Below, piece after piece: positions 1 through 51,142 of a DNA stretch of 51,142 bases. The stretch's first letter is position 1. The number at the start of each line of letters is the position of its first letter. The position numbers were made by a program, and so were the translations under genes. A model generated the notes under the pieces. It was not told the origin of the DNA and searched no databases. It saw only the letters and a list, made by a program, of their open reading frames with translations. The DNA comes from a virus, in IMG/VR virus record IMGVR_UViG_3300032083_001792, positions 1-51,142 of that record; one strand, given 5' to 3'.

Positions 1-66
1 AAGACGGATGCAGACGAGTCTGTTGTTTTAGATGACGAAGACGGTACTCCTACTCTTTCAGTGTGA
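1..66 (+). CDS. 3' end of upstream structural gene (probably portal)
   Basis: Frame 1 is open from the first base and ends with TGA at 64-66, giving a 21-residue acidic tail that ends in GTPTLSV. Only the C-terminus is in the window, so no domain can be recognised. In HK97-type modules the gene directly before the prohead protease is normally the portal, so portal is the best guess by position alone. The spurious upstream extension of the next gene overlaps this frame, which is one reason to place the protease start downstream. Confidence 0.45.
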   Translation, partial: KTDADESVVLDDEDGTPTLSV

Positions 67-106
67 AAGAAACATTCTATATACCATGACAATGAATCGG
101 AGGGTA

Positions 107-1513
107 ATGTTGTCCCTAAAGCGACCTACCTCCGGCATTGCTCTCATTAAGGGCAGTTCCGATATGGTTATCGCTGGCTACGCATCAGTTGAACTGGTGG
201 ACAAGCAAGGCGACCTTATTACTCGTTCAGCACTAAAGGATGCATTTGGCGGATTCATGAAGAGTGAGAAGTTCCGTAATGTTCAACTCGCTCACTCAAA
301 TATTCAAGTTGGAGAAGTTATTGACTCCTATGTAGATTCAAATGGTCGGATGTGGAAGTCCGAAGTTGATGATGCTGGCATGTTTGTCGTTGTTTCACTT
401 CGCAACGATATTGAAAAGGCTCGTGAAGTGGCCGCAGAAATCCGTAAGGGTAATCTGCAAGGATTTTCCATCGGTGGACAAGCATTCAAGAGAGTGCGAA
501 AATCGGATGGGGAACATGGAGACTACCAAGAAATTAGTAAAATGGAACTGCACGAAATTACGATATGTGAAAAAGGAATTAACCCCGAAGCACAGTTTCG
601 TATTTTAAAGGAGGACACCCACATGACAACAGAAAATGATTTGAATAATGTAATGAGCAGACTTGAAGCACGACTTGACGCAATGGAGAAAGGTGAACTT
701 CCTCCTGCACTCGCCGCTTCTATGAAAGACAAGAAAGACGATTCCGAACCTAAAGAAGAAAAGGAAGAATCTAAAAACCCATTCGCCGCAAAAAAAGACG
801 AAGAAAAGGATGACGAGGATATGAAAGACGACAAAATGTATGCAAAAGGTAATGAGTACAGCGATGTTATCACCGCTGAATACTTGAATTGGATGGAAGA
901 CACTCTCAAATCTGCTGGTGTCAACACTGGACAAGCACGACAACATTTCGACAACTTGGAGAAGGCGCAACTTGGTGGCTTCGACAATCCCGATGCTGTT
1001 GACGGTGCTGATTACTTCGCCGGACAAGTCCGAGGTCGAGGTCAAGAAAATGGTTCACCTTCAACCGGTGCAATCTCCGCAATCTCTTCAACTGGTGGTA
1101 AAACGCCATCCGGTGCGCTTGGACCTGTTTCAATGGCTAAGGGTTACATCAACCCAAGCAATGTTTCAGCATCCGATGTTGAAGCCGCATACGAAGTTTA
1201 CAAAGCCGCCGCAATGGAACAAGGATTCCGTGGCGACCTTGAATCTCAATTCGCATCTCGCTTTGCTAATGAACAAAAAATTGCAAAGCATGAAGCAGAA
1301 AAAGCCGAGTTCGACGCTCGTGCGCCTCTCAATGAAATTATGAAGTCAATTAACGCACTAAGTGAGCGTATTGATAACATTGGCATTCAAGGGACATCAA
1401 TTCAAAAGTCGGCTTCTTCATCTAATGTTGAAGTCCCATCCACACAAGACTTGAGTAACATGTCTTGGGATGAAGTACACAATCTCGCCGGTTCGGTAAT
1501 TCGAGGGGCTTGA
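107..1513 (+). CDS. HK97-family prohead protease fused to scaffold domain
   Basis: Residues about 1-170 look like the phage prohead protease family (peptidase S78 type). The N-terminal strand reads VIAGYASVELVDKQGD; the probable catalytic His is in QLAHSNIQVGEV (about H63) and the probable nucleophile Ser in LQGFSIGGQ (about S121). Residues 173-468 are a charged, Lys/Glu/Asp-rich, probably coiled segment typical of a scaffolding (delta) domain. The enzyme should cut scaffold and capsid N-termini during head maturation. The ORF is open from base 32, but its first 25 codons overlap the preceding gene in another frame. ATG 107 (or TTG 110), just after GGAGGG at 99-104, is preferred; ATG 86 is possible. 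It lies directly before the major capsid gene, the usual order. Confidence 0.85.
   Translation: MLSLKRPTSGIALIKGSSDMVIAGYASVELVDKQGDLITRSALKDAFGGFMKSEKFRNVQLAHSNIQVGEVIDSYVDSNGRMWKSEVDDAGMFVVVSLRNDIEKAREVAAEIRKGNLQGFSIGGQAFKRVRKSDGEHGDYQEISKMELHEITICEKGINPEAQFRILKEDTHMTTENDLNNVMSRLEARLDAMEKGELPPALAASMKDKKDDSEPKEEKEESKNPFAAKKDEEKDDEDMKDDKMYAKGNEYSDVITAEYLNWMEDTLKSAGVNTGQARQHFDNLEKAQLGGFDNPDAVDGADYFAGQVRGRGQENGSPSTGAISAISSTGGKTPSGALGPVSMAKGYINPSNVSASDVEAAYEVYKAAAMEQGFRGDLESQFASRFANEQKIAKHEAEKAEFDARAPLNEIMKSINALSERIDNIGIQGTSIQKSASSSNVEVPSTQDLSNMSWDEVHNLAGSVIRGA
623..1513 (+). CDS. Nested scaffold protein from internal in-frame start
   Basis: ATG 623 lies in the same frame as the prohead protease, at the exact boundary between the protease domain and the charged C-terminal region. 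It is preceded by AAAGGAGG (607-614), the strongest ribosome binding site in this area, at an ideal 8-base spacing. Translation from here would give a separate 296-residue protein starting MTTENDLNNVMSRLEARLDA, rich in Glu, Lys and Asp with predicted coiled coil. Some phages, such as lambda with C/Nu3, make scaffold this way from within the protease gene. The site is seen in the sequence; use of the start is inference. Confidence 0.6.
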   Translation: MTTENDLNNVMSRLEARLDAMEKGELPPALAASMKDKKDDSEPKEEKEESKNPFAAKKDEEKDDEDMKDDKMYAKGNEYSDVITAEYLNWMEDTLKSAGVNTGQARQHFDNLEKAQLGGFDNPDAVDGADYFAGQVRGRGQENGSPSTGAISAISSTGGKTPSGALGPVSMAKGYINPSNVSASDVEAAYEVYKAAAMEQGFRGDLESQFASRFANEQKIAKHEAEKAEFDARAPLNEIMKSINALSERIDNIGIQGTSIQKSASSSNVEVPSTQDLSNMSWDEVHNLAGSVIRGA

Positions 1514-1538
1514 AAATAAAAAAAAATAATGGAGAGTG
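1511..1538 (+). promoter_or_regulatory. A-rich promoter-like element and RBS before the capsid gene
   Basis: The gap between protease and capsid genes holds GAAAATA followed by a run of A, then AATGGAGAG. The A/T-rich core is centred about 28 bases before the capsid ATG, the distance expected for an archaeal TATA-like box giving a nearly leaderless mRNA. GGAGAG (1531-1536) is also a good Shine-Dalgarno at 8 bases. An almost identical element precedes the next gene at 2654. Confidence 0.4.
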
Positions 1539-1544
1539 AAATAT

Positions 1545-2645
1545 ATGGCACGAGACTACATACGAAGCGTAACTGACATGGAACGGTACTTTTACGGTGC
1601 TGGCAATGCAATGGGGTATTCCTACAGCGGTAGCGAATTGCTCAAGGCTGACAGCCCAATGCTATCAAGCACAGCAGGTACATACCAAGCGATTTATGGC
1701 CGCAAGGTTTGGTCGCAATTGAACCAAGAGTTCAACGCATTTTCAATCCTACCAAAGCGACCTTGGGAACGCAGTGGATGGCGAGTCATCACTGAACGAC
1801 CTTCGTTCAGCGTTGGTGGCGGTGTTGCAGAAAACGCAACGCTACCGGACACTACCAAACCTACTTTCCAACACATCGCCGCAAAGCCAAAGACGATTGT
1901 TCACACATTCGACATGAGCGAAACTGCAATGTTCCTTGCTGACAAGGATGACGGACTGGGCGACATTCGTTCAATCCTCAAAGAAGAAATGGGTAAGCAC
2001 CACGCCGAGCATATCAACAAAATGTTGCTCGTTGACAAGGCTACCCCTGCTGGAAACGATTTCGAGTCTCTTGACCGCATCGCTACTGGTCTCGTTGCTG
2101 GTTCAGCAGAAGACATCTACTCGATTGACCGAAGTGCAAACTCTTGGTCTGTTGCAGAAGAAGACTCAAACAGTGGAACTGACCGAACTCTTTCCCTCGA
2201 CCACTTGGACAGCATATTCCAAAAGTGCTGGACTCGTGGTGGAAACCCAAAGGTTATTCTTACTGGATATGATACTTTGATGCGCCTTCAACAACTTCTA
2301 CAATCGCAACAGCGTTTCATGGAAGAGAAGCGTATTACCCCTACCTACAACGGTGTTAAGGGTGTACCGGGTATTGAAGCAGGATTTATCGTTGCAACTT
2401 ACAACGGTGTACCTATCATTCCATCTAAGGATGTTCAAGCAGACACATTGAGCCGTATGTATTTCCTCGACACGGATTACCTCTACTTCTCTACTGCTAT
2501 CCCAACGCAATACTTTGAATCCGGTATCGAAACCGGCGACCCATTCGCAATCAACCGTCTTGGACAAGAAGGAATGTATCGAACTATGGGAGAACTATGG
2601 ACTACTTTCTTCGGAGGACACGCTTCAATCCGTGACCTAAAGTGA
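1545..2645 (+). CDS. Major capsid protein (HK97-fold type)
   Basis: A 366-residue protein immediately after the prohead protease/scaffold gene, the hallmark position of an HK97-fold major capsid protein. It has no signal peptide or membrane segment and has the mixed, moderately acidic composition of a capsid subunit. Segments such as RPSFSVGGGVAENATLPDT and the C-terminal GEGGHASIRDLK-like end fit the family only weakly by eye, so the call rests mainly on size and order. The frame is open from GTG 1536, but ATG 1545 (MARDYIRS) follows GGAGAG by 8 bases and is the better start. Its own promoter-like element suggests high expression. Confidence 0.78.
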   Translation: MARDYIRSVTDMERYFYGAGNAMGYSYSGSELLKADSPMLSSTAGTYQAIYGRKVWSQLNQEFNAFSILPKRPWERSGWRVITERPSFSVGGGVAENATLPDTTKPTFQHIAAKPKTIVHTFDMSETAMFLADKDDGLGDIRSILKEEMGKHHAEHINKMLLVDKATPAGNDFESLDRIATGLVAGSAEDIYSIDRSANSWSVAEEDSNSGTDRTLSLDHLDSIFQKCWTRGGNPKVILTGYDTLMRLQQLLQSQQRFMEEKRITPTYNGVKGVPGIEAGFIVATYNGVPIIPSKDVQADTLSRMYFLDTDYLYFSTAIPTQYFESGIETGDPFAINRLGQEGMYRTMGELWTTFFGGHASIRDLK

Positions 2646-2653
2646 TGGTGATT

Positions 2654-2683
2654 GAGAAAATAAAAAAAAAATAATGGAGATGA
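2654..2683 (+). promoter_or_regulatory. Second copy of the A-rich promoter-like element and RBS
   Basis: TTGAGAAAATA, a run of A, then TAATGGAGATGA lies just after the capsid gene. It matches the element before the capsid gene almost base for base. The A/T-rich core is centred about 29 bases before ATG 2690, and GGAGATGA serves as the ribosome binding site. Confidence 0.4.
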
Positions 2684-2689
2684 CATAAT

Positions 2690-3133
2690 ATGGCAACGAC
2701 AATGACACACCGAGGAATTACCTATGTACAAAATGGTACTGGAACTACAACAATGAACCTTGATTTGCAACTACAAGGTGGAGTGGACCAAGACGAAACT
2801 GGTTGGCTTAGTGGTGCTGGTGCGGCGGCGGGTTCATACCCCGGTGTCCTTACCGGTTTCCAAGCAACCAATGATGATACAATCAATGTTGGGACACGAA
2901 ACCCACGACTCGTTATGCTTACACTTAATGCGGCAGTAGCAGATACAAACACACTTACCCTTTCGGGACAAGTAAGTAAAATTGTATCGTTTGTAGCGCA
3001 AAGAGCAGATGCAACAGCGAATGTAGCAATCACTCACACGAGTGATTTGGTCTTGACCTTCGACATGGAAGCAACTGCTGACGGAACCACTGACGATTTA
3101 TCCGCAATGGAACTTTGGCTTGTTTTGGCTTGA
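2690..3133 (+). CDS. Small head protein, possible capsid decoration protein
   Basis: A 147-residue Thr/Ala/Asp-rich protein with predicted beta structure and no Cys, no membrane segment and no recognisable motif. It follows the major capsid gene directly and has its own copy of the A-rich promoter-like element, so it is probably made in large amounts. Position and composition suggest a capsid decoration (cement) protein, but no family signature is visible. ATG 2690 follows GGAGATGA with good spacing. Confidence 0.6.
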   Translation: MATTMTHRGITYVQNGTGTTTMNLDLQLQGGVDQDETGWLSGAGAAAGSYPGVLTGFQATNDDTINVGTRNPRLVMLTLNAAVADTNTLTLSGQVSKIVSFVAQRADATANVAITHTSDLVLTFDMEATADGTTDDLSAMELWLVLA

Positions 3134-3143
3134 GGTGGGATAA

Positions 3144-3524
3144 ATGCCTACTGTAACCTTTTTGGGACCGTTCTTTGAACGACCAATGCGACATACAATG
3201 GGTATGTGGACTCGTGGTGAAGTTGTTGAAGTTGAGCAACAATGGCTCAATGAATGGCGACACACACTCCCTGCTTCACACTTCTTGATTGAAGGTGAAG
3301 AAGAAGTTACCACAGACGCAGGAAATGACGGCTTGCCCGACACAGGGTGGAGTCGTAAAGACATTATCGCATGGTTAAGGAATAAAAATATCTCTACAGG
3401 TAGTGGCTATCTCACGAAGACAGCCGGACTTAAACTTGTAGAAGAATATTTGAATCCCGCACCCGTTGAGGAAACTTTAAGTCAAGTCGAAGACACCACA
3501 GAAACAACAGGAGATGAACAATAA
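3144..3524 (+). CDS. Head protein with C-terminal HeH/LEM/SAP-like helical domain
   Basis: A 126-residue protein. Residues about 1-50 form a short beta-rich domain (MPTVTFLGPFFERPMRHTMG). Residues about 65-105 (GWSRKDIIAWLRNKNIST to VEEYLN) have the helix-extended loop-helix pattern of HeH/LEM/SAP domains, which often bind DNA or protein. The C-terminus is acidic. Such domains are common in small head or head-completion proteins. ATG 3144 follows GAGGTGGG; the stop overlaps the next start (TAATG). Confidence 0.6.
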   Translation: MPTVTFLGPFFERPMRHTMGMWTRGEVVEVEQQWLNEWRHTLPASHFLIEGEEEVTTDAGNDGLPDTGWSRKDIIAWLRNKNISTGSGYLTKTAGLKLVEEYLNPAPVEETLSQVEDTTETTGDEQ

Positions 3525-3850
3525 TGGCCGCAAGCACAGCAACAATTGACCCCCGACCAAGCGTATTTGGAGATAGAATGATTATAACTGGTAGTTTTAC
3601 TGCTGGTGACACAGGAGTTCTCGCAATTGATTTAAGTTCGCAGTTCGCAAGTATAGATATGGCTTTTGCCAATTTTGCAGGTGACATCGCCCCAATTTCA
3701 ATCACTGATACAGGTGGTGCTGGCGACATACAGGATGTCTTTATCAACCCACTTTGTAACATTGATGGAACAAATATACGCATCGCATCCGGTTTAGTCG
3801 GACACCCTTTAATCGCTGGAACTTTCTTGGCAATCGGTCGTCGCTCTTGA
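3524..3850 (+). CDS. Small virion protein of unknown function
   Basis: A 108-residue protein rich in Ala, Ile, Gly and Asp, with predicted beta strands and no Cys or membrane helix. Its start overlaps the previous stop by one base (TAATG), so translation is probably coupled. Its place between the capsid and connector genes suggests a head or head-tail joining component. No family recognised. Confidence 0.6.
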   Translation: MAASTATIDPRPSVFGDRMIITGSFTAGDTGVLAIDLSSQFASIDMAFANFAGDIAPISITDTGGAGDIQDVFINPLCNIDGTNIRIASGLVGHPLIAGTFLAIGRRS

Positions 3851-3861
3851 GGTGATGACAA

Positions 3862-4065
3862 ATGGCTTCACTGACTAAAATTGGCGTAAAGTGCTTCGGC
3901 CCTTTTTCACCTAAAGAAGTGAGCGCACCTGCTACATGGGCGGCGGCTGTTGAAGACCTTATTCAAGCGGTGGCTGATTCAAGCAGTACAAGTTCTGTAA
4001 TTGATACCGAAGTATTCCCTGTATTGGGTAATATTTTTGTCATGGTGACATATCAACTCGCTTGA
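3862..4065 (+). CDS. Small virion protein of unknown function
   Basis: A 67-residue protein beginning MASLTKIGVKCFGPFSPKE, starting 12 bases after the previous gene behind GAGGTGATGA. The middle is a probable amphipathic helix (ATWAAAVEDLIQAVADSS), followed by two strands. It sits in the run of small head genes. No family recognised. Confidence 0.55.
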   Translation: MASLTKIGVKCFGPFSPKEVSAPATWAAAVEDLIQAVADSSSTSSVIDTEVFPVLGNIFVMVTYQLA

Positions 4066-4076
4066 GGTGAGTAGGT

Positions 4077-4376
4077 ATGGGATTCGATGTTCGTTCTCTT
4101 GACCTTAGCGACATGGTTCGCTCGGAGAAGCAAGGCGTTAAAGTTGATACTGACTACGGTTCTTCGGCTGTAACCGATGAACAAAACCCACTCAAGGGTA
4201 TTACATCTCAACAGCGTAACCGCAACCGTAATATCGGTGATGTGATGAACATAGGTTCGGGTACACGCTGTACACACTGCGGCTTTCTTCATTTCCTATG
4301 GAGAGCCACATGTGGTAGTTGTGAAAAACCAATGGAATACAATTTAGGAAACCGTGACGAAAAGAACAGGTTGTGA
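4077..4376 (+). CDS. Zinc-ribbon protein of the structural module
   Basis: A 99-residue protein with a C-terminal four-cysteine zinc ribbon: CTHCG and CGSCEK separated by about 10 residues (residues about 63-82). The N-terminal two-thirds is polar and probably disordered (NRNRNIGDVMN). It starts after GAGGTGAGT. The next gene also carries a zinc ribbon, so the two may work together. Its role, structural or regulatory, cannot be told from sequence. Confidence 0.65.
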   Translation: MGFDVRSLDLSDMVRSEKQGVKVDTDYGSSAVTDEQNPLKGITSQQRNRNRNIGDVMNIGSGTRCTHCGFLHFLWRATCGSCEKPMEYNLGNRDEKNRL

Positions 4377-5073
4377 AATATTGAAAGTACTAATTAAAGC
4401 CGTAATGCCTCACCGACAAAAAATACTCACCCAAGACGGTGAAGAAATGCGCCTTCAACAATGGGCGAACAAGCAAGCCGCTTCTTCTCTTCGTGATGCT
4501 GGCGGCGATGCTCAAGGTGAACAATTTACACAGTCTCGTGATATGCTCATGAGAGATGCTGTAGAGAACCCGGAGAAGCATGGACTCAAGTTTATGGGCG
4601 AGAGGCTACCCTTTGAGGGGCAAAACCTCCAAGAATCACTTAGTGAACCTACTTTTGACAACGAGGCTGATAAAGAAATAGCGGATTTTCACCATGGAGA
4701 AGAATTACGCACTTATGGTAAGAATGAAAGCGAAATAGAAAGGGATGCTCGTTATCCGGGTGGTGTTAAATTACCCGGAGAAGAATTGCCTAATTTGTTT
4801 GACAGTGAAGGCAAACTCCGTGATGGTATGCCGCCCGAAGAAGAAGAGTTCAACCCCGATGAAGAGGCTGAACACATGCGCCGTATCATGACCTCCCGCC
4901 AAGTTCCTATGCGTGATGCTTGGAGTATATTGAAAAATGACCCGTATGATTGGCAGGGGCAAGAATACGATACACATTGTCCAAAATGTCGAAAAGGAAT
5001 ATACCGTCAAGACGAAGATGATTTGTTTATGATACAAAATGCTGGTATGTGTACTGATTGTATGAAGGCGTGA
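4354..5073 (+). CDS. Acidic protein with C-terminal zinc ribbon
   Basis: Up to 239 residues. The bulk is acidic and polar (PPEEEEFNPDEEAEHMRR), with a C-terminal zinc ribbon formed by CPKCRKG and CTDCMKA (last 30 residues). The start is uncertain: GTG 4354 overlaps the previous gene by 23 bases, TTG 4381 is possible, and ATG 4405 (MPHRQKILTQDG) is the first ATG. The C-terminal ribbon pairs it with the preceding zinc-ribbon gene. No enzymatic motif is seen. A head-tail or packaging-related role is suggested only by position. Confidence 0.6.
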   Translation: MTKRTGCEILKVLIKAVMPHRQKILTQDGEEMRLQQWANKQAASSLRDAGGDAQGEQFTQSRDMLMRDAVENPEKHGLKFMGERLPFEGQNLQESLSEPTFDNEADKEIADFHHGEELRTYGKNESEIERDARYPGGVKLPGEELPNLFDSEGKLRDGMPPEEEEFNPDEEAEHMRRIMTSRQVPMRDAWSILKNDPYDWQGQEYDTHCPKCRKGIYRQDEDDLFMIQNAGMCTDCMKA

Positions 5074-5086
5074 GGGAGGGTAATGT

Positions 5087-6661
5087 ATGCCAATAGTATT
5101 CAGTCCCGGTGAGCCGGAAACTCGGCCTCTTTACCCCTCCGAGACTGTGTACACTACCGCCCAAAAAGTCGCTGACCTACTCGACATCGGCCCAAGTGAG
5201 GCTGTTCTTGTAAGTTCCGACAGTGCAACTGATGGTGTGTTTGTCACTGGCGGCGACTATCGAAGTATAGGATTCAGTGTAGGTGATACCATACTGATAT
5301 ACTCCGATGCTGACCCTATGGGTTTTGAAAAAGTTATTACTGCTATAACCAGTTCAGCCAGCGGTGTAAAACTGGCTTTCAGTGGTAGTATTACGGCGGC
5401 TGATTATCAAGCCGCTGACAACACCTATGTGCAAAATCAAGCATCGTTTACTGATGGGCGCACTCGTGGAATGACGAAGGCCAAAGTGGACCATGTAATC
5501 CTCAAAATGCAAGACCGCATAGACAATCTCACTCGCAACGCTTGGCGACCTTATTTGGTTTCAGCCGAGTATATCAACTTCGATACCTACAAGCCATACC
5601 GCCGACGATACTATACTGATTATGTCGGCACTGCACCCCTGCTTTTTAGGAATATTCAGCAAATCCTTCGTCTTGAATTGTGGCAAGGTGCTGATTACCG
5701 TGAAATTGGTGCGGCAGAAGCCCGTATCAAGTTTAATGATGTTTCCAACCTTGCCTCGGCTGGTGTTTACATCTCGCCCGGTAATGGTAAAGTAGCCACT
5801 CTCGCTCAAGGAACTGGTACAGGACAGTGGCGTGATGACTTTGATGCCGCTACCGTGGCTCAAAACTTCGCTGATTTAATCAATAAAGAAGACCGTGTAA
5901 GTAAAGCGGCTGTTGACTTCTTAACAACAGGCGGTACAGGTTATACTTTAGAAGGTTCAACATCAAATGTTGCTCTACATAATGAGTTTTATGCTACTGC
6001 AAATGCTGATTACGGAACAGGTGTTGTTAAAGTTACAAGTATGAGGGGTGTAAAAAGCGGTGAAGTATGCAGTATGGTTACTACATCCTCGGACATCGAG
6101 ATAGACCAAACGCAGACAAACAGCACTACTTTTACAAGCCTCGACTCTACTACAATCAATGTAGCATCCACCACAGGTTTCGTAAACGCTGGCGTGGCTA
6201 TAGATGCCAGCGGTGATGTGTTCCAATATACAGGTAAGACCGCTACATCATTTACAGGATGCGTAGCCGTTACAGGGACTTTAGGGGCTATTACCGGCGC
6301 AATCACTCAACAATCACTCTTGGTTGACCTACAGGGTGGTAGTGGTAGCGGTGACAGCGCACGACTTCGTGACTGGTGGCTCGACCATGAAATGGGTATT
6401 ATTTACTTCAACAACTCTTATCCTTTCTTTGAATGGAATGCTATTAAAACAAGTTACATTTACGGTGAAAGGTATTTAGAAAAGGCCATTGAAGACATCT
6501 GTACAAAAATGGTGGCGATTGAATTACTCATGTCCGATGACCGTTCAGTGCTTATTCCCGAAGGAACTCAAAACATTGACCTTGCAAGCAAGGTGCAACT
6601 TTACCAAGCCGAGATTGACCGAACCCTACCAAAGTATGTTGAAATGGTGGTCTTTGAATGA
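5087..6661 (+). CDS. Large head-tail connector-like structural protein
   Basis: A 524-residue protein after the head genes and before the neck genes. The helical regions at about 130-160 (KVDHVILKMQDRIDNLTRNA) and the C-terminus (RYLEKAIEDICTKMVAIELL) resemble head-tail connector (gp6-like) adaptors, with a large beta-rich insertion between them. The insertion holds a small module (TTINVASTTGFVNAGVAID then YTGKTATSFTGC, about residues 355-396) of a kind common in marine phage virion proteins; related motifs occur in the giant protein at 13031. The start follows GGAGG with a 7-base gap. The stop overlaps the next start. Confidence 0.55.
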   Translation: MPIVFSPGEPETRPLYPSETVYTTAQKVADLLDIGPSEAVLVSSDSATDGVFVTGGDYRSIGFSVGDTILIYSDADPMGFEKVITAITSSASGVKLAFSGSITAADYQAADNTYVQNQASFTDGRTRGMTKAKVDHVILKMQDRIDNLTRNAWRPYLVSAEYINFDTYKPYRRRYYTDYVGTAPLLFRNIQQILRLELWQGADYREIGAAEARIKFNDVSNLASAGVYISPGNGKVATLAQGTGTGQWRDDFDAATVAQNFADLINKEDRVSKAAVDFLTTGGTGYTLEGSTSNVALHNEFYATANADYGTGVVKVTSMRGVKSGEVCSMVTTSSDIEIDQTQTNSTTFTSLDSTTINVASTTGFVNAGVAIDASGDVFQYTGKTATSFTGCVAVTGTLGAITGAITQQSLLVDLQGGSGSGDSARLRDWWLDHEMGIIYFNNSYPFFEWNAIKTSYIYGERYLEKAIEDICTKMVAIELLMSDDRSVLIPEGTQNIDLASKVQLYQAEIDRTLPKYVEMVVFE

Positions 6662-7029
6662 GCGTGAGAGAGTTCACCAAAGCCGGAGACAACTTTCACA
6701 CTCAACTTACTGAAATGTATGTTAAAGACAAGCAGTTGCAACAGCAAATGCGAGATGAGTTTACTCAAGAACCCGAAGACTTTCGGAAAAGAATGATGGA
6801 TATAGAGGCTACTGCTCAAGGATTACAGAAAACTGATAGTGGTTACTTTAACACTTCAAGTAGAAAACAAGCCACTGACAAAGAAATGGAAAAGTTACTG
6901 AAAGCCACCGATGATGCAATGCTACGGCAAAATCCAAAAATGGCGGAAAATAACCTTCAATTTAAGGATGGTTTTATTATTCCTTTACACTTCAAAGAAC
7001 TTAGCGACAAAATAGAGGGTGGTATCTAA
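6658..7029 (+). CDS. Neck-region virion protein, unknown
   Basis: A 123-residue, strongly helical, charged protein (KDKQLQQQMRDEFTQEPEDF), starting in an ATGA overlap with the previous gene and ending in a one-base overlap with the next. In siphovirus gene order this slot usually holds a head-completion or tail-completion protein. No motif seen. Confidence 0.6.
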   Translation: MSVREFTKAGDNFHTQLTEMYVKDKQLQQQMRDEFTQEPEDFRKRMMDIEATAQGLQKTDSGYFNTSSRKQATDKEMEKLLKATDDAMLRQNPKMAENNLQFKDGFIIPLHFKELSDKIEGGI

Positions 7030-7478
7030 TGGTAGCGACATGGACTGAATCACTTGATGTTGTCATAGGTTTATTTCAAACTGAATGGAATAGGGCGAAC
7101 ACCAGCAATATACGCCCGATTGTTCTTGACATTGCAGATACTTCGCCGGAAAGAGGAAAGCGTCTTGACCTTCAACGGCATGATTATGTCCTGTGCTACG
7201 AGACAGCGCATAACGAAGAAGCACCCGAATTATTCTACGATTTCGTCACTTCTCGTATCAATATCACCGTTGACATGCGAACAATTAAGGGTAGGAAGCA
7301 TCTGCAAGCACTTGAGAACGAAGTGCGTAGGGTAGTTCATAGTAAACGAAAGGGGGATGGAGTAAGTTTTGACCGTTTAGTTTTCAAGACCCGCACCGAC
7401 CTTTCCGACCGTAGCAAACAATTATTCCGCATGACATTCCAAATAGAAGTAGTAATTCTCGCAGAAGCAATACCATGA
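7029..7478 (+). CDS. Putative tail completion/terminator protein
   Basis: A 149-residue alpha/beta protein just upstream of the tail tube gene. The pattern of an N-terminal helix (ESLDVVIGLFQTEWNRANT), a strand pair and a final strand describing a measured quantity (RMTFQIEVVILAEAIP) resembles tail terminator proteins that cap the tail tube. Size and position fit; the match is by eye only. The start is coupled to the upstream gene (TAATG). Confidence 0.5.
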   Translation: MVATWTESLDVVIGLFQTEWNRANTSNIRPIVLDIADTSPERGKRLDLQRHDYVLCYETAHNEEAPELFYDFVTSRINITVDMRTIKGRKHLQALENEVRRVVHSKRKGDGVSFDRLVFKTRTDLSDRSKQLFRMTFQIEVVILAEAIP

Positions 7479-7479
7479 G

Positions 7480-9678
7480 TTGATTAAGATGCCAAGCACA
7501 GTGTATAAGGGAGATTTAGCAGAAGTATCATTTGCACCGGAGGTTGGTATGAAAATTAGAGTCGGTACTGCTTCTACTGCTGATGTAGGTATGACTATTT
7601 CTACATTGGATAATATAACGATATTAGCATTTAAAGCAGAAGTAAATACTACTTTATTTCAATCAGCAATTACTTTTACTGATGCTACTTGCGACACTAA
7701 TCATACATCCGGTTTATCGGATGGTGTCTCAACCAGTGTGAAACATATTACTATGGACTCAACTGCGGCTTTGCGAGTAGGTATGGGAGTAAGTGGTACA
7801 GGTATTGCAACAAACAGCATAATAACAAAAATTAACAGTAATACAGTATTTACCGTTGATTTAGCCACCACTGCTACCAATTCCGACCAAACTTTGACTT
7901 TTTCAGCAACCAATTTAAAATATCCAAAAAACATGTTGGTCGGCTCTCAATTAGTTTGGACCACTGCTGGTGGAACTGGTAGTGATGATATTGTAGTGGG
8001 TGATTTACCCGATACTGGTAACGGTGGTCGTATGTTTACTATTGTAGAAAACAACGGTTGTTCTATCAAAATTACACCGGCCATGACTACTCCCGACATT
8101 ACTACAGTTGGACCGGGTAATATATTTGAAATCCTACCTTACAAAACACCACCAATGGATATAGGAATGACTCAAGCCACAGTAGCCGCACCGGGTACTG
8201 AATCAGTCAAAACAGACCAATTTTTAGGTATTGCTACGGCTCTTACGCTACCGGAAACTAAAGTGGATTTGAAGCGATACCATGTTGTAGGGCTTGGTCG
8301 AGATGTAAGTGTACAAGTTCCGGGCAAACTTACCAATGAAGGTGGGTCGTTTGAAGTCGCTATGCATTCTGCTCGATGGCTTAAGTACTGTCTTGGACAT
8401 GAATTATTAAGTAAATTACAAAGTTCACTTGCCAGTGATGTAACACTTGCTCTTGGTTCGGCTTCTCATGCCGGTCAATCACATATTGTTCTTAACTCTC
8501 ACGACGCTCAAGTTGCTGTAGGTACTTATATTGAGATTCAAGACCCTACAGAAGTTCCTATTGTAAGCGACCATGAACCCGAAACAAGTTCGGCTGAATG
8601 GGATGGAACACTGACTGACTTTGATTTTGATTTGGCGCAAACAAATGAAATACGAAGGGTAATCGGAGTTTCGGAGGACACAGGCGACCATACGGTTTAC
8701 TTAGACGAACCTTTGAGTTATCCTCATGATTCGGGTAGGGTAGTTGAAGTGCGAATCATTAGCGACGCTGATACAAACCCTGTAGCAATTGGAACTGACA
8801 ATACTATCACTGACCCAGTTACACATTTACTTTTTTCAAGAACTACTCAACCATCATTTGCTCTTGAAGTATCGCAACGCCGCCGTGATATTGACTCAAA
8901 TGCTGGTAGTACTGATGGTGGAGTTAATGACTCAAAGGAATTAACTCGTGTTTTCCGTGGTTGTAAGGTTACAGACTTTACCATGACAACCGACAACGAT
9001 GCGGCACTGCGCCTTGCTGTTAATTTTAATGCGGCTCTTTGCTACACTGATACTGGTCGTTTAGAGGCAACACCACTTACACGATATTCCGCTAATCGTA
9101 TGTTTGACGACACCGCTAATACAGAAGCAAAGCGTCTTCAATCGGGTATTGGTAAGGGAACACAGAAACCATTTATGTTTTACAATGGTAGTATCACATT
9201 GGCTGGACAACAAGTTGCTCAAGTTATGAACTTCTCATTAACAGGACAAACAGGTATGCAAGCATTTCATACTATCAACGGCCACTATCAAGCAAGTTCG
9301 GCTTATGGCGACCAAGTACCATTTGCTGGTGCAAGAAACGCAAATCTCATGGTTGAAGGTCAAACATCGTATGAAATGACTATGGAGATTGCAGTTGATG
9401 ACCCCCTTTTCTATCATAAAATGCGTACAGGAACCGAGTTTAGTGTGCATGGTGAAAACAATTCAACTACCAACCAAATCCGTATAATTTTTGAAAAGAA
9501 TAAAATTGGTAGTACTGCTGACGGTGATACCGAAAAAATGGTGCTATTGATTGATGATTATTACATCATTGAAGCACCGCTACAAATCCCCGAAGACAAA
9601 GGTGTAGTAAAATCCACATTGAAAATTATGCCAAAGGCTATCAAGGTCTTGGCTCGTGATACTATTGCAAAGTATTGA
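7480..9678 (+). CDS. Major tail tube protein with inserted repeat domain
   Basis: A 732-residue beta-rich protein in the tail tube slot between the terminator-like gene and the tail assembly chaperones. Residues about 66-142 are an inserted domain (FTDATCD, then MDSTAALRVGMGVSGTGI, ending TLTFSA) that occurs five more times in the giant protein at 13031. The C-terminal half (GKGTQKPFMFYNGSITLAGQ and later YEMTMEIAVDDPLFYHKMR) reads like a tail tube domain that appears to compare two states of one fold. At 732 residues it is much longer than typical tube proteins (150-300), so part may decorate the tail surface. ATG 7489 (MPSTVYKGD) is a possible alternative start. Confidence 0.6.
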   Translation: MIKMPSTVYKGDLAEVSFAPEVGMKIRVGTASTADVGMTISTLDNITILAFKAEVNTTLFQSAITFTDATCDTNHTSGLSDGVSTSVKHITMDSTAALRVGMGVSGTGIATNSIITKINSNTVFTVDLATTATNSDQTLTFSATNLKYPKNMLVGSQLVWTTAGGTGSDDIVVGDLPDTGNGGRMFTIVENNGCSIKITPAMTTPDITTVGPGNIFEILPYKTPPMDIGMTQATVAAPGTESVKTDQFLGIATALTLPETKVDLKRYHVVGLGRDVSVQVPGKLTNEGGSFEVAMHSARWLKYCLGHELLSKLQSSLASDVTLALGSASHAGQSHIVLNSHDAQVAVGTYIEIQDPTEVPIVSDHEPETSSAEWDGTLTDFDFDLAQTNEIRRVIGVSEDTGDHTVYLDEPLSYPHDSGRVVEVRIISDADTNPVAIGTDNTITDPVTHLLFSRTTQPSFALEVSQRRRDIDSNAGSTDGGVNDSKELTRVFRGCKVTDFTMTTDNDAALRLAVNFNAALCYTDTGRLEATPLTRYSANRMFDDTANTEAKRLQSGIGKGTQKPFMFYNGSITLAGQQVAQVMNFSLTGQTGMQAFHTINGHYQASSAYGDQVPFAGARNANLMVEGQTSYEMTMEIAVDDPLFYHKMRTGTEFSVHGENNSTTNQIRIIFEKNKIGSTADGDTEKMVLLIDDYYIIEAPLQIPEDKGVVKSTLKIMPKAIKVLARDTIAKY
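7675..7905 (+). repeat. Repeat domain copy A (in tail tube gene)
   Basis: First of six copies of a module of about 65-75 residues with the core STAxLxxGMxVxGTGI. It lies inside the tail tube protein. Confidence 0.75.
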
Positions 9679-9687
9679 GGTGAAAAC

Positions 9688-10173
9688 ATGAAGCAATCAC
9701 TACAACAATACCGCCGCCTCGGACCAGTTGGATATGCCAAGTGGGTGATTAAGGCAAACGGTCTTGACTTAGTGGAGACTGATATTGATTGCGCTTCAAA
9801 TCACACCATTCACGCCGCTGTTGCTGACATCCTCAACAACCCCGTTGAAGTAGTCGAAGAAGAAATTAACCCACTGGTGCAAGAAGAAGCACCATCCCCC
9901 TTCGTCGTTGACGAAGTACAATACGATTCCCTTACTGTCGCTGAATTGCGAAAACTATGTAAAGAACGAGGCTTGCCTGTTTATGGCACTAAAGCCGAGA
10001 TAGTTTTGCGACTCAACCAAGACGACGAGGGTGTGACTGACGGCCCTACCGAAGAGGTAGCCCCCGAAGAAACGCCGGATGCCCCCACCGAAGAGGTGGC
10101 CGCACCCAATGGAAGTGAAATAGATGAGCAAGAAACAAGTAGTGATGAACAAGAGCCTATTATTGAAGAATGA
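9688..10173 (+). CDS. SAP-domain protein with acidic tail
   Basis: A 161-residue protein. Residues about 76-112 (YDSLTVAELRKLCKERGL then GTKAEIVLRL) are a clear SAP domain, a helix-loop-helix that binds DNA. The N-terminal part (LQQYRRLGPVGYAKWVI) is a short basic helix. The last 45 residues are very acidic with two repeats of PTEEVA. A SAP protein between the tail tube and tail chaperones is unusual; an acidic tail could mask binding sites or guide assembly. Its end overlaps the next gene by about 50 bases. Confidence 0.7.
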   Translation: MKQSLQQYRRLGPVGYAKWVIKANGLDLVETDIDCASNHTIHAAVADILNNPVEVVEEEINPLVQEEAPSPFVVDEVQYDSLTVAELRKLCKERGLPVYGTKAEIVLRLNQDDEGVTDGPTEEVAPEETPDAPTEEVAAPNGSEIDEQETSSDEQEPIIEE

Positions 10174-10498
10174 CGATGTTACCAAGCACACGATTCGGGT
10201 TGACCCCGATGACGAAAGTGCCGTAATTGAAGTATGGGTTCGTGAAATATCATTCCTTGACATCCAAGCCGCCGCACAAGAAATGTTCCTTGTATCAAAC
10301 GGCGATGTAGCATTGAACTTGAAAGGCTACTGGCAATTCGCATTCACCCATTGGGTCACTAAAACTAATCCATCCTTGACTACAGAAGAAATGCTGTCTC
10401 TCAAGGGTTATGTCGGTGAGCAACTCTCCAAAGTGCTACCGCAACCTAATGAGATGGCGGAGGCTTTGCAAGGGGGGTTTACGAAGCCGACCGAGTGA
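10124..10498 (+). CDS. Tail assembly chaperone, short product (gpG-like)
   Basis: A 124-residue protein in the classic slot between tail tube and tape measure. Beta strands at the N-terminus (IEVWVREISFLDI) are followed by helices, as in gpG-type tail chaperones. The start is ATG 10124 or, more simply, ATG 10145 (MNKSLLLKND). Its stop overlaps a GTG in the -1 frame, and a GGGGGGTTT run lies 18 bases upstream of the stop, suggesting a fused longer product. Confidence 0.6.
   Translation: MSKKQVVMNKSLLLKNDDVTKHTIRVDPDDESAVIEVWVREISFLDIQAAAQEMFLVSNGDVALNLKGYWQFAFTHWVTKTNPSLTTEEMLSLKGYVGEQLSKVLPQPNEMAEALQGGFTKPTE
10472..10480 (+). other. Candidate -1 frameshift site
   Basis: GGGGGGTTT is read CAA GGG GGG TTT in frame 0, near the end of the short chaperone gene. 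Slipping back one base lets a Gly tRNA re-pair with GGG. The -1 frame is open from 10453 through the whole of the next gene, so a shift here gives one fused protein. Lambda G/GT and many other tail chaperone pairs work this way. Confidence 0.55.
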
Positions 10499-10779
10499 GG
10501 GTCGAGAAGTTTCTTCGTAAGGATAAAATTGACAGTGAAAGTGATTTAACAACTCAAGTAGAACTTTGGGCTTATACAATCGCTAAACATTATTCAATAT
10601 CCTTGCTTGAAGTTTACTCAATGCCCCCTCGGTTATTCAAGCAATCACTCGTTTGGGCGATGGTTGCAACCGAAGAAGAGAAAAAGAAAACCGAACATAG
10701 CAAACAACAGGCGAAGGCAGGTGACAGGGAGATGGTAAGTTTGGATTACTCGTTTTTGGATTGGGAGGGTACTGAATGA
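10495..10779 (+). CDS. Tail assembly chaperone, T-like extension
   Basis: A 94-residue helical protein (VELWAYTIAKHYSISLLEVY, then MPPRLFKQSLVWAM). The only initiation site is GTG overlapping the previous stop, with no good ribosome binding site, so it is more likely made as the C-terminal part of a frameshift fusion, as gpT is in gpGT. The GT form recruits the tape measure protein and tube subunits during tail assembly. The stop overlaps the tape measure start (ATGA). Confidence 0.6.
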   Translation: MRVEKFLRKDKIDSESDLTTQVELWAYTIAKHYSISLLEVYSMPPRLFKQSLVWAMVATEEEKKKTEHSKQQAKAGDREMVSLDYSFLDWEGTE

Positions 10780-11090
10780 CACTCTTAGCCACCCTCGCCT
10801 CCATGTCAACGATGGTAAACAGCATCGGACCAGCGTTCAAAGGTATAGGCCAAATTGCAAAGAAAATGTTCAGCGACCTCAAAACATTCGTTAATGATAA
10901 GTTCATCAAGCCACTCAAAGAGCAACTCGACGGCATCAAAGAATGGTGGGGTGGATTCAAGGAGACTGTCATTGAAAAGTGGCAAGGTATCAAGGATTTT
11001 ATTAGCGACAATGTAGTTGCACCCATACAAGAAAAATGGCAGGGTATCATGGACTTCATTAGTGATACTGTAGTTGACCCTGTACAATAA
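10776..11090 (+). CDS. Tape measure protein, N-terminal part (cut by in-frame TAA)
   Basis: The first 104 residues of a small tape measure protein. It starts in an ATGA overlap with the tail chaperone. It contains tandem repeats of 18-19 residues such as EKWQGIKDFISDNVVAPIQ, predicted as amphipathic helices. The frame ends at TAA 11088-11090, yet the same repeat pattern resumes immediately after it in the same frame. The full frame (10776-11813) would encode 345 residues. Confidence 0.7.
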   Translation: MTLLATLASMSTMVNSIGPAFKGIGQIAKKMFSDLKTFVNDKFIKPLKEQLDGIKEWWGGFKETVIEKWQGIKDFISDNVVAPIQEKWQGIMDFISDTVVDPVQ

Positions 11091-11102
11091 AAATGGAATG
11101 GG

Positions 11103-11813
11103 TTGAAGGAATGGTTTGGTGGACTTAAGGATTCAGTTGTTGAAAAGTTTACTACGATTAGAGACTTCATTATGGACAAAGTAGTTGGCCCTGTTATGGC
11201 AAAATGGGAGGCGTTTAAGGGTAAAATTACAGGTCTTAAGTCGAGTGCAATCACTACATTTGGTAGCATTAGAGATACTATAACAGGTGTTTTAATTAAT
11301 TTATGGGATGCAATACCCACCATACCGGATTTTTTAACTCTCGATTATTGGAAAGGGCTTGCTAAAGACATCGGTGCTTCGTTAAGCGGTATCGGTGATT
11401 CAATTATTAGTGGTATTAAGACGGGTATCAACGCTCTCATTGGTTTGTTTAACGACCTATTGGCGGGTATCAACTTCAATAAAACTGTAACCAACCCCTT
11501 TACCGGTACAGAATATTCATTCGGAGTTGATTTGTCCGACTGGCAAATACCTCAATTAGCCAAAGGTGGTATCGTCAACAAGCCTACACTCGCTATGATT
11601 GGTGAGGATGGGCCGGAGGCGGTTGTTCCCCTAAGCCAGCGCAACAACCCCGGTGGGGCTGGTATGGGCGGTGGTACATACAACATCACCGTCAACGCCG
11701 GAGGCATTACAGACCGCACAGACAAGAGAGCATTAGCAAGGGAGATTGGTAACATGATTCAACAAGAACTCGCTCGCAGTATTGGCGGCTCAACCATGAG
11801 AGGGCGATACTGA
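11103..11813 (+). CDS. Tape measure protein, C-terminal part
   Basis: In frame with the upstream fragment. The repeats continue (KEWFGGLKDSVVEKF, TTIRDFIMDKVVGPVM), followed by a hydrophobic segment (IISGIKTGINALIGLFND) and the conserved tape measure end LAKGGIVNKPTLAMIGEDG followed by PEAVVPL, then a Gly-rich loop. Only TTG 11103 or a later ATG at 11172 could restart translation here, and neither has a good ribosome binding site. It is best read as the rest of one tape measure gene with a nonsense codon. Confidence 0.7.
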   Translation: MKEWFGGLKDSVVEKFTTIRDFIMDKVVGPVMAKWEAFKGKITGLKSSAITTFGSIRDTITGVLINLWDAIPTIPDFLTLDYWKGLAKDIGASLSGIGDSIISGIKTGINALIGLFNDLLAGINFNKTVTNPFTGTEYSFGVDLSDWQIPQLAKGGIVNKPTLAMIGEDGPEAVVPLSQRNNPGGAGMGGGTYNITVNAGGITDRTDKRALAREIGNMIQQELARSIGGSTMRGRY

Positions 11814-13021
11814 TGCCGACAAACATTCCTGTTCGATTGGTGCGTAAAGACGGTGGATTGATACCGCTAAATGTTACCACGCTTACACTGGATGTTGACC
11901 GTAGTATCAACCCGCATACCATACCCTTTGCTGGTGGTGAGCGTTTTGCTTTTGATTTGAACATGGCTAAAGCGGTTATTCTTTTAGAAGGTGTCATCAC
12001 AGATGATGATTTAGTAAGTGTAGAACTCGGTAGAAGTGCAAAAGCAAGTATTGATTTTTCCACCACTGGTACAGAAGAGGTTTACAGTACTGTGTCGGGT
12101 AGAACAAACAATATCCATCAACCGTTTGTTGGTAGTACATTAACAGCATTGGTGGCAGGATTAACTGCTGATGATTTTGCAGATACAGGCATACCTCAAC
12201 TTACTATACAAGCAAAAGACGGAACTTCTTACATAATTTTCTTTATCAAATCCAATACTACATACGGGTATGATTTAGGTAGTAGTGGTAAATATCATGT
12301 TTCGATAGGACAGGCTGATGGCACTATGCGTACAGCCGCCGATATTGCTGGATATTTAAGAGATTTAATCAACAGCAGTGCAAATAGTAATGCTCTTAGT
12401 AGTAGATTTACGGCTACAAGAGTTGACTCTACCAATACAGACGAAGCAGACACCACCGTAGTTATTACCCTTGATACAACGGGTAGAGATAACGGTAATA
12501 ATACACCTACTTGGACCGCTAAAAACCGTGACCCACCACTTTCGGAGTTTTTTACAGGAGGTGTTGATACTACTTCGGAGTTTACAAGTATGAGTGCGGG
12601 TGACAAAGTAATGTCGCTTTACGCTACACTTAACAATTCCAATGACGGTGGTTCTATTGTACCTGTAGTAGCAGGGGCGCAATATGCACAACAAGTGTTT
12701 ACAGGTGGTAGTAAATTAAACAAAAAATACGGTGATTACATAAAAGGTATTCAAATACCGTTTAATTCAACCGTTAATAATACAACAGGTGACAAATATG
12801 TGGCGAAAAACTTCTTTATGCCTACTGGTCCATTTCACGACATAGATTCAAAACATCCAAATAAAGCCAAGGATGCTTCTTCAAGAGTAGTAAATCCAAA
12901 CGCTACTGGTGATAAAGCATTCATTAAAGGTACGGTAACTAAAGCCACTTTTGTACAATTAGGTGGCGAGCCTATCTATCAATTTAACATTCAATTTGTT
13001 CCTGTAGAACATATCATATGA
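11813..13021 (+). CDS. Distal tail-like protein with inserted beta domain
   Basis: A 402-residue beta-rich protein directly after the tape measure, starting in a one-base TGATG overlap. The N-terminal 65 residues (IPVRLVRKDGGLIPLNV) and the C-terminal 80 (FIKGTVTKATFVQLGGEPIY) look like two halves of one tail-tip domain separated by a Thr/Ser-rich insertion. Position between tape measure and adhesin suggests a distal tail or baseplate attachment protein. No catalytic motif seen. Confidence 0.5.
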   Translation: MPTNIPVRLVRKDGGLIPLNVTTLTLDVDRSINPHTIPFAGGERFAFDLNMAKAVILLEGVITDDDLVSVELGRSAKASIDFSTTGTEEVYSTVSGRTNNIHQPFVGSTLTALVAGLTADDFADTGIPQLTIQAKDGTSYIIFFIKSNTTYGYDLGSSGKYHVSIGQADGTMRTAADIAGYLRDLINSSANSNALSSRFTATRVDSTNTDEADTTVVITLDTTGRDNGNNTPTWTAKNRDPPLSEFFTGGVDTTSEFTSMSAGDKVMSLYATLNNSNDGGSIVPVVAGAQYAQQVFTGGSKLNKKYGDYIKGIQIPFNSTVNNTTGDKYVAKNFFMPTGPFHDIDSKHPNKAKDASSRVVNPNATGDKAFIKGTVTKATFVQLGGEPIYQFNIQFVPVEHII

Positions 13022-13030
13022 GGTGTAATT

Positions 13031-16000
13031 ATGGTAGGGATAGGTAGAACAAGTAACGCTTTCTTTTTTGATGGTGTTACTGATTCAATACTTATCCCTC
13101 AAGGTAACTTTACCAGCGTAGGGCCAGCACGAGATATACTTGGGAAAACAAGTAGAGGTGCTGACGAGTTTACACATATCAATTCCATCATGGATGATAG
13201 TTTTGTTATCGAAGCGTGGGTAGTACCGGACTGTGGTGGTATAGTCGCACACCGTGATGAACAATTTACTCTTGAGTTTGGTACAGTAGATACACCCGGC
13301 CCTGCTAAGTTTACTGTACAATTAAAAACACGAAGTGGTATGAATGCTGTTTCTTTAAGCACAGCCAAGGCTACATCAACACGATGGGATGGAGTGGTTT
13401 ACCCACCGCAAGAAGTAGGTGGAATACATGATACCTACAATAGATACTTGAAAGACAATACCGCTTACAACGATGCTACAAATCTCAATTTCAAACACCG
13501 TGGATTGTATCATGTAGTAGCAGGAGTTACAGCGGGTTCTGTTTTTTTGTATGTCAACGGACATGTTGTAGCAACGCAAGAAATTGACATTGAAAGTAGA
13601 ATAGCAGACTCAACAGCACATGTGTACATCGGTGGTAAAGGTGGAGAGTTTAGAGGGGCTATCGAGGCTATCCACTTTAACAGTGAGTTCGATTCGCAAA
13701 TGGCTGTAAGTACTGTACCTGTCAACAGTGATACAACAAAAGGTATGTATCGCTTTGAAGAACCACTGGATATTGTAGAAGAATCCTATGACTTTAACGC
13801 CTTTACTGTAGCCGCTGATGGTACGACAACTACCATTACCGTAGCCGCTACTGACGCTCAAGCCCTCATTGCTCGCTTGACCGGTAAGCCGTATGACAGC
13901 ACCAGTGCTACAACTACATTCACAGCCACTCCTTACAGTATGGGTAACTACAAAGTTACCGATTTTGCCACCACACCCGGCACAGAAGCGACACTCGCTA
14001 TACCTCATACTCCATACAACATTCTCATCAATCCGGGTTCTATTAACCGGAATACGGAAAAACCAAACGCTTCTCCGCCGGAAAGAGCAAGAATAGAGTC
14101 AATAAACGGTTCTACTGGGGTAATTACAGTAAGTAGTATTCACATTGATTTTAACATTAGTGGGGGTAAGCGGGGGCTATTACATTCCCGTACTGCTGAT
14201 ATTGACAACTACTTTGTCGTTGTAAATGCTGATTTGTTGATTGATAATGGAACAGGTAAGCCGTATCAACCTCCACACTACGGTAGTCAAATATTTGATA
14301 AAACAGGCCAAATGGTGATTGATGAGAGTAACTTTTCGCAACACGCATTAGTGTACTCTACTCAAATGGCTACTACTGATAATTCACCAAGCAACCCGTT
14401 TGCTGTTTCTTGGCCTTCTACATTGGATGTTTTGTATCAAGTAGGACACAGTGGGCGACATAGATATTCTCATATCACAGGTCATGAGTATATGCGCCGT
14501 TATCCTCAACCCGCATACCTCTCAATAGACCAAATCATGGGTGGAACGGCAGATGTTGTTGAAATGGGATATGACAGTAATACAAAGGGTATTGCTGATT
14601 TGTTTGCAATGAACGCTCTATCCGACTTCTATGAAGAAAGTACACAGGTGACAGTGGCTAATTTTATCAATTCGACACCTGCAACTTTTGTAGTGTCAAA
14701 TGGTTTAGCAGAAAGTAAAGAGCAAGCCATTGCCATTGGTGGTACAAACTTTGATTACCGCCCATTTATGCTAAAAGGTCCAGTACCGGAGTTTGAAGGT
14801 GACATCAATGATGATACACGGTTGTATCATTTGCGACCGGAAAGTGTAAGCCGTATTGCTTTACTCAAAGTTCCTACTCTTCAAACCACGCATGACCTTG
14901 CACCGTATGTTGAGATACACTACAATGCAATTGATTTAACAGGGGTAAGTATGAATAAAACAACACCTTGTTTGATGATAGAAAAAACTGTACCAAGTGG
15001 TAATTTTGTCTTGACTGGCTCAACAACGGTGCTTGATGTCATTGAGGCAGACTTAGCCGATGCTACAAAAGACACCACATTGTTTGCACCCGGTGGCCTC
15101 ATTATGACAGGTAACAGTCAAACGACCACTACACATCATTTAGAGACAGAACATTCGTTAATCGGTGATAATACCGGAGGATATGAACTTGACAGTGAAG
15201 TAGATTTTAGCCGCTGTCCTGTCAATTATACGCCACCGAGTAATGCTACAACAGACGGTAATACAACACCTCAATACCTCACAGCATCACATAATAACGG
15301 TGTACATGATTCAGCATATCATAAATTATGTATAGAACCAAATGCTGATAATTCTGTTAAAAATATGACTGAAATAGGTTTACAATCTATTAAACCGGCG
15401 GCTGTAACCAACACTGGTACAGGAGTATTTGATGAAGGCTCGACCTCCGATGCAAGTAATAATTTTGAGATGTTTGACATCATAGATAATGTCGTCTATA
15501 ATACACACGAGTATTCCGGTATTATATTTGTTCAGCCATCCGACAGAACCCGAACAAATCAGTTATCAAAAATGCGTACAAATCAAACAGAAGGTAACTC
15601 ACCAAGTATCGCATCGTTACTGTATCTAATGAGCCGCACTCGTATTCGCTCAATAAAAGAAGACGAAGACCCCGGTACAAATGAAAAAACCGTCACTGTA
15701 TTGGCGACAGGTATCGCAGAAGGACTCGCTAATCAAAATGTCAACATCACCGGTAGCGGCTCACCGGATTCGCACATCGTCAAAGAGATTGAGCCAAACG
15801 CCCCTGTAGTCACTGTCACACTTGGCGGGCCGGGACAGGGTGCGATTAACACCAAACCTACCTATGACCCAAGCCCACTAATGCGATTGCCCGGCTCAAC
15901 CCGCCGTAGTTGCGCTGTACGAACCATCAGTGTAAATGCCGATGCCAGTCGTAAGTATATTTCAGTTCAACCAATTAACAATTTATCTACCGATATGGCC

Positions 16001-19000
16001 TCATGGGGTACATACTGTTTTCCAAAAGTGGGTCGTGTTTACCTTGAAGACGGTTCAAGTGCCGCTTATACTCAAAAAACCGGTAGCGGTTTTGTTTTTT
16101 CAAATACGGATGCAATAACCAATCGAACTTATTTGGATGCTAATGGTGTAGCATATGCAAGTCTAAGAGCATGGTTAAACGGTGTAAACTTAATCAATAA
16201 TGCAAATGAAGACGAATACCCATTATCTACTGTTTTTTACAACGACCCACACTTTGCTGATGAAAACCTGTGTGATGATGGTAGTACTGTTAATGATAGA
16301 ATGTTTCAAAGTATGGACACTGTGAATCATGATTATCAATTAGGTACGCAATATGCCAGCACTCGTGCAATGGTTGAGATACCTATTTTCCCAAAACAAT
16401 TTTTCGACCATGCACCTACTGGTATTTTCCCCGGACCGGATAACAGTATGAAAATACACCTTGATGCAACATACACAGCCCATTCATGGAATCCTACTCC
16501 TGTCGGTCGTCGGGCAAACGATATTGCCGTAAGTGACCGTAACGCACATTCGGCATATGGGTTCAACGCAAACAGCAACGACCATGTATCGTCTGCTACA
16601 ATTACTCAAATCGTAACTTATACGACCCACACTGACCTATATGTTTCACACCCAAAGTTATTCCCAAGTGCTGAATCAGCGGAGAATGAGCATCGAAATA
16701 TGAAGGATGTGACACGCTATCGTCGTGTTTTCTTGTCGAATAACCAATGGGGTATTTACCAAAATGACCCTGCTACTGACGGCTATATTCGCATTCCAAC
16801 ATCATTTAGTACAGCCCCTACTCCCGATACATTTGACGGTGGTTTTTCGGAGGATTTCTTTGCAGATGCTACTGTAGGTGCATTGGTGTATGTAGCCGGT
16901 GGTTATCGAAACGAAACACTTGTCCCTATCGCTTCGGATGTTACAACACCATCATCCGACTTAGAGAATCGCTCACCTTACTATCACGACCCCGCCAACA
17001 TGCAAACTCAAGGCGGCAACCTCGATTACGGATTGCGTCAATATGTAAGCGCAGTAGAGTTCAAAGAAGGACCGCTTACCAATCCTCACGCCCCTCGTAT
17101 AGAATCTAAGACCGCCTCCGCTACTATAATTGATGCGAGTCAAGCGTTTGGTTTGTTGACAATCACAGTTGATGATTCGTCAAACTTTCCCGATATACCG
17201 TGGACTCGTGACGCTTCTAATGGGATTTCTTTTGCAACTGGTGATATGATATACAGTGCTGAAATCATTCAAGGAGATACAATTACCGAAGTATTTTATT
17301 ACGGCAATATAGACTTTCTTCGACCAAACACAATTTTGTGCGTAATAAGTGATGGTTCTACTTTAACTAATTTAGTGGGTGCGACATTACAAATAAAAAA
17401 AGCAGGTCACGGTATATTTAACGAGCCGTATCTATCTGCGGCGAGTGAGATAGATGTAAGCACATTTAGACCAACTGTAAGCGGTGAAATATGGACTTTT
17501 AAGGCCGATGTAGGTGATATTGGTGGTGCAACTACACTTTCAGTAGCCCCCGCTACTGCTTACCTTATGCCTCAAGCAAATACTGTTGGTATGAACCTAA
17601 GACCGGGTGATGATATATACCGTGAAGCGGCTGGTGATGCAACAGAAATTGATTACATTGGTAGAGTAGCATACTATGAATCACCGTATGCTGGTAGTGG
17701 ACACGCTACAAACACAGTAATCACACTTGAAACTTTTACACTCGCCAGTTCAATTACTGCCTCCGATAAAACCGTCACTGTTTCCGACACTACGAGATTG
17801 CGTAAAGGTATGGCTATCACAGGTACAGGTATAGATACTGGTGCGGTTATTAACAGCATTACCAATGCGACTACATTTGAAATGAGTCATAATCCTACGA
17901 GTAGTGGTACAACTACTCCTACACTTACTTTCGGTGCTAATGCACATGCTATTGCGGTTAATGATAAATTACGCATATTTGCAGGTACGGTTTTAGAAAC
18001 AGACCCCGACGCTGTACTTAATCGTACATGGTTAAACCCTTATGCTCAAGGAGGGCTACGCAACGGTGATACGGTATGGATGAACATGACTATGAATAAC
18101 CCTCATGCTGTTGAAGGGTTATTTGCAAAGTCTCGTGGTGTACTAAATCAGTACCAAGTATGGAGTGGTTTTAATGGAGGAAAGGGTGCTTTAGCGACTC
18201 GACCTCGTGATTCTATACCACTTGAAAACTTCTTAATCGGGGATTCATGTCTTGAAACAGCCAACAATTTTGTTCAACATGTAAACAAAACTATTGAATT
18301 AAATTACGAATCAATGGGACTATCATCATCTCAAGCACCGACTGTTGCTTACCTTGACCCTTATCTCGCTACCAAAGGCCATGCACGAGTTTTAATGTTC
18401 GATGTAGCACACGACCGTGAGTTCATCGCATTCCATGATTTACATATGCAGGTTCAATCGAGTGCCGCTACACCACATATTGGGTTTGGTCGGCACATTG
18501 TAACCGCTACAGGTGTTACAAATCTCGATAATTTTATCATAAATCAAAATGGTGGTGCGCCGCATTACTTTACCACTCAAATAGATGTAGCAAATGGATT
18601 TCCCAGTGAAAACCCATTTATTCGTCGTACTCAACAGTCTAAGTTTATTGAAAGTGCATATGTGCATAATATTGCCGCTTACAATGATTACAGTCATGTA
18701 ACTGAAAATCCAACTATTGCGGGTGTAAGTGTTACAAATAACAACCAACATTTGATGGGTAAAGCACACGGTCATTATGTTCAAACAGGTATAATGACAA
18801 ACGATATTGCTGATAGTACATTACCTCGTTTAGAACCAGCAGTTGCATCTGCATACTGGGCTGACAGAAAACATAAATTATCTAAGAAACTATTGGATAA
18901 TCAACAATCTCCGTTGATTAGAAGTCTTAAATTAAGTCGAAGTAGTAATAACCCTGCGACTTATTCTTTGCGTGACAGTAGTACATTGATGGACACACCG

Positions 19001-22000
19001 GATGGTACACGAGCCATCTCCGCATTCTTGTGCTTGAAGGGTATTCGCTCTCAAAGTCTATTGCTTTCTAATCATGAAGAAAGTCGTTTGCAACATCTCG
19101 ACCATTGGAGTAAAATGGATTTCGTGCGTCGTCTTACTATTGACTTTGGAGAAGTAGGTATCAAAGAAGGTGTTACGGATATTGAAGCCGCCGCACGAGA
19201 GATTGTTCGTTTAATCAATCAAGGTGGTGCAAAGAACGCTCTTACTACCGGTGCTATGAACGCTGATACTGGCTCTATACACGACCCTGCACCGTGGTGG
19301 TTTGCTGATGAAGCCTTTGATTCTCAAGACCGTGGTAGCCATATGGGTTATTTACGAGCGCATTTGGGTCGAGTTGTAGAAGACCTTGACGGTAACACAG
19401 GTCATTCTATCGTTATACACTCTACCATACCGGGTGCAAGTGGTCGTAACTTCTGTACATGGTTGGACAACAGTAAGGGTCAATCTCAATACAAACCCCA
19501 ATTCCTTATCGGTCACGGTGGGCGTTTCCGAAACTTTTGGTGTCAACCCGACGAAACCAGTGGTGAGAATATGCACCCTGCACCTATGCCTATTAACAAG
19601 CATGGCAGACCATTTGCACCGATTACTACACTCCGAGAGTATGTTACGCAAGAAGACACTGATGACATATTCATCAGCAACGGTGACTTTACATCAAATG
19701 TCGGTACTGCTTCGGCACAGAAAAGAAGTCTTTCTGCATACAACGGTAGTGGTGCTATTGCAAATACAATTAACGATGAGTCGTTTGAGTCGCAAAGTCC
19801 ATCAAAAACACTCGTTGAGGGACTACGAACTGGTAGTCAAGCCGTAGGTAGAATCAACTTTGGTGGTATGGTAGCCGCTGGTATTCCGGGTTTTGCCCCC
19901 GATGCAGGTGTATGGGGTCTTGGTGAACGAGGTAATACTGATTTTGACACTCGTTACTCTAATGCTATTACTACAGGTGATACAGCACCTACAGCGATTA
20001 CTAATTACTCCGACCATGTTAATGCATCTCAAGTTGAAAATGTTGGCGATGGACAATTGTACGGATTTCAATTTGAAGACCACCGTGGCAATAATTACGG
20101 CCTACGCTTCATTTATCGAAAAATGGGTGATAATTTTACTAATGATAATACTGCTTTACCGCCTACTCTTGGTAATGAGATATGTGTATATTTTGATGAC
20201 CGTGATGTAGGGCAAGGTGGACTTACCATTGGTAATCACATGCTTGGGCTTGGAGATGTTACCGGTCGTATTGATACAACTGGGGTGCTTACAGAAGCGT
20301 CTTACCGTGGTAATCGTTGGAATGGTGTACCTTCACCTTCGGTTGGAATAGACGCAAGTGTTACACTTACTACTACACAGATGACAGTTGTTCTTCACTC
20401 ACCGTTTGACGCAGGTTTTACTGATGCTACTTGTGTTTTAACAAATACGGATGCCACTGTTACAATGACTTCAACAGCAAAACTTGTAGCGGGCATGGGT
20501 GTAACAGGAACAAATATCCCTGCCAGTACAACCGTATCATCAATCACCAACGCTACTACCTTCGAGTTGAGTGCTAATGCAACCGGTGGAGATGGTAGTG
20601 CTACCAGTACACTCACATTCAGTACTACAGGTCAGTCGGTAATGGGTAATCACCCCGATGTTCTTGGTTATCTCGGATTCCCAAAAACAAACGGCCTTCT
20701 CCAAATCAATGATACTTTTACTGGCACTACAGCAAAAGGTGAGGTCGGACATACTTTTTCTTACACTCATCGCACTCAAGAAAATAATGATGGAACGCAT
20801 ATTTTCTACGGAGTGGCTGGTGATACATTCACTTCTTCTCACTCGGTTGCTAATACAGCCGTAGGCACTGAAATAACCAACACAGCAGTTGCCCAACCCG
20901 GAAATAATTCAATGCGTGTATTACTTTCACCTCGAATTAACTGGACAACTCTTGTTACTGATGAGTTGATGGCGGCTGTTACTGCGGCGGCGATTAACCA
21001 TGAAGACCCAAACCGTGTACTCAACTTTGATTGCCGAGAGATGTATGCCGCTGATGGGAGAACATACGGGCAATGGGGTGTAGCCCCCGATGCTATCAAA
21101 ATACGAGCGCATACTCCATCAAGAAACACATTACCACTTTCTCAAATGTTTGAGGCTACATTGCATAAAGACTGGGGTATTCAAGCCGCCCACCTTGAAT
21201 ACGGTGAGTACACTAAACTTCATGAAACTGAAACAGGTTGGGCTGTAACTTCAACTGATACTATTAACAAACCGTATAGCGATGCTGAACTTGATGCACA
21301 CCGTCGAATGGATGTAGGTTATTTACCATACACTGTTTTACAAATACGCAGTAAAGGTCGAGGTTTTAACGCAAACACAGCCACTCCTGTATTGGTGGAT
21401 TCGGCTAATACCCCTGTATCAGTTAATTCTTGGCGACGAAACCTCAAAGGTGAAAATTACACATCTATTACCGGCGACCATATTTTACCTTCGTTGAACA
21501 ATCCGATACTTTTGTTTGAATCATACACACACTCCGGTAATGTTTTCCTTGCAAAAGCCAATAAAATAGCACACGCTATGATACCGGCTGGACAAGAAGC
21601 AGACGCTTTAGGTGATGCGGCTAATAGTAATACACTTGCTAAAGAAGGCTCATTTGGTGAACGATTGATATTCCGATACCCCACCGCTACTGGTATAGGT
21701 ATTGCGGAATTAGAATCAATTAGAGGTAGTGTTTCTCATACTTCTTTGACGCACCCATATGGTAACGGTCATGGTTCATGGAAAGCGCATTTTTATCAAG
21801 ACATCGGTAATGATTTCATACTCACCCGTTTTACTGAACCCAACCAACCCGGAATTGAGCGTGAAGCAATATGCGGTTATCGTTCACATGGTAGTGTTGA
21901 TAGTGAGCCTATCATTTACTTCCGTGGTGCAAGAGACAGCATAGACCACAGTGTACCACTTTACTTCGGTGGCGGGTTCACTGGTGTTACTCTCGATATT

Positions 22001-25000
22001 AACGATGGAACACAGAATGATTACTCACCATTCTACACTCACCCGTATTCCGGTGGGCCAACAGGAACAGCGGGTATTCAAAACGCCAATGAAATTAGCG
22101 GGTCGTTTGCTATGGTAGATTGTAACGCATTGCTCGCTTTCTTCCCCGGCACAGCCCTGCTCAACCAACACCGAGGGTCAATCAACAGCCCAGTGTCGAA
22201 CAAAGACAGCATTCTATCACCCGACCTACGGGGCGGTAACTTGGATGCCGACTTCGCTTTACTGAATGCGGCGGCTGATGGTGACGGTGCTGGTGGTGCT
22301 ACTGGTGATTTACGAGCGAGATACGCCGCAGGTATTGTTCGCCAACAGCCTGTACCGTTGGTGCTTCGCTTTGCTCATCCTACTGCCCGCTACCACGACA
22401 GCCAACCTATTGTTGATGCAACCTGTGACACAAACAGCAACACCACTGTCACTATGGATTCGACAGCGCAACTTGTTGTAGGAATGACAGTCACCGGTAC
22501 AGGTATTCTCGATGGGGCTACTGTAGCATCCATTACCAACGCTACTACATTTGTATTAAGTGCCGCCGCAACAGCAAGTAATACCAACACTACTTTAACA
22601 TTTAATTACATTGAAAATAAAACCACTTACCTTGTCTATGGGCCGGGTCAAGCATTCCCATTCACCGAAGACGACAACTCTAATGCGGCTGTCGAACCAC
22701 ACCCCGGATATGTTGTCACTGCTGGTAACACTTGGAGTAAAGTTCCTCACAGTATGTATCTACCAAACGAAATTACCAACAGTGATAATTTGTACGGCCC
22801 ACAAAATAGTACATATCAAGCCGCAAGACAGCGTTTCCATTGGCGCACCACTCTTAACTGGTCGCCACCGCAAGGTATTCCCAATGTAGGTTACTTACAA
22901 CAACGACCGGAACATGGTTCTCATTTTGGTGAAATGTTTGTTAATCCTGTAGCGAGTAAACTTACCAGTAGTAATAAAGTGGATTACAGAAAAGCCCACC
23001 CGTACAAACATAGTGCTGTTGCATACTACGGTATTGCTATGAGTGCAGACATGACATTTCACATGGATGGTGGTTATCATCCCGGTGGTTCATGGCTCGA
23101 TAATCAAATATCCTTTAACGCACCAAACCCCAACAGTAACTATCGTTATGCTTTGGAATCATGGAATCAAGTTAATGCCACAGCATTCCGTGTTTCGGGT
23201 GCTATGGCTAAAACAATTCTTGAAGGTGCAAACAACGAAACAACACTTAACTTTGACAGTGATTATATTATTGTAGATGGCACACGCTGTCAAAACGGTG
23301 AAGAATTAGCGACTATCATCGGCCAAGCAATTAACGAAAATCCCGGTAAAGGTGCGCTTAAAGCAATGGGTGGGACATTCCTACCGTCTATGGGTAACGC
23401 CATGCGTCAAGACCGATACGGTTGGATTGAAACTAATTTTGTATCATACAATAACCTCGCTGATGATTTACTTGGTAAAGTATTCAGTGGTGAAGCATTT
23501 GATGATACAACCGGAGATGTTGATAATTCCGAAGTGCATGTTGTAGCAACTATTACAGGTGCTACGCAAGAAGAATTAGAACAGATACCAGCGTGTGGTT
23601 GGATAAGAGGTGAAAAGGGTGGTCGAAGTTACACACAATCAACTAATACTCTAAAAAGTATTTACGGTATTTTTGGATGCTATCATAGCCGAGAAATATG
23701 GAATGATAGTGGTACATACAAAATCAAGTTTTACCTTGCACCAAATAAAATAAGCGGATTACCGCTTTTAGAAGACCACACTACTTGGCATAATAAATGT
23801 GAAAGTGCTACTCTTACATTCCCCACTCCGGGTTTCGACCCCGGACTTGGTGCTACCGTACATACCTCTCCAACCAAAATATATGTTTGGTCCAAAGCCG
23901 GTGTTCACCGTTTTAACAACGAAAATGAAACACCTCGTAACCACATGACTCAAGCGCACTTTGGTGGGTTGGTGGATGCTATTGACCGTACACGCCCTGT
24001 AGGGGCTGTAGGATGGGCGGGAGAGCGTTATTCCTACCTTAACTCCCTTAAGGTAGATACCACCTCATTTACTGATGCCACCTGTGATTATAATAATGAC
24101 CCTACAATTGGAATAGATTCTACTGCAAAACTAAAAATTGGTATGTTGGTAAGTGGAACAGGTATTCCTACGAGTGCTTATGTTCGTAGTATAACCAGTA
24201 GCGTTGAGTTTGAGTTGTCAGTTTCTACTACCGGAGGTTCGGTAACAAATGGTACACTCACCTTTACCACCAACCTTTACGCCGCCGGAAGGGGTGCTTG
24301 GCATCCTAAAATGGGTTTTACCCCATATGGTTCATCAGCCTCGTGTATGAGTGTATTAGGTCATCTACCAAGTGTGAACCCTATGTATAACAGCCCCGAA
24401 GGTAGTTCAAGAATAAACGCTCAAATGACTTCAACCAGTAATGTAAAACCTCAATATGATGGCGGGCTTACTACGCCTTACACATGGAATATAGGTTTAG
24501 TTGGTGGAGATACTTGGTATGACAAGTTTATCATGGCGGGAACAGAAGACGGAGGTGATAATCAGCAAATTATCGAAAAACCATTACATATTCGGGAAAC
24601 AGAAACCGATACATCGTTTATTCTAAACCCTAAACTTCACCATCAACAGGGTGTATTCAGTCGAGCAATGCTTGTTATCAGTAATGAAAGTGAGTTGGCA
24701 CTTGTAGCCAAGACCGACCGTGACGGTATAACAGCAACCGGTGATTGGCTTTCCGTAGTATCAAAAACTCGTGCCGGTGTAGCCGCCGCTACTGCTATCA
24801 CTTTTGCTGGCACAACACGATGGGATGAACGATTCCATAATGCTGAACGATACATAGCACCTGCTAATGCTGGTCCGAATGTAGAAGCCTTGATTGCTAC
24901 AGGAACAGCAACACCTACTGCTGATGTTCCGTCTGCGGCTTATGTATTACACACCGCATTAACTGGCGACCAAGACGCAAATCTCTACAACGCAGAACCT

Positions 25001-28000
25001 TGTTTTGCTGTTACAGGTGATTTATTCTTTGACACTGATATTAGCCCCGGCTCAATTTTACTTGAAGTTACTACTGATGTTACTCGTAATATTACAAAAG
25101 AATTAACATTGGATAGCACTGATACTGAAATTGATAATTATGATTACATCGAAAGAGATGGTAGCGGCGATGCCTCACCGGACTTTTGGCTTGGTGACAC
25201 CAACGGTTACAAGTTATCACAGCGTACCCCTGCTCAAAACTTTAGCATTGAACATGTAGTTTGGAAGCGAATGGATGGTGGCAACCTTAGCCTCCCTGCA
25301 CCAAACGCACGAGGATTGGGTGCTGTACCGTTTGTTACTCGTGTAGCAGGTGGTAACGCTTACACCACTGGTGAAAAATTGTATGGCAACAACCGATTTA
25401 CCTTTGAATCAACCAACAGTGCGATGTTCCCTATAATCCAAGCCCAAGAGTTATCGCACCCACAGATGGCATCTCGCCACCCCGATTTGTTGCGTAACAT
25501 TCTTGAAATACCAAATGAAGAGATTCAGTTTGAAAGTATTACAGTAGTAGATGATACAGGGCAAGAACATACAGTAGAGGGTGGCTCACCGTTTGGGACA
25601 ATCATACGAGCGTTTACTCAACTATCCAACCGTTCAGCGCAAGGATTAGCCCCTGCAATCTCCGGTAGCGGTGTTGAACCGAACATGAAAATACGCTTAC
25701 CCGACCCCGATTCTATACCGGGTAACTTGATTGTTCGCTCCGGCTTCGATAGACTCCAAGCCTATCAAACTGAAACAATGGGTACAGGTGGTATGATGAC
25801 TAAATCTACTGTAGAACATATGTTCGATAACAGTTTGGTGAGTCCAAACCTTGGCCCTACTTACAGCGACCATAATTGGGAACACCTCAAACAAGGCACT
25901 GATAACCCCGAAAGTACAATGTCGGGCTGGCAAAGTTCCACTGGAAACGCACCCCTTGAAACAGCATACGAATTACACGACCGTACCTTGTTTTTCCATG
26001 TAACAAAAATGGGTAATACCAACACTCACAAGCATCCTGTCATTTATTCACACAGCGGTGGTGTTGTTAATCACGAACTTACAGGTGTGTCTTTTGTCGG
26101 TACTACTTTAACAGTGAATACGAGTGTAAACTCCGCTGTCTATGATTCTACATTTGGTAGTAAAGAACGAGTCGGAGAGCGTAGATTCCTTCGCTTGTAC
26201 AATCCTACCACCGATGAAGGTGGCGTGGCATCCTTTACTGGTATTAGCGGTTCTACATTCACTGGTTGCGTAGGCGATGAAACATTTAACAAACTCGTTC
26301 TTAGTAGTATTACAACACTGAAAGTAGTCCCATCGTATTACATTCCTGCCGGTAGTACTCGATTCTATGGTTCACGCCGTATTCGGGACCATGCCGAAGT
26401 AAGCGGTAACAGCCCCGACATGGCACATACTCATTATGTCAATTACTCGGTAACAACCGAAGAAGCCATGACTGGTTATTCAATATACAAAAAGCCGCAA
26501 TTGACACCTGCACCTATTCCCCGTATGGGTCATCACTTTGTCAACGCTACAATGGCTATGCTACCCGGACACTGGGCGCACCCTGCCTACCAAGGATTAT
26601 ACGACAAACACCGAGCCTGTCGCTCGGCTACTTTACAATCGGATGAGTTTACTATCATCGGTGACTCTTACGGTATGGATGATTTAATTACAAGTGTACC
26701 TACTTCATTCCCTACCTATGACCCGTTGTTGGTCTTTGGTTCATTAACCGCTACACCAAGCGGCCCAAGTGACATACACGGTGGTGGATTCTCACTGATG
26801 TTTGAAACTAAGTTGCGTAACGACGGTTACGGTGTACTGGCATCCGAAGGTGATGCAGGTGTAACAAACTCAAAGGGTGGACACACTATTGTTCTTGAAG
26901 CCGCAGGTACTTACACACTGAAAGAACATTTCCCCGACCCTGCCGAGGTTGGTGCGTATCAAATCATTATACAACCAAATATGCATAGTTCGCAATTTAT
27001 CGGTTATCATGCAAATGGTCCTGCTAATGATGTTCCTAATGGTAGTGTAAGTGAATTAACAAGCCAACAAGTCGCACTGGTTGTAGGTATTCGTGAACCC
27101 GACAGCAGGTATGGTGCTTATGCACTTGTACTGGCTAATGCTACTATGGCTGATGTAAGAGGCTGTGAAATATTTGTCAATGAATTGATGATAGACCATG
27201 ACCCCGACCACGGTAGCCACTTTACCAATATCCCGCCACTGATGTTATACAACCCGCTTGGTGTTCAAGCCACAGAATCACCAGCCTTTGTTCGTCGCTC
27301 TCTACCGTATTACCCAAGTATGTTCGTAGATGCTACGCCCGGATTTACTACCAATATACCGTGGTGGTCTATTGTTCACAAGGTTGGCCCGGATAACGCT
27401 GATGCTGACCGTTTCAATCATTTGTCTTGGCATCGTCTTGACAACTACTATGAGTTCTTGAGAGCAAGTAGCGGCTCGATTGCTTCTCAAATCACGCTTG
27501 CTGGCTACCCAAGTTTCTATCCCGACTTATACTCCGAGATACTTGAGAACATCAGTCTCACACCTGTATGTACTGTAGTGAGTGTAGCATCCACAGTTAT
27601 TACAGTAGATGATGCACGAGGATTCCCTAAGCAACCTTACTATGGTATGGTGCTTGAATACACCGATACCACAGGCACACGAAGAACACATACTTACACT
27701 GAACGCAGTGGTTATGATTCATCATTGATGAATAAGCCTAAGCAATTTACTATAGTAGCCAATTCTACTTTCACAGATAATTTAACCGCTGGAACAAAGA
27801 TTCGCTTAAGTCGAGCGTATGATTTCCGACCAGCGAATACAATTTTAAGTGACAGTGAAACAAGTATTATCAATCAAACCTTATCTCAAACTTTAGCAGG
27901 TAGTCGTGATACCAACAGCCTACACATGGCTGATGCTTTCCTTTGTCTGTGGCATCCAAACCTTGGTCGCCCACATACTTTCTACAGTGATGCAAGTCGA

Positions 28001-31000
28001 ACATGGTTGAATCCATTGACTGACCGAGCCATCAACCAAAAACCACTCAACAGTATGCCGGAACACTTTGAAACTGTTCACTACCATGATGCTACCTACT
28101 ATGCCAGTATGGGGCCGTTTGCTTTGCGAATGAAGACAGCCATGCCGCCTACCGAAGCGCAATCAACATACTACACCGCTACATCAGCGAGTGTGAGTAG
28201 TACAACTGTTACTGCTACAGGTACTATCATGGCTGGATGGCCTACAAGTGGTACAAATACAGTATATGTCAACAGTGGTAGTGAAGAAGAAATATTCACC
28301 TATACCGGTGGTGGTGCTGGTGGTACTACATTGACAGGGTGTGTTAATGTCAAGGGTACACCATTGACAACTATGGCGAGTGGTAATCATTCACTGCGCT
28401 ATTACAAGACCGCTGACCTTGCCGCTGATGGTTCACATACTCGTCAAGTTGTAGAGCGAACCAATAGTACAACCATTACAACAAACGGCGGTGAAGCAAT
28501 AGCCGCTGACTCATACATTATTGTTGAGGGTCGTATGTATCAAGTAAATGCAAGTGGGGTTGCCGAAGGAGGTACTTCTATTGTAGTGTATGATACATTG
28601 GCTTCGGAGATAACAACAGGCTCGGTCATTTATACTGGTGCTGATGGAACACCTCAAACTGCTCAAACCATTGATACCACCATTGGCACAGGGCTTATGC
28701 AAGGTGGACAGTCGGACAGCAGTGATACAGCCACAAAGAGTATGCTCAACCACTTTTGGCCGAGTGGTAGCCGTGGTGGACCACTGGTGAGCCGCCTTGA
28801 TGGTTACGCTTATGTCTCATCTACATGGGACTATCCACGAGACTACGGCTTTGATGGTCCTATTTGGTCGGATGCTGACGATGATGGTTCTTATGCTGTA
28901 AGTAGTGGTATCAGTAAATCATCATACGATGGTATCAGTAACCCAACACGCCCACGACCATTCGGTTATCGCTTTGGCCTACGCCAACCATACAACAAGC
29001 CGCAGTGGTCTATGTATGGATTGCGAGCATTGCGAGAGACAGCAGTAACAGCCACCAACGCCAGTGTAGGTTACACCCACGGTCCATTGGTACAAACAGA
29101 AACTCAAACTTCGACATACGCTGGTGGTGACGGTAGTTCAACCTCCACTTTCCCGAACACCTACACTGGTATTATGGAACGCCAAACCAACTTCTCCGGT
29201 ATGCTTGGTGTTGACAAACCGGAGTGGCAGGTTCGATACAGTGACGGTGTTCGCTTTACCCGCCCATTCGGTTGCCCTATTCGCACCCTACGCAACAGTT
29301 CTACTGTATTGCGTGACTGGTGGGGTGACGGTAACGGTAAAGGCTTAGATTCGATTGAGGATGCCGCTAAGTATTACATTGTTGATTGGTGGGGTAATAC
29401 TCGTGGTGAGGATGTTCGCCGCTTCCCTGTCCGTTCATTCGGTATTCGCCCATCATGGGATGCAGGTGACGCATACGAATACGACCGACGAAACAACCGC
29501 ACACCGTATCAACGAATACACAACAATGGCAACCACCTTGTCAATTTGAAGGGACTTACTAATGCGGCTGATACAGCATTGAGTATTTCGGCAACACTAC
29601 CGAGATTCGGCGGTCGCTTAAACAACACTAATAATAATGATACGAACACTTTGGTTGATGTATTCATGCCATCAAACGCACAGCGTGTAGGTGACATGGG
29701 TAACGGTCGGGGTATTCGATACCCAACACAGTTCAACGAGGATGTACTCACCGCATTGAGTGAGCCTATTCATACAACAGGGCTTGTCCTCTCTCATCAC
29801 ACCGCCGAGCCTATACTCAACGATGGTTTCATTCGTGCAAGAAACGATGTACTACAAAACACAGAAGTGCCTCGTGGTATCAGTTCACGCTTAGAAATTG
29901 CAGAAGACGGACTACTCAAGCCCGAAGCAGTAGTAAGTGACCGCATGGAGAACATAATTGGTGACTCGCCGCATAAGGATGCAGTAAGCCGCAGTAGCCC
30001 TCGTATCGGTCTTGACACCGAAAACCTACAAGGTGTTGACACCAATCAAATCATCATCAACACCGAAGCACACAGCCTACACACTGACCGTAATGTAGGA
30101 CAGCGTGTTATATTACAAGGTGGTATGCAAACTGGCTCTCAAACAATAGGTAACTACGACCTTACTGCACTCGACTTTGGAGGGCAACCTCAAGGTGGTG
30201 CGGTGCGTATGAGTCATACATCAAACTTCAACCCACTTGGTGGTACTTACCTCGCTGAAACCCGCAACTTCCTTTCACCTATTGATGATACCAATTGGGG
30301 TGGATTTACCGCTATATGCGTAACAGCAAATGGTTCTTCTAATATCACTATGGAATCTACTGCTAAATTGGTAGTGGGTATGAAAGTAGTTGGTACAGGT
30401 ATTCCCGATGATGTCGCTATCAGTGAAATAACAAACGCAACAACTATAGCAATTGAAACAAATGCAACAGCCGACAGTCCCGGTGATGGAGTCACACTAA
30501 GTTTCACTGCACCTGCCGGTTTCAGTAGTAACCCATACACTACAGTTACATTCTCTCCTGCTGGTAAAAGAACAAATGTTATTGATAAATCCATTACATA
30601 CATGATGCGGCCAGTTCGATTGATGGACAAACAACACATAGAGATGTTCCGCTCAAATCTCAACTTACACGCATCAAGCCCGCAAAACGGTAGTAATTAC
30701 TTCGGTGCTACCGCTGGTGGCAAGTATGGTTTGTATATTTACAATGTAGAAAACCATAGAGCAACAGACGGTGAAACTACTTACATGCGTAGTGGCCCGA
30801 ATACAAACCCTCCTTACGCACCTGCGTATTCTATGTCAATTGTAAACAGTGATACCCGACCGATAAGTAAAGGTCCAAAAATTATCGGAACGGCTGACAG
30901 CGGCTTTGACAGCAGTAAAATTGACAATGAAGTTACTCGTGTAATTATCAGTGAAAATACTTTGGAACATTACCGTTCCGACGCATCACGCCGCCGTACA

Positions 31001-31135
31001 TCTGTAGAAAACGATGAGACAGTTGTTCGTAAGGATTACAGTGTACAACCACGGTTCAGTCAAGCCTTACATCCAAAAGGACATAAAGGGGATGTCTCCT
31101 ACAACTCAACAGACCACAGTGGTGATGGCGCATGA
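13031..31135 (+). CDS. Giant 6034-residue putative tail adhesin
   Basis: A single uninterrupted frame of 18.1 kb. ATG 13031 follows GAGGTG. Residues about 8-220 are a LamG/concanavalin A-like lectin domain (FFFDGVTDSILIP, DSFVIEAWVVPDCGG, VFLYVNGHVVATQEI), a sugar-binding fold. Five copies of a STAxLxxGMxVxGTGI domain lie at about 1568, 2462, 3128, 3680 and 5760. TGGGAGGTTLTGC-type modules occur near 5090. The rest is Thr/Ser/Asn/Gly-rich beta structure with no membrane segment or signal peptide. It follows the tail-tip gene, so it is probably the host-recognition fibre or tip complex. It could be cut after translation or folded around the tail tip; neither is visible. Confidence 0.75.
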   Translation: MVGIGRTSNAFFFDGVTDSILIPQGNFTSVGPARDILGKTSRGADEFTHINSIMDDSFVIEAWVVPDCGGIVAHRDEQFTLEFGTVDTPGPAKFTVQLKTRSGMNAVSLSTAKATSTRWDGVVYPPQEVGGIHDTYNRYLKDNTAYNDATNLNFKHRGLYHVVAGVTAGSVFLYVNGHVVATQEIDIESRIADSTAHVYIGGKGGEFRGAIEAIHFNSEFDSQMAVSTVPVNSDTTKGMYRFEEPLDIVEESYDFNAFTVAADGTTTTITVAATDAQALIARLTGKPYDSTSATTTFTATPYSMGNYKVTDFATTPGTEATLAIPHTPYNILINPGSINRNTEKPNASPPERARIESINGSTGVITVSSIHIDFNISGGKRGLLHSRTADIDNYFVVVNADLLIDNGTGKPYQPPHYGSQIFDKTGQMVIDESNFSQHALVYSTQMATTDNSPSNPFAVSWPSTLDVLYQVGHSGRHRYSHITGHEYMRRYPQPAYLSIDQIMGGTADVVEMGYDSNTKGIADLFAMNALSDFYEESTQVTVANFINSTPATFVVSNGLAESKEQAIAIGGTNFDYRPFMLKGPVPEFEGDINDDTRLYHLRPESVSRIALLKVPTLQTTHDLAPYVEIHYNAIDLTGVSMNKTTPCLMIEKTVPSGNFVLTGSTTVLDVIEADLADATKDTTLFAPGGLIMTGNSQTTTTHHLETEHSLIGDNTGGYELDSEVDFSRCPVNYTPPSNATTDGNTTPQYLTASHNNGVHDSAYHKLCIEPNADNSVKNMTEIGLQSIKPAAVTNTGTGVFDEGSTSDASNNFEMFDIIDNVVYNTHEYSGIIFVQPSDRTRTNQLSKMRTNQTEGNSPSIASLLYLMSRTRIRSIKEDEDPGTNEKTVTVLATGIAEGLANQNVNITGSGSPDSHIVKEIEPNAPVVTVTLGGPGQGAINTKPTYDPSPLMRLPGSTRRSCAVRTISVNADASRKYISVQPINNLSTDMASWGTYCFPKVGRVYLEDGSSAAYTQKTGSGFVFSNTDAITNRTYLDANGVAYASLRAWLNGVNLINNANEDEYPLSTVFYNDPHFADENLCDDGSTVNDRMFQSMDTVNHDYQLGTQYASTRAMVEIPIFPKQFFDHAPTGIFPGPDNSMKIHLDATYTAHSWNPTPVGRRANDIAVSDRNAHSAYGFNANSNDHVSSATITQIVTYTTHTDLYVSHPKLFPSAESAENEHRNMKDVTRYRRVFLSNNQWGIYQNDPATDGYIRIPTSFSTAPTPDTFDGGFSEDFFADATVGALVYVAGGYRNETLVPIASDVTTPSSDLENRSPYYHDPANMQTQGGNLDYGLRQYVSAVEFKEGPLTNPHAPRIESKTASATIIDASQAFGLLTITVDDSSNFPDIPWTRDASNGISFATGDMIYSAEIIQGDTITEVFYYGNIDFLRPNTILCVISDGSTLTNLVGATLQIKKAGHGIFNEPYLSAASEIDVSTFRPTVSGEIWTFKADVGDIGGATTLSVAPATAYLMPQANTVGMNLRPGDDIYREAAGDATEIDYIGRVAYYESPYAGSGHATNTVITLETFTLASSITASDKTVTVSDTTRLRKGMAITGTGIDTGAVINSITNATTFEMSHNPTSSGTTTPTLTFGANAHAIAVNDKLRIFAGTVLETDPDAVLNRTWLNPYAQGGLRNGDTVWMNMTMNNPHAVEGLFAKSRGVLNQYQVWSGFNGGKGALATRPRDSIPLENFLIGDSCLETANNFVQHVNKTIELNYESMGLSSSQAPTVAYLDPYLATKGHARVLMFDVAHDREFIAFHDLHMQVQSSAATPHIGFGRHIVTATGVTNLDNFIINQNGGAPHYFTTQIDVANGFPSENPFIRRTQQSKFIESAYVHNIAAYNDYSHVTENPTIAGVSVTNNNQHLMGKAHGHYVQTGIMTNDIADSTLPRLEPAVASAYWADRKHKLSKKLLDNQQSPLIRSLKLSRSSNNPATYSLRDSSTLMDTPDGTRAISAFLCLKGIRSQSLLLSNHEESRLQHLDHWSKMDFVRRLTIDFGEVGIKEGVTDIEAAAREIVRLINQGGAKNALTTGAMNADTGSIHDPAPWWFADEAFDSQDRGSHMGYLRAHLGRVVEDLDGNTGHSIVIHSTIPGASGRNFCTWLDNSKGQSQYKPQFLIGHGGRFRNFWCQPDETSGENMHPAPMPINKHGRPFAPITTLREYVTQEDTDDIFISNGDFTSNVGTASAQKRSLSAYNGSGAIANTINDESFESQSPSKTLVEGLRTGSQAVGRINFGGMVAAGIPGFAPDAGVWGLGERGNTDFDTRYSNAITTGDTAPTAITNYSDHVNASQVENVGDGQLYGFQFEDHRGNNYGLRFIYRKMGDNFTNDNTALPPTLGNEICVYFDDRDVGQGGLTIGNHMLGLGDVTGRIDTTGVLTEASYRGNRWNGVPSPSVGIDASVTLTTTQMTVVLHSPFDAGFTDATCVLTNTDATVTMTSTAKLVAGMGVTGTNIPASTTVSSITNATTFELSANATGGDGSATSTLTFSTTGQSVMGNHPDVLGYLGFPKTNGLLQINDTFTGTTAKGEVGHTFSYTHRTQENNDGTHIFYGVAGDTFTSSHSVANTAVGTEITNTAVAQPGNNSMRVLLSPRINWTTLVTDELMAAVTAAAINHEDPNRVLNFDCREMYAADGRTYGQWGVAPDAIKIRAHTPSRNTLPLSQMFEATLHKDWGIQAAHLEYGEYTKLHETETGWAVTSTDTINKPYSDAELDAHRRMDVGYLPYTVLQIRSKGRGFNANTATPVLVDSANTPVSVNSWRRNLKGENYTSITGDHILPSLNNPILLFESYTHSGNVFLAKANKIAHAMIPAGQEADALGDAANSNTLAKEGSFGERLIFRYPTATGIGIAELESIRGSVSHTSLTHPYGNGHGSWKAHFYQDIGNDFILTRFTEPNQPGIEREAICGYRSHGSVDSEPIIYFRGARDSIDHSVPLYFGGGFTGVTLDINDGTQNDYSPFYTHPYSGGPTGTAGIQNANEISGSFAMVDCNALLAFFPGTALLNQHRGSINSPVSNKDSILSPDLRGGNLDADFALLNAAADGDGAGGATGDLRARYAAGIVRQQPVPLVLRFAHPTARYHDSQPIVDATCDTNSNTTVTMDSTAQLVVGMTVTGTGILDGATVASITNATTFVLSAAATASNTNTTLTFNYIENKTTYLVYGPGQAFPFTEDDNSNAAVEPHPGYVVTAGNTWSKVPHSMYLPNEITNSDNLYGPQNSTYQAARQRFHWRTTLNWSPPQGIPNVGYLQQRPEHGSHFGEMFVNPVASKLTSSNKVDYRKAHPYKHSAVAYYGIAMSADMTFHMDGGYHPGGSWLDNQISFNAPNPNSNYRYALESWNQVNATAFRVSGAMAKTILEGANNETTLNFDSDYIIVDGTRCQNGEELATIIGQAINENPGKGALKAMGGTFLPSMGNAMRQDRYGWIETNFVSYNNLADDLLGKVFSGEAFDDTTGDVDNSEVHVVATITGATQEELEQIPACGWIRGEKGGRSYTQSTNTLKSIYGIFGCYHSREIWNDSGTYKIKFYLAPNKISGLPLLEDHTTWHNKCESATLTFPTPGFDPGLGATVHTSPTKIYVWSKAGVHRFNNENETPRNHMTQAHFGGLVDAIDRTRPVGAVGWAGERYSYLNSLKVDTTSFTDATCDYNNDPTIGIDSTAKLKIGMLVSGTGIPTSAYVRSITSSVEFELSVSTTGGSVTNGTLTFTTNLYAAGRGAWHPKMGFTPYGSSASCMSVLGHLPSVNPMYNSPEGSSRINAQMTSTSNVKPQYDGGLTTPYTWNIGLVGGDTWYDKFIMAGTEDGGDNQQIIEKPLHIRETETDTSFILNPKLHHQQGVFSRAMLVISNESELALVAKTDRDGITATGDWLSVVSKTRAGVAAATAITFAGTTRWDERFHNAERYIAPANAGPNVEALIATGTATPTADVPSAAYVLHTALTGDQDANLYNAEPCFAVTGDLFFDTDISPGSILLEVTTDVTRNITKELTLDSTDTEIDNYDYIERDGSGDASPDFWLGDTNGYKLSQRTPAQNFSIEHVVWKRMDGGNLSLPAPNARGLGAVPFVTRVAGGNAYTTGEKLYGNNRFTFESTNSAMFPIIQAQELSHPQMASRHPDLLRNILEIPNEEIQFESITVVDDTGQEHTVEGGSPFGTIIRAFTQLSNRSAQGLAPAISGSGVEPNMKIRLPDPDSIPGNLIVRSGFDRLQAYQTETMGTGGMMTKSTVEHMFDNSLVSPNLGPTYSDHNWEHLKQGTDNPESTMSGWQSSTGNAPLETAYELHDRTLFFHVTKMGNTNTHKHPVIYSHSGGVVNHELTGVSFVGTTLTVNTSVNSAVYDSTFGSKERVGERRFLRLYNPTTDEGGVASFTGISGSTFTGCVGDETFNKLVLSSITTLKVVPSYYIPAGSTRFYGSRRIRDHAEVSGNSPDMAHTHYVNYSVTTEEAMTGYSIYKKPQLTPAPIPRMGHHFVNATMAMLPGHWAHPAYQGLYDKHRACRSATLQSDEFTIIGDSYGMDDLITSVPTSFPTYDPLLVFGSLTATPSGPSDIHGGGFSLMFETKLRNDGYGVLASEGDAGVTNSKGGHTIVLEAAGTYTLKEHFPDPAEVGAYQIIIQPNMHSSQFIGYHANGPANDVPNGSVSELTSQQVALVVGIREPDSRYGAYALVLANATMADVRGCEIFVNELMIDHDPDHGSHFTNIPPLMLYNPLGVQATESPAFVRRSLPYYPSMFVDATPGFTTNIPWWSIVHKVGPDNADADRFNHLSWHRLDNYYEFLRASSGSIASQITLAGYPSFYPDLYSEILENISLTPVCTVVSVASTVITVDDARGFPKQPYYGMVLEYTDTTGTRRTHTYTERSGYDSSLMNKPKQFTIVANSTFTDNLTAGTKIRLSRAYDFRPANTILSDSETSIINQTLSQTLAGSRDTNSLHMADAFLCLWHPNLGRPHTFYSDASRTWLNPLTDRAINQKPLNSMPEHFETVHYHDATYYASMGPFALRMKTAMPPTEAQSTYYTATSASVSSTTVTATGTIMAGWPTSGTNTVYVNSGSEEEIFTYTGGGAGGTTLTGCVNVKGTPLTTMASGNHSLRYYKTADLAADGSHTRQVVERTNSTTITTNGGEAIAADSYIIVEGRMYQVNASGVAEGGTSIVVYDTLASEITTGSVIYTGADGTPQTAQTIDTTIGTGLMQGGQSDSSDTATKSMLNHFWPSGSRGGPLVSRLDGYAYVSSTWDYPRDYGFDGPIWSDADDDGSYAVSSGISKSSYDGISNPTRPRPFGYRFGLRQPYNKPQWSMYGLRALRETAVTATNASVGYTHGPLVQTETQTSTYAGGDGSSTSTFPNTYTGIMERQTNFSGMLGVDKPEWQVRYSDGVRFTRPFGCPIRTLRNSSTVLRDWWGDGNGKGLDSIEDAAKYYIVDWWGNTRGEDVRRFPVRSFGIRPSWDAGDAYEYDRRNNRTPYQRIHNNGNHLVNLKGLTNAADTALSISATLPRFGGRLNNTNNNDTNTLVDVFMPSNAQRVGDMGNGRGIRYPTQFNEDVLTALSEPIHTTGLVLSHHTAEPILNDGFIRARNDVLQNTEVPRGISSRLEIAEDGLLKPEAVVSDRMENIIGDSPHKDAVSRSSPRIGLDTENLQGVDTNQIIINTEAHSLHTDRNVGQRVILQGGMQTGSQTIGNYDLTALDFGGQPQGGAVRMSHTSNFNPLGGTYLAETRNFLSPIDDTNWGGFTAICVTANGSSNITMESTAKLVVGMKVVGTGIPDDVAISEITNATTIAIETNATADSPGDGVTLSFTAPAGFSSNPYTTVTFSPAGKRTNVIDKSITYMMRPVRLMDKQHIEMFRSNLNLHASSPQNGSNYFGATAGGKYGLYIYNVENHRATDGETTYMRSGPNTNPPYAPAYSMSIVNSDTRPISKGPKIIGTADSGFDSSKIDNEVTRVIISENTLEHYRSDASRRRTSVENDETVVRKDYSVQPRFSQALHPKGHKGDVSYNSTDHSGDGA
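17735..17934 (+). repeat. Repeat domain copy B
   Basis: Core VSDTTRLRKGMAITGTGID and SITNATTFEMS in the giant protein, residues about 1568-1635. This is the most divergent copy at its start. Confidence 0.7.
20417..20620 (+). repeat. Repeat domain copy C
   Basis: FTDATC start, core TSTAKLVAGMGVTGTNIP and SITNATTFELSANATG, residues about 2462-2530 of the giant protein. Confidence 0.75.
22412..22605 (+). repeat. Repeat domain copy D
   Basis: VDATCDTN start, core DSTAQLVVGMTVTGTGI and SITNATTFVLSAAAT, residues about 3128-3192 of the giant protein. Confidence 0.75.
24068..24270 (+). repeat. Repeat domain copy E
   Basis: FTDATCDYN start, core DSTAKLKIGMLVSGTGIP and SITSSVEFELS, residues about 3680-3747 of the giant protein. 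Confidence 0.75.
30305..30506 (+). repeat. Repeat domain copy F
   Basis: Core ESTAKLVVGMKVVGTGIP and EITNATTIAIETNAT, residues about 5759-5825, near the C-terminus of the giant protein. Confidence 0.75.
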
Positions 31136-31467
31136 TTGAATACGACTTTTGTAATTGTTGTACACCAATGGAAAATGCATTCGCCTTAATGAAGGCTAAG
31201 AAGGAAAAACCATTTCACGGTTACAATCCAAACAAGCACAGTCCAAAGGGTGGACTGAACGCTAAGGGTCGTGCCGCCGCCAAGCGTAAGAGTGGCGCAA
31301 ATCTCAAACCCCCGGTGACAACTAAGCCAAGTAAACTCAAGCCCGGCTCAAAGAAGGCCAAGCGTCGTAAATCATTCTGCGCTCGTATGAGTGGTATGAA
31401 AGGCGCAACGAGTAAGAAAGGTAAATTAACACCGAAAGGGGCTTCTCTTAAACGGTGGAACTGCTGA
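31132..31467 (+). CDS. Small basic DUF6321-like protein
   Basis: A 111-residue, very Lys/Arg-rich protein. The pattern SPKGGLNAKGRAAAKRKSG, PPVTTKPSKLKPGSKKAKRR, KSFCARMSGMKG and the C-terminal LKRWNC match small basic proteins of marine phages and cyanophages (the family I recall as DUF6321). The N-terminus has extra cysteines (DFCNCCTP). It begins in an ATGA overlap with the giant gene. Function is unknown; its charge suggests nucleic-acid or acidic-surface binding. The family link is from memory of the motif. Confidence 0.7.
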   Translation: MIEYDFCNCCTPMENAFALMKAKKEKPFHGYNPNKHSPKGGLNAKGRAAAKRKSGANLKPPVTTKPSKLKPGSKKAKRRKSFCARMSGMKGATSKKGKLTPKGASLKRWNC

Positions 31468-32885
31468 TGGTTGTTATAAAAAACACAGTTGTTGGTCGGT
31501 TTAGTACCGATATGCCCGCAGTGATGGACCATGTGCGTAAGCCGGTGTTCGTTGACAACGCCGTTCATCATGCAAAGGTGGACACGAGTACAGGTGTACA
31601 AGCGAAAGTTACCATTGAAAATAGTAACGCATCTACTTTCCAAGTCATGCCCGAAACCCGTTATCAAATTGTTGAGGGTGAGTCGTCAATTCAAATCACA
31701 CATAAAGAAACACCGGGGCATAGTAGCACCGCAGTACCCTTTTTGGGTGACAATATATTGAGTTCAACCAACAAACCTATGCTTGTTTACAACGCTGACA
31801 AACCCGCCCAACGGCTATCTATCTCCACGCTTGAATCCAGCACTGTAGGTATTCTTATGAATCTACAAAACATGAAAGGTAAAACACTTAACGACCTTGG
31901 TTTCCTTGAGCGTGAAGTTAAGTTGGGTCAGCCGATTGATGTTGGGTTGCGTACAACAGACATGGCTATCCGTTTAGGTCAGCAAGCAACTACCAGTATG
32001 AATAGTTTCAACATTGGTCGCAGTATGAGTTCCGCAAACAACAACAACGGTCGAAGACTTCACTCTACTCGCTTCCTCGGTCAAGACTTTACAAATGTCA
32101 ACTTGATGACCGCACTACGGTTTATCGGTCGGCATGACAGCCGCATGATACTCATAGACAGATTCGGTAATATGTTGTATGTTCCTATCACATTCAGTGA
32201 AGCCACTCGTAGTGTAAACGCCAATATCCGTTTTGGTTCTAAGCGAACTGACCCTGTAGATAATACACCAAACCGTGTCACTGTACAAGGTCAGCCAATG
32301 GCATTGAATGACTTGGTTATCGTTACTGTTGATGACACTGAAAGACAAAGCGGTAACAACGGTGAGATACGAGAAGAACCAGCACCAGTCGTAGATATGA
32401 CGGTACGCTCAACCAACGGGGCAAGAAGAGTCGCTCGTCAAATCCTACGAGGTCATACACTTACAGCGGGTGCAATCAGCAGTAGCGGTCATCCCGGCAT
32501 CACTGACATGCGACCGGGTATGACGATTGAGTATGACGGTCAAACTCGTGTCATCACAGAAGCAAGACATATGCCGATAGTAGGTATTACCGACCTTACT
32601 ATGCTTAACATCGAGTCGGGTATAGAAGGTGTACTGCAAGGCATTAGTGAAGGGGCAACCGCTGTTTCCAGTGGAGAAGCACCTCTTACTTATGTTCAAA
32701 TTGTCGAAGAAAACTTATCCATGTTTGGTAAAATTGAATTGCGTATCACTTCTCAAGTAACCGAGCGAGGTGTTCATACCACCGCCTTCTTAATCGGAGG
32801 GGTTAAAGGCACGAAGACAAGAGGCAAAATTGGTGGCGAAGGGTTGCCGATAGGTGCGAATAAGACCGAGATTAGGAGATATTGA
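31467..32885 (+). CDS. Putative tail hub/baseplate protein
   Basis: A 472-residue protein; ATG 31467 overlaps the previous stop (TGATG) and is preferred over upstream CTG/TTG-type codons. The C-terminal half (FGNMLYVPITFSE, NRVTVQGQPMALNDLVIV, MRPGMTIEYDGQTRVITEA) resembles the barrel part of tail hub proteins (gpD/gp27-like), where a 'direction, range and definition of the path' strand pattern ends in an RPG turn. No lysozyme or peptidase motif is seen. Its neighbours are tail genes. Confidence 0.45.
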   Translation: MVVIKNTVVGRFSTDMPAVMDHVRKPVFVDNAVHHAKVDTSTGVQAKVTIENSNASTFQVMPETRYQIVEGESSIQITHKETPGHSSTAVPFLGDNILSSTNKPMLVYNADKPAQRLSISTLESSTVGILMNLQNMKGKTLNDLGFLEREVKLGQPIDVGLRTTDMAIRLGQQATTSMNSFNIGRSMSSANNNNGRRLHSTRFLGQDFTNVNLMTALRFIGRHDSRMILIDRFGNMLYVPITFSEATRSVNANIRFGSKRTDPVDNTPNRVTVQGQPMALNDLVIVTVDDTERQSGNNGEIREEPAPVVDMTVRSTNGARRVARQILRGHTLTAGAISSSGHPGITDMRPGMTIEYDGQTRVITEARHMPIVGITDLTMLNIESGIEGVLQGISEGATAVSSGEAPLTYVQIVEENLSMFGKIELRITSQVTERGVHTTAFLIGGVKGTKTRGKIGGEGLPIGANKTEIRRY

Positions 32886-32886
32886 C

Positions 32887-33231
32887 ATGCCTGTATCGAA
32901 TCACATACGCCGTTTGCTCTTACAGACTATCGCTGATACTATCAACGAAGTAGTGGTAGGTTTCGACGGAACACCGGCTACTGCGGAGGATGGTGCGGCG
33001 GGTCGCCCTGCTATCGTTCTCACGCCAACAGTGACGATTATTGACGACACTGCTCTACTCATCGAGGCATCAATGAGTATTGATAACACATTCACTGATA
33101 GCATCCGTGAGGTGTACATACAAAATCGTACCACCTCCGACTTCACACCTGTCGCTCGTTATACGACAAAACCAATTATCAAAACATCGGCAAATGAAAT
33201 TAACATTGAAATACTTATAGAGGTGGCATAG
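32887..33231 (+). CDS. Tail/baseplate protein, unknown
   Basis: A 114-residue protein. ATG 32887 (MPVSNHIRRLLLQTIADTI) follows GGAGATATTGAC and is preferred over the in-frame ATG/alternative codon at 32854, which would overlap the upstream gene. An N-terminal helix is followed by beta strands (ALLIEASMSIDNTFTDSIRE). It may be a baseplate component; it pairs tightly with the next gene (one base gap). Confidence 0.5.
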   Translation: MPVSNHIRRLLLQTIADTINEVVVGFDGTPATAEDGAAGRPAIVLTPTVTIIDDTALLIEASMSIDNTFTDSIREVYIQNRTTSDFTPVARYTTKPIIKTSANEINIEILIEVA

Positions 33232-33232
33232 A

Positions 33233-34405
33233 ATGGGAAACGGTAATCCAGTATCGGGGCATACAAATCATAACTTGACAGTGGCGACAGCAACGAATGT
33301 TGACGGATTAGGTGACGGCGACCATATCCTGTCACCCACACTCACCAACATGGTAGAGGGTATTCACGGTAATGGTGTTATCATGTACGATGATACATCG
33401 GGTGGAGAAGGTGATAGAAACATTCCTGCAAATATACCCGGTGCTGTCAATTACGCAAGTGGAACTACTTTTACTGTTAAAGGGGGTTATGCTGTACTTG
33501 ATGGTATCATGTATCAATTCGCAGGTGGTGTAGGTGCAACGACAACATACACCCTCAACACGAGTAGTGCAAGTGCGGCTGGCTCGCCTACTGCTCTTAC
33601 CAGTGGTAAAGAAGCATTAGTTGTAGTGTATGTTTCCGCTGATAATACTTCTACTGTTAAAAATATTTATTGGGAATTGGGAACTGCTACTACTGCCGGT
33701 ACAAACAGTTACCCTGCCACTCCTACTTCATTCCTTAACACACCTACTGCAACAGGTAGTAGTGCATTAGCAAACACTCAAACAGTTGTTCTCGCTGTAT
33801 TGCGTGTTGCATTTGCAAGCGGAGGTGATGACCTTAAGTTGGTAATCACAGAAGTAAATGACAAGCGTGTATTCATCCGACCATCACCTATGTATTTTTC
33901 ACCAGTAACAAGTGGTGATGTAGCATCAACCGATGAACTGCTTGACCTTGACGCTTTTCACAGTGGGATAGGTAATGGTGCTTTAGGTGCATCACGCTTC
34001 GGTGCAATGTGGCAATCATTCGGGGCGCAGGTAGCCAGCACTACTGCCGGAGACAACGATAAGGATGTATTGTATTACAGTGGCACTCACGCCGCCCGTT
34101 ATACTCGTTCAGTGTTCGACCGTGTGCTTACAAGCACTGCTACCAGCATTGACCTCACATCAACCGATGCCAACATCCTCGTGCTTACACCGGGCGGTAC
34201 ATTCGCTGTAACGACCAGTGGGGCGTTCCCTGCGGGTTATGTCATTGAGATAAAGAATACTCACGGGTCGAACACCGGAACATTCGCTCTTACCAACTCA
34301 ACGACTTCTGCCATCGGTGACACCGCCGACAGCGATGGTGGCTACGCTAAGTTCGTCTGCACAGTAAGCCATGCGACCAATCCAACCTTTGTTCGCTTAG
34401 TGTGA
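33233..34405 (+). CDS. Tail fibre/baseplate-like protein
   Basis: A 390-residue, Thr/Ser/Gly/Ala-rich beta protein and the last gene of the + module. The N-terminal part (TFTVKGGYAVLDGIMYQFAG) resembles baseplate/fibre attachment domains in which a strand pair describes 'a thing and its place'. The C-terminal 110 residues (SIDLTSTDANILVLTPGGTF, AGYVIEIKNTHGSNTGTFAL) look like a small beta-sandwich or knob. A receptor-binding or fibre-tip role is plausible but unproven. Confidence 0.5.
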   Translation: MGNGNPVSGHTNHNLTVATATNVDGLGDGDHILSPTLTNMVEGIHGNGVIMYDDTSGGEGDRNIPANIPGAVNYASGTTFTVKGGYAVLDGIMYQFAGGVGATTTYTLNTSSASAAGSPTALTSGKEALVVVYVSADNTSTVKNIYWELGTATTAGTNSYPATPTSFLNTPTATGSSALANTQTVVLAVLRVAFASGGDDLKLVITEVNDKRVFIRPSPMYFSPVTSGDVASTDELLDLDAFHSGIGNGALGASRFGAMWQSFGAQVASTTAGDNDKDVLYYSGTHAARYTRSVFDRVLTSTATSIDLTSTDANILVLTPGGTFAVTTSGAFPAGYVIEIKNTHGSNTGTFALTNSTTSAIGDTADSDGGYAKFVCTVSHATNPTFVRLV

Positions 34406-34423
34406 ATAGGGCGATTCAAATAT

Positions 34424-34440
34424 AGAAGAAGAAAAATTAT
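34424..34440 (-). terminator. T-rich terminator-like tract for the - operon
   Basis: Just past the last - strand gene, the - strand reads AATAATTTTTCTTCTTCTA. Archaeal transcription commonly stops at such U-rich runs without a hairpin. Confidence 0.4.
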
Positions 34441-34442
34441 TC

Positions 34443-34628
34443 TCAACTACTTTCACTGTTGTTTTTCTTAATTGCGGTATCTTGCCAATAATGACCGCAT
34501 CGCCTACATTGTAGTAACAGGAAACGCTCACGCTCATCATCAAGGAATCGAGCCGATATGCGTCGGGCTATGTGCCAATGGGCGCAAGCCCTACACTTTA
34601 CTTTCAACTTCTCTATTAACCGCCCCAT
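34443..34628 (-). CDS. Small zinc-ribbon protein
   Basis: A 61-residue protein starting MGRLIEKLKVKCRACAHWH. Two cysteine pairs (CRAC and CRRCGHYW) about 25 residues apart form a zinc ribbon like those in transcription-factor-type small proteins. The frame is open further upstream to 34682, but ATG 34628 sits about 10 bases after GAGG and limits the overlap with the neighbouring tiny gene, which reads in another frame. It is the last gene of the - operon. Confidence 0.55.
   Translation of the reverse strand: MGRLIEKLKVKCRACAHWHIARRISARFLDDERERFLLLQCRRCGHYWQDTAIKKNNSESS
34455..34470 (+). terminator. T-rich terminator-like tract for the + operon
   Basis: About 50 bases past the last + strand gene, the + strand reads CTGTTGTTTTTCTTA, inside the 3' end of the convergent gene. 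Together with the tract at 34424 it could separate the two operons. Confidence 0.35.
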
Positions 34629-34707
34629 CGTAACAAGCCTCGCAAAAATCTCCATCAACAAGAACCTTACAAGGTTCATCACAGAATACGCATATGTAAG
34701 TCGTCAT
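34591..34707 (-). CDS. Tiny (38-residue) cysteine-pair protein
   Basis: ATG 34707 overlaps the chaperonin stop (ATGA), a sign of coupled translation. The product starts [20 protein letters not shown] and continues FCEACYDG, giving five cysteines including two CxxC-type pairs: a complete minimal zinc ribbon. It overlaps the next zinc-ribbon gene by 38 bases in another frame. It is below usual gene-calling length. The overlap and motif support it; expression is inference. Confidence 0.6.
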   Translation of the reverse strand: MTTYICVFCDEPCKVLVDGDFCEACYDGAVNREVESKV

Positions 34708-36215
34708 TGAGGTGGCCTTCGTGCTATTATATCGTCAATACGGAGTATTGAATTAGTGACTTCGCTGGCACTTAGTACTGCTTGACGAACCAGTTCTGTA
34801 GGCTCGTAAACACCAAGTTCCATCATGTTACATACACCGCCGTTGTGTACATCCGGCCCGATTTCACGGTTGCCCTGTAGGATTTCGTGGCGAATAGCAA
34901 GTACGGTGTCGAGTGGGTCATGCCCTGCATTCTCGGCAATAGTGGCAGGAATACACTCTAATGCGTCTGCAAAGGCTTCTATCGCCATCTGCGCTCTACC
35001 ACCTATCTGTGCCGCATGTTGGCGTAGGTGAGCCGACATACGAGCGTATGCGTTTCCACCACCAACAACAAAGTTACCGTTCTTTAATACTAAAGAAACT
35101 ACTCCAAGGGCATCATCAAACCCACGCTCAACTTCTTCAAGCGTGTGAGATGTTGCACCCCTTAGCACGAGTGTTGCCTCATCGCTCTTGACATCACCTT
35201 GAACAAAGAGATACCAAACATCGTTGTGCTTCTGTCGCTCTACGATACATTCTGTGTGTCTTTCTACCTCTTCGGGTGTTTGATAGATAGTAGCACCTGT
35301 AACTCTACTCAATGAGCGAAGTGTGGATTCGGGTACTCTACGAGCGACCATGATATTATGCTTCTTGAGGTGAGCGCATACATGGTCGTTGACCGCATCA
35401 CGAACAAAAACAATACCACCTTTCGGTAATACTTTCACAAGTAATTTAGCCGTTGAGATGAGGTTTGCTTTACCCGACGATTTGTATGATTGGAATGATT
35501 GAGCATCAAGTTGTACCTGTACATTGTCTTCACTCTTTTCATTCTCAAGTCCAGTATTCAACAACACTACATTAGAGTAAGCATCGTCACCTTCAAGCAC
35601 ATAGTCCTTGTTTACAATCGAACCTTCGTAAAGGTAGGAGTCATCAAGCGAACCACCGGGGAATGATACAACCTTGACGCTTTCAGCATCACCGGCTTTT
35701 TCGACAGCGGCTACGCAAAGTTCAGCAACAGCGTTAAGTGAGTTCTCAAGTGCTTTACCAGTGATAGCAGTTTTAGCCACCGATACCAGTACATCACGCT
35801 TATCACTTGTCAGTGATATATTGGTACGAAGGTATTCAATAGCCATTTGAGATGCCTCATGATAACCACGGCAAATTACATTAGGGTGCAATCCTTTCTC
35901 AAACAGCGTTTCACTGTTACCGAGCAGTTGACCTGCAAGAATGACAGTACTCGTTGTACCGTCATAGCACAGGTTTTCTTGAGTCTTCGCTACTTCAACA
36001 ATCATTTTACCACCGGGGTGTGATACATCAAGTTCACGCAGGATAGTAGCACCATCGTTTGTAACGATAACACCACCTCCACCGTCAACCATCAGTTTGT
36101 CCATTCCCATAGGGCCAAGCGTTGATTTGACGGTATCTGCTACCGTCTTCGCCGCCCGTATGTTGTGTATCTGTGCTTTACTTTTCGTACTTTCAATCTC
36201 CGTCATATCTACCAT
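34704..36215 (-). CDS. Group II chaperonin (thermosome/CCT-like)
   Basis: A 503-residue member of the archaeal/eukaryotic chaperonin family, which folds proteins in a two-ring ATP-driven cage with a built-in lid. Visible motifs: [15 protein letters not shown] and [12 protein letters not shown] near the N-terminus; [12 protein letters not shown] (usually GDGTT); [20 protein letters not shown] with the catalytic-type Asp; [15 protein letters not shown]; and [20 protein letters not shown] then [11 protein letters not shown] at the end. It is slightly shorter than the usual 540 residues. The start is ATG 36215, or ATG 36206 (MTEIEST); the upstream exonuclease overlaps it by 7 bases. A viral chaperonin is a known trait of magroviruses, probably for capsid or replication proteins. 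Confidence 0.95.
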
Positions 36216-36814
36216 TCCACTTCTATTTTTACTATTTCGCCTGTATCTAATTGTCTTGATTTAATATAACCTTCACTCTTTCCAAATTGATACAAGTCGA
36301 ATGTTAATTGAGCATCGCTAAGGCAGTATTTGGCTACCTCATCGAACTTACCTGCTCTCCATGCTAAGGGGGCATCCTCACTGTTCATAAGTTTATTGTC
36401 CTCTAAAGTGGTCTTTGTCAGCATCCCCAGTGTCGTTGATACCTTACCAACGGCAGTTGCCGCCTTCTGTACCAAGTGCTTCGTGTCAATGACCGCATCG
36501 GCTTTACCGAGTATATCACCGGCTGTCCAGCAATCAAGTGCATCACGCAGTACAGGTAAATCGAATCCTTTGATGTTATGGCCGATGACAACGCCACCGC
36601 CAGCAACATGCTTTGCTAAGTCCTCACCCAATGTACGAGGGTGAAGTTCTTTCACTGTAGCATCAATGTCGAGTGATTTGTTACAATACACCGTACCATC
36701 GTTGCCATTCCATGTAGCGACTACTGTAGGCTCAAAGGAGGCGGTCTTATCCCACCCTCCAATCTCCCACGAGTAGTTACCTGTTTCAATATCTAATGCC
36801 ATTATGTCACTCAT
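36209..36814 (-). CDS. DEDDy-type 3'-5' exonuclease
   Basis: A 201-residue stand-alone exonuclease. The three motifs are visible: MALDIETG (D8, E10), [12 protein letters not shown] (D85) and AKYCLSDAQ (Y163, D167), giving DEDDy metal-binding residues. Such proteins remove nucleotides from 3' ends, for proofreading, repair or trimming. It resembles the exonuclease domain of family B polymerases. The start overlaps the upstream helicase-like gene (ATGA), and the end overlaps the chaperonin start. Confidence 0.85.
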
Positions 36815-38211
36815 TTCTTAGCCACCTTGTGTCTGTAGTAAACTCGCTTACCCTGTTTACGGTTTACAAATACCTTACTACTGTAGTCCTTAAAGTGTCT
36901 TTGGGCTGTGCTTTTACTTACACCTGTATCAGCCATGTATGTATTCCATACGGCTGACTGTCTGCACCAACCATCGCCGTGACCTTCAAGTTCGTAACCT
37001 GCACATTGCTCGTATGCTTTCTGCATGTCACCAAGGATTTTACCTTCTTTGGCTTTGTTACCACCGATTTCAACAGAATCCTCAAGCCAAGAGATAAGGT
37101 TTTGAAACAAGTCAATCAATATCTCGTGAGCCATATCAACATGCTCGTCGTTGATTTCCCATGACTCATCAAGTAGTGCCATGTGGAGTGAGATGATGCC
37201 GAGGTAGTTCTCAATACCGGGCGTGAATGATGCTACAATCTCCGACATAGATGGGTTCATGTCCATCAGTAAACCGTAGATGTCTTCGGATGCTTGATAC
37301 AATGCGGTGGTATAATTCAAACTTGGTTTGAACATATCCCACATATGACGCTGTACAATTTCTTCTCGCTCATCATCAGTCATTTCACCCCACTGTGTGA
37401 ATGTTACTTCGCTCATGTTGAGTAAGCGGTCACGAATACGCTTTTCTGTATTTTTGAAGTAATCGCAAATATCATCCTTAGATAAATCGTTTTCTTCGGG
37501 CTTCTGCCAAAAAGTTCCAAGACGGGTGGTACTCACTTCTTGTCGCATACCCATGTCCCAGTGCGCCCAGTAAAGCAGGACACGCTGAAAAATACCTTTT
37601 GTTAATACATAGTCCTTAACACCCTTCGGCGGGTAGGTGGTAATCCAAAGCGACACTAAAGAATCACACTCAATTTTGTTTCCCTTCATGTGTTTCACCA
37701 GTACATTGCTGTTGCTACCTACTGCGTTACACGCTGTCTGTAGATACAATACTGTTTCTTGGCTGTGTTTATTGGGGGTGAGAAGGATTGAACCTTCATC
37801 GAAATTGATAGCCTTGCGACCTGCAAGTAAACCCGGAACAGTTTCAAACTCACCCGTAGGTTTCATGTTTTCATCAAGCACTGCATTGGTAGAGCCAATC
37901 AAACCTGCATCTGTACCCGAAGCAAATGAATCATAAGGTACTTCGATTTGTTCCATGATGTCGCTAATAAAGTTCCATGCTATAGACTTACCAGTACGAG
38001 AAGGTTGAATCCAAAATACATGCACACGAGGGTCAAGGTGAGAATCACCAGTAGGAATACGAATGTAAGGTAGAGCCACTTGCCCTTGAATGAAAAAGAA
38101 AGACAGTAAGCCGGGAATCTCATTCATCATCGAAGTTCGTGAAAAGTGGTGTAAATACCCTTCAAGAACAGGAAACTTTTGTACGGCCTTGTAATTTGAT
38201 AATTGTGTCAT
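36811..38211 (-). CDS. P-loop ATPase, putative replicative helicase with winged-helix end
   Basis: A 466-residue ATPase. Walker A is QPSRTGKS (K75) and Walker B is KAINFDEG (D138, E139). SLWITTYPPKG fits sensor 1, and GIFQRVLLYW may carry an arginine finger. The last 60 residues (SAVWNTYMADTGVSKSTAQR then FVNRKQGKRVYYRH) form a winged-helix-like DNA-binding end. This layout suggests a DUF3987/MCM-like hexameric helicase for viral replication, beside primase and polymerase genes. I cannot assign an exact family. ATG 38220 is possible, but ATG 38211 lies 32 bases from the TATA centre, matching the other two promoters of this family. Confidence 0.6.
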   Translation of the reverse strand: MTQLSNYKAVQKFPVLEGYLHHFSRTSMMNEIPGLLSFFFIQGQVALPYIRIPTGDSHLDPRVHVFWIQPSRTGKSIAWNFISDIMEQIEVPYDSFASGTDAGLIGSTNAVLDENMKPTGEFETVPGLLAGRKAINFDEGSILLTPNKHSQETVLYLQTACNAVGSNSNVLVKHMKGNKIECDSLVSLWITTYPPKGVKDYVLTKGIFQRVLLYWAHWDMGMRQEVSTTRLGTFWQKPEENDLSKDDICDYFKNTEKRIRDRLLNMSEVTFTQWGEMTDDEREEIVQRHMWDMFKPSLNYTTALYQASEDIYGLLMDMNPSMSEIVASFTPGIENYLGIISLHMALLDESWEINDEHVDMAHEILIDLFQNLISWLEDSVEIGGNKAKEGKILGDMQKAYEQCAGYELEGHGDGWCRQSAVWNTYMADTGVSKSTAQRHFKDYSSKVFVNRKQGKRVYYRHKVAKK

Positions 38212-38238
38212 GGTTTTCATCTCTCTTTTCTTTTAGTG

Positions 38239-38246
38239 TTTATATA
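38239..38246 (-). promoter_or_regulatory. Archaeal TATA box upstream of helicase operon
   Basis: On the - strand: CATATATAAACACTAAAAGA, with the box TATATAAA centred 32 bases before ATG 38211. The downstream ACTAAAAGAAA matches the two promoters near 50.0 and 50.9 kb. It splits the replication block into at least two transcription units. Confidence 0.65.
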
Positions 38247-38252
38247 TGATTT

Positions 38253-38948
38253 TTACCGTTTGACCTTTCTTTCTTGTTTTACAGGGTCTTCACTTGTAAG
38301 TATTTTAATAAGTAATTTTCTTCTTACCTCGCCTAAGCCTTTGATTTGCTTAAGTGATTCGGGAAAGCACATTTCTTCTATGCTACCGCATGACTCTAAG
38401 AGGCGTTCCGCTACTTCACGCCCTACACCCGGAACAGTCATTATCATGTCCAAGCGTAGGTCGTTACTCGCTACCCTACGGATTGATTGCGCCCCATGCT
38501 TACTCGCTGGCTTGTGTAACTTGTCATGTAATTTTACTACGAAAAGAGCCGCACTACTTACATCGGGTGTGAAGAAAACTTGACATTCAAAATCACTCAT
38601 TATCCGAGCGATAGTACCAGTCAGTTCACTTTGCACCTTAGAGTAACTTACCTTCTTACCGTTGCGTTTAGCCATAGTGACATACTTTTCAATTGAACCG
38701 TGAATGACAAGAAAGAACCGTTCAAAGTTCGCATCCATGTTGTCGAGTTGTCTCCATAGGTGGCCGGAGTGTGACGACTGAAACAGGTCGGGAATACTTT
38801 TAGCCTCAACTAAAGCACCACCTAATTGATAATCGCCTACCACCAGTGTTTGTCTTACGACAGTAAGACCGGCCTTCTTTGCTTTACGCTCAATGGATTC
38901 ACACAGTGAGCCTCTTTCGTTGCTATCAATTATCAAGTCCGGCTTCAT
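38253..38948 (-). CDS. ERCC4-family nuclease (XPF/Mus81-like) with HhH domain
   Basis: A 231-residue structure-specific nuclease. Residues 1-130 are the ERCC4 domain: DSNERGS (D8, E11, R12), VVGDYQLGG (GDY 38-40) and VEAKSIPD, a variant of the ERKxxxD core with Ala for Arg. Residues about 165-215 have two helix-hairpin-helix motifs (MTVPGVGREVAERLL, IKGLGEVRRKLL). This matches archaeal XPF short forms that cut branched DNA at forks and recombination intermediates. The frame is open to 39008, but ATG 38948 follows GGGGGTTGG and matches the family start. It overlaps the previous gene by 23 bases. Confidence 0.88.
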   Translation of the reverse strand: MKPDLIIDSNERGSLCESIERKAKKAGLTVVRQTLVVGDYQLGGALVEAKSIPDLFQSSHSGHLWRQLDNMDANFERFFLVIHGSIEKYVTMAKRNGKKVSYSKVQSELTGTIARIMSDFECQVFFTPDVSSAALFVVKLHDKLHKPASKHGAQSIRRVASNDLRLDMIMTVPGVGREVAERLLESCGSIEEMCFPESLKQIKGLGEVRRKLLIKILTSEDPVKQERKVKR

Positions 38949-39228
38949 TTGCCAACCCCCATACCATGATGTCGTAGTGACCCGATACACCACTTGATAC
39001 CTTTTCACTACCTATTTTTACAAACTCTTTGTTACGACTTAGAATGTTACCTAAACGAGTCATACCCGGACACCATCGAGGCCATGTTCGATGTAATGCT
39101 TGATGAATCTCAATAGTATTCATTTCATATTCGTCTTGAAGTAATTTAACAACTCTTTTAATCGTGTTAATATTGCGTCTTTTTTTAGGCTTAATTTTAT
39201 CGTCATGTGCGTCGAATATGTTGCTCAT
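38926..39228 (-). CDS. Winged-helix DNA-binding protein
   Basis: A 100-residue basic protein, ATG 39228 behind GGAGTGATATT. The N-terminus is lysine-rich (KIKPKKRRN). The rest (NTIKRVVKLLQDEYEMNTIE, TRLGNILSRNKEFVKIG, YDIMVWGL) has the helix-turn-helix plus wing pattern seen in small archaeal regulators and HARE-HTH-like domains. It sits between primase and ERCC4 nuclease, so it could regulate or help load the replication genes. The upstream in-frame region (to 39315) overlaps the primase and is unlikely to be coding. Confidence 0.6.
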   Translation of the reverse strand: MSNIFDAHDDKIKPKKRRNINTIKRVVKLLQDEYEMNTIEIHQALHRTWPRWCPGMTRLGNILSRNKEFVKIGSEKVSSGVSGHYDIMVWGLANEAGLDN

Positions 39229-39232
39229 AATA

Positions 39233-40324
39233 TCACTCCATATCGCCGGTTTCATCGTAGTATTTACACTTACCCACACAGAAACCCTCTTGGTAAAGTG
39301 TAGCACAGGTAGCATGTGGATAACCAGCCATCACTATACTGCGTACTTGTTCTTCTGTCTTCTCTTGTCGGTAGTCAACCCATCCTTGGCCCGATATGAT
39401 TTTTGAAATCATACCTACATGCTTTTCTTTCTCTTCGTTTGCTATGCGCCAAGCGGGAAAAAACATGCGAAGCCTGTCGGCTAAGTAAGAGGCAAGGTGA
39501 AACCTCGCCCTGTGAGTGGGATTGCCGCCACCCATAGCCGCTTGAGATAAGCAGGGTAGTATGTGTAGGTCATCCAATGATACGGTCGGTATATCCACCG
39601 TCTTGATATGACCCATTGTCATAATTTTACTTTGTATAACATTTAATTTAACAGGTAACTTACCTAAAGGGATGTAACCGTTGTGTGGTTCTTGACCTTT
39701 ATCCATCAAATCATCATACGATAGATTGAGTATGTCTTCACTGTTCAAAGGAAACGACCAAACTTCTCGCTTGGCATTGTACGAATTAGGTATGCGAATC
39801 ATACCACTCGTGTCGAAAGCAACAGCAGGGTCGTTGCACCTTAACCCTCCCAGTTTCTTTTCCCATTCATTGATGAGTAGTTTACCGGAGTGCTTTATGC
39901 GTGAAAGTTCTGCACCGTTCTTTGGTTCTAATGTTTCATCAAGCGGAATCCAAACATGAAAACCACCACCGCTGAACCATATGTAATGAAGTGTCTCTTT
40001 ATCCATCAATAAGCGATGTAGTTTCTTTACCTCACTGTGTGGTATTTTAAACGGTAAGTCTCTTCCTTTATCCTTGAAATCCTTACAGTCAAAGTCCAAT
40101 ACGAAGTGGTGTATTTTAGGTGTGTTGTAATCCACCCTGTGGTGCTTGGGTGCTTGGGTTTCATTGTAACCATAAGCAGTAAAGTAAACATTACCACTCC
40201 CGTTCTTACCCGACCAGTAGCGTTCCAACTCGGATTCGTTCTTGACGAGTCTTCGCCAACCACGCTCACCGCTACTCGGTAATTCAAGGACTTCACGAGG
40301 GAAGTCTATGGGTATAAATCCCAT
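39233..40324 (-). CDS. Archaeal-type primase: PriS catalytic domain fused to PriL-like Fe-S domain
   Basis: A 363-residue primase. Residues 1-190 have the archaeo-eukaryotic primase motifs: VLDFDC (D77, D79), WFSGGGFHVW (H123) and FDTSGMIRIPNSYNAKRE (D171, R177, K185). Residues about 250-355 carry four cysteines (C258, C340, C349, C353) around HRARFHLASYLAD, the layout of the PriL C-terminal domain that holds a [4Fe-4S] cluster. Archaeal hosts normally use two separate subunits, so this is a compact fusion. It makes primers for the neighbouring PolB. ATG 40324 follows GGTGATAGT. Confidence 0.85.
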   Translation of the reverse strand: MGFIPIDFPREVLELPSSGERGWRRLVKNESELERYWSGKNGSGNVYFTAYGYNETQAPKHHRVDYNTPKIHHFVLDFDCKDFKDKGRDLPFKIPHSEVKKLHRLLMDKETLHYIWFSGGGFHVWIPLDETLEPKNGAELSRIKHSGKLLINEWEKKLGGLRCNDPAVAFDTSGMIRIPNSYNAKREVWSFPLNSEDILNLSYDDLMDKGQEPHNGYIPLGKLPVKLNVIQSKIMTMGHIKTVDIPTVSLDDLHILPCLSQAAMGGGNPTHRARFHLASYLADRLRMFFPAWRIANEEKEKHVGMISKIISGQGWVDYRQEKTEEQVRSIVMAGYPHATCATLYQEGFCVGKCKYYDETGDME

Positions 40325-40328
40325 ACTA

Positions 40329-40637
40329 TCACCGATGCTCGTGTAGGTAAATGTCGAGGTCTTTCATCAAATCGTCTATCAAAGCGTTGAGATTATTGGC
40401 TCGCATGTGTGACGGGTGTACAGTGTAAGTAATCGTCTTAGGGTGTCTGTATTGAGCCTCACCGTCTATATCAGTAAACTCATCAAGAGTTGTCTGTCGT
40501 ACAACATCACGCAAGTATTTCTTACGACCTGCACCAGTTGACTTCTGTACTTTCACTACATAGTTGAAACTACCTACTTTTTCATTCATCATTCTTTCTA
40601 TTAACATAATTATTTCAATCATTCTTTTCATCCTCAT
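40329..40637 (-). CDS. Small protein with PCNA-interacting (PIP) box
   Basis: Up to 102 residues. QTTLDEF (residues 48-54) fits the PIP-box pattern QxxLxxF that docks proteins on the sliding clamp. The rest has a basic middle (GAGRKKYLRDVVR) and an acidic helical C-terminus (LNALIDDLMKDLDIYL). The start overlaps the Cas4-like stop (ATGA); later ATGs at 40622 or 40589 are possible. No enzyme motif is seen. It might recruit the primase or nuclease next to it to PCNA. Confidence 0.55.
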   Translation of the reverse strand: MRMKRMIEIIMLIERMMNEKVGSFNYVVKVQKSTGAGRKKYLRDVVRQTTLDEFTDIDGEAQYRHPKTITYTVHPSHMRANNLNALIDDLMKDLDIYLHEHR

Positions 40638-41656
40638 TTATTTTTTTCTTCATTCGTATTATCCAAATATGTGTCCATATCCCAAAACTCGCAATGGGCT
40701 TTGTAACTACACCAGTTGCATTTCAGTTTTTGTTCCTCTAAAGGTAAACCTTCTACCAGCCTACCCAAATACGGTGTGGGTGGAAACTCCATGTTTATGT
40801 GTGCTTCAAGTAGGCGCACTAATCCTTTCTCTATACTCTTGGATGAGTACTTACCACCTTTCTTGGTGTCTTCATAGAATACTGTAGGCCCGTCGCCACC
40901 GTTAATACCACCGCCGGGGAACTCCCATCCCCAATGGGTGATAGGGAGGAACTCGTGATGGGGGCTGTGTTCAAGCATCATTTTGTAAAACTGCATTTCT
41001 TTACGCATAGAGCCGGGTTTGCTCTTATTGTACTTACCAGTCTTCAACTCCATGAGAGCGAAGCCATCATCGTCAGCGAACAGTCCGTCAATAAAACCGT
41101 TCATGTGAATAGGAATGTGTACACCATCTACTTCAACGAAGCGTGTGGCCTGTATGTTTGCTTCAATAGCGACAGGTCGCCACTGATTGCCGTTGGTGAT
41201 AACCAAGCGGTTGAATTGCCATTTCATCCACTGTGCTATTTGTTCATCCTCACCGAACTCATATGGTTCGGGAGGGGATGGTATAGCACTGTTGAACAAC
41301 TTTTCAGCCTCAAGTAAATCACCTTCATCAATTAACTTTAACACTGATTTTTCTTGTTCGTCGGTGAAGTTTTCCCAAAACCACTCCATCATGTCGTGAA
41401 CATTTAGCCCCCGTATGTGGTGGTCCACTGTCTCTCCACGCATACCTAAGAACTTCTCAATGTAGTATTGCTGTGGACACCAGCCGAATGTGCCGTAACT
41501 TGACTTGGTAACTCGTAGGATTTTACTTTCATCCTCATTCGGATTCCAAGCGTAGGTGCTACTCTTGTACGAGTCAGCCTCCAATTGGTTGCCGGTAGCC
41601 TCAAGGTAATCGTCAATGCGTGGGCGACTATCATCACCAGTAGGATTCCATCTCAT
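40634..41656 (-). CDS. Cas4/RecB-family PD-(D/E)XK nuclease with Fe-S cysteines
   Basis: A 340-residue nuclease. GLNVHDMM (H87), MNGFIDGLF (D190), ALMELKTGK (E203, K205) and MQFYKMML (Q222) are the RecB-type motifs. Four cysteines, one early (C60 in FGWCPQQY) and three late (C313, C316, C322 in CNWCSYKAHC), match the [4Fe-4S] layout of Cas4/AddB proteins. Such enzymes trim DNA ends or cut single strands. No Cas1 or CRISPR array is present, so a viral recombination, replication or counter-defence role fits better than adaptation. It overlaps both neighbours by 4 bases. Confidence 0.85.
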   Translation of the reverse strand: MRWNPTGDDSRPRIDDYLEATGNQLEADSYKSSTYAWNPNEDESKILRVTKSSYGTFGWCPQQYYIEKFLGMRGETVDHHIRGLNVHDMMEWFWENFTDEQEKSVLKLIDEGDLLEAEKLFNSAIPSPPEPYEFGEDEQIAQWMKWQFNRLVITNGNQWRPVAIEANIQATRFVEVDGVHIPIHMNGFIDGLFADDDGFALMELKTGKYNKSKPGSMRKEMQFYKMMLEHSPHHEFLPITHWGWEFPGGGINGGDGPTVFYEDTKKGGKYSSKSIEKGLVRLLEAHINMEFPPTPYLGRLVEGLPLEEQKLKCNWCSYKAHCEFWDMDTYLDNTNEEKNK

Positions 41657-41841
41657 TCTTTCATCTCCATTTCAATTAGTTTCTGTAGGTACACGGCCAA
41701 GTCCATCGCTTCTTCTTGAGCATGAACAAGCCATTCAAGACGAGAGAGTGGTGCGGTTTCCATTGTAACCCCGTACTTACTCTTTCCTACTTCTGCTCGC
41801 TGTGCAATTTTCTTGCATACTTCGTCTTCGATTCTACTCAT
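41653..41841 (-). CDS. MazG-like small protein
   Basis: A 62-residue helical protein (RAEVGKSKYGVTMETAPL, EWLVHAQEEAMDLAVYLQKL). The pattern of KYG followed by a helix with EExxD resembles short phage MazG-like/NTP pyrophosphohydrolase-related proteins, with QEEAMD as the likely metal-binding helix. Family MazG enzymes break down nucleotides; this short form may be a partial or dimeric version. ATG 41841 follows GGGGAATTGAA; the upstream extension to 41862 overlaps the GHKL gene. Confidence 0.6.
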   Translation of the reverse strand: MSRIEDEVCKKIAQRAEVGKSKYGVTMETAPLSRLEWLVHAQEEAMDLAVYLQKLIEMEMKE

Positions 41842-41842
41842 T

Positions 41843-43294
41843 TCAATTCCCCACATCAACATAAGTTGTCAATACAGTTTTGTGTTGTGCGCTTGATTCC
41901 TCCCAGTATTGGATATTAAAGTCACCAAGTAAAGGTTGCCAATGTTCATCGAATTGTTTCTTAGCATTAGCCAGCACATTCTTGGCAAAGACTACACCAT
42001 GAGTAGCACCTACTGTAACCATGTACCCTACGAGTTGATTCATGTCTTGAGCATTGAAGTTTCCTTTCTTAACTTCAAAAACATAAAAAGAATCACCACT
42101 ATTAGCGGTGACATCCATACTAAGGTTGGTATCTGTTGATTCTTCTGTCTTAACATCACACCAAATGGCATCACCGTTTGGTAATACCTGCGCTTTGAGG
42201 TAGTCAGCGAGTCCGTCACGAATAAGCGACTCGCTAAGACTATCGTAATCATCATCATTTTCGGGTGGATTAAAGAATGATGTAATTTTTGCTTCTTTAA
42301 TTGCCTCGGATATACTCTTTTTTAATTCATACCATTCATCAGTTTGTTGTATGTTGTCTTTCTTTGGTGTCGTAGCCAAATGCCCTTCTTTTATTACCAA
42401 TTGTCCTACAAGACCATTGAGAGAGGTGTGATTCTTTGCTCTCCAAACTGTCATTGGTTCATATACACGATGCATTATCACTCGGCTATTTTGTACAACA
42501 TCAATACCACCGCCATAACTTTGCCTCGCCCATACACCCTCATGTTCTTCGGGACTCATACCTATGGTGAGTTCAGCAACTATGTTTTGAGTTGTTATAT
42601 CAGTTTTGAGTAAGTGTACATTAGTCAGCGTAGTAGGATGAAAGTATGGTGGGAATATCGCTTTTACTGTTACTGTAGTGGGCTTTCCTTTTGCGTCTTG
42701 AATGATTTCATTGTTTTCCAAGTTTACCTCGTTAATCACTATAACTCCACCATCGTTAATAAAATTAGCATAACGAATACCCAAAGAATCTCTTAGGTTA
42801 TTGACCCGCTTCGCCGCAAATACATTTAGTAATACATTCATTACTATTTTCGTTCCGGTAGTGGTAGGGATAGGTAAACTATCATCAATGTGAAGGTTGT
42901 TACCTTGATACCCGGTTATTGCATAAGAGTCCACTCCGTCATATGAGCGTATAATGTCAAGTCCTTGTGAAATATCTGTATCACCAAAGTAAGCGATAGC
43001 ACTTTTCATACCTACTCCATGCTCATGAATACCTTGATTGGTTCTCGCACCGACACTCAAAGCAACAGCCGCTTCGGAGAGTGAAATACCGTCACCATCA
43101 TCCACAACTGATATTTTTTTGATGCTTCTTTGTCCATGATTCTCAACCAATAAATTGATTGAAATATTATTCGCTGTCACTATAGCGTTGTCCACTAATT
43201 CATGTAACGCCGAAGTGAATGTAAATCCACTCTTAGACATAGTATTAGCCATCAGTTCGTTATTGCTTTCCATTTGTATTATTTTTCTTACCAT
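41843..43294 (-). CDS. GHKL (MORC/MutL-like) ATPase fused to PD-(D/E)XK nuclease-like domain
   Basis: A 483-residue protein. Residues 1-160 are a GHKL ATPase with all four boxes: LHELVDNAI (E32, N36), VVDDGDGIS, HEHGVGMKSA and TTTGTKIV. Residues about 180-335 look like the S5 fold of GHL ATPases, with GGGIDVVQNSRVIMHR and HLATTPKKDNIQQTDEWY as in MORC/MutL/Hsp90 proteins. Residues about 380-450 resemble a PD-(D/E)XK nuclease: D401, YVFEVKKG (E407, K409) and DMNQLVGYM (Q420). ATP-driven dimer closure could thus control DNA cutting. MORC-like ATPases with nuclease domains are known in restriction-like systems. ATG 43294 follows GGTGATAAT. It lies between PolB and a Cas4-like nuclease, so replication, recombination or inter-virus defence are all possible. 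Confidence 0.8.
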   Translation of the reverse strand: MVRKIIQMESNNELMANTMSKSGFTFTSALHELVDNAIVTANNISINLLVENHGQRSIKKISVVDDGDGISLSEAAVALSVGARTNQGIHEHGVGMKSAIAYFGDTDISQGLDIIRSYDGVDSYAITGYQGNNLHIDDSLPIPTTTGTKIVMNVLLNVFAAKRVNNLRDSLGIRYANFINDGGVIVINEVNLENNEIIQDAKGKPTTVTVKAIFPPYFHPTTLTNVHLLKTDITTQNIVAELTIGMSPEEHEGVWARQSYGGGIDVVQNSRVIMHRVYEPMTVWRAKNHTSLNGLVGQLVIKEGHLATTPKKDNIQQTDEWYELKKSISEAIKEAKITSFFNPPENDDDYDSLSESLIRDGLADYLKAQVLPNGDAIWCDVKTEESTDTNLSMDVTANSGDSFYVFEVKKGNFNAQDMNQLVGYMVTVGATHGVVFAKNVLANAKKQFDEHWQPLLGDFNIQYWEESSAQHKTVLTTYVDVGN

Positions 43295-43298
43295 ATTA

Positions 43299-45692
43299 TC
43301 ACCAGTATTGTTTTAAGACCCGCTTCGCAGTGAGTCGTTCTAAGTCCCAGTCGAGTGTTTCATACACGACCTTGAGTTTTTTTGCTATCCATTTGTCAAC
43401 GCATGTAGTCCAGTCTATATCATACTCATCCAGTTCACTTACCTCATCGTATGCTATCACATTGGTTTGAGGTTGACCCTCCGGTACACCGTTTATGAAT
43501 ACCCACTTAACGCTATCACCTTTATTAAAATCAGTGTTATTGTATTTGTTTGAGTATTGCGCCGCCTTCGCTGTGTTCGGTGTGTGTGATGGGTTGTAGT
43601 CATCTAAGTGCTTTTGAATGCGCCCGTATGCTGATACATCATCCAGTGCGCCACCACCATAGACAGCCTTCACCATTGGTCGGATGTTATCAAACAAATC
43701 ACCTTCATCAGCCCCATTGCATATGAGTGTGAATGCCTCACGCTGTACACGCTTACTCAAAGGTGGTGCATTAGCCGCCTTCATAGCAAAGCCTGTCACC
43801 TTCATCTCACCCTTGTCTTCGGGAGGGTATGACTTGATACCGAAGTTTCGATTCTTGATACCGGCAGTGAACCAGTAAGGGAAAAAGGCTTCAAGTTCTA
43901 CATCGAGATACTTCAAATCCATTTCTTCTTGAGCAATGCGAGTCAACTCACCTGCAACTTCTTCGGCTTCATCGAATGGAACTTGAATGTAACATGAATC
44001 GGTGTGTCCTGCAAGCCCTCGGTAGCCCATCTCTTCACTCTTCTTAACAAGCATACTGATAGACTCTCTACCGAGGTAAGTGATACACTGTGCAATTGGG
44101 TAACTACTCCATTGTCCACCAATTTTCTTAGTACCAGTCATACCATATATGGCATTGACAGCAACCTTGACCGCCATCTGTAACATGTTGTAACCAAGGC
44201 GTATGTCAGCGTCATCAGCCTCACGCATGAGGCGTTTGTACTCCTTACGGAGAGCGAGCATTTGTTTGACGACAGAAGGTAGTATGCCCTCTTTGTCTTG
44301 ATGCCAGTGGAATGTACCACCTGTGAGGGGTATCATGTTACCCTTGTCATCATACTTAGGAGGAACTTTCAGTGTGAGAATATTCTCCCCCGGCCCGTCT
44401 GCAATCGTAGTCCAACATAGGTTGGCGGAGAGTATGATGTTTGGATAGAGTGATGCGAAGTCAACCAGTGCTACATTTTCATGTCGCCCTGCTACCGGAG
44501 GCATAACCCACGCCGCCTGTAGTTCGGGGCGTTCTTGAATGTAAGAAGAGGGTGCTTTGAGGTCAGTGCGCCGACCAATCAACCCTCGGAAGTATCGAGT
44601 GACCTTATGTGTGCTACCGAATGAGACACCCGCCAATTGTTGCATGGCTATGTGATAGGATATACAATTCAACTTCTCATCACAGTCACGCAGTAATGTA
44701 GTGTCAACTAAACAATAGTCAACGAAATCGTCATAGTATTCTCTCCATCCATTGAAGACGGTCATACCTTCAATGTCGTTTGTTAATTTACCACTGAAAC
44801 CAAGTTCAGTAGCGAACCAATCCAACTTGCGAGACTGTGCTTGACCTTTACCGGACTTCTGCCATATACCTTCAAAGCCACTCCCATCAGTCCACTGCGC
44901 CGCAGTATCGAATATCAGTCGCCCCTTGATAGGTTGAGCAGTGGTGCGGTATGAACCAGTCTTTTTGTTTGGTGCAATCACTCTACGGACAGGAGACAAA
45001 CGCTCACGCTCTACACCCAATTGACTGTAGAGATGTGGTAAGTCAGCCCAAGCAATAGCGTGAGCCACCAACATATCGGGGTTACACTCTTCAAGGTAAG
45101 ACAGGAAACCATCATGCATCTCATGTGCATTCGGATAGGTACGCAACTCATAACCTTCGTAGCGGTCTATCCATTCTGTCTTGCGTATAGTATCTCTTAC
45201 TGAATCCTCACTCCAAGCGAACACTACAGGGTGGTCGCTGAATGTATCGGACACAGCCATCACCGTTGTCGTTTGGTCTTCGGTGTCCCACTCAAGGTCA
45301 AAGTACCATATCCGAGGTTTGAACTCCGGCAACTTATCGGGATAGTTGGTGAGTAGTATTTGGTCGAGGTAATTGAGGTCAGCCTCATATGTCCATACAC
45401 CACACTTCTCTTTGAGTTCCCATAGAGTATTGGGGTGCTGTACAGTTACTTTCACTATTGTTTTACCGTCGAGTCCGGTCGCCTTGATGTTCGGATGAAT
45501 AGTTCCCCTGTGTCCTCTAATGCGATTCATTACATATTGAGGTGCTTCTTCGGCTACCCAAAAGAAAGGCTCAACATAATCGTCATCACCCTTCATGATG
45601 TATCGCTCATGCAATACTCCATCAGCCCCACGAGTACGCTCGTAGATGGTAGGTGGGTCATACGGGTCATCAGTGAACCAATCAATAATCAT
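43299..45692 (-). CDS. polB: Family B DNA polymerase
   Basis: A 797-residue replicative polymerase with 3'-5' exonuclease. Exo I WYFDLEWDTE (D132, E134); exo II region HAIAWADLPHL (D217) with the usual Asn and Phe replaced by Ala; exo III VDYCLVDTT (Y326, D330). Polymerase motif A VDFASLYPNII (D411), motif B VKVAVNAIYGMTG and motif C GHTDSCYI (D565). All catalytic acids are present. The frame is open to 45803, but ATG 45692 (MIIDWFTDD) overlaps the previous stop (ATGA) and gives a normal family length. It is flanked by clamp, membrane protein and GHKL genes. Confidence 0.95.
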   Translation of the reverse strand: MIIDWFTDDPYDPPTIYERTRGADGVLHERYIMKGDDDYVEPFFWVAEEAPQYVMNRIRGHRGTIHPNIKATGLDGKTIVKVTVQHPNTLWELKEKCGVWTYEADLNYLDQILLTNYPDKLPEFKPRIWYFDLEWDTEDQTTTVMAVSDTFSDHPVVFAWSEDSVRDTIRKTEWIDRYEGYELRTYPNAHEMHDGFLSYLEECNPDMLVAHAIAWADLPHLYSQLGVERERLSPVRRVIAPNKKTGSYRTTAQPIKGRLIFDTAAQWTDGSGFEGIWQKSGKGQAQSRKLDWFATELGFSGKLTNDIEGMTVFNGWREYYDDFVDYCLVDTTLLRDCDEKLNCISYHIAMQQLAGVSFGSTHKVTRYFRGLIGRRTDLKAPSSYIQERPELQAAWVMPPVAGRHENVALVDFASLYPNIILSANLCWTTIADGPGENILTLKVPPKYDDKGNMIPLTGGTFHWHQDKEGILPSVVKQMLALRKEYKRLMREADDADIRLGYNMLQMAVKVAVNAIYGMTGTKKIGGQWSSYPIAQCITYLGRESISMLVKKSEEMGYRGLAGHTDSCYIQVPFDEAEEVAGELTRIAQEEMDLKYLDVELEAFFPYWFTAGIKNRNFGIKSYPPEDKGEMKVTGFAMKAANAPPLSKRVQREAFTLICNGADEGDLFDNIRPMVKAVYGGGALDDVSAYGRIQKHLDDYNPSHTPNTAKAAQYSNKYNNTDFNKGDSVKWVFINGVPEGQPQTNVIAYDEVSELDEYDIDWTTCVDKWIAKKLKVVYETLDWDLERLTAKRVLKQYW

Positions 45693-45940
45693 ATACTCAC
45701 ACCCACTAATAATAGTAAAAGAAAAGTTCCACTTAAAACTACAAAGGAAAGAAGTAATACTTTCACAAAATCTAATACTCCTAAGAGATACAACTTCCCC
45801 CATGTCCCTTTTCTTTTGGGTCGCTTCTTCTTTACTTTGTTTGGTATTAGTTTATCCTTATTGATGTAATAATTATTGATGACATCTCCGTTATGAAAAT
45901 CGCCTCCAATAACGCTGTCGTTTAATGTAGGTTTATTCAT
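45689..45940 (-). CDS. Small single-pass membrane protein
   Basis: An 83-residue protein. The N-terminus has a strand-like repeat (NDSVIGGDFHNGDVINNYYI); residues about 33-48 are basic (NKVKKKRPKRKGTWGK); residues about 50-81 are one long hydrophobic helix (VLLLSFVVLSGTFLLLLLVG). The basic patch before the helix predicts the N-terminus in the cytoplasm. It overlaps both the clamp stop (TGATG) and the PolB start (ATGA). A membrane anchor for the replication complex is possible, but a lysis-related role cannot be excluded. Confidence 0.65.
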   Translation of the reverse strand: MNKPTLNDSVIGGDFHNGDVINNYYINKDKLIPNKVKKKRPKRKGTWGKLYLLGVLDFVKVLLLSFVVLSGTFLLLLLVGVSI

Positions 45941-46692
45941 CAGTCATCACCTACATCTACGACCATGAGAAGCGTGGTTACTTGTTCAAAAATTACTATC
46001 GTTCCTCTACCCATGTGCATACGAGCCTCACCGTCATCGAGATAGTTGAGGCAGGTAGGTAGGGCATCGGAGAACATAGAGTCAACAGTAGTAGCAGGGC
46101 CATCAGTGTCCCATACAGGGAGTGTGGTAAACAAACGACCACTCGCCGCCTTACCTGCTACAATACCTACCTCTTCTTCACCGCAGTGAATACGCAACTT
46201 GAAGTCCGTGTCCTTCGCCAGTATGCCACGCATGTTGGCAAATGAAATCAAATCCTTTGTCATCAGTGATGAGTGGGTGGACAAGTTGGAGTTACCAAAC
46301 TTAGCCCACCCACCTTCTTGACACTTCTTTAACAGTGAACGAATTACAACGGCCTTGATTGCTGACTCAATATCATTCGTACTCGGTAGTTGCAACTTGT
46401 TACCACCTGCTTCAATGTGGAGTGGCTTGTGCGTGTCCACTTGCCGCAGTGTTACATTATCCTCCTTTGTCGCTTTCATGAACTTGAGTGCTTTCTCAAG
46501 GTCAGCGATGTGGATAGCCCCTTCTTCTATCACCTGTACGGAAAGGAAATACTTTCGCAAGTAAAACGATGCGTAAGCAACCTCAACCGTTACACGAGAA
46601 CCAGCGCAATCCAACCGTAGGTCGGGTACACCTTTCGTGAAGACAGAAAGGAACGAGAGGAACTCGCTTTTATTCACTGTAATTTTAGTCAT
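45940..46692 (-). CDS. PCNA-like DNA sliding clamp
   Basis: A 250-residue protein with the length and alternating strand pattern of archaeal PCNA. Recognisable parts are NKSEFLSFLSVF at the start, IHIADLEKALKFMKATKED (the 'domain-connecting' style segment) and the end ARMHMGRGTIVIFEQVTTLL. It is divergent from cellular PCNA, so the call also rests on context: PolB, RFC and a PIP-box protein are all nearby. It would ring DNA as a trimer and tether PolB. ATG 46692 follows GAGGTGATATT. Confidence 0.65.
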   Translation of the reverse strand: MTKITVNKSEFLSFLSVFTKGVPDLRLDCAGSRVTVEVAYASFYLRKYFLSVQVIEEGAIHIADLEKALKFMKATKEDNVTLRQVDTHKPLHIEAGGNKLQLPSTNDIESAIKAVVIRSLLKKCQEGGWAKFGNSNLSTHSSLMTKDLISFANMRGILAKDTDFKLRIHCGEEEVGIVAGKAASGRLFTTLPVWDTDGPATTVDSMFSDALPTCLNYLDDGEARMHMGRGTIVIFEQVTTLLMVVDVGDD

Positions 46693-46826
46693 AATATCAC
46701 CTCATAGTGTAAGTAGGAAAGGAGAAGGGGCAACAAAACCAAACCCCCTATCAGTGGCAACCGAAGCCCATTCGATTGTGAAAACCTTACTCCTTATTAC
46801 TTGACAAACCTACCTCACTTGGAGTC
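46693..46826. other. Intergenic gap without a gene
   Basis: The largest gap in the - strand block, 134 bases. No ORF with a ribosome binding site longer than a few codons is seen on either strand, and no TATA box like the three identified. A weak pair of CTCATAGTGTA words occurs at both ends (46700-46712 and 46826-46836). Confidence 0.5.
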
Positions 46827-47783
46827 TCATAGTGTACCGTCATACAAGTCCGGTAGTCCATTCCATGTGTAATCGCCATCGGGTCGTGTCACGAAGACAG
46901 ACCGAGACTGATTCACGAGGTTTGGATTGGTCTTACACTTAGTGTACGACGCTGTAAAGACTGTCTTTTCTAATTCACCTTCATCGTTATGTTCCTGTGT
47001 CTCTTGCATGTGGATAATGGTTGGTAAGTAGCCGTTCATTTTCTTTTCCCACGCAGGTTTCCACTCATCAACCGGCCCACTCTTGTAAGAGAAGTTGGCG
47101 ATAGTCATGTGTGTTTCCCAAAAGACACGCACACCGAGTCGAACAAGGTCACGGCTCAATCGAGTGAGTTGGTGAAAGCGAGCGTTACGCATACCCCACG
47201 CTGTCTGCGACTTGATTTTCTCCATGCCACCACCGCTGTAATCCGCTGATTGGATAGCGTCTTTCGCCATACCCAAGTCAACGATACGCATGTTATGGTT
47301 GCATATCTCAAGCCATGAATCAATACCACTCAACAGTACGCCCCACACCGGCTTACCGGCTTCGGCTTCATTGATGAGGTATCGCATGATTTTCATGATA
47401 CGGTCGTGTGTAGCAGGGTAATCGTGTGCTGTACGGTCATGCCCCATTTGCCACGGATTCCATGAGCGAATGTTTTCATTCTTGTAAATAGATGAGTTAA
47501 GCATACCACCGCCACCGTCAAAGTCAATCACTTGAAGTGTTGAGTCTTCGGGTTTCGATTCGTCTTTCTCAAAGGCATCGAGAACGATAGCCGACTTACA
47601 TGTACCGTCATGTCCCATGATACCGATGAACTGATGTGTCTTCATCATGTATGTACGAGCGTTGTCTTCGGCTCGCATTTCAGCGAAGGGGTCGCCGGAA
47701 AGAGGCTTCTTAACCTCTACCGGCTCGCTTACTTCAGCCTTAATTTTCTTCTGTGCTTCTGCTGTCTGTCCAAATCCCGCCAT
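46827..47783 (-). CDS. RecA-fold ATPase (RadA/Sak4-like) with unusual Walker A
   Basis: A 318-residue ATPase. The Walker A region is GIMGHDGTCKSAIV (K63, S64), with Cys62 where the usual GxxxxGK[ST] has Gly. Walker B is WGVLLSGIDSW (D155). IDFDGGGGMLNSS and RNARFHQLTRLSRDLVRLG resemble phage RecA-like/Sak4 single-strand annealing ATPases rather than full RadA, which is longer and has a helix-hairpin-helix N-domain. It probably acts in recombination or repair during replication, beside an SSB-like gene. ATG 47783; the end is followed by a 134-base gap. Confidence 0.65.
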   Translation of the reverse strand: MAGFGQTAEAQKKIKAEVSEPVEVKKPLSGDPFAEMRAEDNARTYMMKTHQFIGIMGHDGTCKSAIVLDAFEKDESKPEDSTLQVIDFDGGGGMLNSSIYKNENIRSWNPWQMGHDRTAHDYPATHDRIMKIMRYLINEAEAGKPVWGVLLSGIDSWLEICNHNMRIVDLGMAKDAIQSADYSGGGMEKIKSQTAWGMRNARFHQLTRLSRDLVRLGVRVFWETHMTIANFSYKSGPVDEWKPAWEKKMNGYLPTIIHMQETQEHNDEGELEKTVFTASYTKCKTNPNLVNQSRSVFVTRPDGDYTWNGLPDLYDGTL

Positions 47784-47794
47784 ACATAATCACC

Positions 47795-49084
47795 TCATTC
47801 AAATTGATTTACTCCTGTATTACCACCAGTTGCTCGCTTTCGGCAACGGCGTGGGTCGCCATAGATACCCATGACGCTAATTTTAGGAGAGATGAGTCCA
47901 TCACGGTCTTTCATACCGACACGGCCAAAGACGAATACAGTGGACTTTTCAGCGTAGTCAAAGGCTTCTTCGCCCCAACCACTCGTGAACGGGTCACACA
48001 TCACGCCGACAGCACCAGCAATCCAACAGTCAATGTCACCAGTAATGGTGCTTGAAAGTGTCATGTTATAGTTGAATCCTTCGGGGTCGTACTCGCTATC
48101 ACGAGGTTCAGTGTTCATGCTGTTGATTGTACCCTTCGTAATGATGAGTGGGCCGTATGTAACTTGTCGGCCACCAATCTCGGTGCGTTCTTTTCTTGAC
48201 TCAAACGCTTCTTCTAAGTTGTCTATAGGAGTGAAGAGTTCATGGTCGGCCATTGTCCAATAATTGGTCGGCTTCAAGAGTGACCGGAACTGTTCGGGTA
48301 GGAACTCATCAGTGTAGTTCGGTGAGAAGTCATCGTATGTACTAAGAACAGTCTTGAAGTATTCATTCGCTGTGTCACGAGGTGGCACGACCGAGATTTT
48401 ACACGGTCGCCCAATGTCGAGATTCATGTCAGCGTTCTCGTTTGTCAAGTCAACTTTCCACAGTGAAACAGCGTTGTTGTTCACGAAGTCACCTTCTTCA
48501 CCACCAAGGAAGTATGCGTAGCGACCCATGCGAACAGGGGATGATGGTAGTCCCTTACGAGTAAGGAGACATACCCAATCATCACCAGTCTTGATACCGA
48601 ATGGTGGGTCTTCGCTTGAACTGTTGGTGAGTGGAGTAAGCCCATCCTTGTTACGAATAGCCCACACATCACCGTCTTTCTCAAAGACACCAACACGGCC
48701 CAAACCAATTGCTTCGGCAGGGTCTTTGTTGAAGAGTGCGACATTCGACTTAACGATGTTCTGCAACCTGTCTTTCTTTCTGTCTGCAACGCCAAGGAAA
48801 CAGCCGACCCATGTGTTTGTATTACTACCGCCACCAGTCTGCTTACGAGTCTGTACGAAGGCTTGTTCAGCCCAGTCTATCAACAGGTCATCGTCTTCTT
48901 CGGCAGGGTTGTCGCAACCCCACTCTTCTTTGATGTAGTTGAGATAGTCTTGCTTGACCTCATCAGCCTTCTTGTTCGTTCTTTCTGCGTAAGCAACGAT
49001 ACGCTGTGCCACCCCTTGAGGTAATGCAAGTGTAGCAGGTGCTTCGCTTGTTTCTGTATATTCGTCTTGTTCTGTCCAACTCAT
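47795..49084 (-). CDS. Acidic SSB/RPA-like protein (tentative)
   Basis: A 429-residue acidic protein between RFC and the RecA-fold ATPase. A helical N-terminal part (PQGVAQRIVAYAERTNKK) is followed by beta-rich segments that may be OB folds: TWVGCFLGVADRKKDRL, RPCKISVVPP and KSTVFVFGRVGMKDRDG. The C-terminus is basic (GDPRRCRKR). Position and composition suggest a single-stranded DNA-binding protein of the RPA type, but there is no zinc finger and no sure motif. Start overlaps RFC (ATGA). Confidence 0.4.
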   Translation of the reverse strand: MSWTEQDEYTETSEAPATLALPQGVAQRIVAYAERTNKKADEVKQDYLNYIKEEWGCDNPAEEDDDLLIDWAEQAFVQTRKQTGGGSNTNTWVGCFLGVADRKKDRLQNIVKSNVALFNKDPAEAIGLGRVGVFEKDGDVWAIRNKDGLTPLTNSSSEDPPFGIKTGDDWVCLLTRKGLPSSPVRMGRYAYFLGGEEGDFVNNNAVSLWKVDLTNENADMNLDIGRPCKISVVPPRDTANEYFKTVLSTYDDFSPNYTDEFLPEQFRSLLKPTNYWTMADHELFTPIDNLEEAFESRKERTEIGGRQVTYGPLIITKGTINSMNTEPRDSEYDPEGFNYNMTLSSTITGDIDCWIAGAVGVMCDPFTSGWGEEAFDYAEKSTVFVFGRVGMKDRDGLISPKISVMGIYGDPRRCRKRATGGNTGVNQFE

Positions 49085-50019
49085 TCTATCAACTCATTTT
49101 GTTTTTTCAATCTCGCCACCAGTACATCAACATAGGTGTTGTCGTTTCCGGGCCACTCGTTTACCTTCTCCATCATGTCTCCCCATACATAGAGTATGGC
49201 AAAGACCGTATCGGGCTTAGTATCGAAGTGTCCTTTGACAGTCCGGTGGAATTGATTCATCATGGCAAATCTACTGCCAAGTGTATTTAAGGAATCTAAA
49301 AGTTTCTCTCGTAGTACGAGCCAATCATTAGCGATGAAGTCATTCATCCAATCATCGTCATCATCTATTGCATCGAGATGGGTAAGAGCATCCGGTGTTT
49401 TGGGTAGGCTCTCTAAGTAGTTCACTGCTGAACGAAGGTCGCCGTTCTTTACTTCGACAACTCGCTCATAGTATTCACTCCATTCGGGGGGTGCGCCACA
49501 TGACTCAAGGCGAGCGAGGTGCTTCGCACCCTGCTTAGGAGTCACCGGCTTGAAGGTGTACATTTGACAACGGCTCTTGATAGCCGGTCTTATTTTGTCG
49601 GGATAATTAGCGGTGAGAACGAACAGTACTCGGTCAGCGTACTTCTCCATGATACCCCGTAGAGCATCCTGTGAAGCAGGGGTCAGCCCGCAAGCCTCAT
49701 CGCAAACAACGACCTTTCTTTGCACTCCTACACCGCTAAGGCGGGCGAAGTGCTTAATCTCCTTACGGATGAAATCAATGCCTCTATCGTCACTTGCATT
49801 CATCCACAGAACATTCATGTCGTTGTTCCACTGACCGAGCATGGTATGTGTAATCGCATTAGCCGCACTTGTTTTACCAGTTCCCGATGGGCCGACCAGT
49901 AGGAGTGCTGACGGGTATGAGTCCGTTTCAGCCCAAGCCTTGAAATCTGTAACAAACTCTACATTACCGGCAATCTCTTGCCATGATGTAGGGCGGATTT
50001 GCTCATTCCAATTTACCAT
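49081..50019 (-). CDS. Clamp loader small subunit (RFC-S)
   Basis: A 312-residue AAA+ ATPase. Visible motifs: RFC box II-like IRPTSWQEIAGN, Walker A GPSGTGKTSAAN, ASDDRGIDFIRKEI, Walker B VVCDEACGLT, sensor 1 FVLTANYP and the SRC motif IKSRCQMYTF with the arginine finger. It would load the PCNA-like clamp. No large subunit is in the window, so it may work as a homomer or with host RFC-L. ATG 50019 is preferred over TTG 50028; its promoter is the 56-bp repeat just upstream. Confidence 0.95.
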   Translation of the reverse strand: MVNWNEQIRPTSWQEIAGNVEFVTDFKAWAETDSYPSALLLVGPSGTGKTSAANAITHTMLGQWNNDMNVLWMNASDDRGIDFIRKEIKHFARLSGVGVQRKVVVCDEACGLTPASQDALRGIMEKYADRVLFVLTANYPDKIRPAIKSRCQMYTFKPVTPKQGAKHLARLESCGAPPEWSEYYERVVEVKNGDLRSAVNYLESLPKTPDALTHLDAIDDDDDWMNDFIANDWLVLREKLLDSLNTLGSRFAMMNQFHRTVKGHFDTKPDTVFAILYVWGDMMEKVNEWPGNDNTYVDVLVARLKKQNELIE

Positions 50020-50021
50020 TG

Positions 50022-50077
50022 TTCTCAATCCCCATTTCTTTTAGTATTTATATATCATTTGATTCAGTCTATCGAAT
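50022..50077 (-). repeat. 56-bp direct repeat, copy 1 (promoter of RFC)
   Basis: Identical over 56 bases to 50842-50897. Reading on the - strand it contains a leftover TTCGATAGACTGA (the end of the gene at 50884), the TATA box and the leader GGGGATTGAGAA. Here the leftover gene end is non-coding. Confidence 0.9.
50045..50054 (-). promoter_or_regulatory. Archaeal TATA box for RFC operon
   Basis: TATATAAATA on the - strand, centred 31 bases before ATG 50019, followed by CTAAAAGAAATGGGG. The spacing predicts a nearly leaderless mRNA. Confidence 0.7.
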
Positions 50078-50083
50078 AATTAC

Positions 50084-50839
50084 TCATATCCACGCCGCTT
50101 TGAACATAACTAAGTTCTTTGATTGATAAAAATTGTATATTTTTGTAAGCATTATACCGTAGTTTGTAGGATTACTTGATGTAATAAGAGATACACCGTG
50201 GTTCTGTTTGAGTTTATTCATCATTCTTGTGTGGTTGTAGTCTTCATGAAAAGCAACATCAGTGTATGCATATATAAATCTCGCACTAAAAGCATAGGGT
50301 AAAAACTCTACCAAATCAGTGAGATAAGTAACGAACAAGTCGCCCCTGTCCTCGTCAGTCATACGCCATTTACCTTCTTTGAAAGCCGTACCTCCAAATG
50401 GTTTTCCGTACATTTTTGCTAATGATGAATATGTTAATTTTTTATCATGTTGAGACATTTTAGATTGAAGTTTCTTGTATGACGCTTTGATAGCAGGGTC
50501 ATTATGCGATGCAAAGAAATCTACAAAATTAGCCATTGTCCAATTTACTTGTATTGTATTCATTTCTACTATTGCATTCATAGCATCCCATCCTATAACA
50601 ATGGCGGGTATGCTTAAATCAAGAGATTTTACCGCTGTCCATCGGTGCTGTCCATCTACAACCATGTATTCTTTATCTCCCTCATATACAGTCATGGATG
50701 ACAATACGCCATATTGTTCCATACTTGCTTTTAATTTATTTACTAAACTACCATTCAAGGGCCGGTTGTAGTCCAACATGATTACAGGCTTCTTCGTCTT
50801 ATTACTCAAGTGTATTACTTTCGCTTTTGTTTTATTCAT
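50084..50839 (-). CDS. ParB-like nuclease-domain protein
   Basis: A 251-residue protein. Residues about 1-95 are a ParB/Srx-type domain: YNRPLNGSLVNKL, then YMVVDGQHRWTAVKSLDL with the conserved GQHR box. The middle (MNTIQVNWTMANFVDFFASH) fits the next conserved ParB-like segment; the C-terminal half is helical and unassigned. ParB-domain proteins bind CTP and DNA or act as nucleases or regulators; no ParA is present, so partition is unlikely. ATG 50839 is preferred. The gene lies exactly between two 56-bp direct repeats, suggesting insertion. Confidence 0.8.
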   Translation of the reverse strand: MNKTKAKVIHLSNKTKKPVIMLDYNRPLNGSLVNKLKASMEQYGVLSSMTVYEGDKEYMVVDGQHRWTAVKSLDLSIPAIVIGWDAMNAIVEMNTIQVNWTMANFVDFFASHNDPAIKASYKKLQSKMSQHDKKLTYSSLAKMYGKPFGGTAFKEGKWRMTDEDRGDLFVTYLTDLVEFLPYAFSARFIYAYTDVAFHEDYNHTRMMNKLKQNHGVSLITSSNPTNYGIMLTKIYNFYQSKNLVMFKAAWI

Positions 50840-50841
50840 AA

Positions 50842-50897
50842 TTCTCAATCCCCATTTCTTTTAGTATTTATATATCATTTGATTCAGTCTATCGAAT
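50842..50897 (-). repeat. 56-bp direct repeat, copy 2 (promoter of ParB-like gene)
   Basis: Identical to 50022-50077. Here the first part is the real coding end of the upstream gene (DSID and stop), followed by TATA box and leader. Confidence 0.9.
50865..50874 (-). promoter_or_regulatory. Archaeal TATA box for ParB-like gene
   Basis: TATATAAATA on the - strand, centred 31 bases before ATG 50839, with the same downstream ACTAAAAGAAA as the other two promoters. Confidence 0.7.
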
Positions 50898-51142
50898 CGT
50901 TGAACTCATCCCACCGTTCTGCCCAATCATAGAAGTCATTCCATGAAGCATCACCCCTCGCAGGAGGCATTGGGTTGGCAAGTACCCATTTAGTGCGCTC
51001 GTAGCCCCGTCTGTCGGACAGGAGAGACTCGTAGGGGGCAAGTGCCTCCACCCACGCTTTCACCTCATCCTTGCGCTTTGCACGATACTTCACCGGCAGG
51101 TCATTCTCATCGCACCATAATTGTATGGCGAGTCGTTGATGG
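50884..51142 (-). CDS. Incomplete gene at window edge, unknown
   Basis: The frame is open from the window end (HQRLAIQLWCDENDLPV...) to TGA at 50884-50886, giving 85 visible residues of a C-terminus. A GTG at 51093 could be called as a start, but the frame continues upstream without a stop, so the gene probably begins outside the window. The visible part is charged and Trp-rich (EWNDFYDWAERWDEF-like end). No family recognised. Its last codons are duplicated in the 56-bp repeat. Confidence 0.6.
   Translation of the reverse strand, partial: HQRLAIQLWCDENDLPVKYRAKRKDEVKAWVEALAPYESLLSDRRGYERTKWVLANPMPPARGDASWNDFYDWAERWDEFNDSID

What the first reader, a model, noticed from the sequence alone, without database searches (positions are those of the whole stretch)
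41843..43294. GHKL ATPase fused to a PD-(D/E)XK nuclease in a viral replication block
All four GHKL boxes, an S5-like middle domain with MORC/MutL-style features and a C-terminal D...EVK...Q nuclease-like signature occur in one protein. MORC-like ATPases joined to nuclease domains are known from restriction-like systems, but here the gene sits between PolB and a Cas4-like nuclease in a tailed archaeal virus. It could be an ATP-gated DNA clamp that cuts, acting on host DNA, on rival viruses or in recombination. This is the best candidate for an undescribed system.
Basis: partly seen in the sequence, partly recalled or inferred. Interest (0 to 1): 0.85.

Follow-up and report, generated by a model that had tools for sequence, protein, structure and literature searches.

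The report
Mobile ATPase–nuclease gene in archaeal viruses
A tailed virus, probably of marine archaea, carries a single protein that joins a MORC/MutL-type ATP-driven DNA clamp to a DNA-cutting domain; a bacterial protein of similar plan defends against phages, and here the gene comes and goes as a cassette between closely related viruses, which suggests a weapon used in conflicts over DNA rather than a fixed replication part.

Summary
Window 41843-43294 encodes, on the MINUS strand, a 483-aa GHKL ATPase + S5/transducer + PD-(D/E)XK nuclease fusion. Its catalytic aspartate is D394, not D401. In the nuclease domain E355, D394, E407, K409, Q420 and Y424 are invariant in 24 of 24 sequences, and a profile of the domain finds NucS (E 7.7e-7), EndoMS and Cas4. 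The ATPase module fits MORC structures best (Z about 21, narrowly ahead of GyrB, Hsp90, topo VI) and carries the MORC S5 motif that paraMORCs are said to lack.

The architecture is known in bacteria (paraMORC3; VcSduA/Shedu I-D, a proven phage-defence protein). New is the setting. The gene is not a core replication gene: 10 of 80 PolB-anchored loci carry it (one is the window's own virus). In three pairs of close relatives it is present in one and absent in the other, right after the PolB stop codon. The slot elsewhere carries C5- and N6/N4-methylases, HNH and CoiA-like genes. The protein is under strong purifying selection.

Best reading: a mobile, restriction-like ATP-gated nuclease used in conflict over DNA (confidence 0.5). 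Rivals: recombination/repair factor, homing cassette, rIIA-like counter-defence.

The parts
41843..43294 (-). GHKL ATPase - S5/transducer - PD-(D/E)XK nuclease fusion protein, 483 aa; gene-sized insertion between PolB and p69
   Evidence: empty site in L077/L078
42815..43294 (-). residues 1-160: GHKL ATP-binding domain (E32, D35, N36, D65, G69, G93, G95, K97, G147, T148)
   Evidence: Pfam HATPase_c_3 1.8e-8; invariant columns in 22 sequences
42260..42814 (-). residues 161-345: S5-like/transducer domain with the conserved lysine K312
   Evidence: model m900ebb435761 aligned to MORC2/3/4 over residues ~9-347, Z 20-21.6; K312 invariant in 22
42476..42508 (-). residues 263-273 GIDVVQNSRVI: matches the MORC-defining S5 motif GhXhhpXXRhl
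   Evidence: strict match in 8 of 8 archaeal-virus rows and 1 of 14 other rows of A9; 8 of 5000 shuffles of P0001; motif as printed in PMC2292703
41846..42259 (-). residues 346-483: PD-(D/E)XK nuclease domain, E355 / D394 / E407-x-K409 / Q420-xxx-Y424
   Evidence: six residues invariant in 24 of 24; NucS 7.7e-7, EndoMS 2.2e-4, Cas4 3.1e-4
43299..45692 (-). family B DNA polymerase; left border of the slot. The homologous start is MIIDWF (residue 38 of the 834-aa ORF)
   Evidence: Pfam DNA_pol_B 1.6e-40; start seen in relatives
41653..41862 (-). p69, a small conserved ORF directly downstream (conserved start MSRIED at about 41841); right border of the slot
   Evidence: phrog_11184 4.8e-15, unknown function; conserved start from the alignment
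40634..41656 (-). separate PD-(D/E)XK (PDDEXK_1, Cas4/RecB-like) nuclease downstream of the slot
   Evidence: Pfam PDDEXK_1 4.7e-17; found downstream of PolB in the 80 loci

Best explanation
The gene is a mobile, single-gene, restriction-like effector of the MORC/paraMORC3 kind. The protein probably dimerises through its GHKL domains when it binds ATP and closes a clamp around DNA. ATP binding or hydrolysis then licenses the C-terminal NucS/Cas4-like nuclease to cut branched, ended or otherwise foreign-looking DNA. The virus would use it against DNA that competes with its own replication (a co-infecting virus, or host or plasmid DNA), from an accessory slot behind its polymerase gene, so that it is made at the time of replication. 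Shown here: domain make-up, intact active-site residues, strong selection, optional presence, gene-sized insertion at one point, restriction/modification genes in the same slot of some relatives; movement between lineages is supported for one pair. Inferred: dimer clamp, ATP gating, nuclease polarity, timing, target, benefit to the virus.
For: GHKL and nuclease residues are kept across 18-94% identity, with dN/dS 0.016-0.057 in the eight domain comparisons that gave a value in three informative pairs (some dS values are high, up to 2.62). Accessory pattern: 10 of 80 PolB-anchored loci have it, one being the window's own virus; 7 of 50 PolB clusters (98% identity) contain it and 3 of the 7 are mixed; three occupied/empty pairs share a clean junction after the PolB stop with flanks of 92-98.5% DNA identity. 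Horizontal exchange, window vs L002: GHKL 94% protein identity and dS 1.03, p69 dS 0.71, against PolB 67% and 2.23, with six of the other nine genes saturated and three at 1.75, 2.84 and 4.20. Conflict-type genes in the slot elsewhere: C5-methylase 1.4e-44 and HNH next to the GHKL gene in L104-L106, N6/N4 methylase in L128, CoiA-like in L090/L091/L096. Restriction-type neighbours of some relatives: Priestia plasmid with dcm, PLD-type restriction endonuclease and SNF2; L049 with BglII-like and HNH; L051 with DUF559/MTES_1575 REase. A protein of the same plan, VcSduA, blocks phages in E. coli and in its native host, and its ATPase and nuclease mutants both lose activity (PMC12137116; passages, section 12).
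Against: No biochemistry. The host is uncultured and was not tested. No self/non-self device is visible: 3 of 14 GHKL-positive records (near-copies of one lineage) have a C5 methylase and none of the 14 has an N6_N4 or D12 methylase, so this is not a general restriction-modification pair. Restriction-type neighbours were seen in 2 of 7 relatives scanned and 1 of 3 plasmid relatives, with only one or two neighbours scanned each. The nuclease is not VcSduA's: no PF14082 hit for any of 15 members at E<=1. For the other virus pairs, such as window vs L004 (GHKL dS 2.38, PolB 2.70), dS gives no sign of exchange; there slow protein change suffices. Lying directly behind PolB equally suits a replication-linked role.
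Confidence: 0.5

Rival explanations
1. A recombination or repair factor of the virus: a MutL-like ATP clamp with its own EndoMS/NucS-like nuclease that resolves branched or mismatched replication intermediates, working with the viral polymerase and any viral sliding clamp.
For: Nearest solved nucleases to the C-terminal domain are NucS/EndoMS, which act on mismatched or branched DNA and bind PCNA (function recalled; match). Directly behind PolB in a block with RFC and ERCC4 genes; the ORF at 45940-46692 may be the clamp, a guess from position and recall without a family hit. Its protein is better conserved than PolB (64-94% vs 55-69%, window's own copy left out). Iyer et al. suggest that versions outside restriction contexts may have been recruited for mismatch repair.
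Against: Absent from the slot in 70 of 80 loci with the same block, including viruses with 98% identical PolB, and from the whole records of 46 of those 70; gain or loss among close relatives. A repair gene so easily lost would be unusual.
Confidence: 0.22
2. A homing-type selfish cassette: the nuclease cuts the empty PolB-p69 site in a co-infecting relative, and repair from the donor copies the gene in.
For: Gene-sized insertion at the same point in three pairs, next to a conserved replication gene; patchy presence; exchange signal for window vs L002. In the window virus p69, just downstream, differs more from its empty-site sister L077 (89% DNA, dS 0.48) than most neighbouring genes do (dS 0.06-0.30), which a short downstream exchange tract could explain.
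Against: No upstream tract: the last 900 bases of PolB match the sister at 93-100% per 60 bases right up to the junction, and p69 is no closer to the donor-like L098 than to the sister. p69 is similarly shared with viruses that lack the GHKL gene (L097, 89% DNA). No paper in the library holds 'homing endonuclease' with 'GHKL'. Other, unrelated genes use the same slot.
Confidence: 0.13
3. An rIIA-like counter-defence protein: the GHKL+S5 module is what matters (protecting viral DNA or membranes, or sequestering host defence), with the nuclease as an accessory.
For: Structural matches in viral proteins include many rIIA proteins and GHKL proteins of tailed haloviruses HGTV-1 and HSTV-2; rIIA is named as a poorly understood GHKL counter-defence protein in PMC7824862 (passages).
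Against: GHKL proteins of many kinds share that core, and rIIA is described with a highly variable C-terminus. Here the nuclease is the most constrained domain in two of three informative pairs (dN/dS 0.016 and 0.024; in the third it is 0.026 against 0.017 for S5).
Confidence: 0.1

Closest known systems
paraMORC3 GHKL ATPases (Iyer, Abhiman, Aravind 2008, PMC2292703)
   Same: N-terminal GHKL, S5 domain, C-terminal RecB-like restriction-endonuclease-fold domain with E-D-ExK; sporadic, mobile, a subset standalone. My full-length relatives in Winogradskyella and Psychrobacter fit its stated range (Bacteroidetes, proteobacteria).
   Different: The virus protein carries the strict MORC motif GhXhhpXXRhl, which the paper says paraMORCs lack; carried by an archaeal tailed virus. 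No paraMORC3 reference sequence was compared directly.
VcSduA / Shedu type I-D (PMC12137116)
   Same: GHKL N-terminus, clamp-like middle domain (there a model), C-terminal PD-(D/E)xK nuclease, single-gene system; ATPase and nuclease residues both needed for phage defence.
   Different: VcSduA's nuclease is DUF4263 (SduA_C); ours has no PF14082 match. A bacterial GHKL protein with a partial SduA_C match (L174, 584 aa, E 1.3e-6, profile 3-74 of 159) matches the A9 profile significantly only over its ATPase part (E 4.9e-12) and lacks the MORC motif. VcSduA itself was not fetched.
Prokaryotic and eukaryotic MORC ATPases
   Same: Best structural match of the ATPase module (MORC Z about 20-21.6, 18-20% identity) and the MORC-specific S5 motif.
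   Different: In the text read, bacterial MORCs work with separate helicase and nuclease genes; no fused nuclease is described for them there.
MutL and NucS/EndoMS mismatch endonucleases
   Same: GHKL+S5 clamp as in MutL; nuclease domain closest to NucS/EndoMS.
   Different: Only the ATPase start matches MutL models; only the nuclease part matches NucS; both in one chain; accessory gene.
T4 rIIA and halovirus GHKL proteins
   Same: Virus-encoded GHKL proteins; rIIA thought to be counter-defence.
   Different: Variable C-terminal regions; a PD-(D/E)XK domain in them is not known to me (recalled, not searched).

Membership tests
GHKL ATPase superfamily | four ATP-binding boxes | tested here: met
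   Invariant E32/D35/N36, D65/G69, G93/G95/K97, G147/T148 in 22 sequences; HATPase_c_3 over cut-off
MORC family | S5-domain motif GhXhhpXXRhl that separates MORCs from other GHKL proteins | tested here: met
   GIDVVQNSRVI at 263-273; 8 of 8 archaeal-virus rows; 8 of 5000 shuffles. The motif was also in 7 of 9 other bacterial GHKL proteins looked at (L177-L183; not L174, L192), whose families I did not establish, so its specificity rests on the paper
MORC family | closest to MORC structures in the GHKL+S5 module | tested here: inconclusive
   MORC2/3/4 and SMCHD1 Z 20-21.6 lead, but GyrB 19.9, Hsp90 19.7 and topo VI-B 19.3 lie within about 2. By sequence profile topo VI-B (2.8e-9) is ahead of MORC4 (3e-8)
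paraMORC3 | GHKL + S5 + C-terminal RecB-like RE-fold nuclease with E-D-ExK | tested here: met
   E355, D394, E407xK409 invariant in 24 of 24; NucS/Cas4 profile matches
paraMORC3 | lacks the MORC-specific motif (as stated for paraMORC1-5) | tested here: not met
   strict motif in the virus clade; of the 14 other rows of A9 only L049 has it, most keep a relaxed form
paraMORC3 | groups with reference paraMORC3 sequences in a tree | not tested
   no named reference sequence was at hand
Shedu (SduA) type I-D | DUF4263/SduA_C nuclease (PF14082) | tested here: not met
   no PF14082 hit at E<=1 in P0001 or in any of 15 A4 members (HMMER's filters can drop weak hits); profile comparison with 18 SduA_C proteins weak (E 0.059; controls 0.2-0.68), though it pairs D394/E407/K409 with the Shedu D-ExK
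PD-(D/E)XK, RecB/NucS/Cas4 type | E, D, ExK, QxxxY residues | tested here: met
   (QxxxY as a RecB-type motif is recalled)
PD-(D/E)XK, RecB/NucS/Cas4 type | alpha-beta-beta-beta-alpha-beta core fold | tested here: inconclusive
   strand order of the model fits, but fold searches were filled by the ATPase module and the domain was not folded alone
MutL | MutL family model over its whole length | tested here: not met
   TIGR00585 22.4 bits against a cut-off of 180, residues 27-79 only
Restriction-modification pair | companion DNA methylase | tested here: not met
   C5 methylase in 3 of 14 GHKL-positive records (near-copies of one lineage, L005-L007); no N6_N4 or D12 methylase in the 14; records may be incomplete
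Magrovirales (virus) | PolB, clamp, clamp loader, primase, ERCC4 nuclease, chaperonin; two opposed gene clusters | tested here: inconclusive
   PolB, RFC, ERCC4 and thermosome have family hits; clamp has none and primase only a weak one (PriL E 0.018). Layout agrees with PMC10768690 and PMC10160649; no magrovirus record could be compared

The most novel reading that the evidence does not exclude
A MORC-type ATPase fused to its own nuclease that spreads itself: it drives its own copying into the empty PolB-p69 site of co-infecting archaeal viruses (a homing enzyme built on an ATP-gated clamp) while also destroying rival genomes. That would be a gene-drive weapon of a kind I found no description of, and a living link between MORC chromatin ATPases and nuclease-armed defence proteins.
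Probability: 0.12. Interest if true: 0.87.

Novelty: new variant of a known kind. Interest (0 to 1): 0.62.

Why it matters
A GHKL-nuclease fusion was recently validated as a bacterial phage-defence protein. Finding one as a swappable cassette inside archaeal viruses, in a slot that in relatives also holds methylases and HNH nucleases, suggests that viruses trade such weapons and fight each other or the host with them. The strict MORC motif in a nuclease-armed protein bears on where eukaryotic MORC chromatin ATPases came from. Close virus pairs with and without the gene at the same point give a natural comparison.

Tried and rejected
Core replication gene: rejected after the PolB-anchored survey (10 of 80 loci). 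D401 as catalytic residue: rejected. General restriction-modification pair: not supported. Homing by co-conversion: no upstream tract; downstream p69 inconclusive. Shedu nuclease membership: no PF14082 match; profile comparison too weak to decide. First AlphaFold2 run with 10 close sequences was poor (pLDDT 41) and was not used. Foldseek against PDB and the viral library listed Hsp90, GyrB, topoisomerase and rIIA-type matches and told nothing on the nuclease. First genome-contig scan with the virus family alone found no relative. Phage collection: no match at E 0.01; four weak ones at E up to 10. PADLOC: MzaB weakly, 5 of 22 members. In 249 genomes of the family of the Winogradskyella genome the A9 profile hit GHKL domains in 243, end to end (1-481) only in that genome among the matches listed; one more protein (L177, 510 aa) matches in two pieces up to position 405; at most 6 candidates a genome were scored. 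The PolB tree test does not show that the gene's scatter differs from random (79 of 500 shuffles as low), and it labelled one member per cluster, so two mixed clusters counted as 'none'; repeated gain or loss rests on the mixed clusters and pairs.

Dropped rows and limits: 2 of 80 PolB loci (L136, L152, fragments) were left out of the tree; 19 of 99 PolB matches were not kept by the tool; near-identical contigs count as separate loci in k-of-80 counts (50 clusters at 98%). L003 is the window's virus; L006 and L007 (of L005), L012 (of L002), L013 (of L004) and L014 (of L011) are near-copies. Methylase surveys used 46 of the 62 handles first planned; the whole-record search had no positive control in the same call. 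Alignment A11 holds 21 of the 22 A9 rows (L011 left out) plus three plasmid rows.

Full report
What is there. The 483-aa protein is encoded on the minus strand at 41843-43294. The window is a 51,142-base virus record with head and tail genes on the plus strand and a replication block on the minus strand: RFC small subunit, PolB, ERCC4 nuclease, thermosome (family hits), plus an ORF at 45940-46692 that I take for a sliding clamp by position and recall (no family hit) and a weakly primase-like ORF at 39233-40324 (PriL E 0.018). The major capsid protein is closest to Haloarcula tailed viruses (HCTV-5, 36%). Content and layout resemble the magroviruses of PMC10768690 (whole text read) and PMC10160649 (one passage). 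A marine Poseidoniales host is likely but was not tested.

Domains. Thirteen viral loci encode close homologues, 64-100% identical, several of them near-copies. Distant full-length relatives came from a Priestia megaterium plasmid (tblastn E 1e-10 over residues 15-437; BLASTP 24% identity), a Lactiplantibacillus plasmid and a Ligilactobacillus plasmid, Winogradskyella, Psychrobacter, Pseudobutyrivibrio, an Oscillospiraceae bacterium and other viral-labelled contigs. In the 22-sequence alignment A9 the GHKL boxes, K312, E355, E407, K409, Q420 and Y424 are invariant. D394 is kept in 19 of 22 as aligned there, and in 24 of 24 when the nuclease domain is aligned by itself (21 of those rows plus three plasmid relatives). 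The second AlphaFold2 model (pLDDT 81.8) places the nuclease residues on a helix-strand-strand-strand-helix-strand series. A profile of the domain finds NucS, EndoMS, Cas4 and 4ic1, and nothing else, in the PDB at E<=1. The fold of the nuclease domain was not searched on its own.

MORC side. Residues about 9-347 align best with MORC2, MORC3, MORC4 and SMCHD1, Z 20-21.6, but GyrB, Hsp90 and topo VI follow within about two units, and by sequence profile topo VI-B is ahead of MORC4. The MORC-specific motif GhXhhpXXRhl, as printed by Iyer et al., is met exactly at 263-273 in all 8 archaeal-virus rows of A9 and in 1 of the 14 others; it appeared in 8 of 5000 shuffles. It is also in 7 of 9 other bacterial GHKL proteins that I looked at, and absent from L192 and from L174, a GHKL protein with a partial SduA_C match. 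The same paper says paraMORCs lack the motif. The virus protein thus joins the MORC motif to the paraMORC3 architecture.

Accessory gene. A PolB-anchored scan kept 80 of 99 viral loci. A profile search found the GHKL-nuclease in 10 of 80, one being the window's own virus, L138. All 80 show the downstream nuclease gene after PolB, so the slot itself is covered. A search of whole records for 46 of the 70 negative loci found none elsewhere. After clustering 78 PolB proteins at 98%, 7 of 50 clusters contain the gene and 3 of the 7 also hold members without it. In the tree the window's cluster sits among five other tips that lack the gene, so a recent gain is the simplest reading there; over the whole tree the scatter is not distinguishable from random.

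Insertion point. Window virus (L138) against L077: flanks 96% identical at DNA level on both sides of the gene, which L077 lacks. These two also differ upstream, between the 45940-46692 ORF and PolB. L098 against L097: flanks 94% and 92%. L095 against L096: 98.5% upstream and 97.5% for 285 bases downstream; beyond that L096 carries a CoiA-like gene and then diverges. Each time the GHKL gene follows the PolB stop codon.

Movement and selection. Window against L002: GHKL dN 0.038, dS 1.03; p69 dS 0.71; PolB dS 2.23; of the other nine genes six are saturated and three give 1.75, 2.84 and 4.20. So the gene and p69 share a more recent ancestor than most of these genomes. p69 is also 82-89% identical in DNA to L093 and L097, which lack the GHKL gene, so its sharing is not tied to it; in L004, L005, L008, L009 and L010 it is 57-66% identical. 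For window against L004 dS does not separate GHKL (2.38) from PolB (2.70). By domain, dN/dS is 0.039 / 0.045 / 0.016 (GHKL / S5 / nuclease) for window-L002, saturated / 0.055 / 0.024 for window-L004 and 0.057 / 0.017 / 0.026 for L010-L011; L005-L007 is uninformative.

Slot content. Between PolB and the downstream nuclease other viruses carry a C5 methylase and an HNH gene (L104-L106, beside the GHKL gene), an N6/N4 methylase (L128), CoiA-like genes (L090, L091, L096), a Viral_Rep protein (L119) and many small unknowns. Methylases are rare over whole records: PF00145 in 3 of 46, PF01555 in 5 of 46, PF02086 in 1 of 46; among the 14 GHKL-positive records only the 3 with PF00145. Among relatives outside this virus group, restriction-type neighbours were seen in 2 of 7 scanned and in 1 of 3 plasmids.

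Literature. PMC2292703 (parts 1-3 of 4 read) defines MORC and paraMORC families and proposes DNA looping and restriction roles. PMC12137116 (passages and section 12) shows that VcSduA, a GHKL-DUF4263 protein it links to paraMORC3, restricts phages and needs both activities. PMC7824862 (passages) names rIIA as GHKL counter-defence. Searches for 'Poseidoniales'+'virus'+'MORC' and 'homing endonuclease'+'GHKL' found no paper; 'paraMORC3' gave two, 'Shedu'+'GHKL' two. Magrovirus papers of Philosof 2017 and Prabhu 2025 and the Shedu paper of Gu 2025 were not held, so whether they annotate this gene is unknown.

Judgement. The protein looks functional by the sequence tests made. The pattern of presence, the slot's other contents and the known activity of a bacterial protein of the same plan favour an accessory DNA-conflict nuclease over a core replication enzyme. 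The target is unknown. A repair role and a homing role remain open.

Noticed in passing
window 13031-31135 (+): A single 6034-aa ORF, probably a giant tail or adhesin protein (guess); scanned in three pieces, only a weak Laminin_G_3 match (E 0.0037) in the first third.
   Followed up: partly
L119:8673-9113 (+): A 146-aa protein in the same slot of a relative matches Viral_Rep (PF02407, E 7.1e-17), the replication initiator of small ssDNA viruses (recalled): unexpected in a tailed-virus genome.
   Followed up: no
window 41653-41862 (-): p69 is 82-89% identical in DNA to L002, L093 and L097, whose PolB is only 66-68% identical, with or without the GHKL gene, yet 57-66% in L004, L005 and L008-L010; it may itself be exchanged or serve as a recombination anchor.
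   Followed up: partly
window 34704-36215 (-): Virus-encoded thermosome-type chaperonin (thermosome alpha model E 1.4e-127, beta model over its cut-off) closing the replication block.
   Followed up: no
L133:8312-9109 (+) and L134, L135, L137, L155: A 265-aa gene related to the window ORF 45940-46692 (27% identity, E 6e-29), a guessed sliding clamp, sits downstream of PolB in the same slot.
   Followed up: no
window 43299-45803 (-): The 834-aa PolB ORF is over-extended; homologues start at MIIDWF, residue 38 (base 45692), often just after in-frame stops.
   Followed up: yes
window 50084-50848 (-): ParB-like protein (phrog_12305, E 1.8e-14) in the replication block.
   Followed up: no
L104:10831-12415 (+), also L105, L106: HNH nuclease and C5 cytosine methylase beside a GHKL-nuclease in one virus lineage, the only GHKL-positive lineage of those searched with a methylase.
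   Followed up: yes
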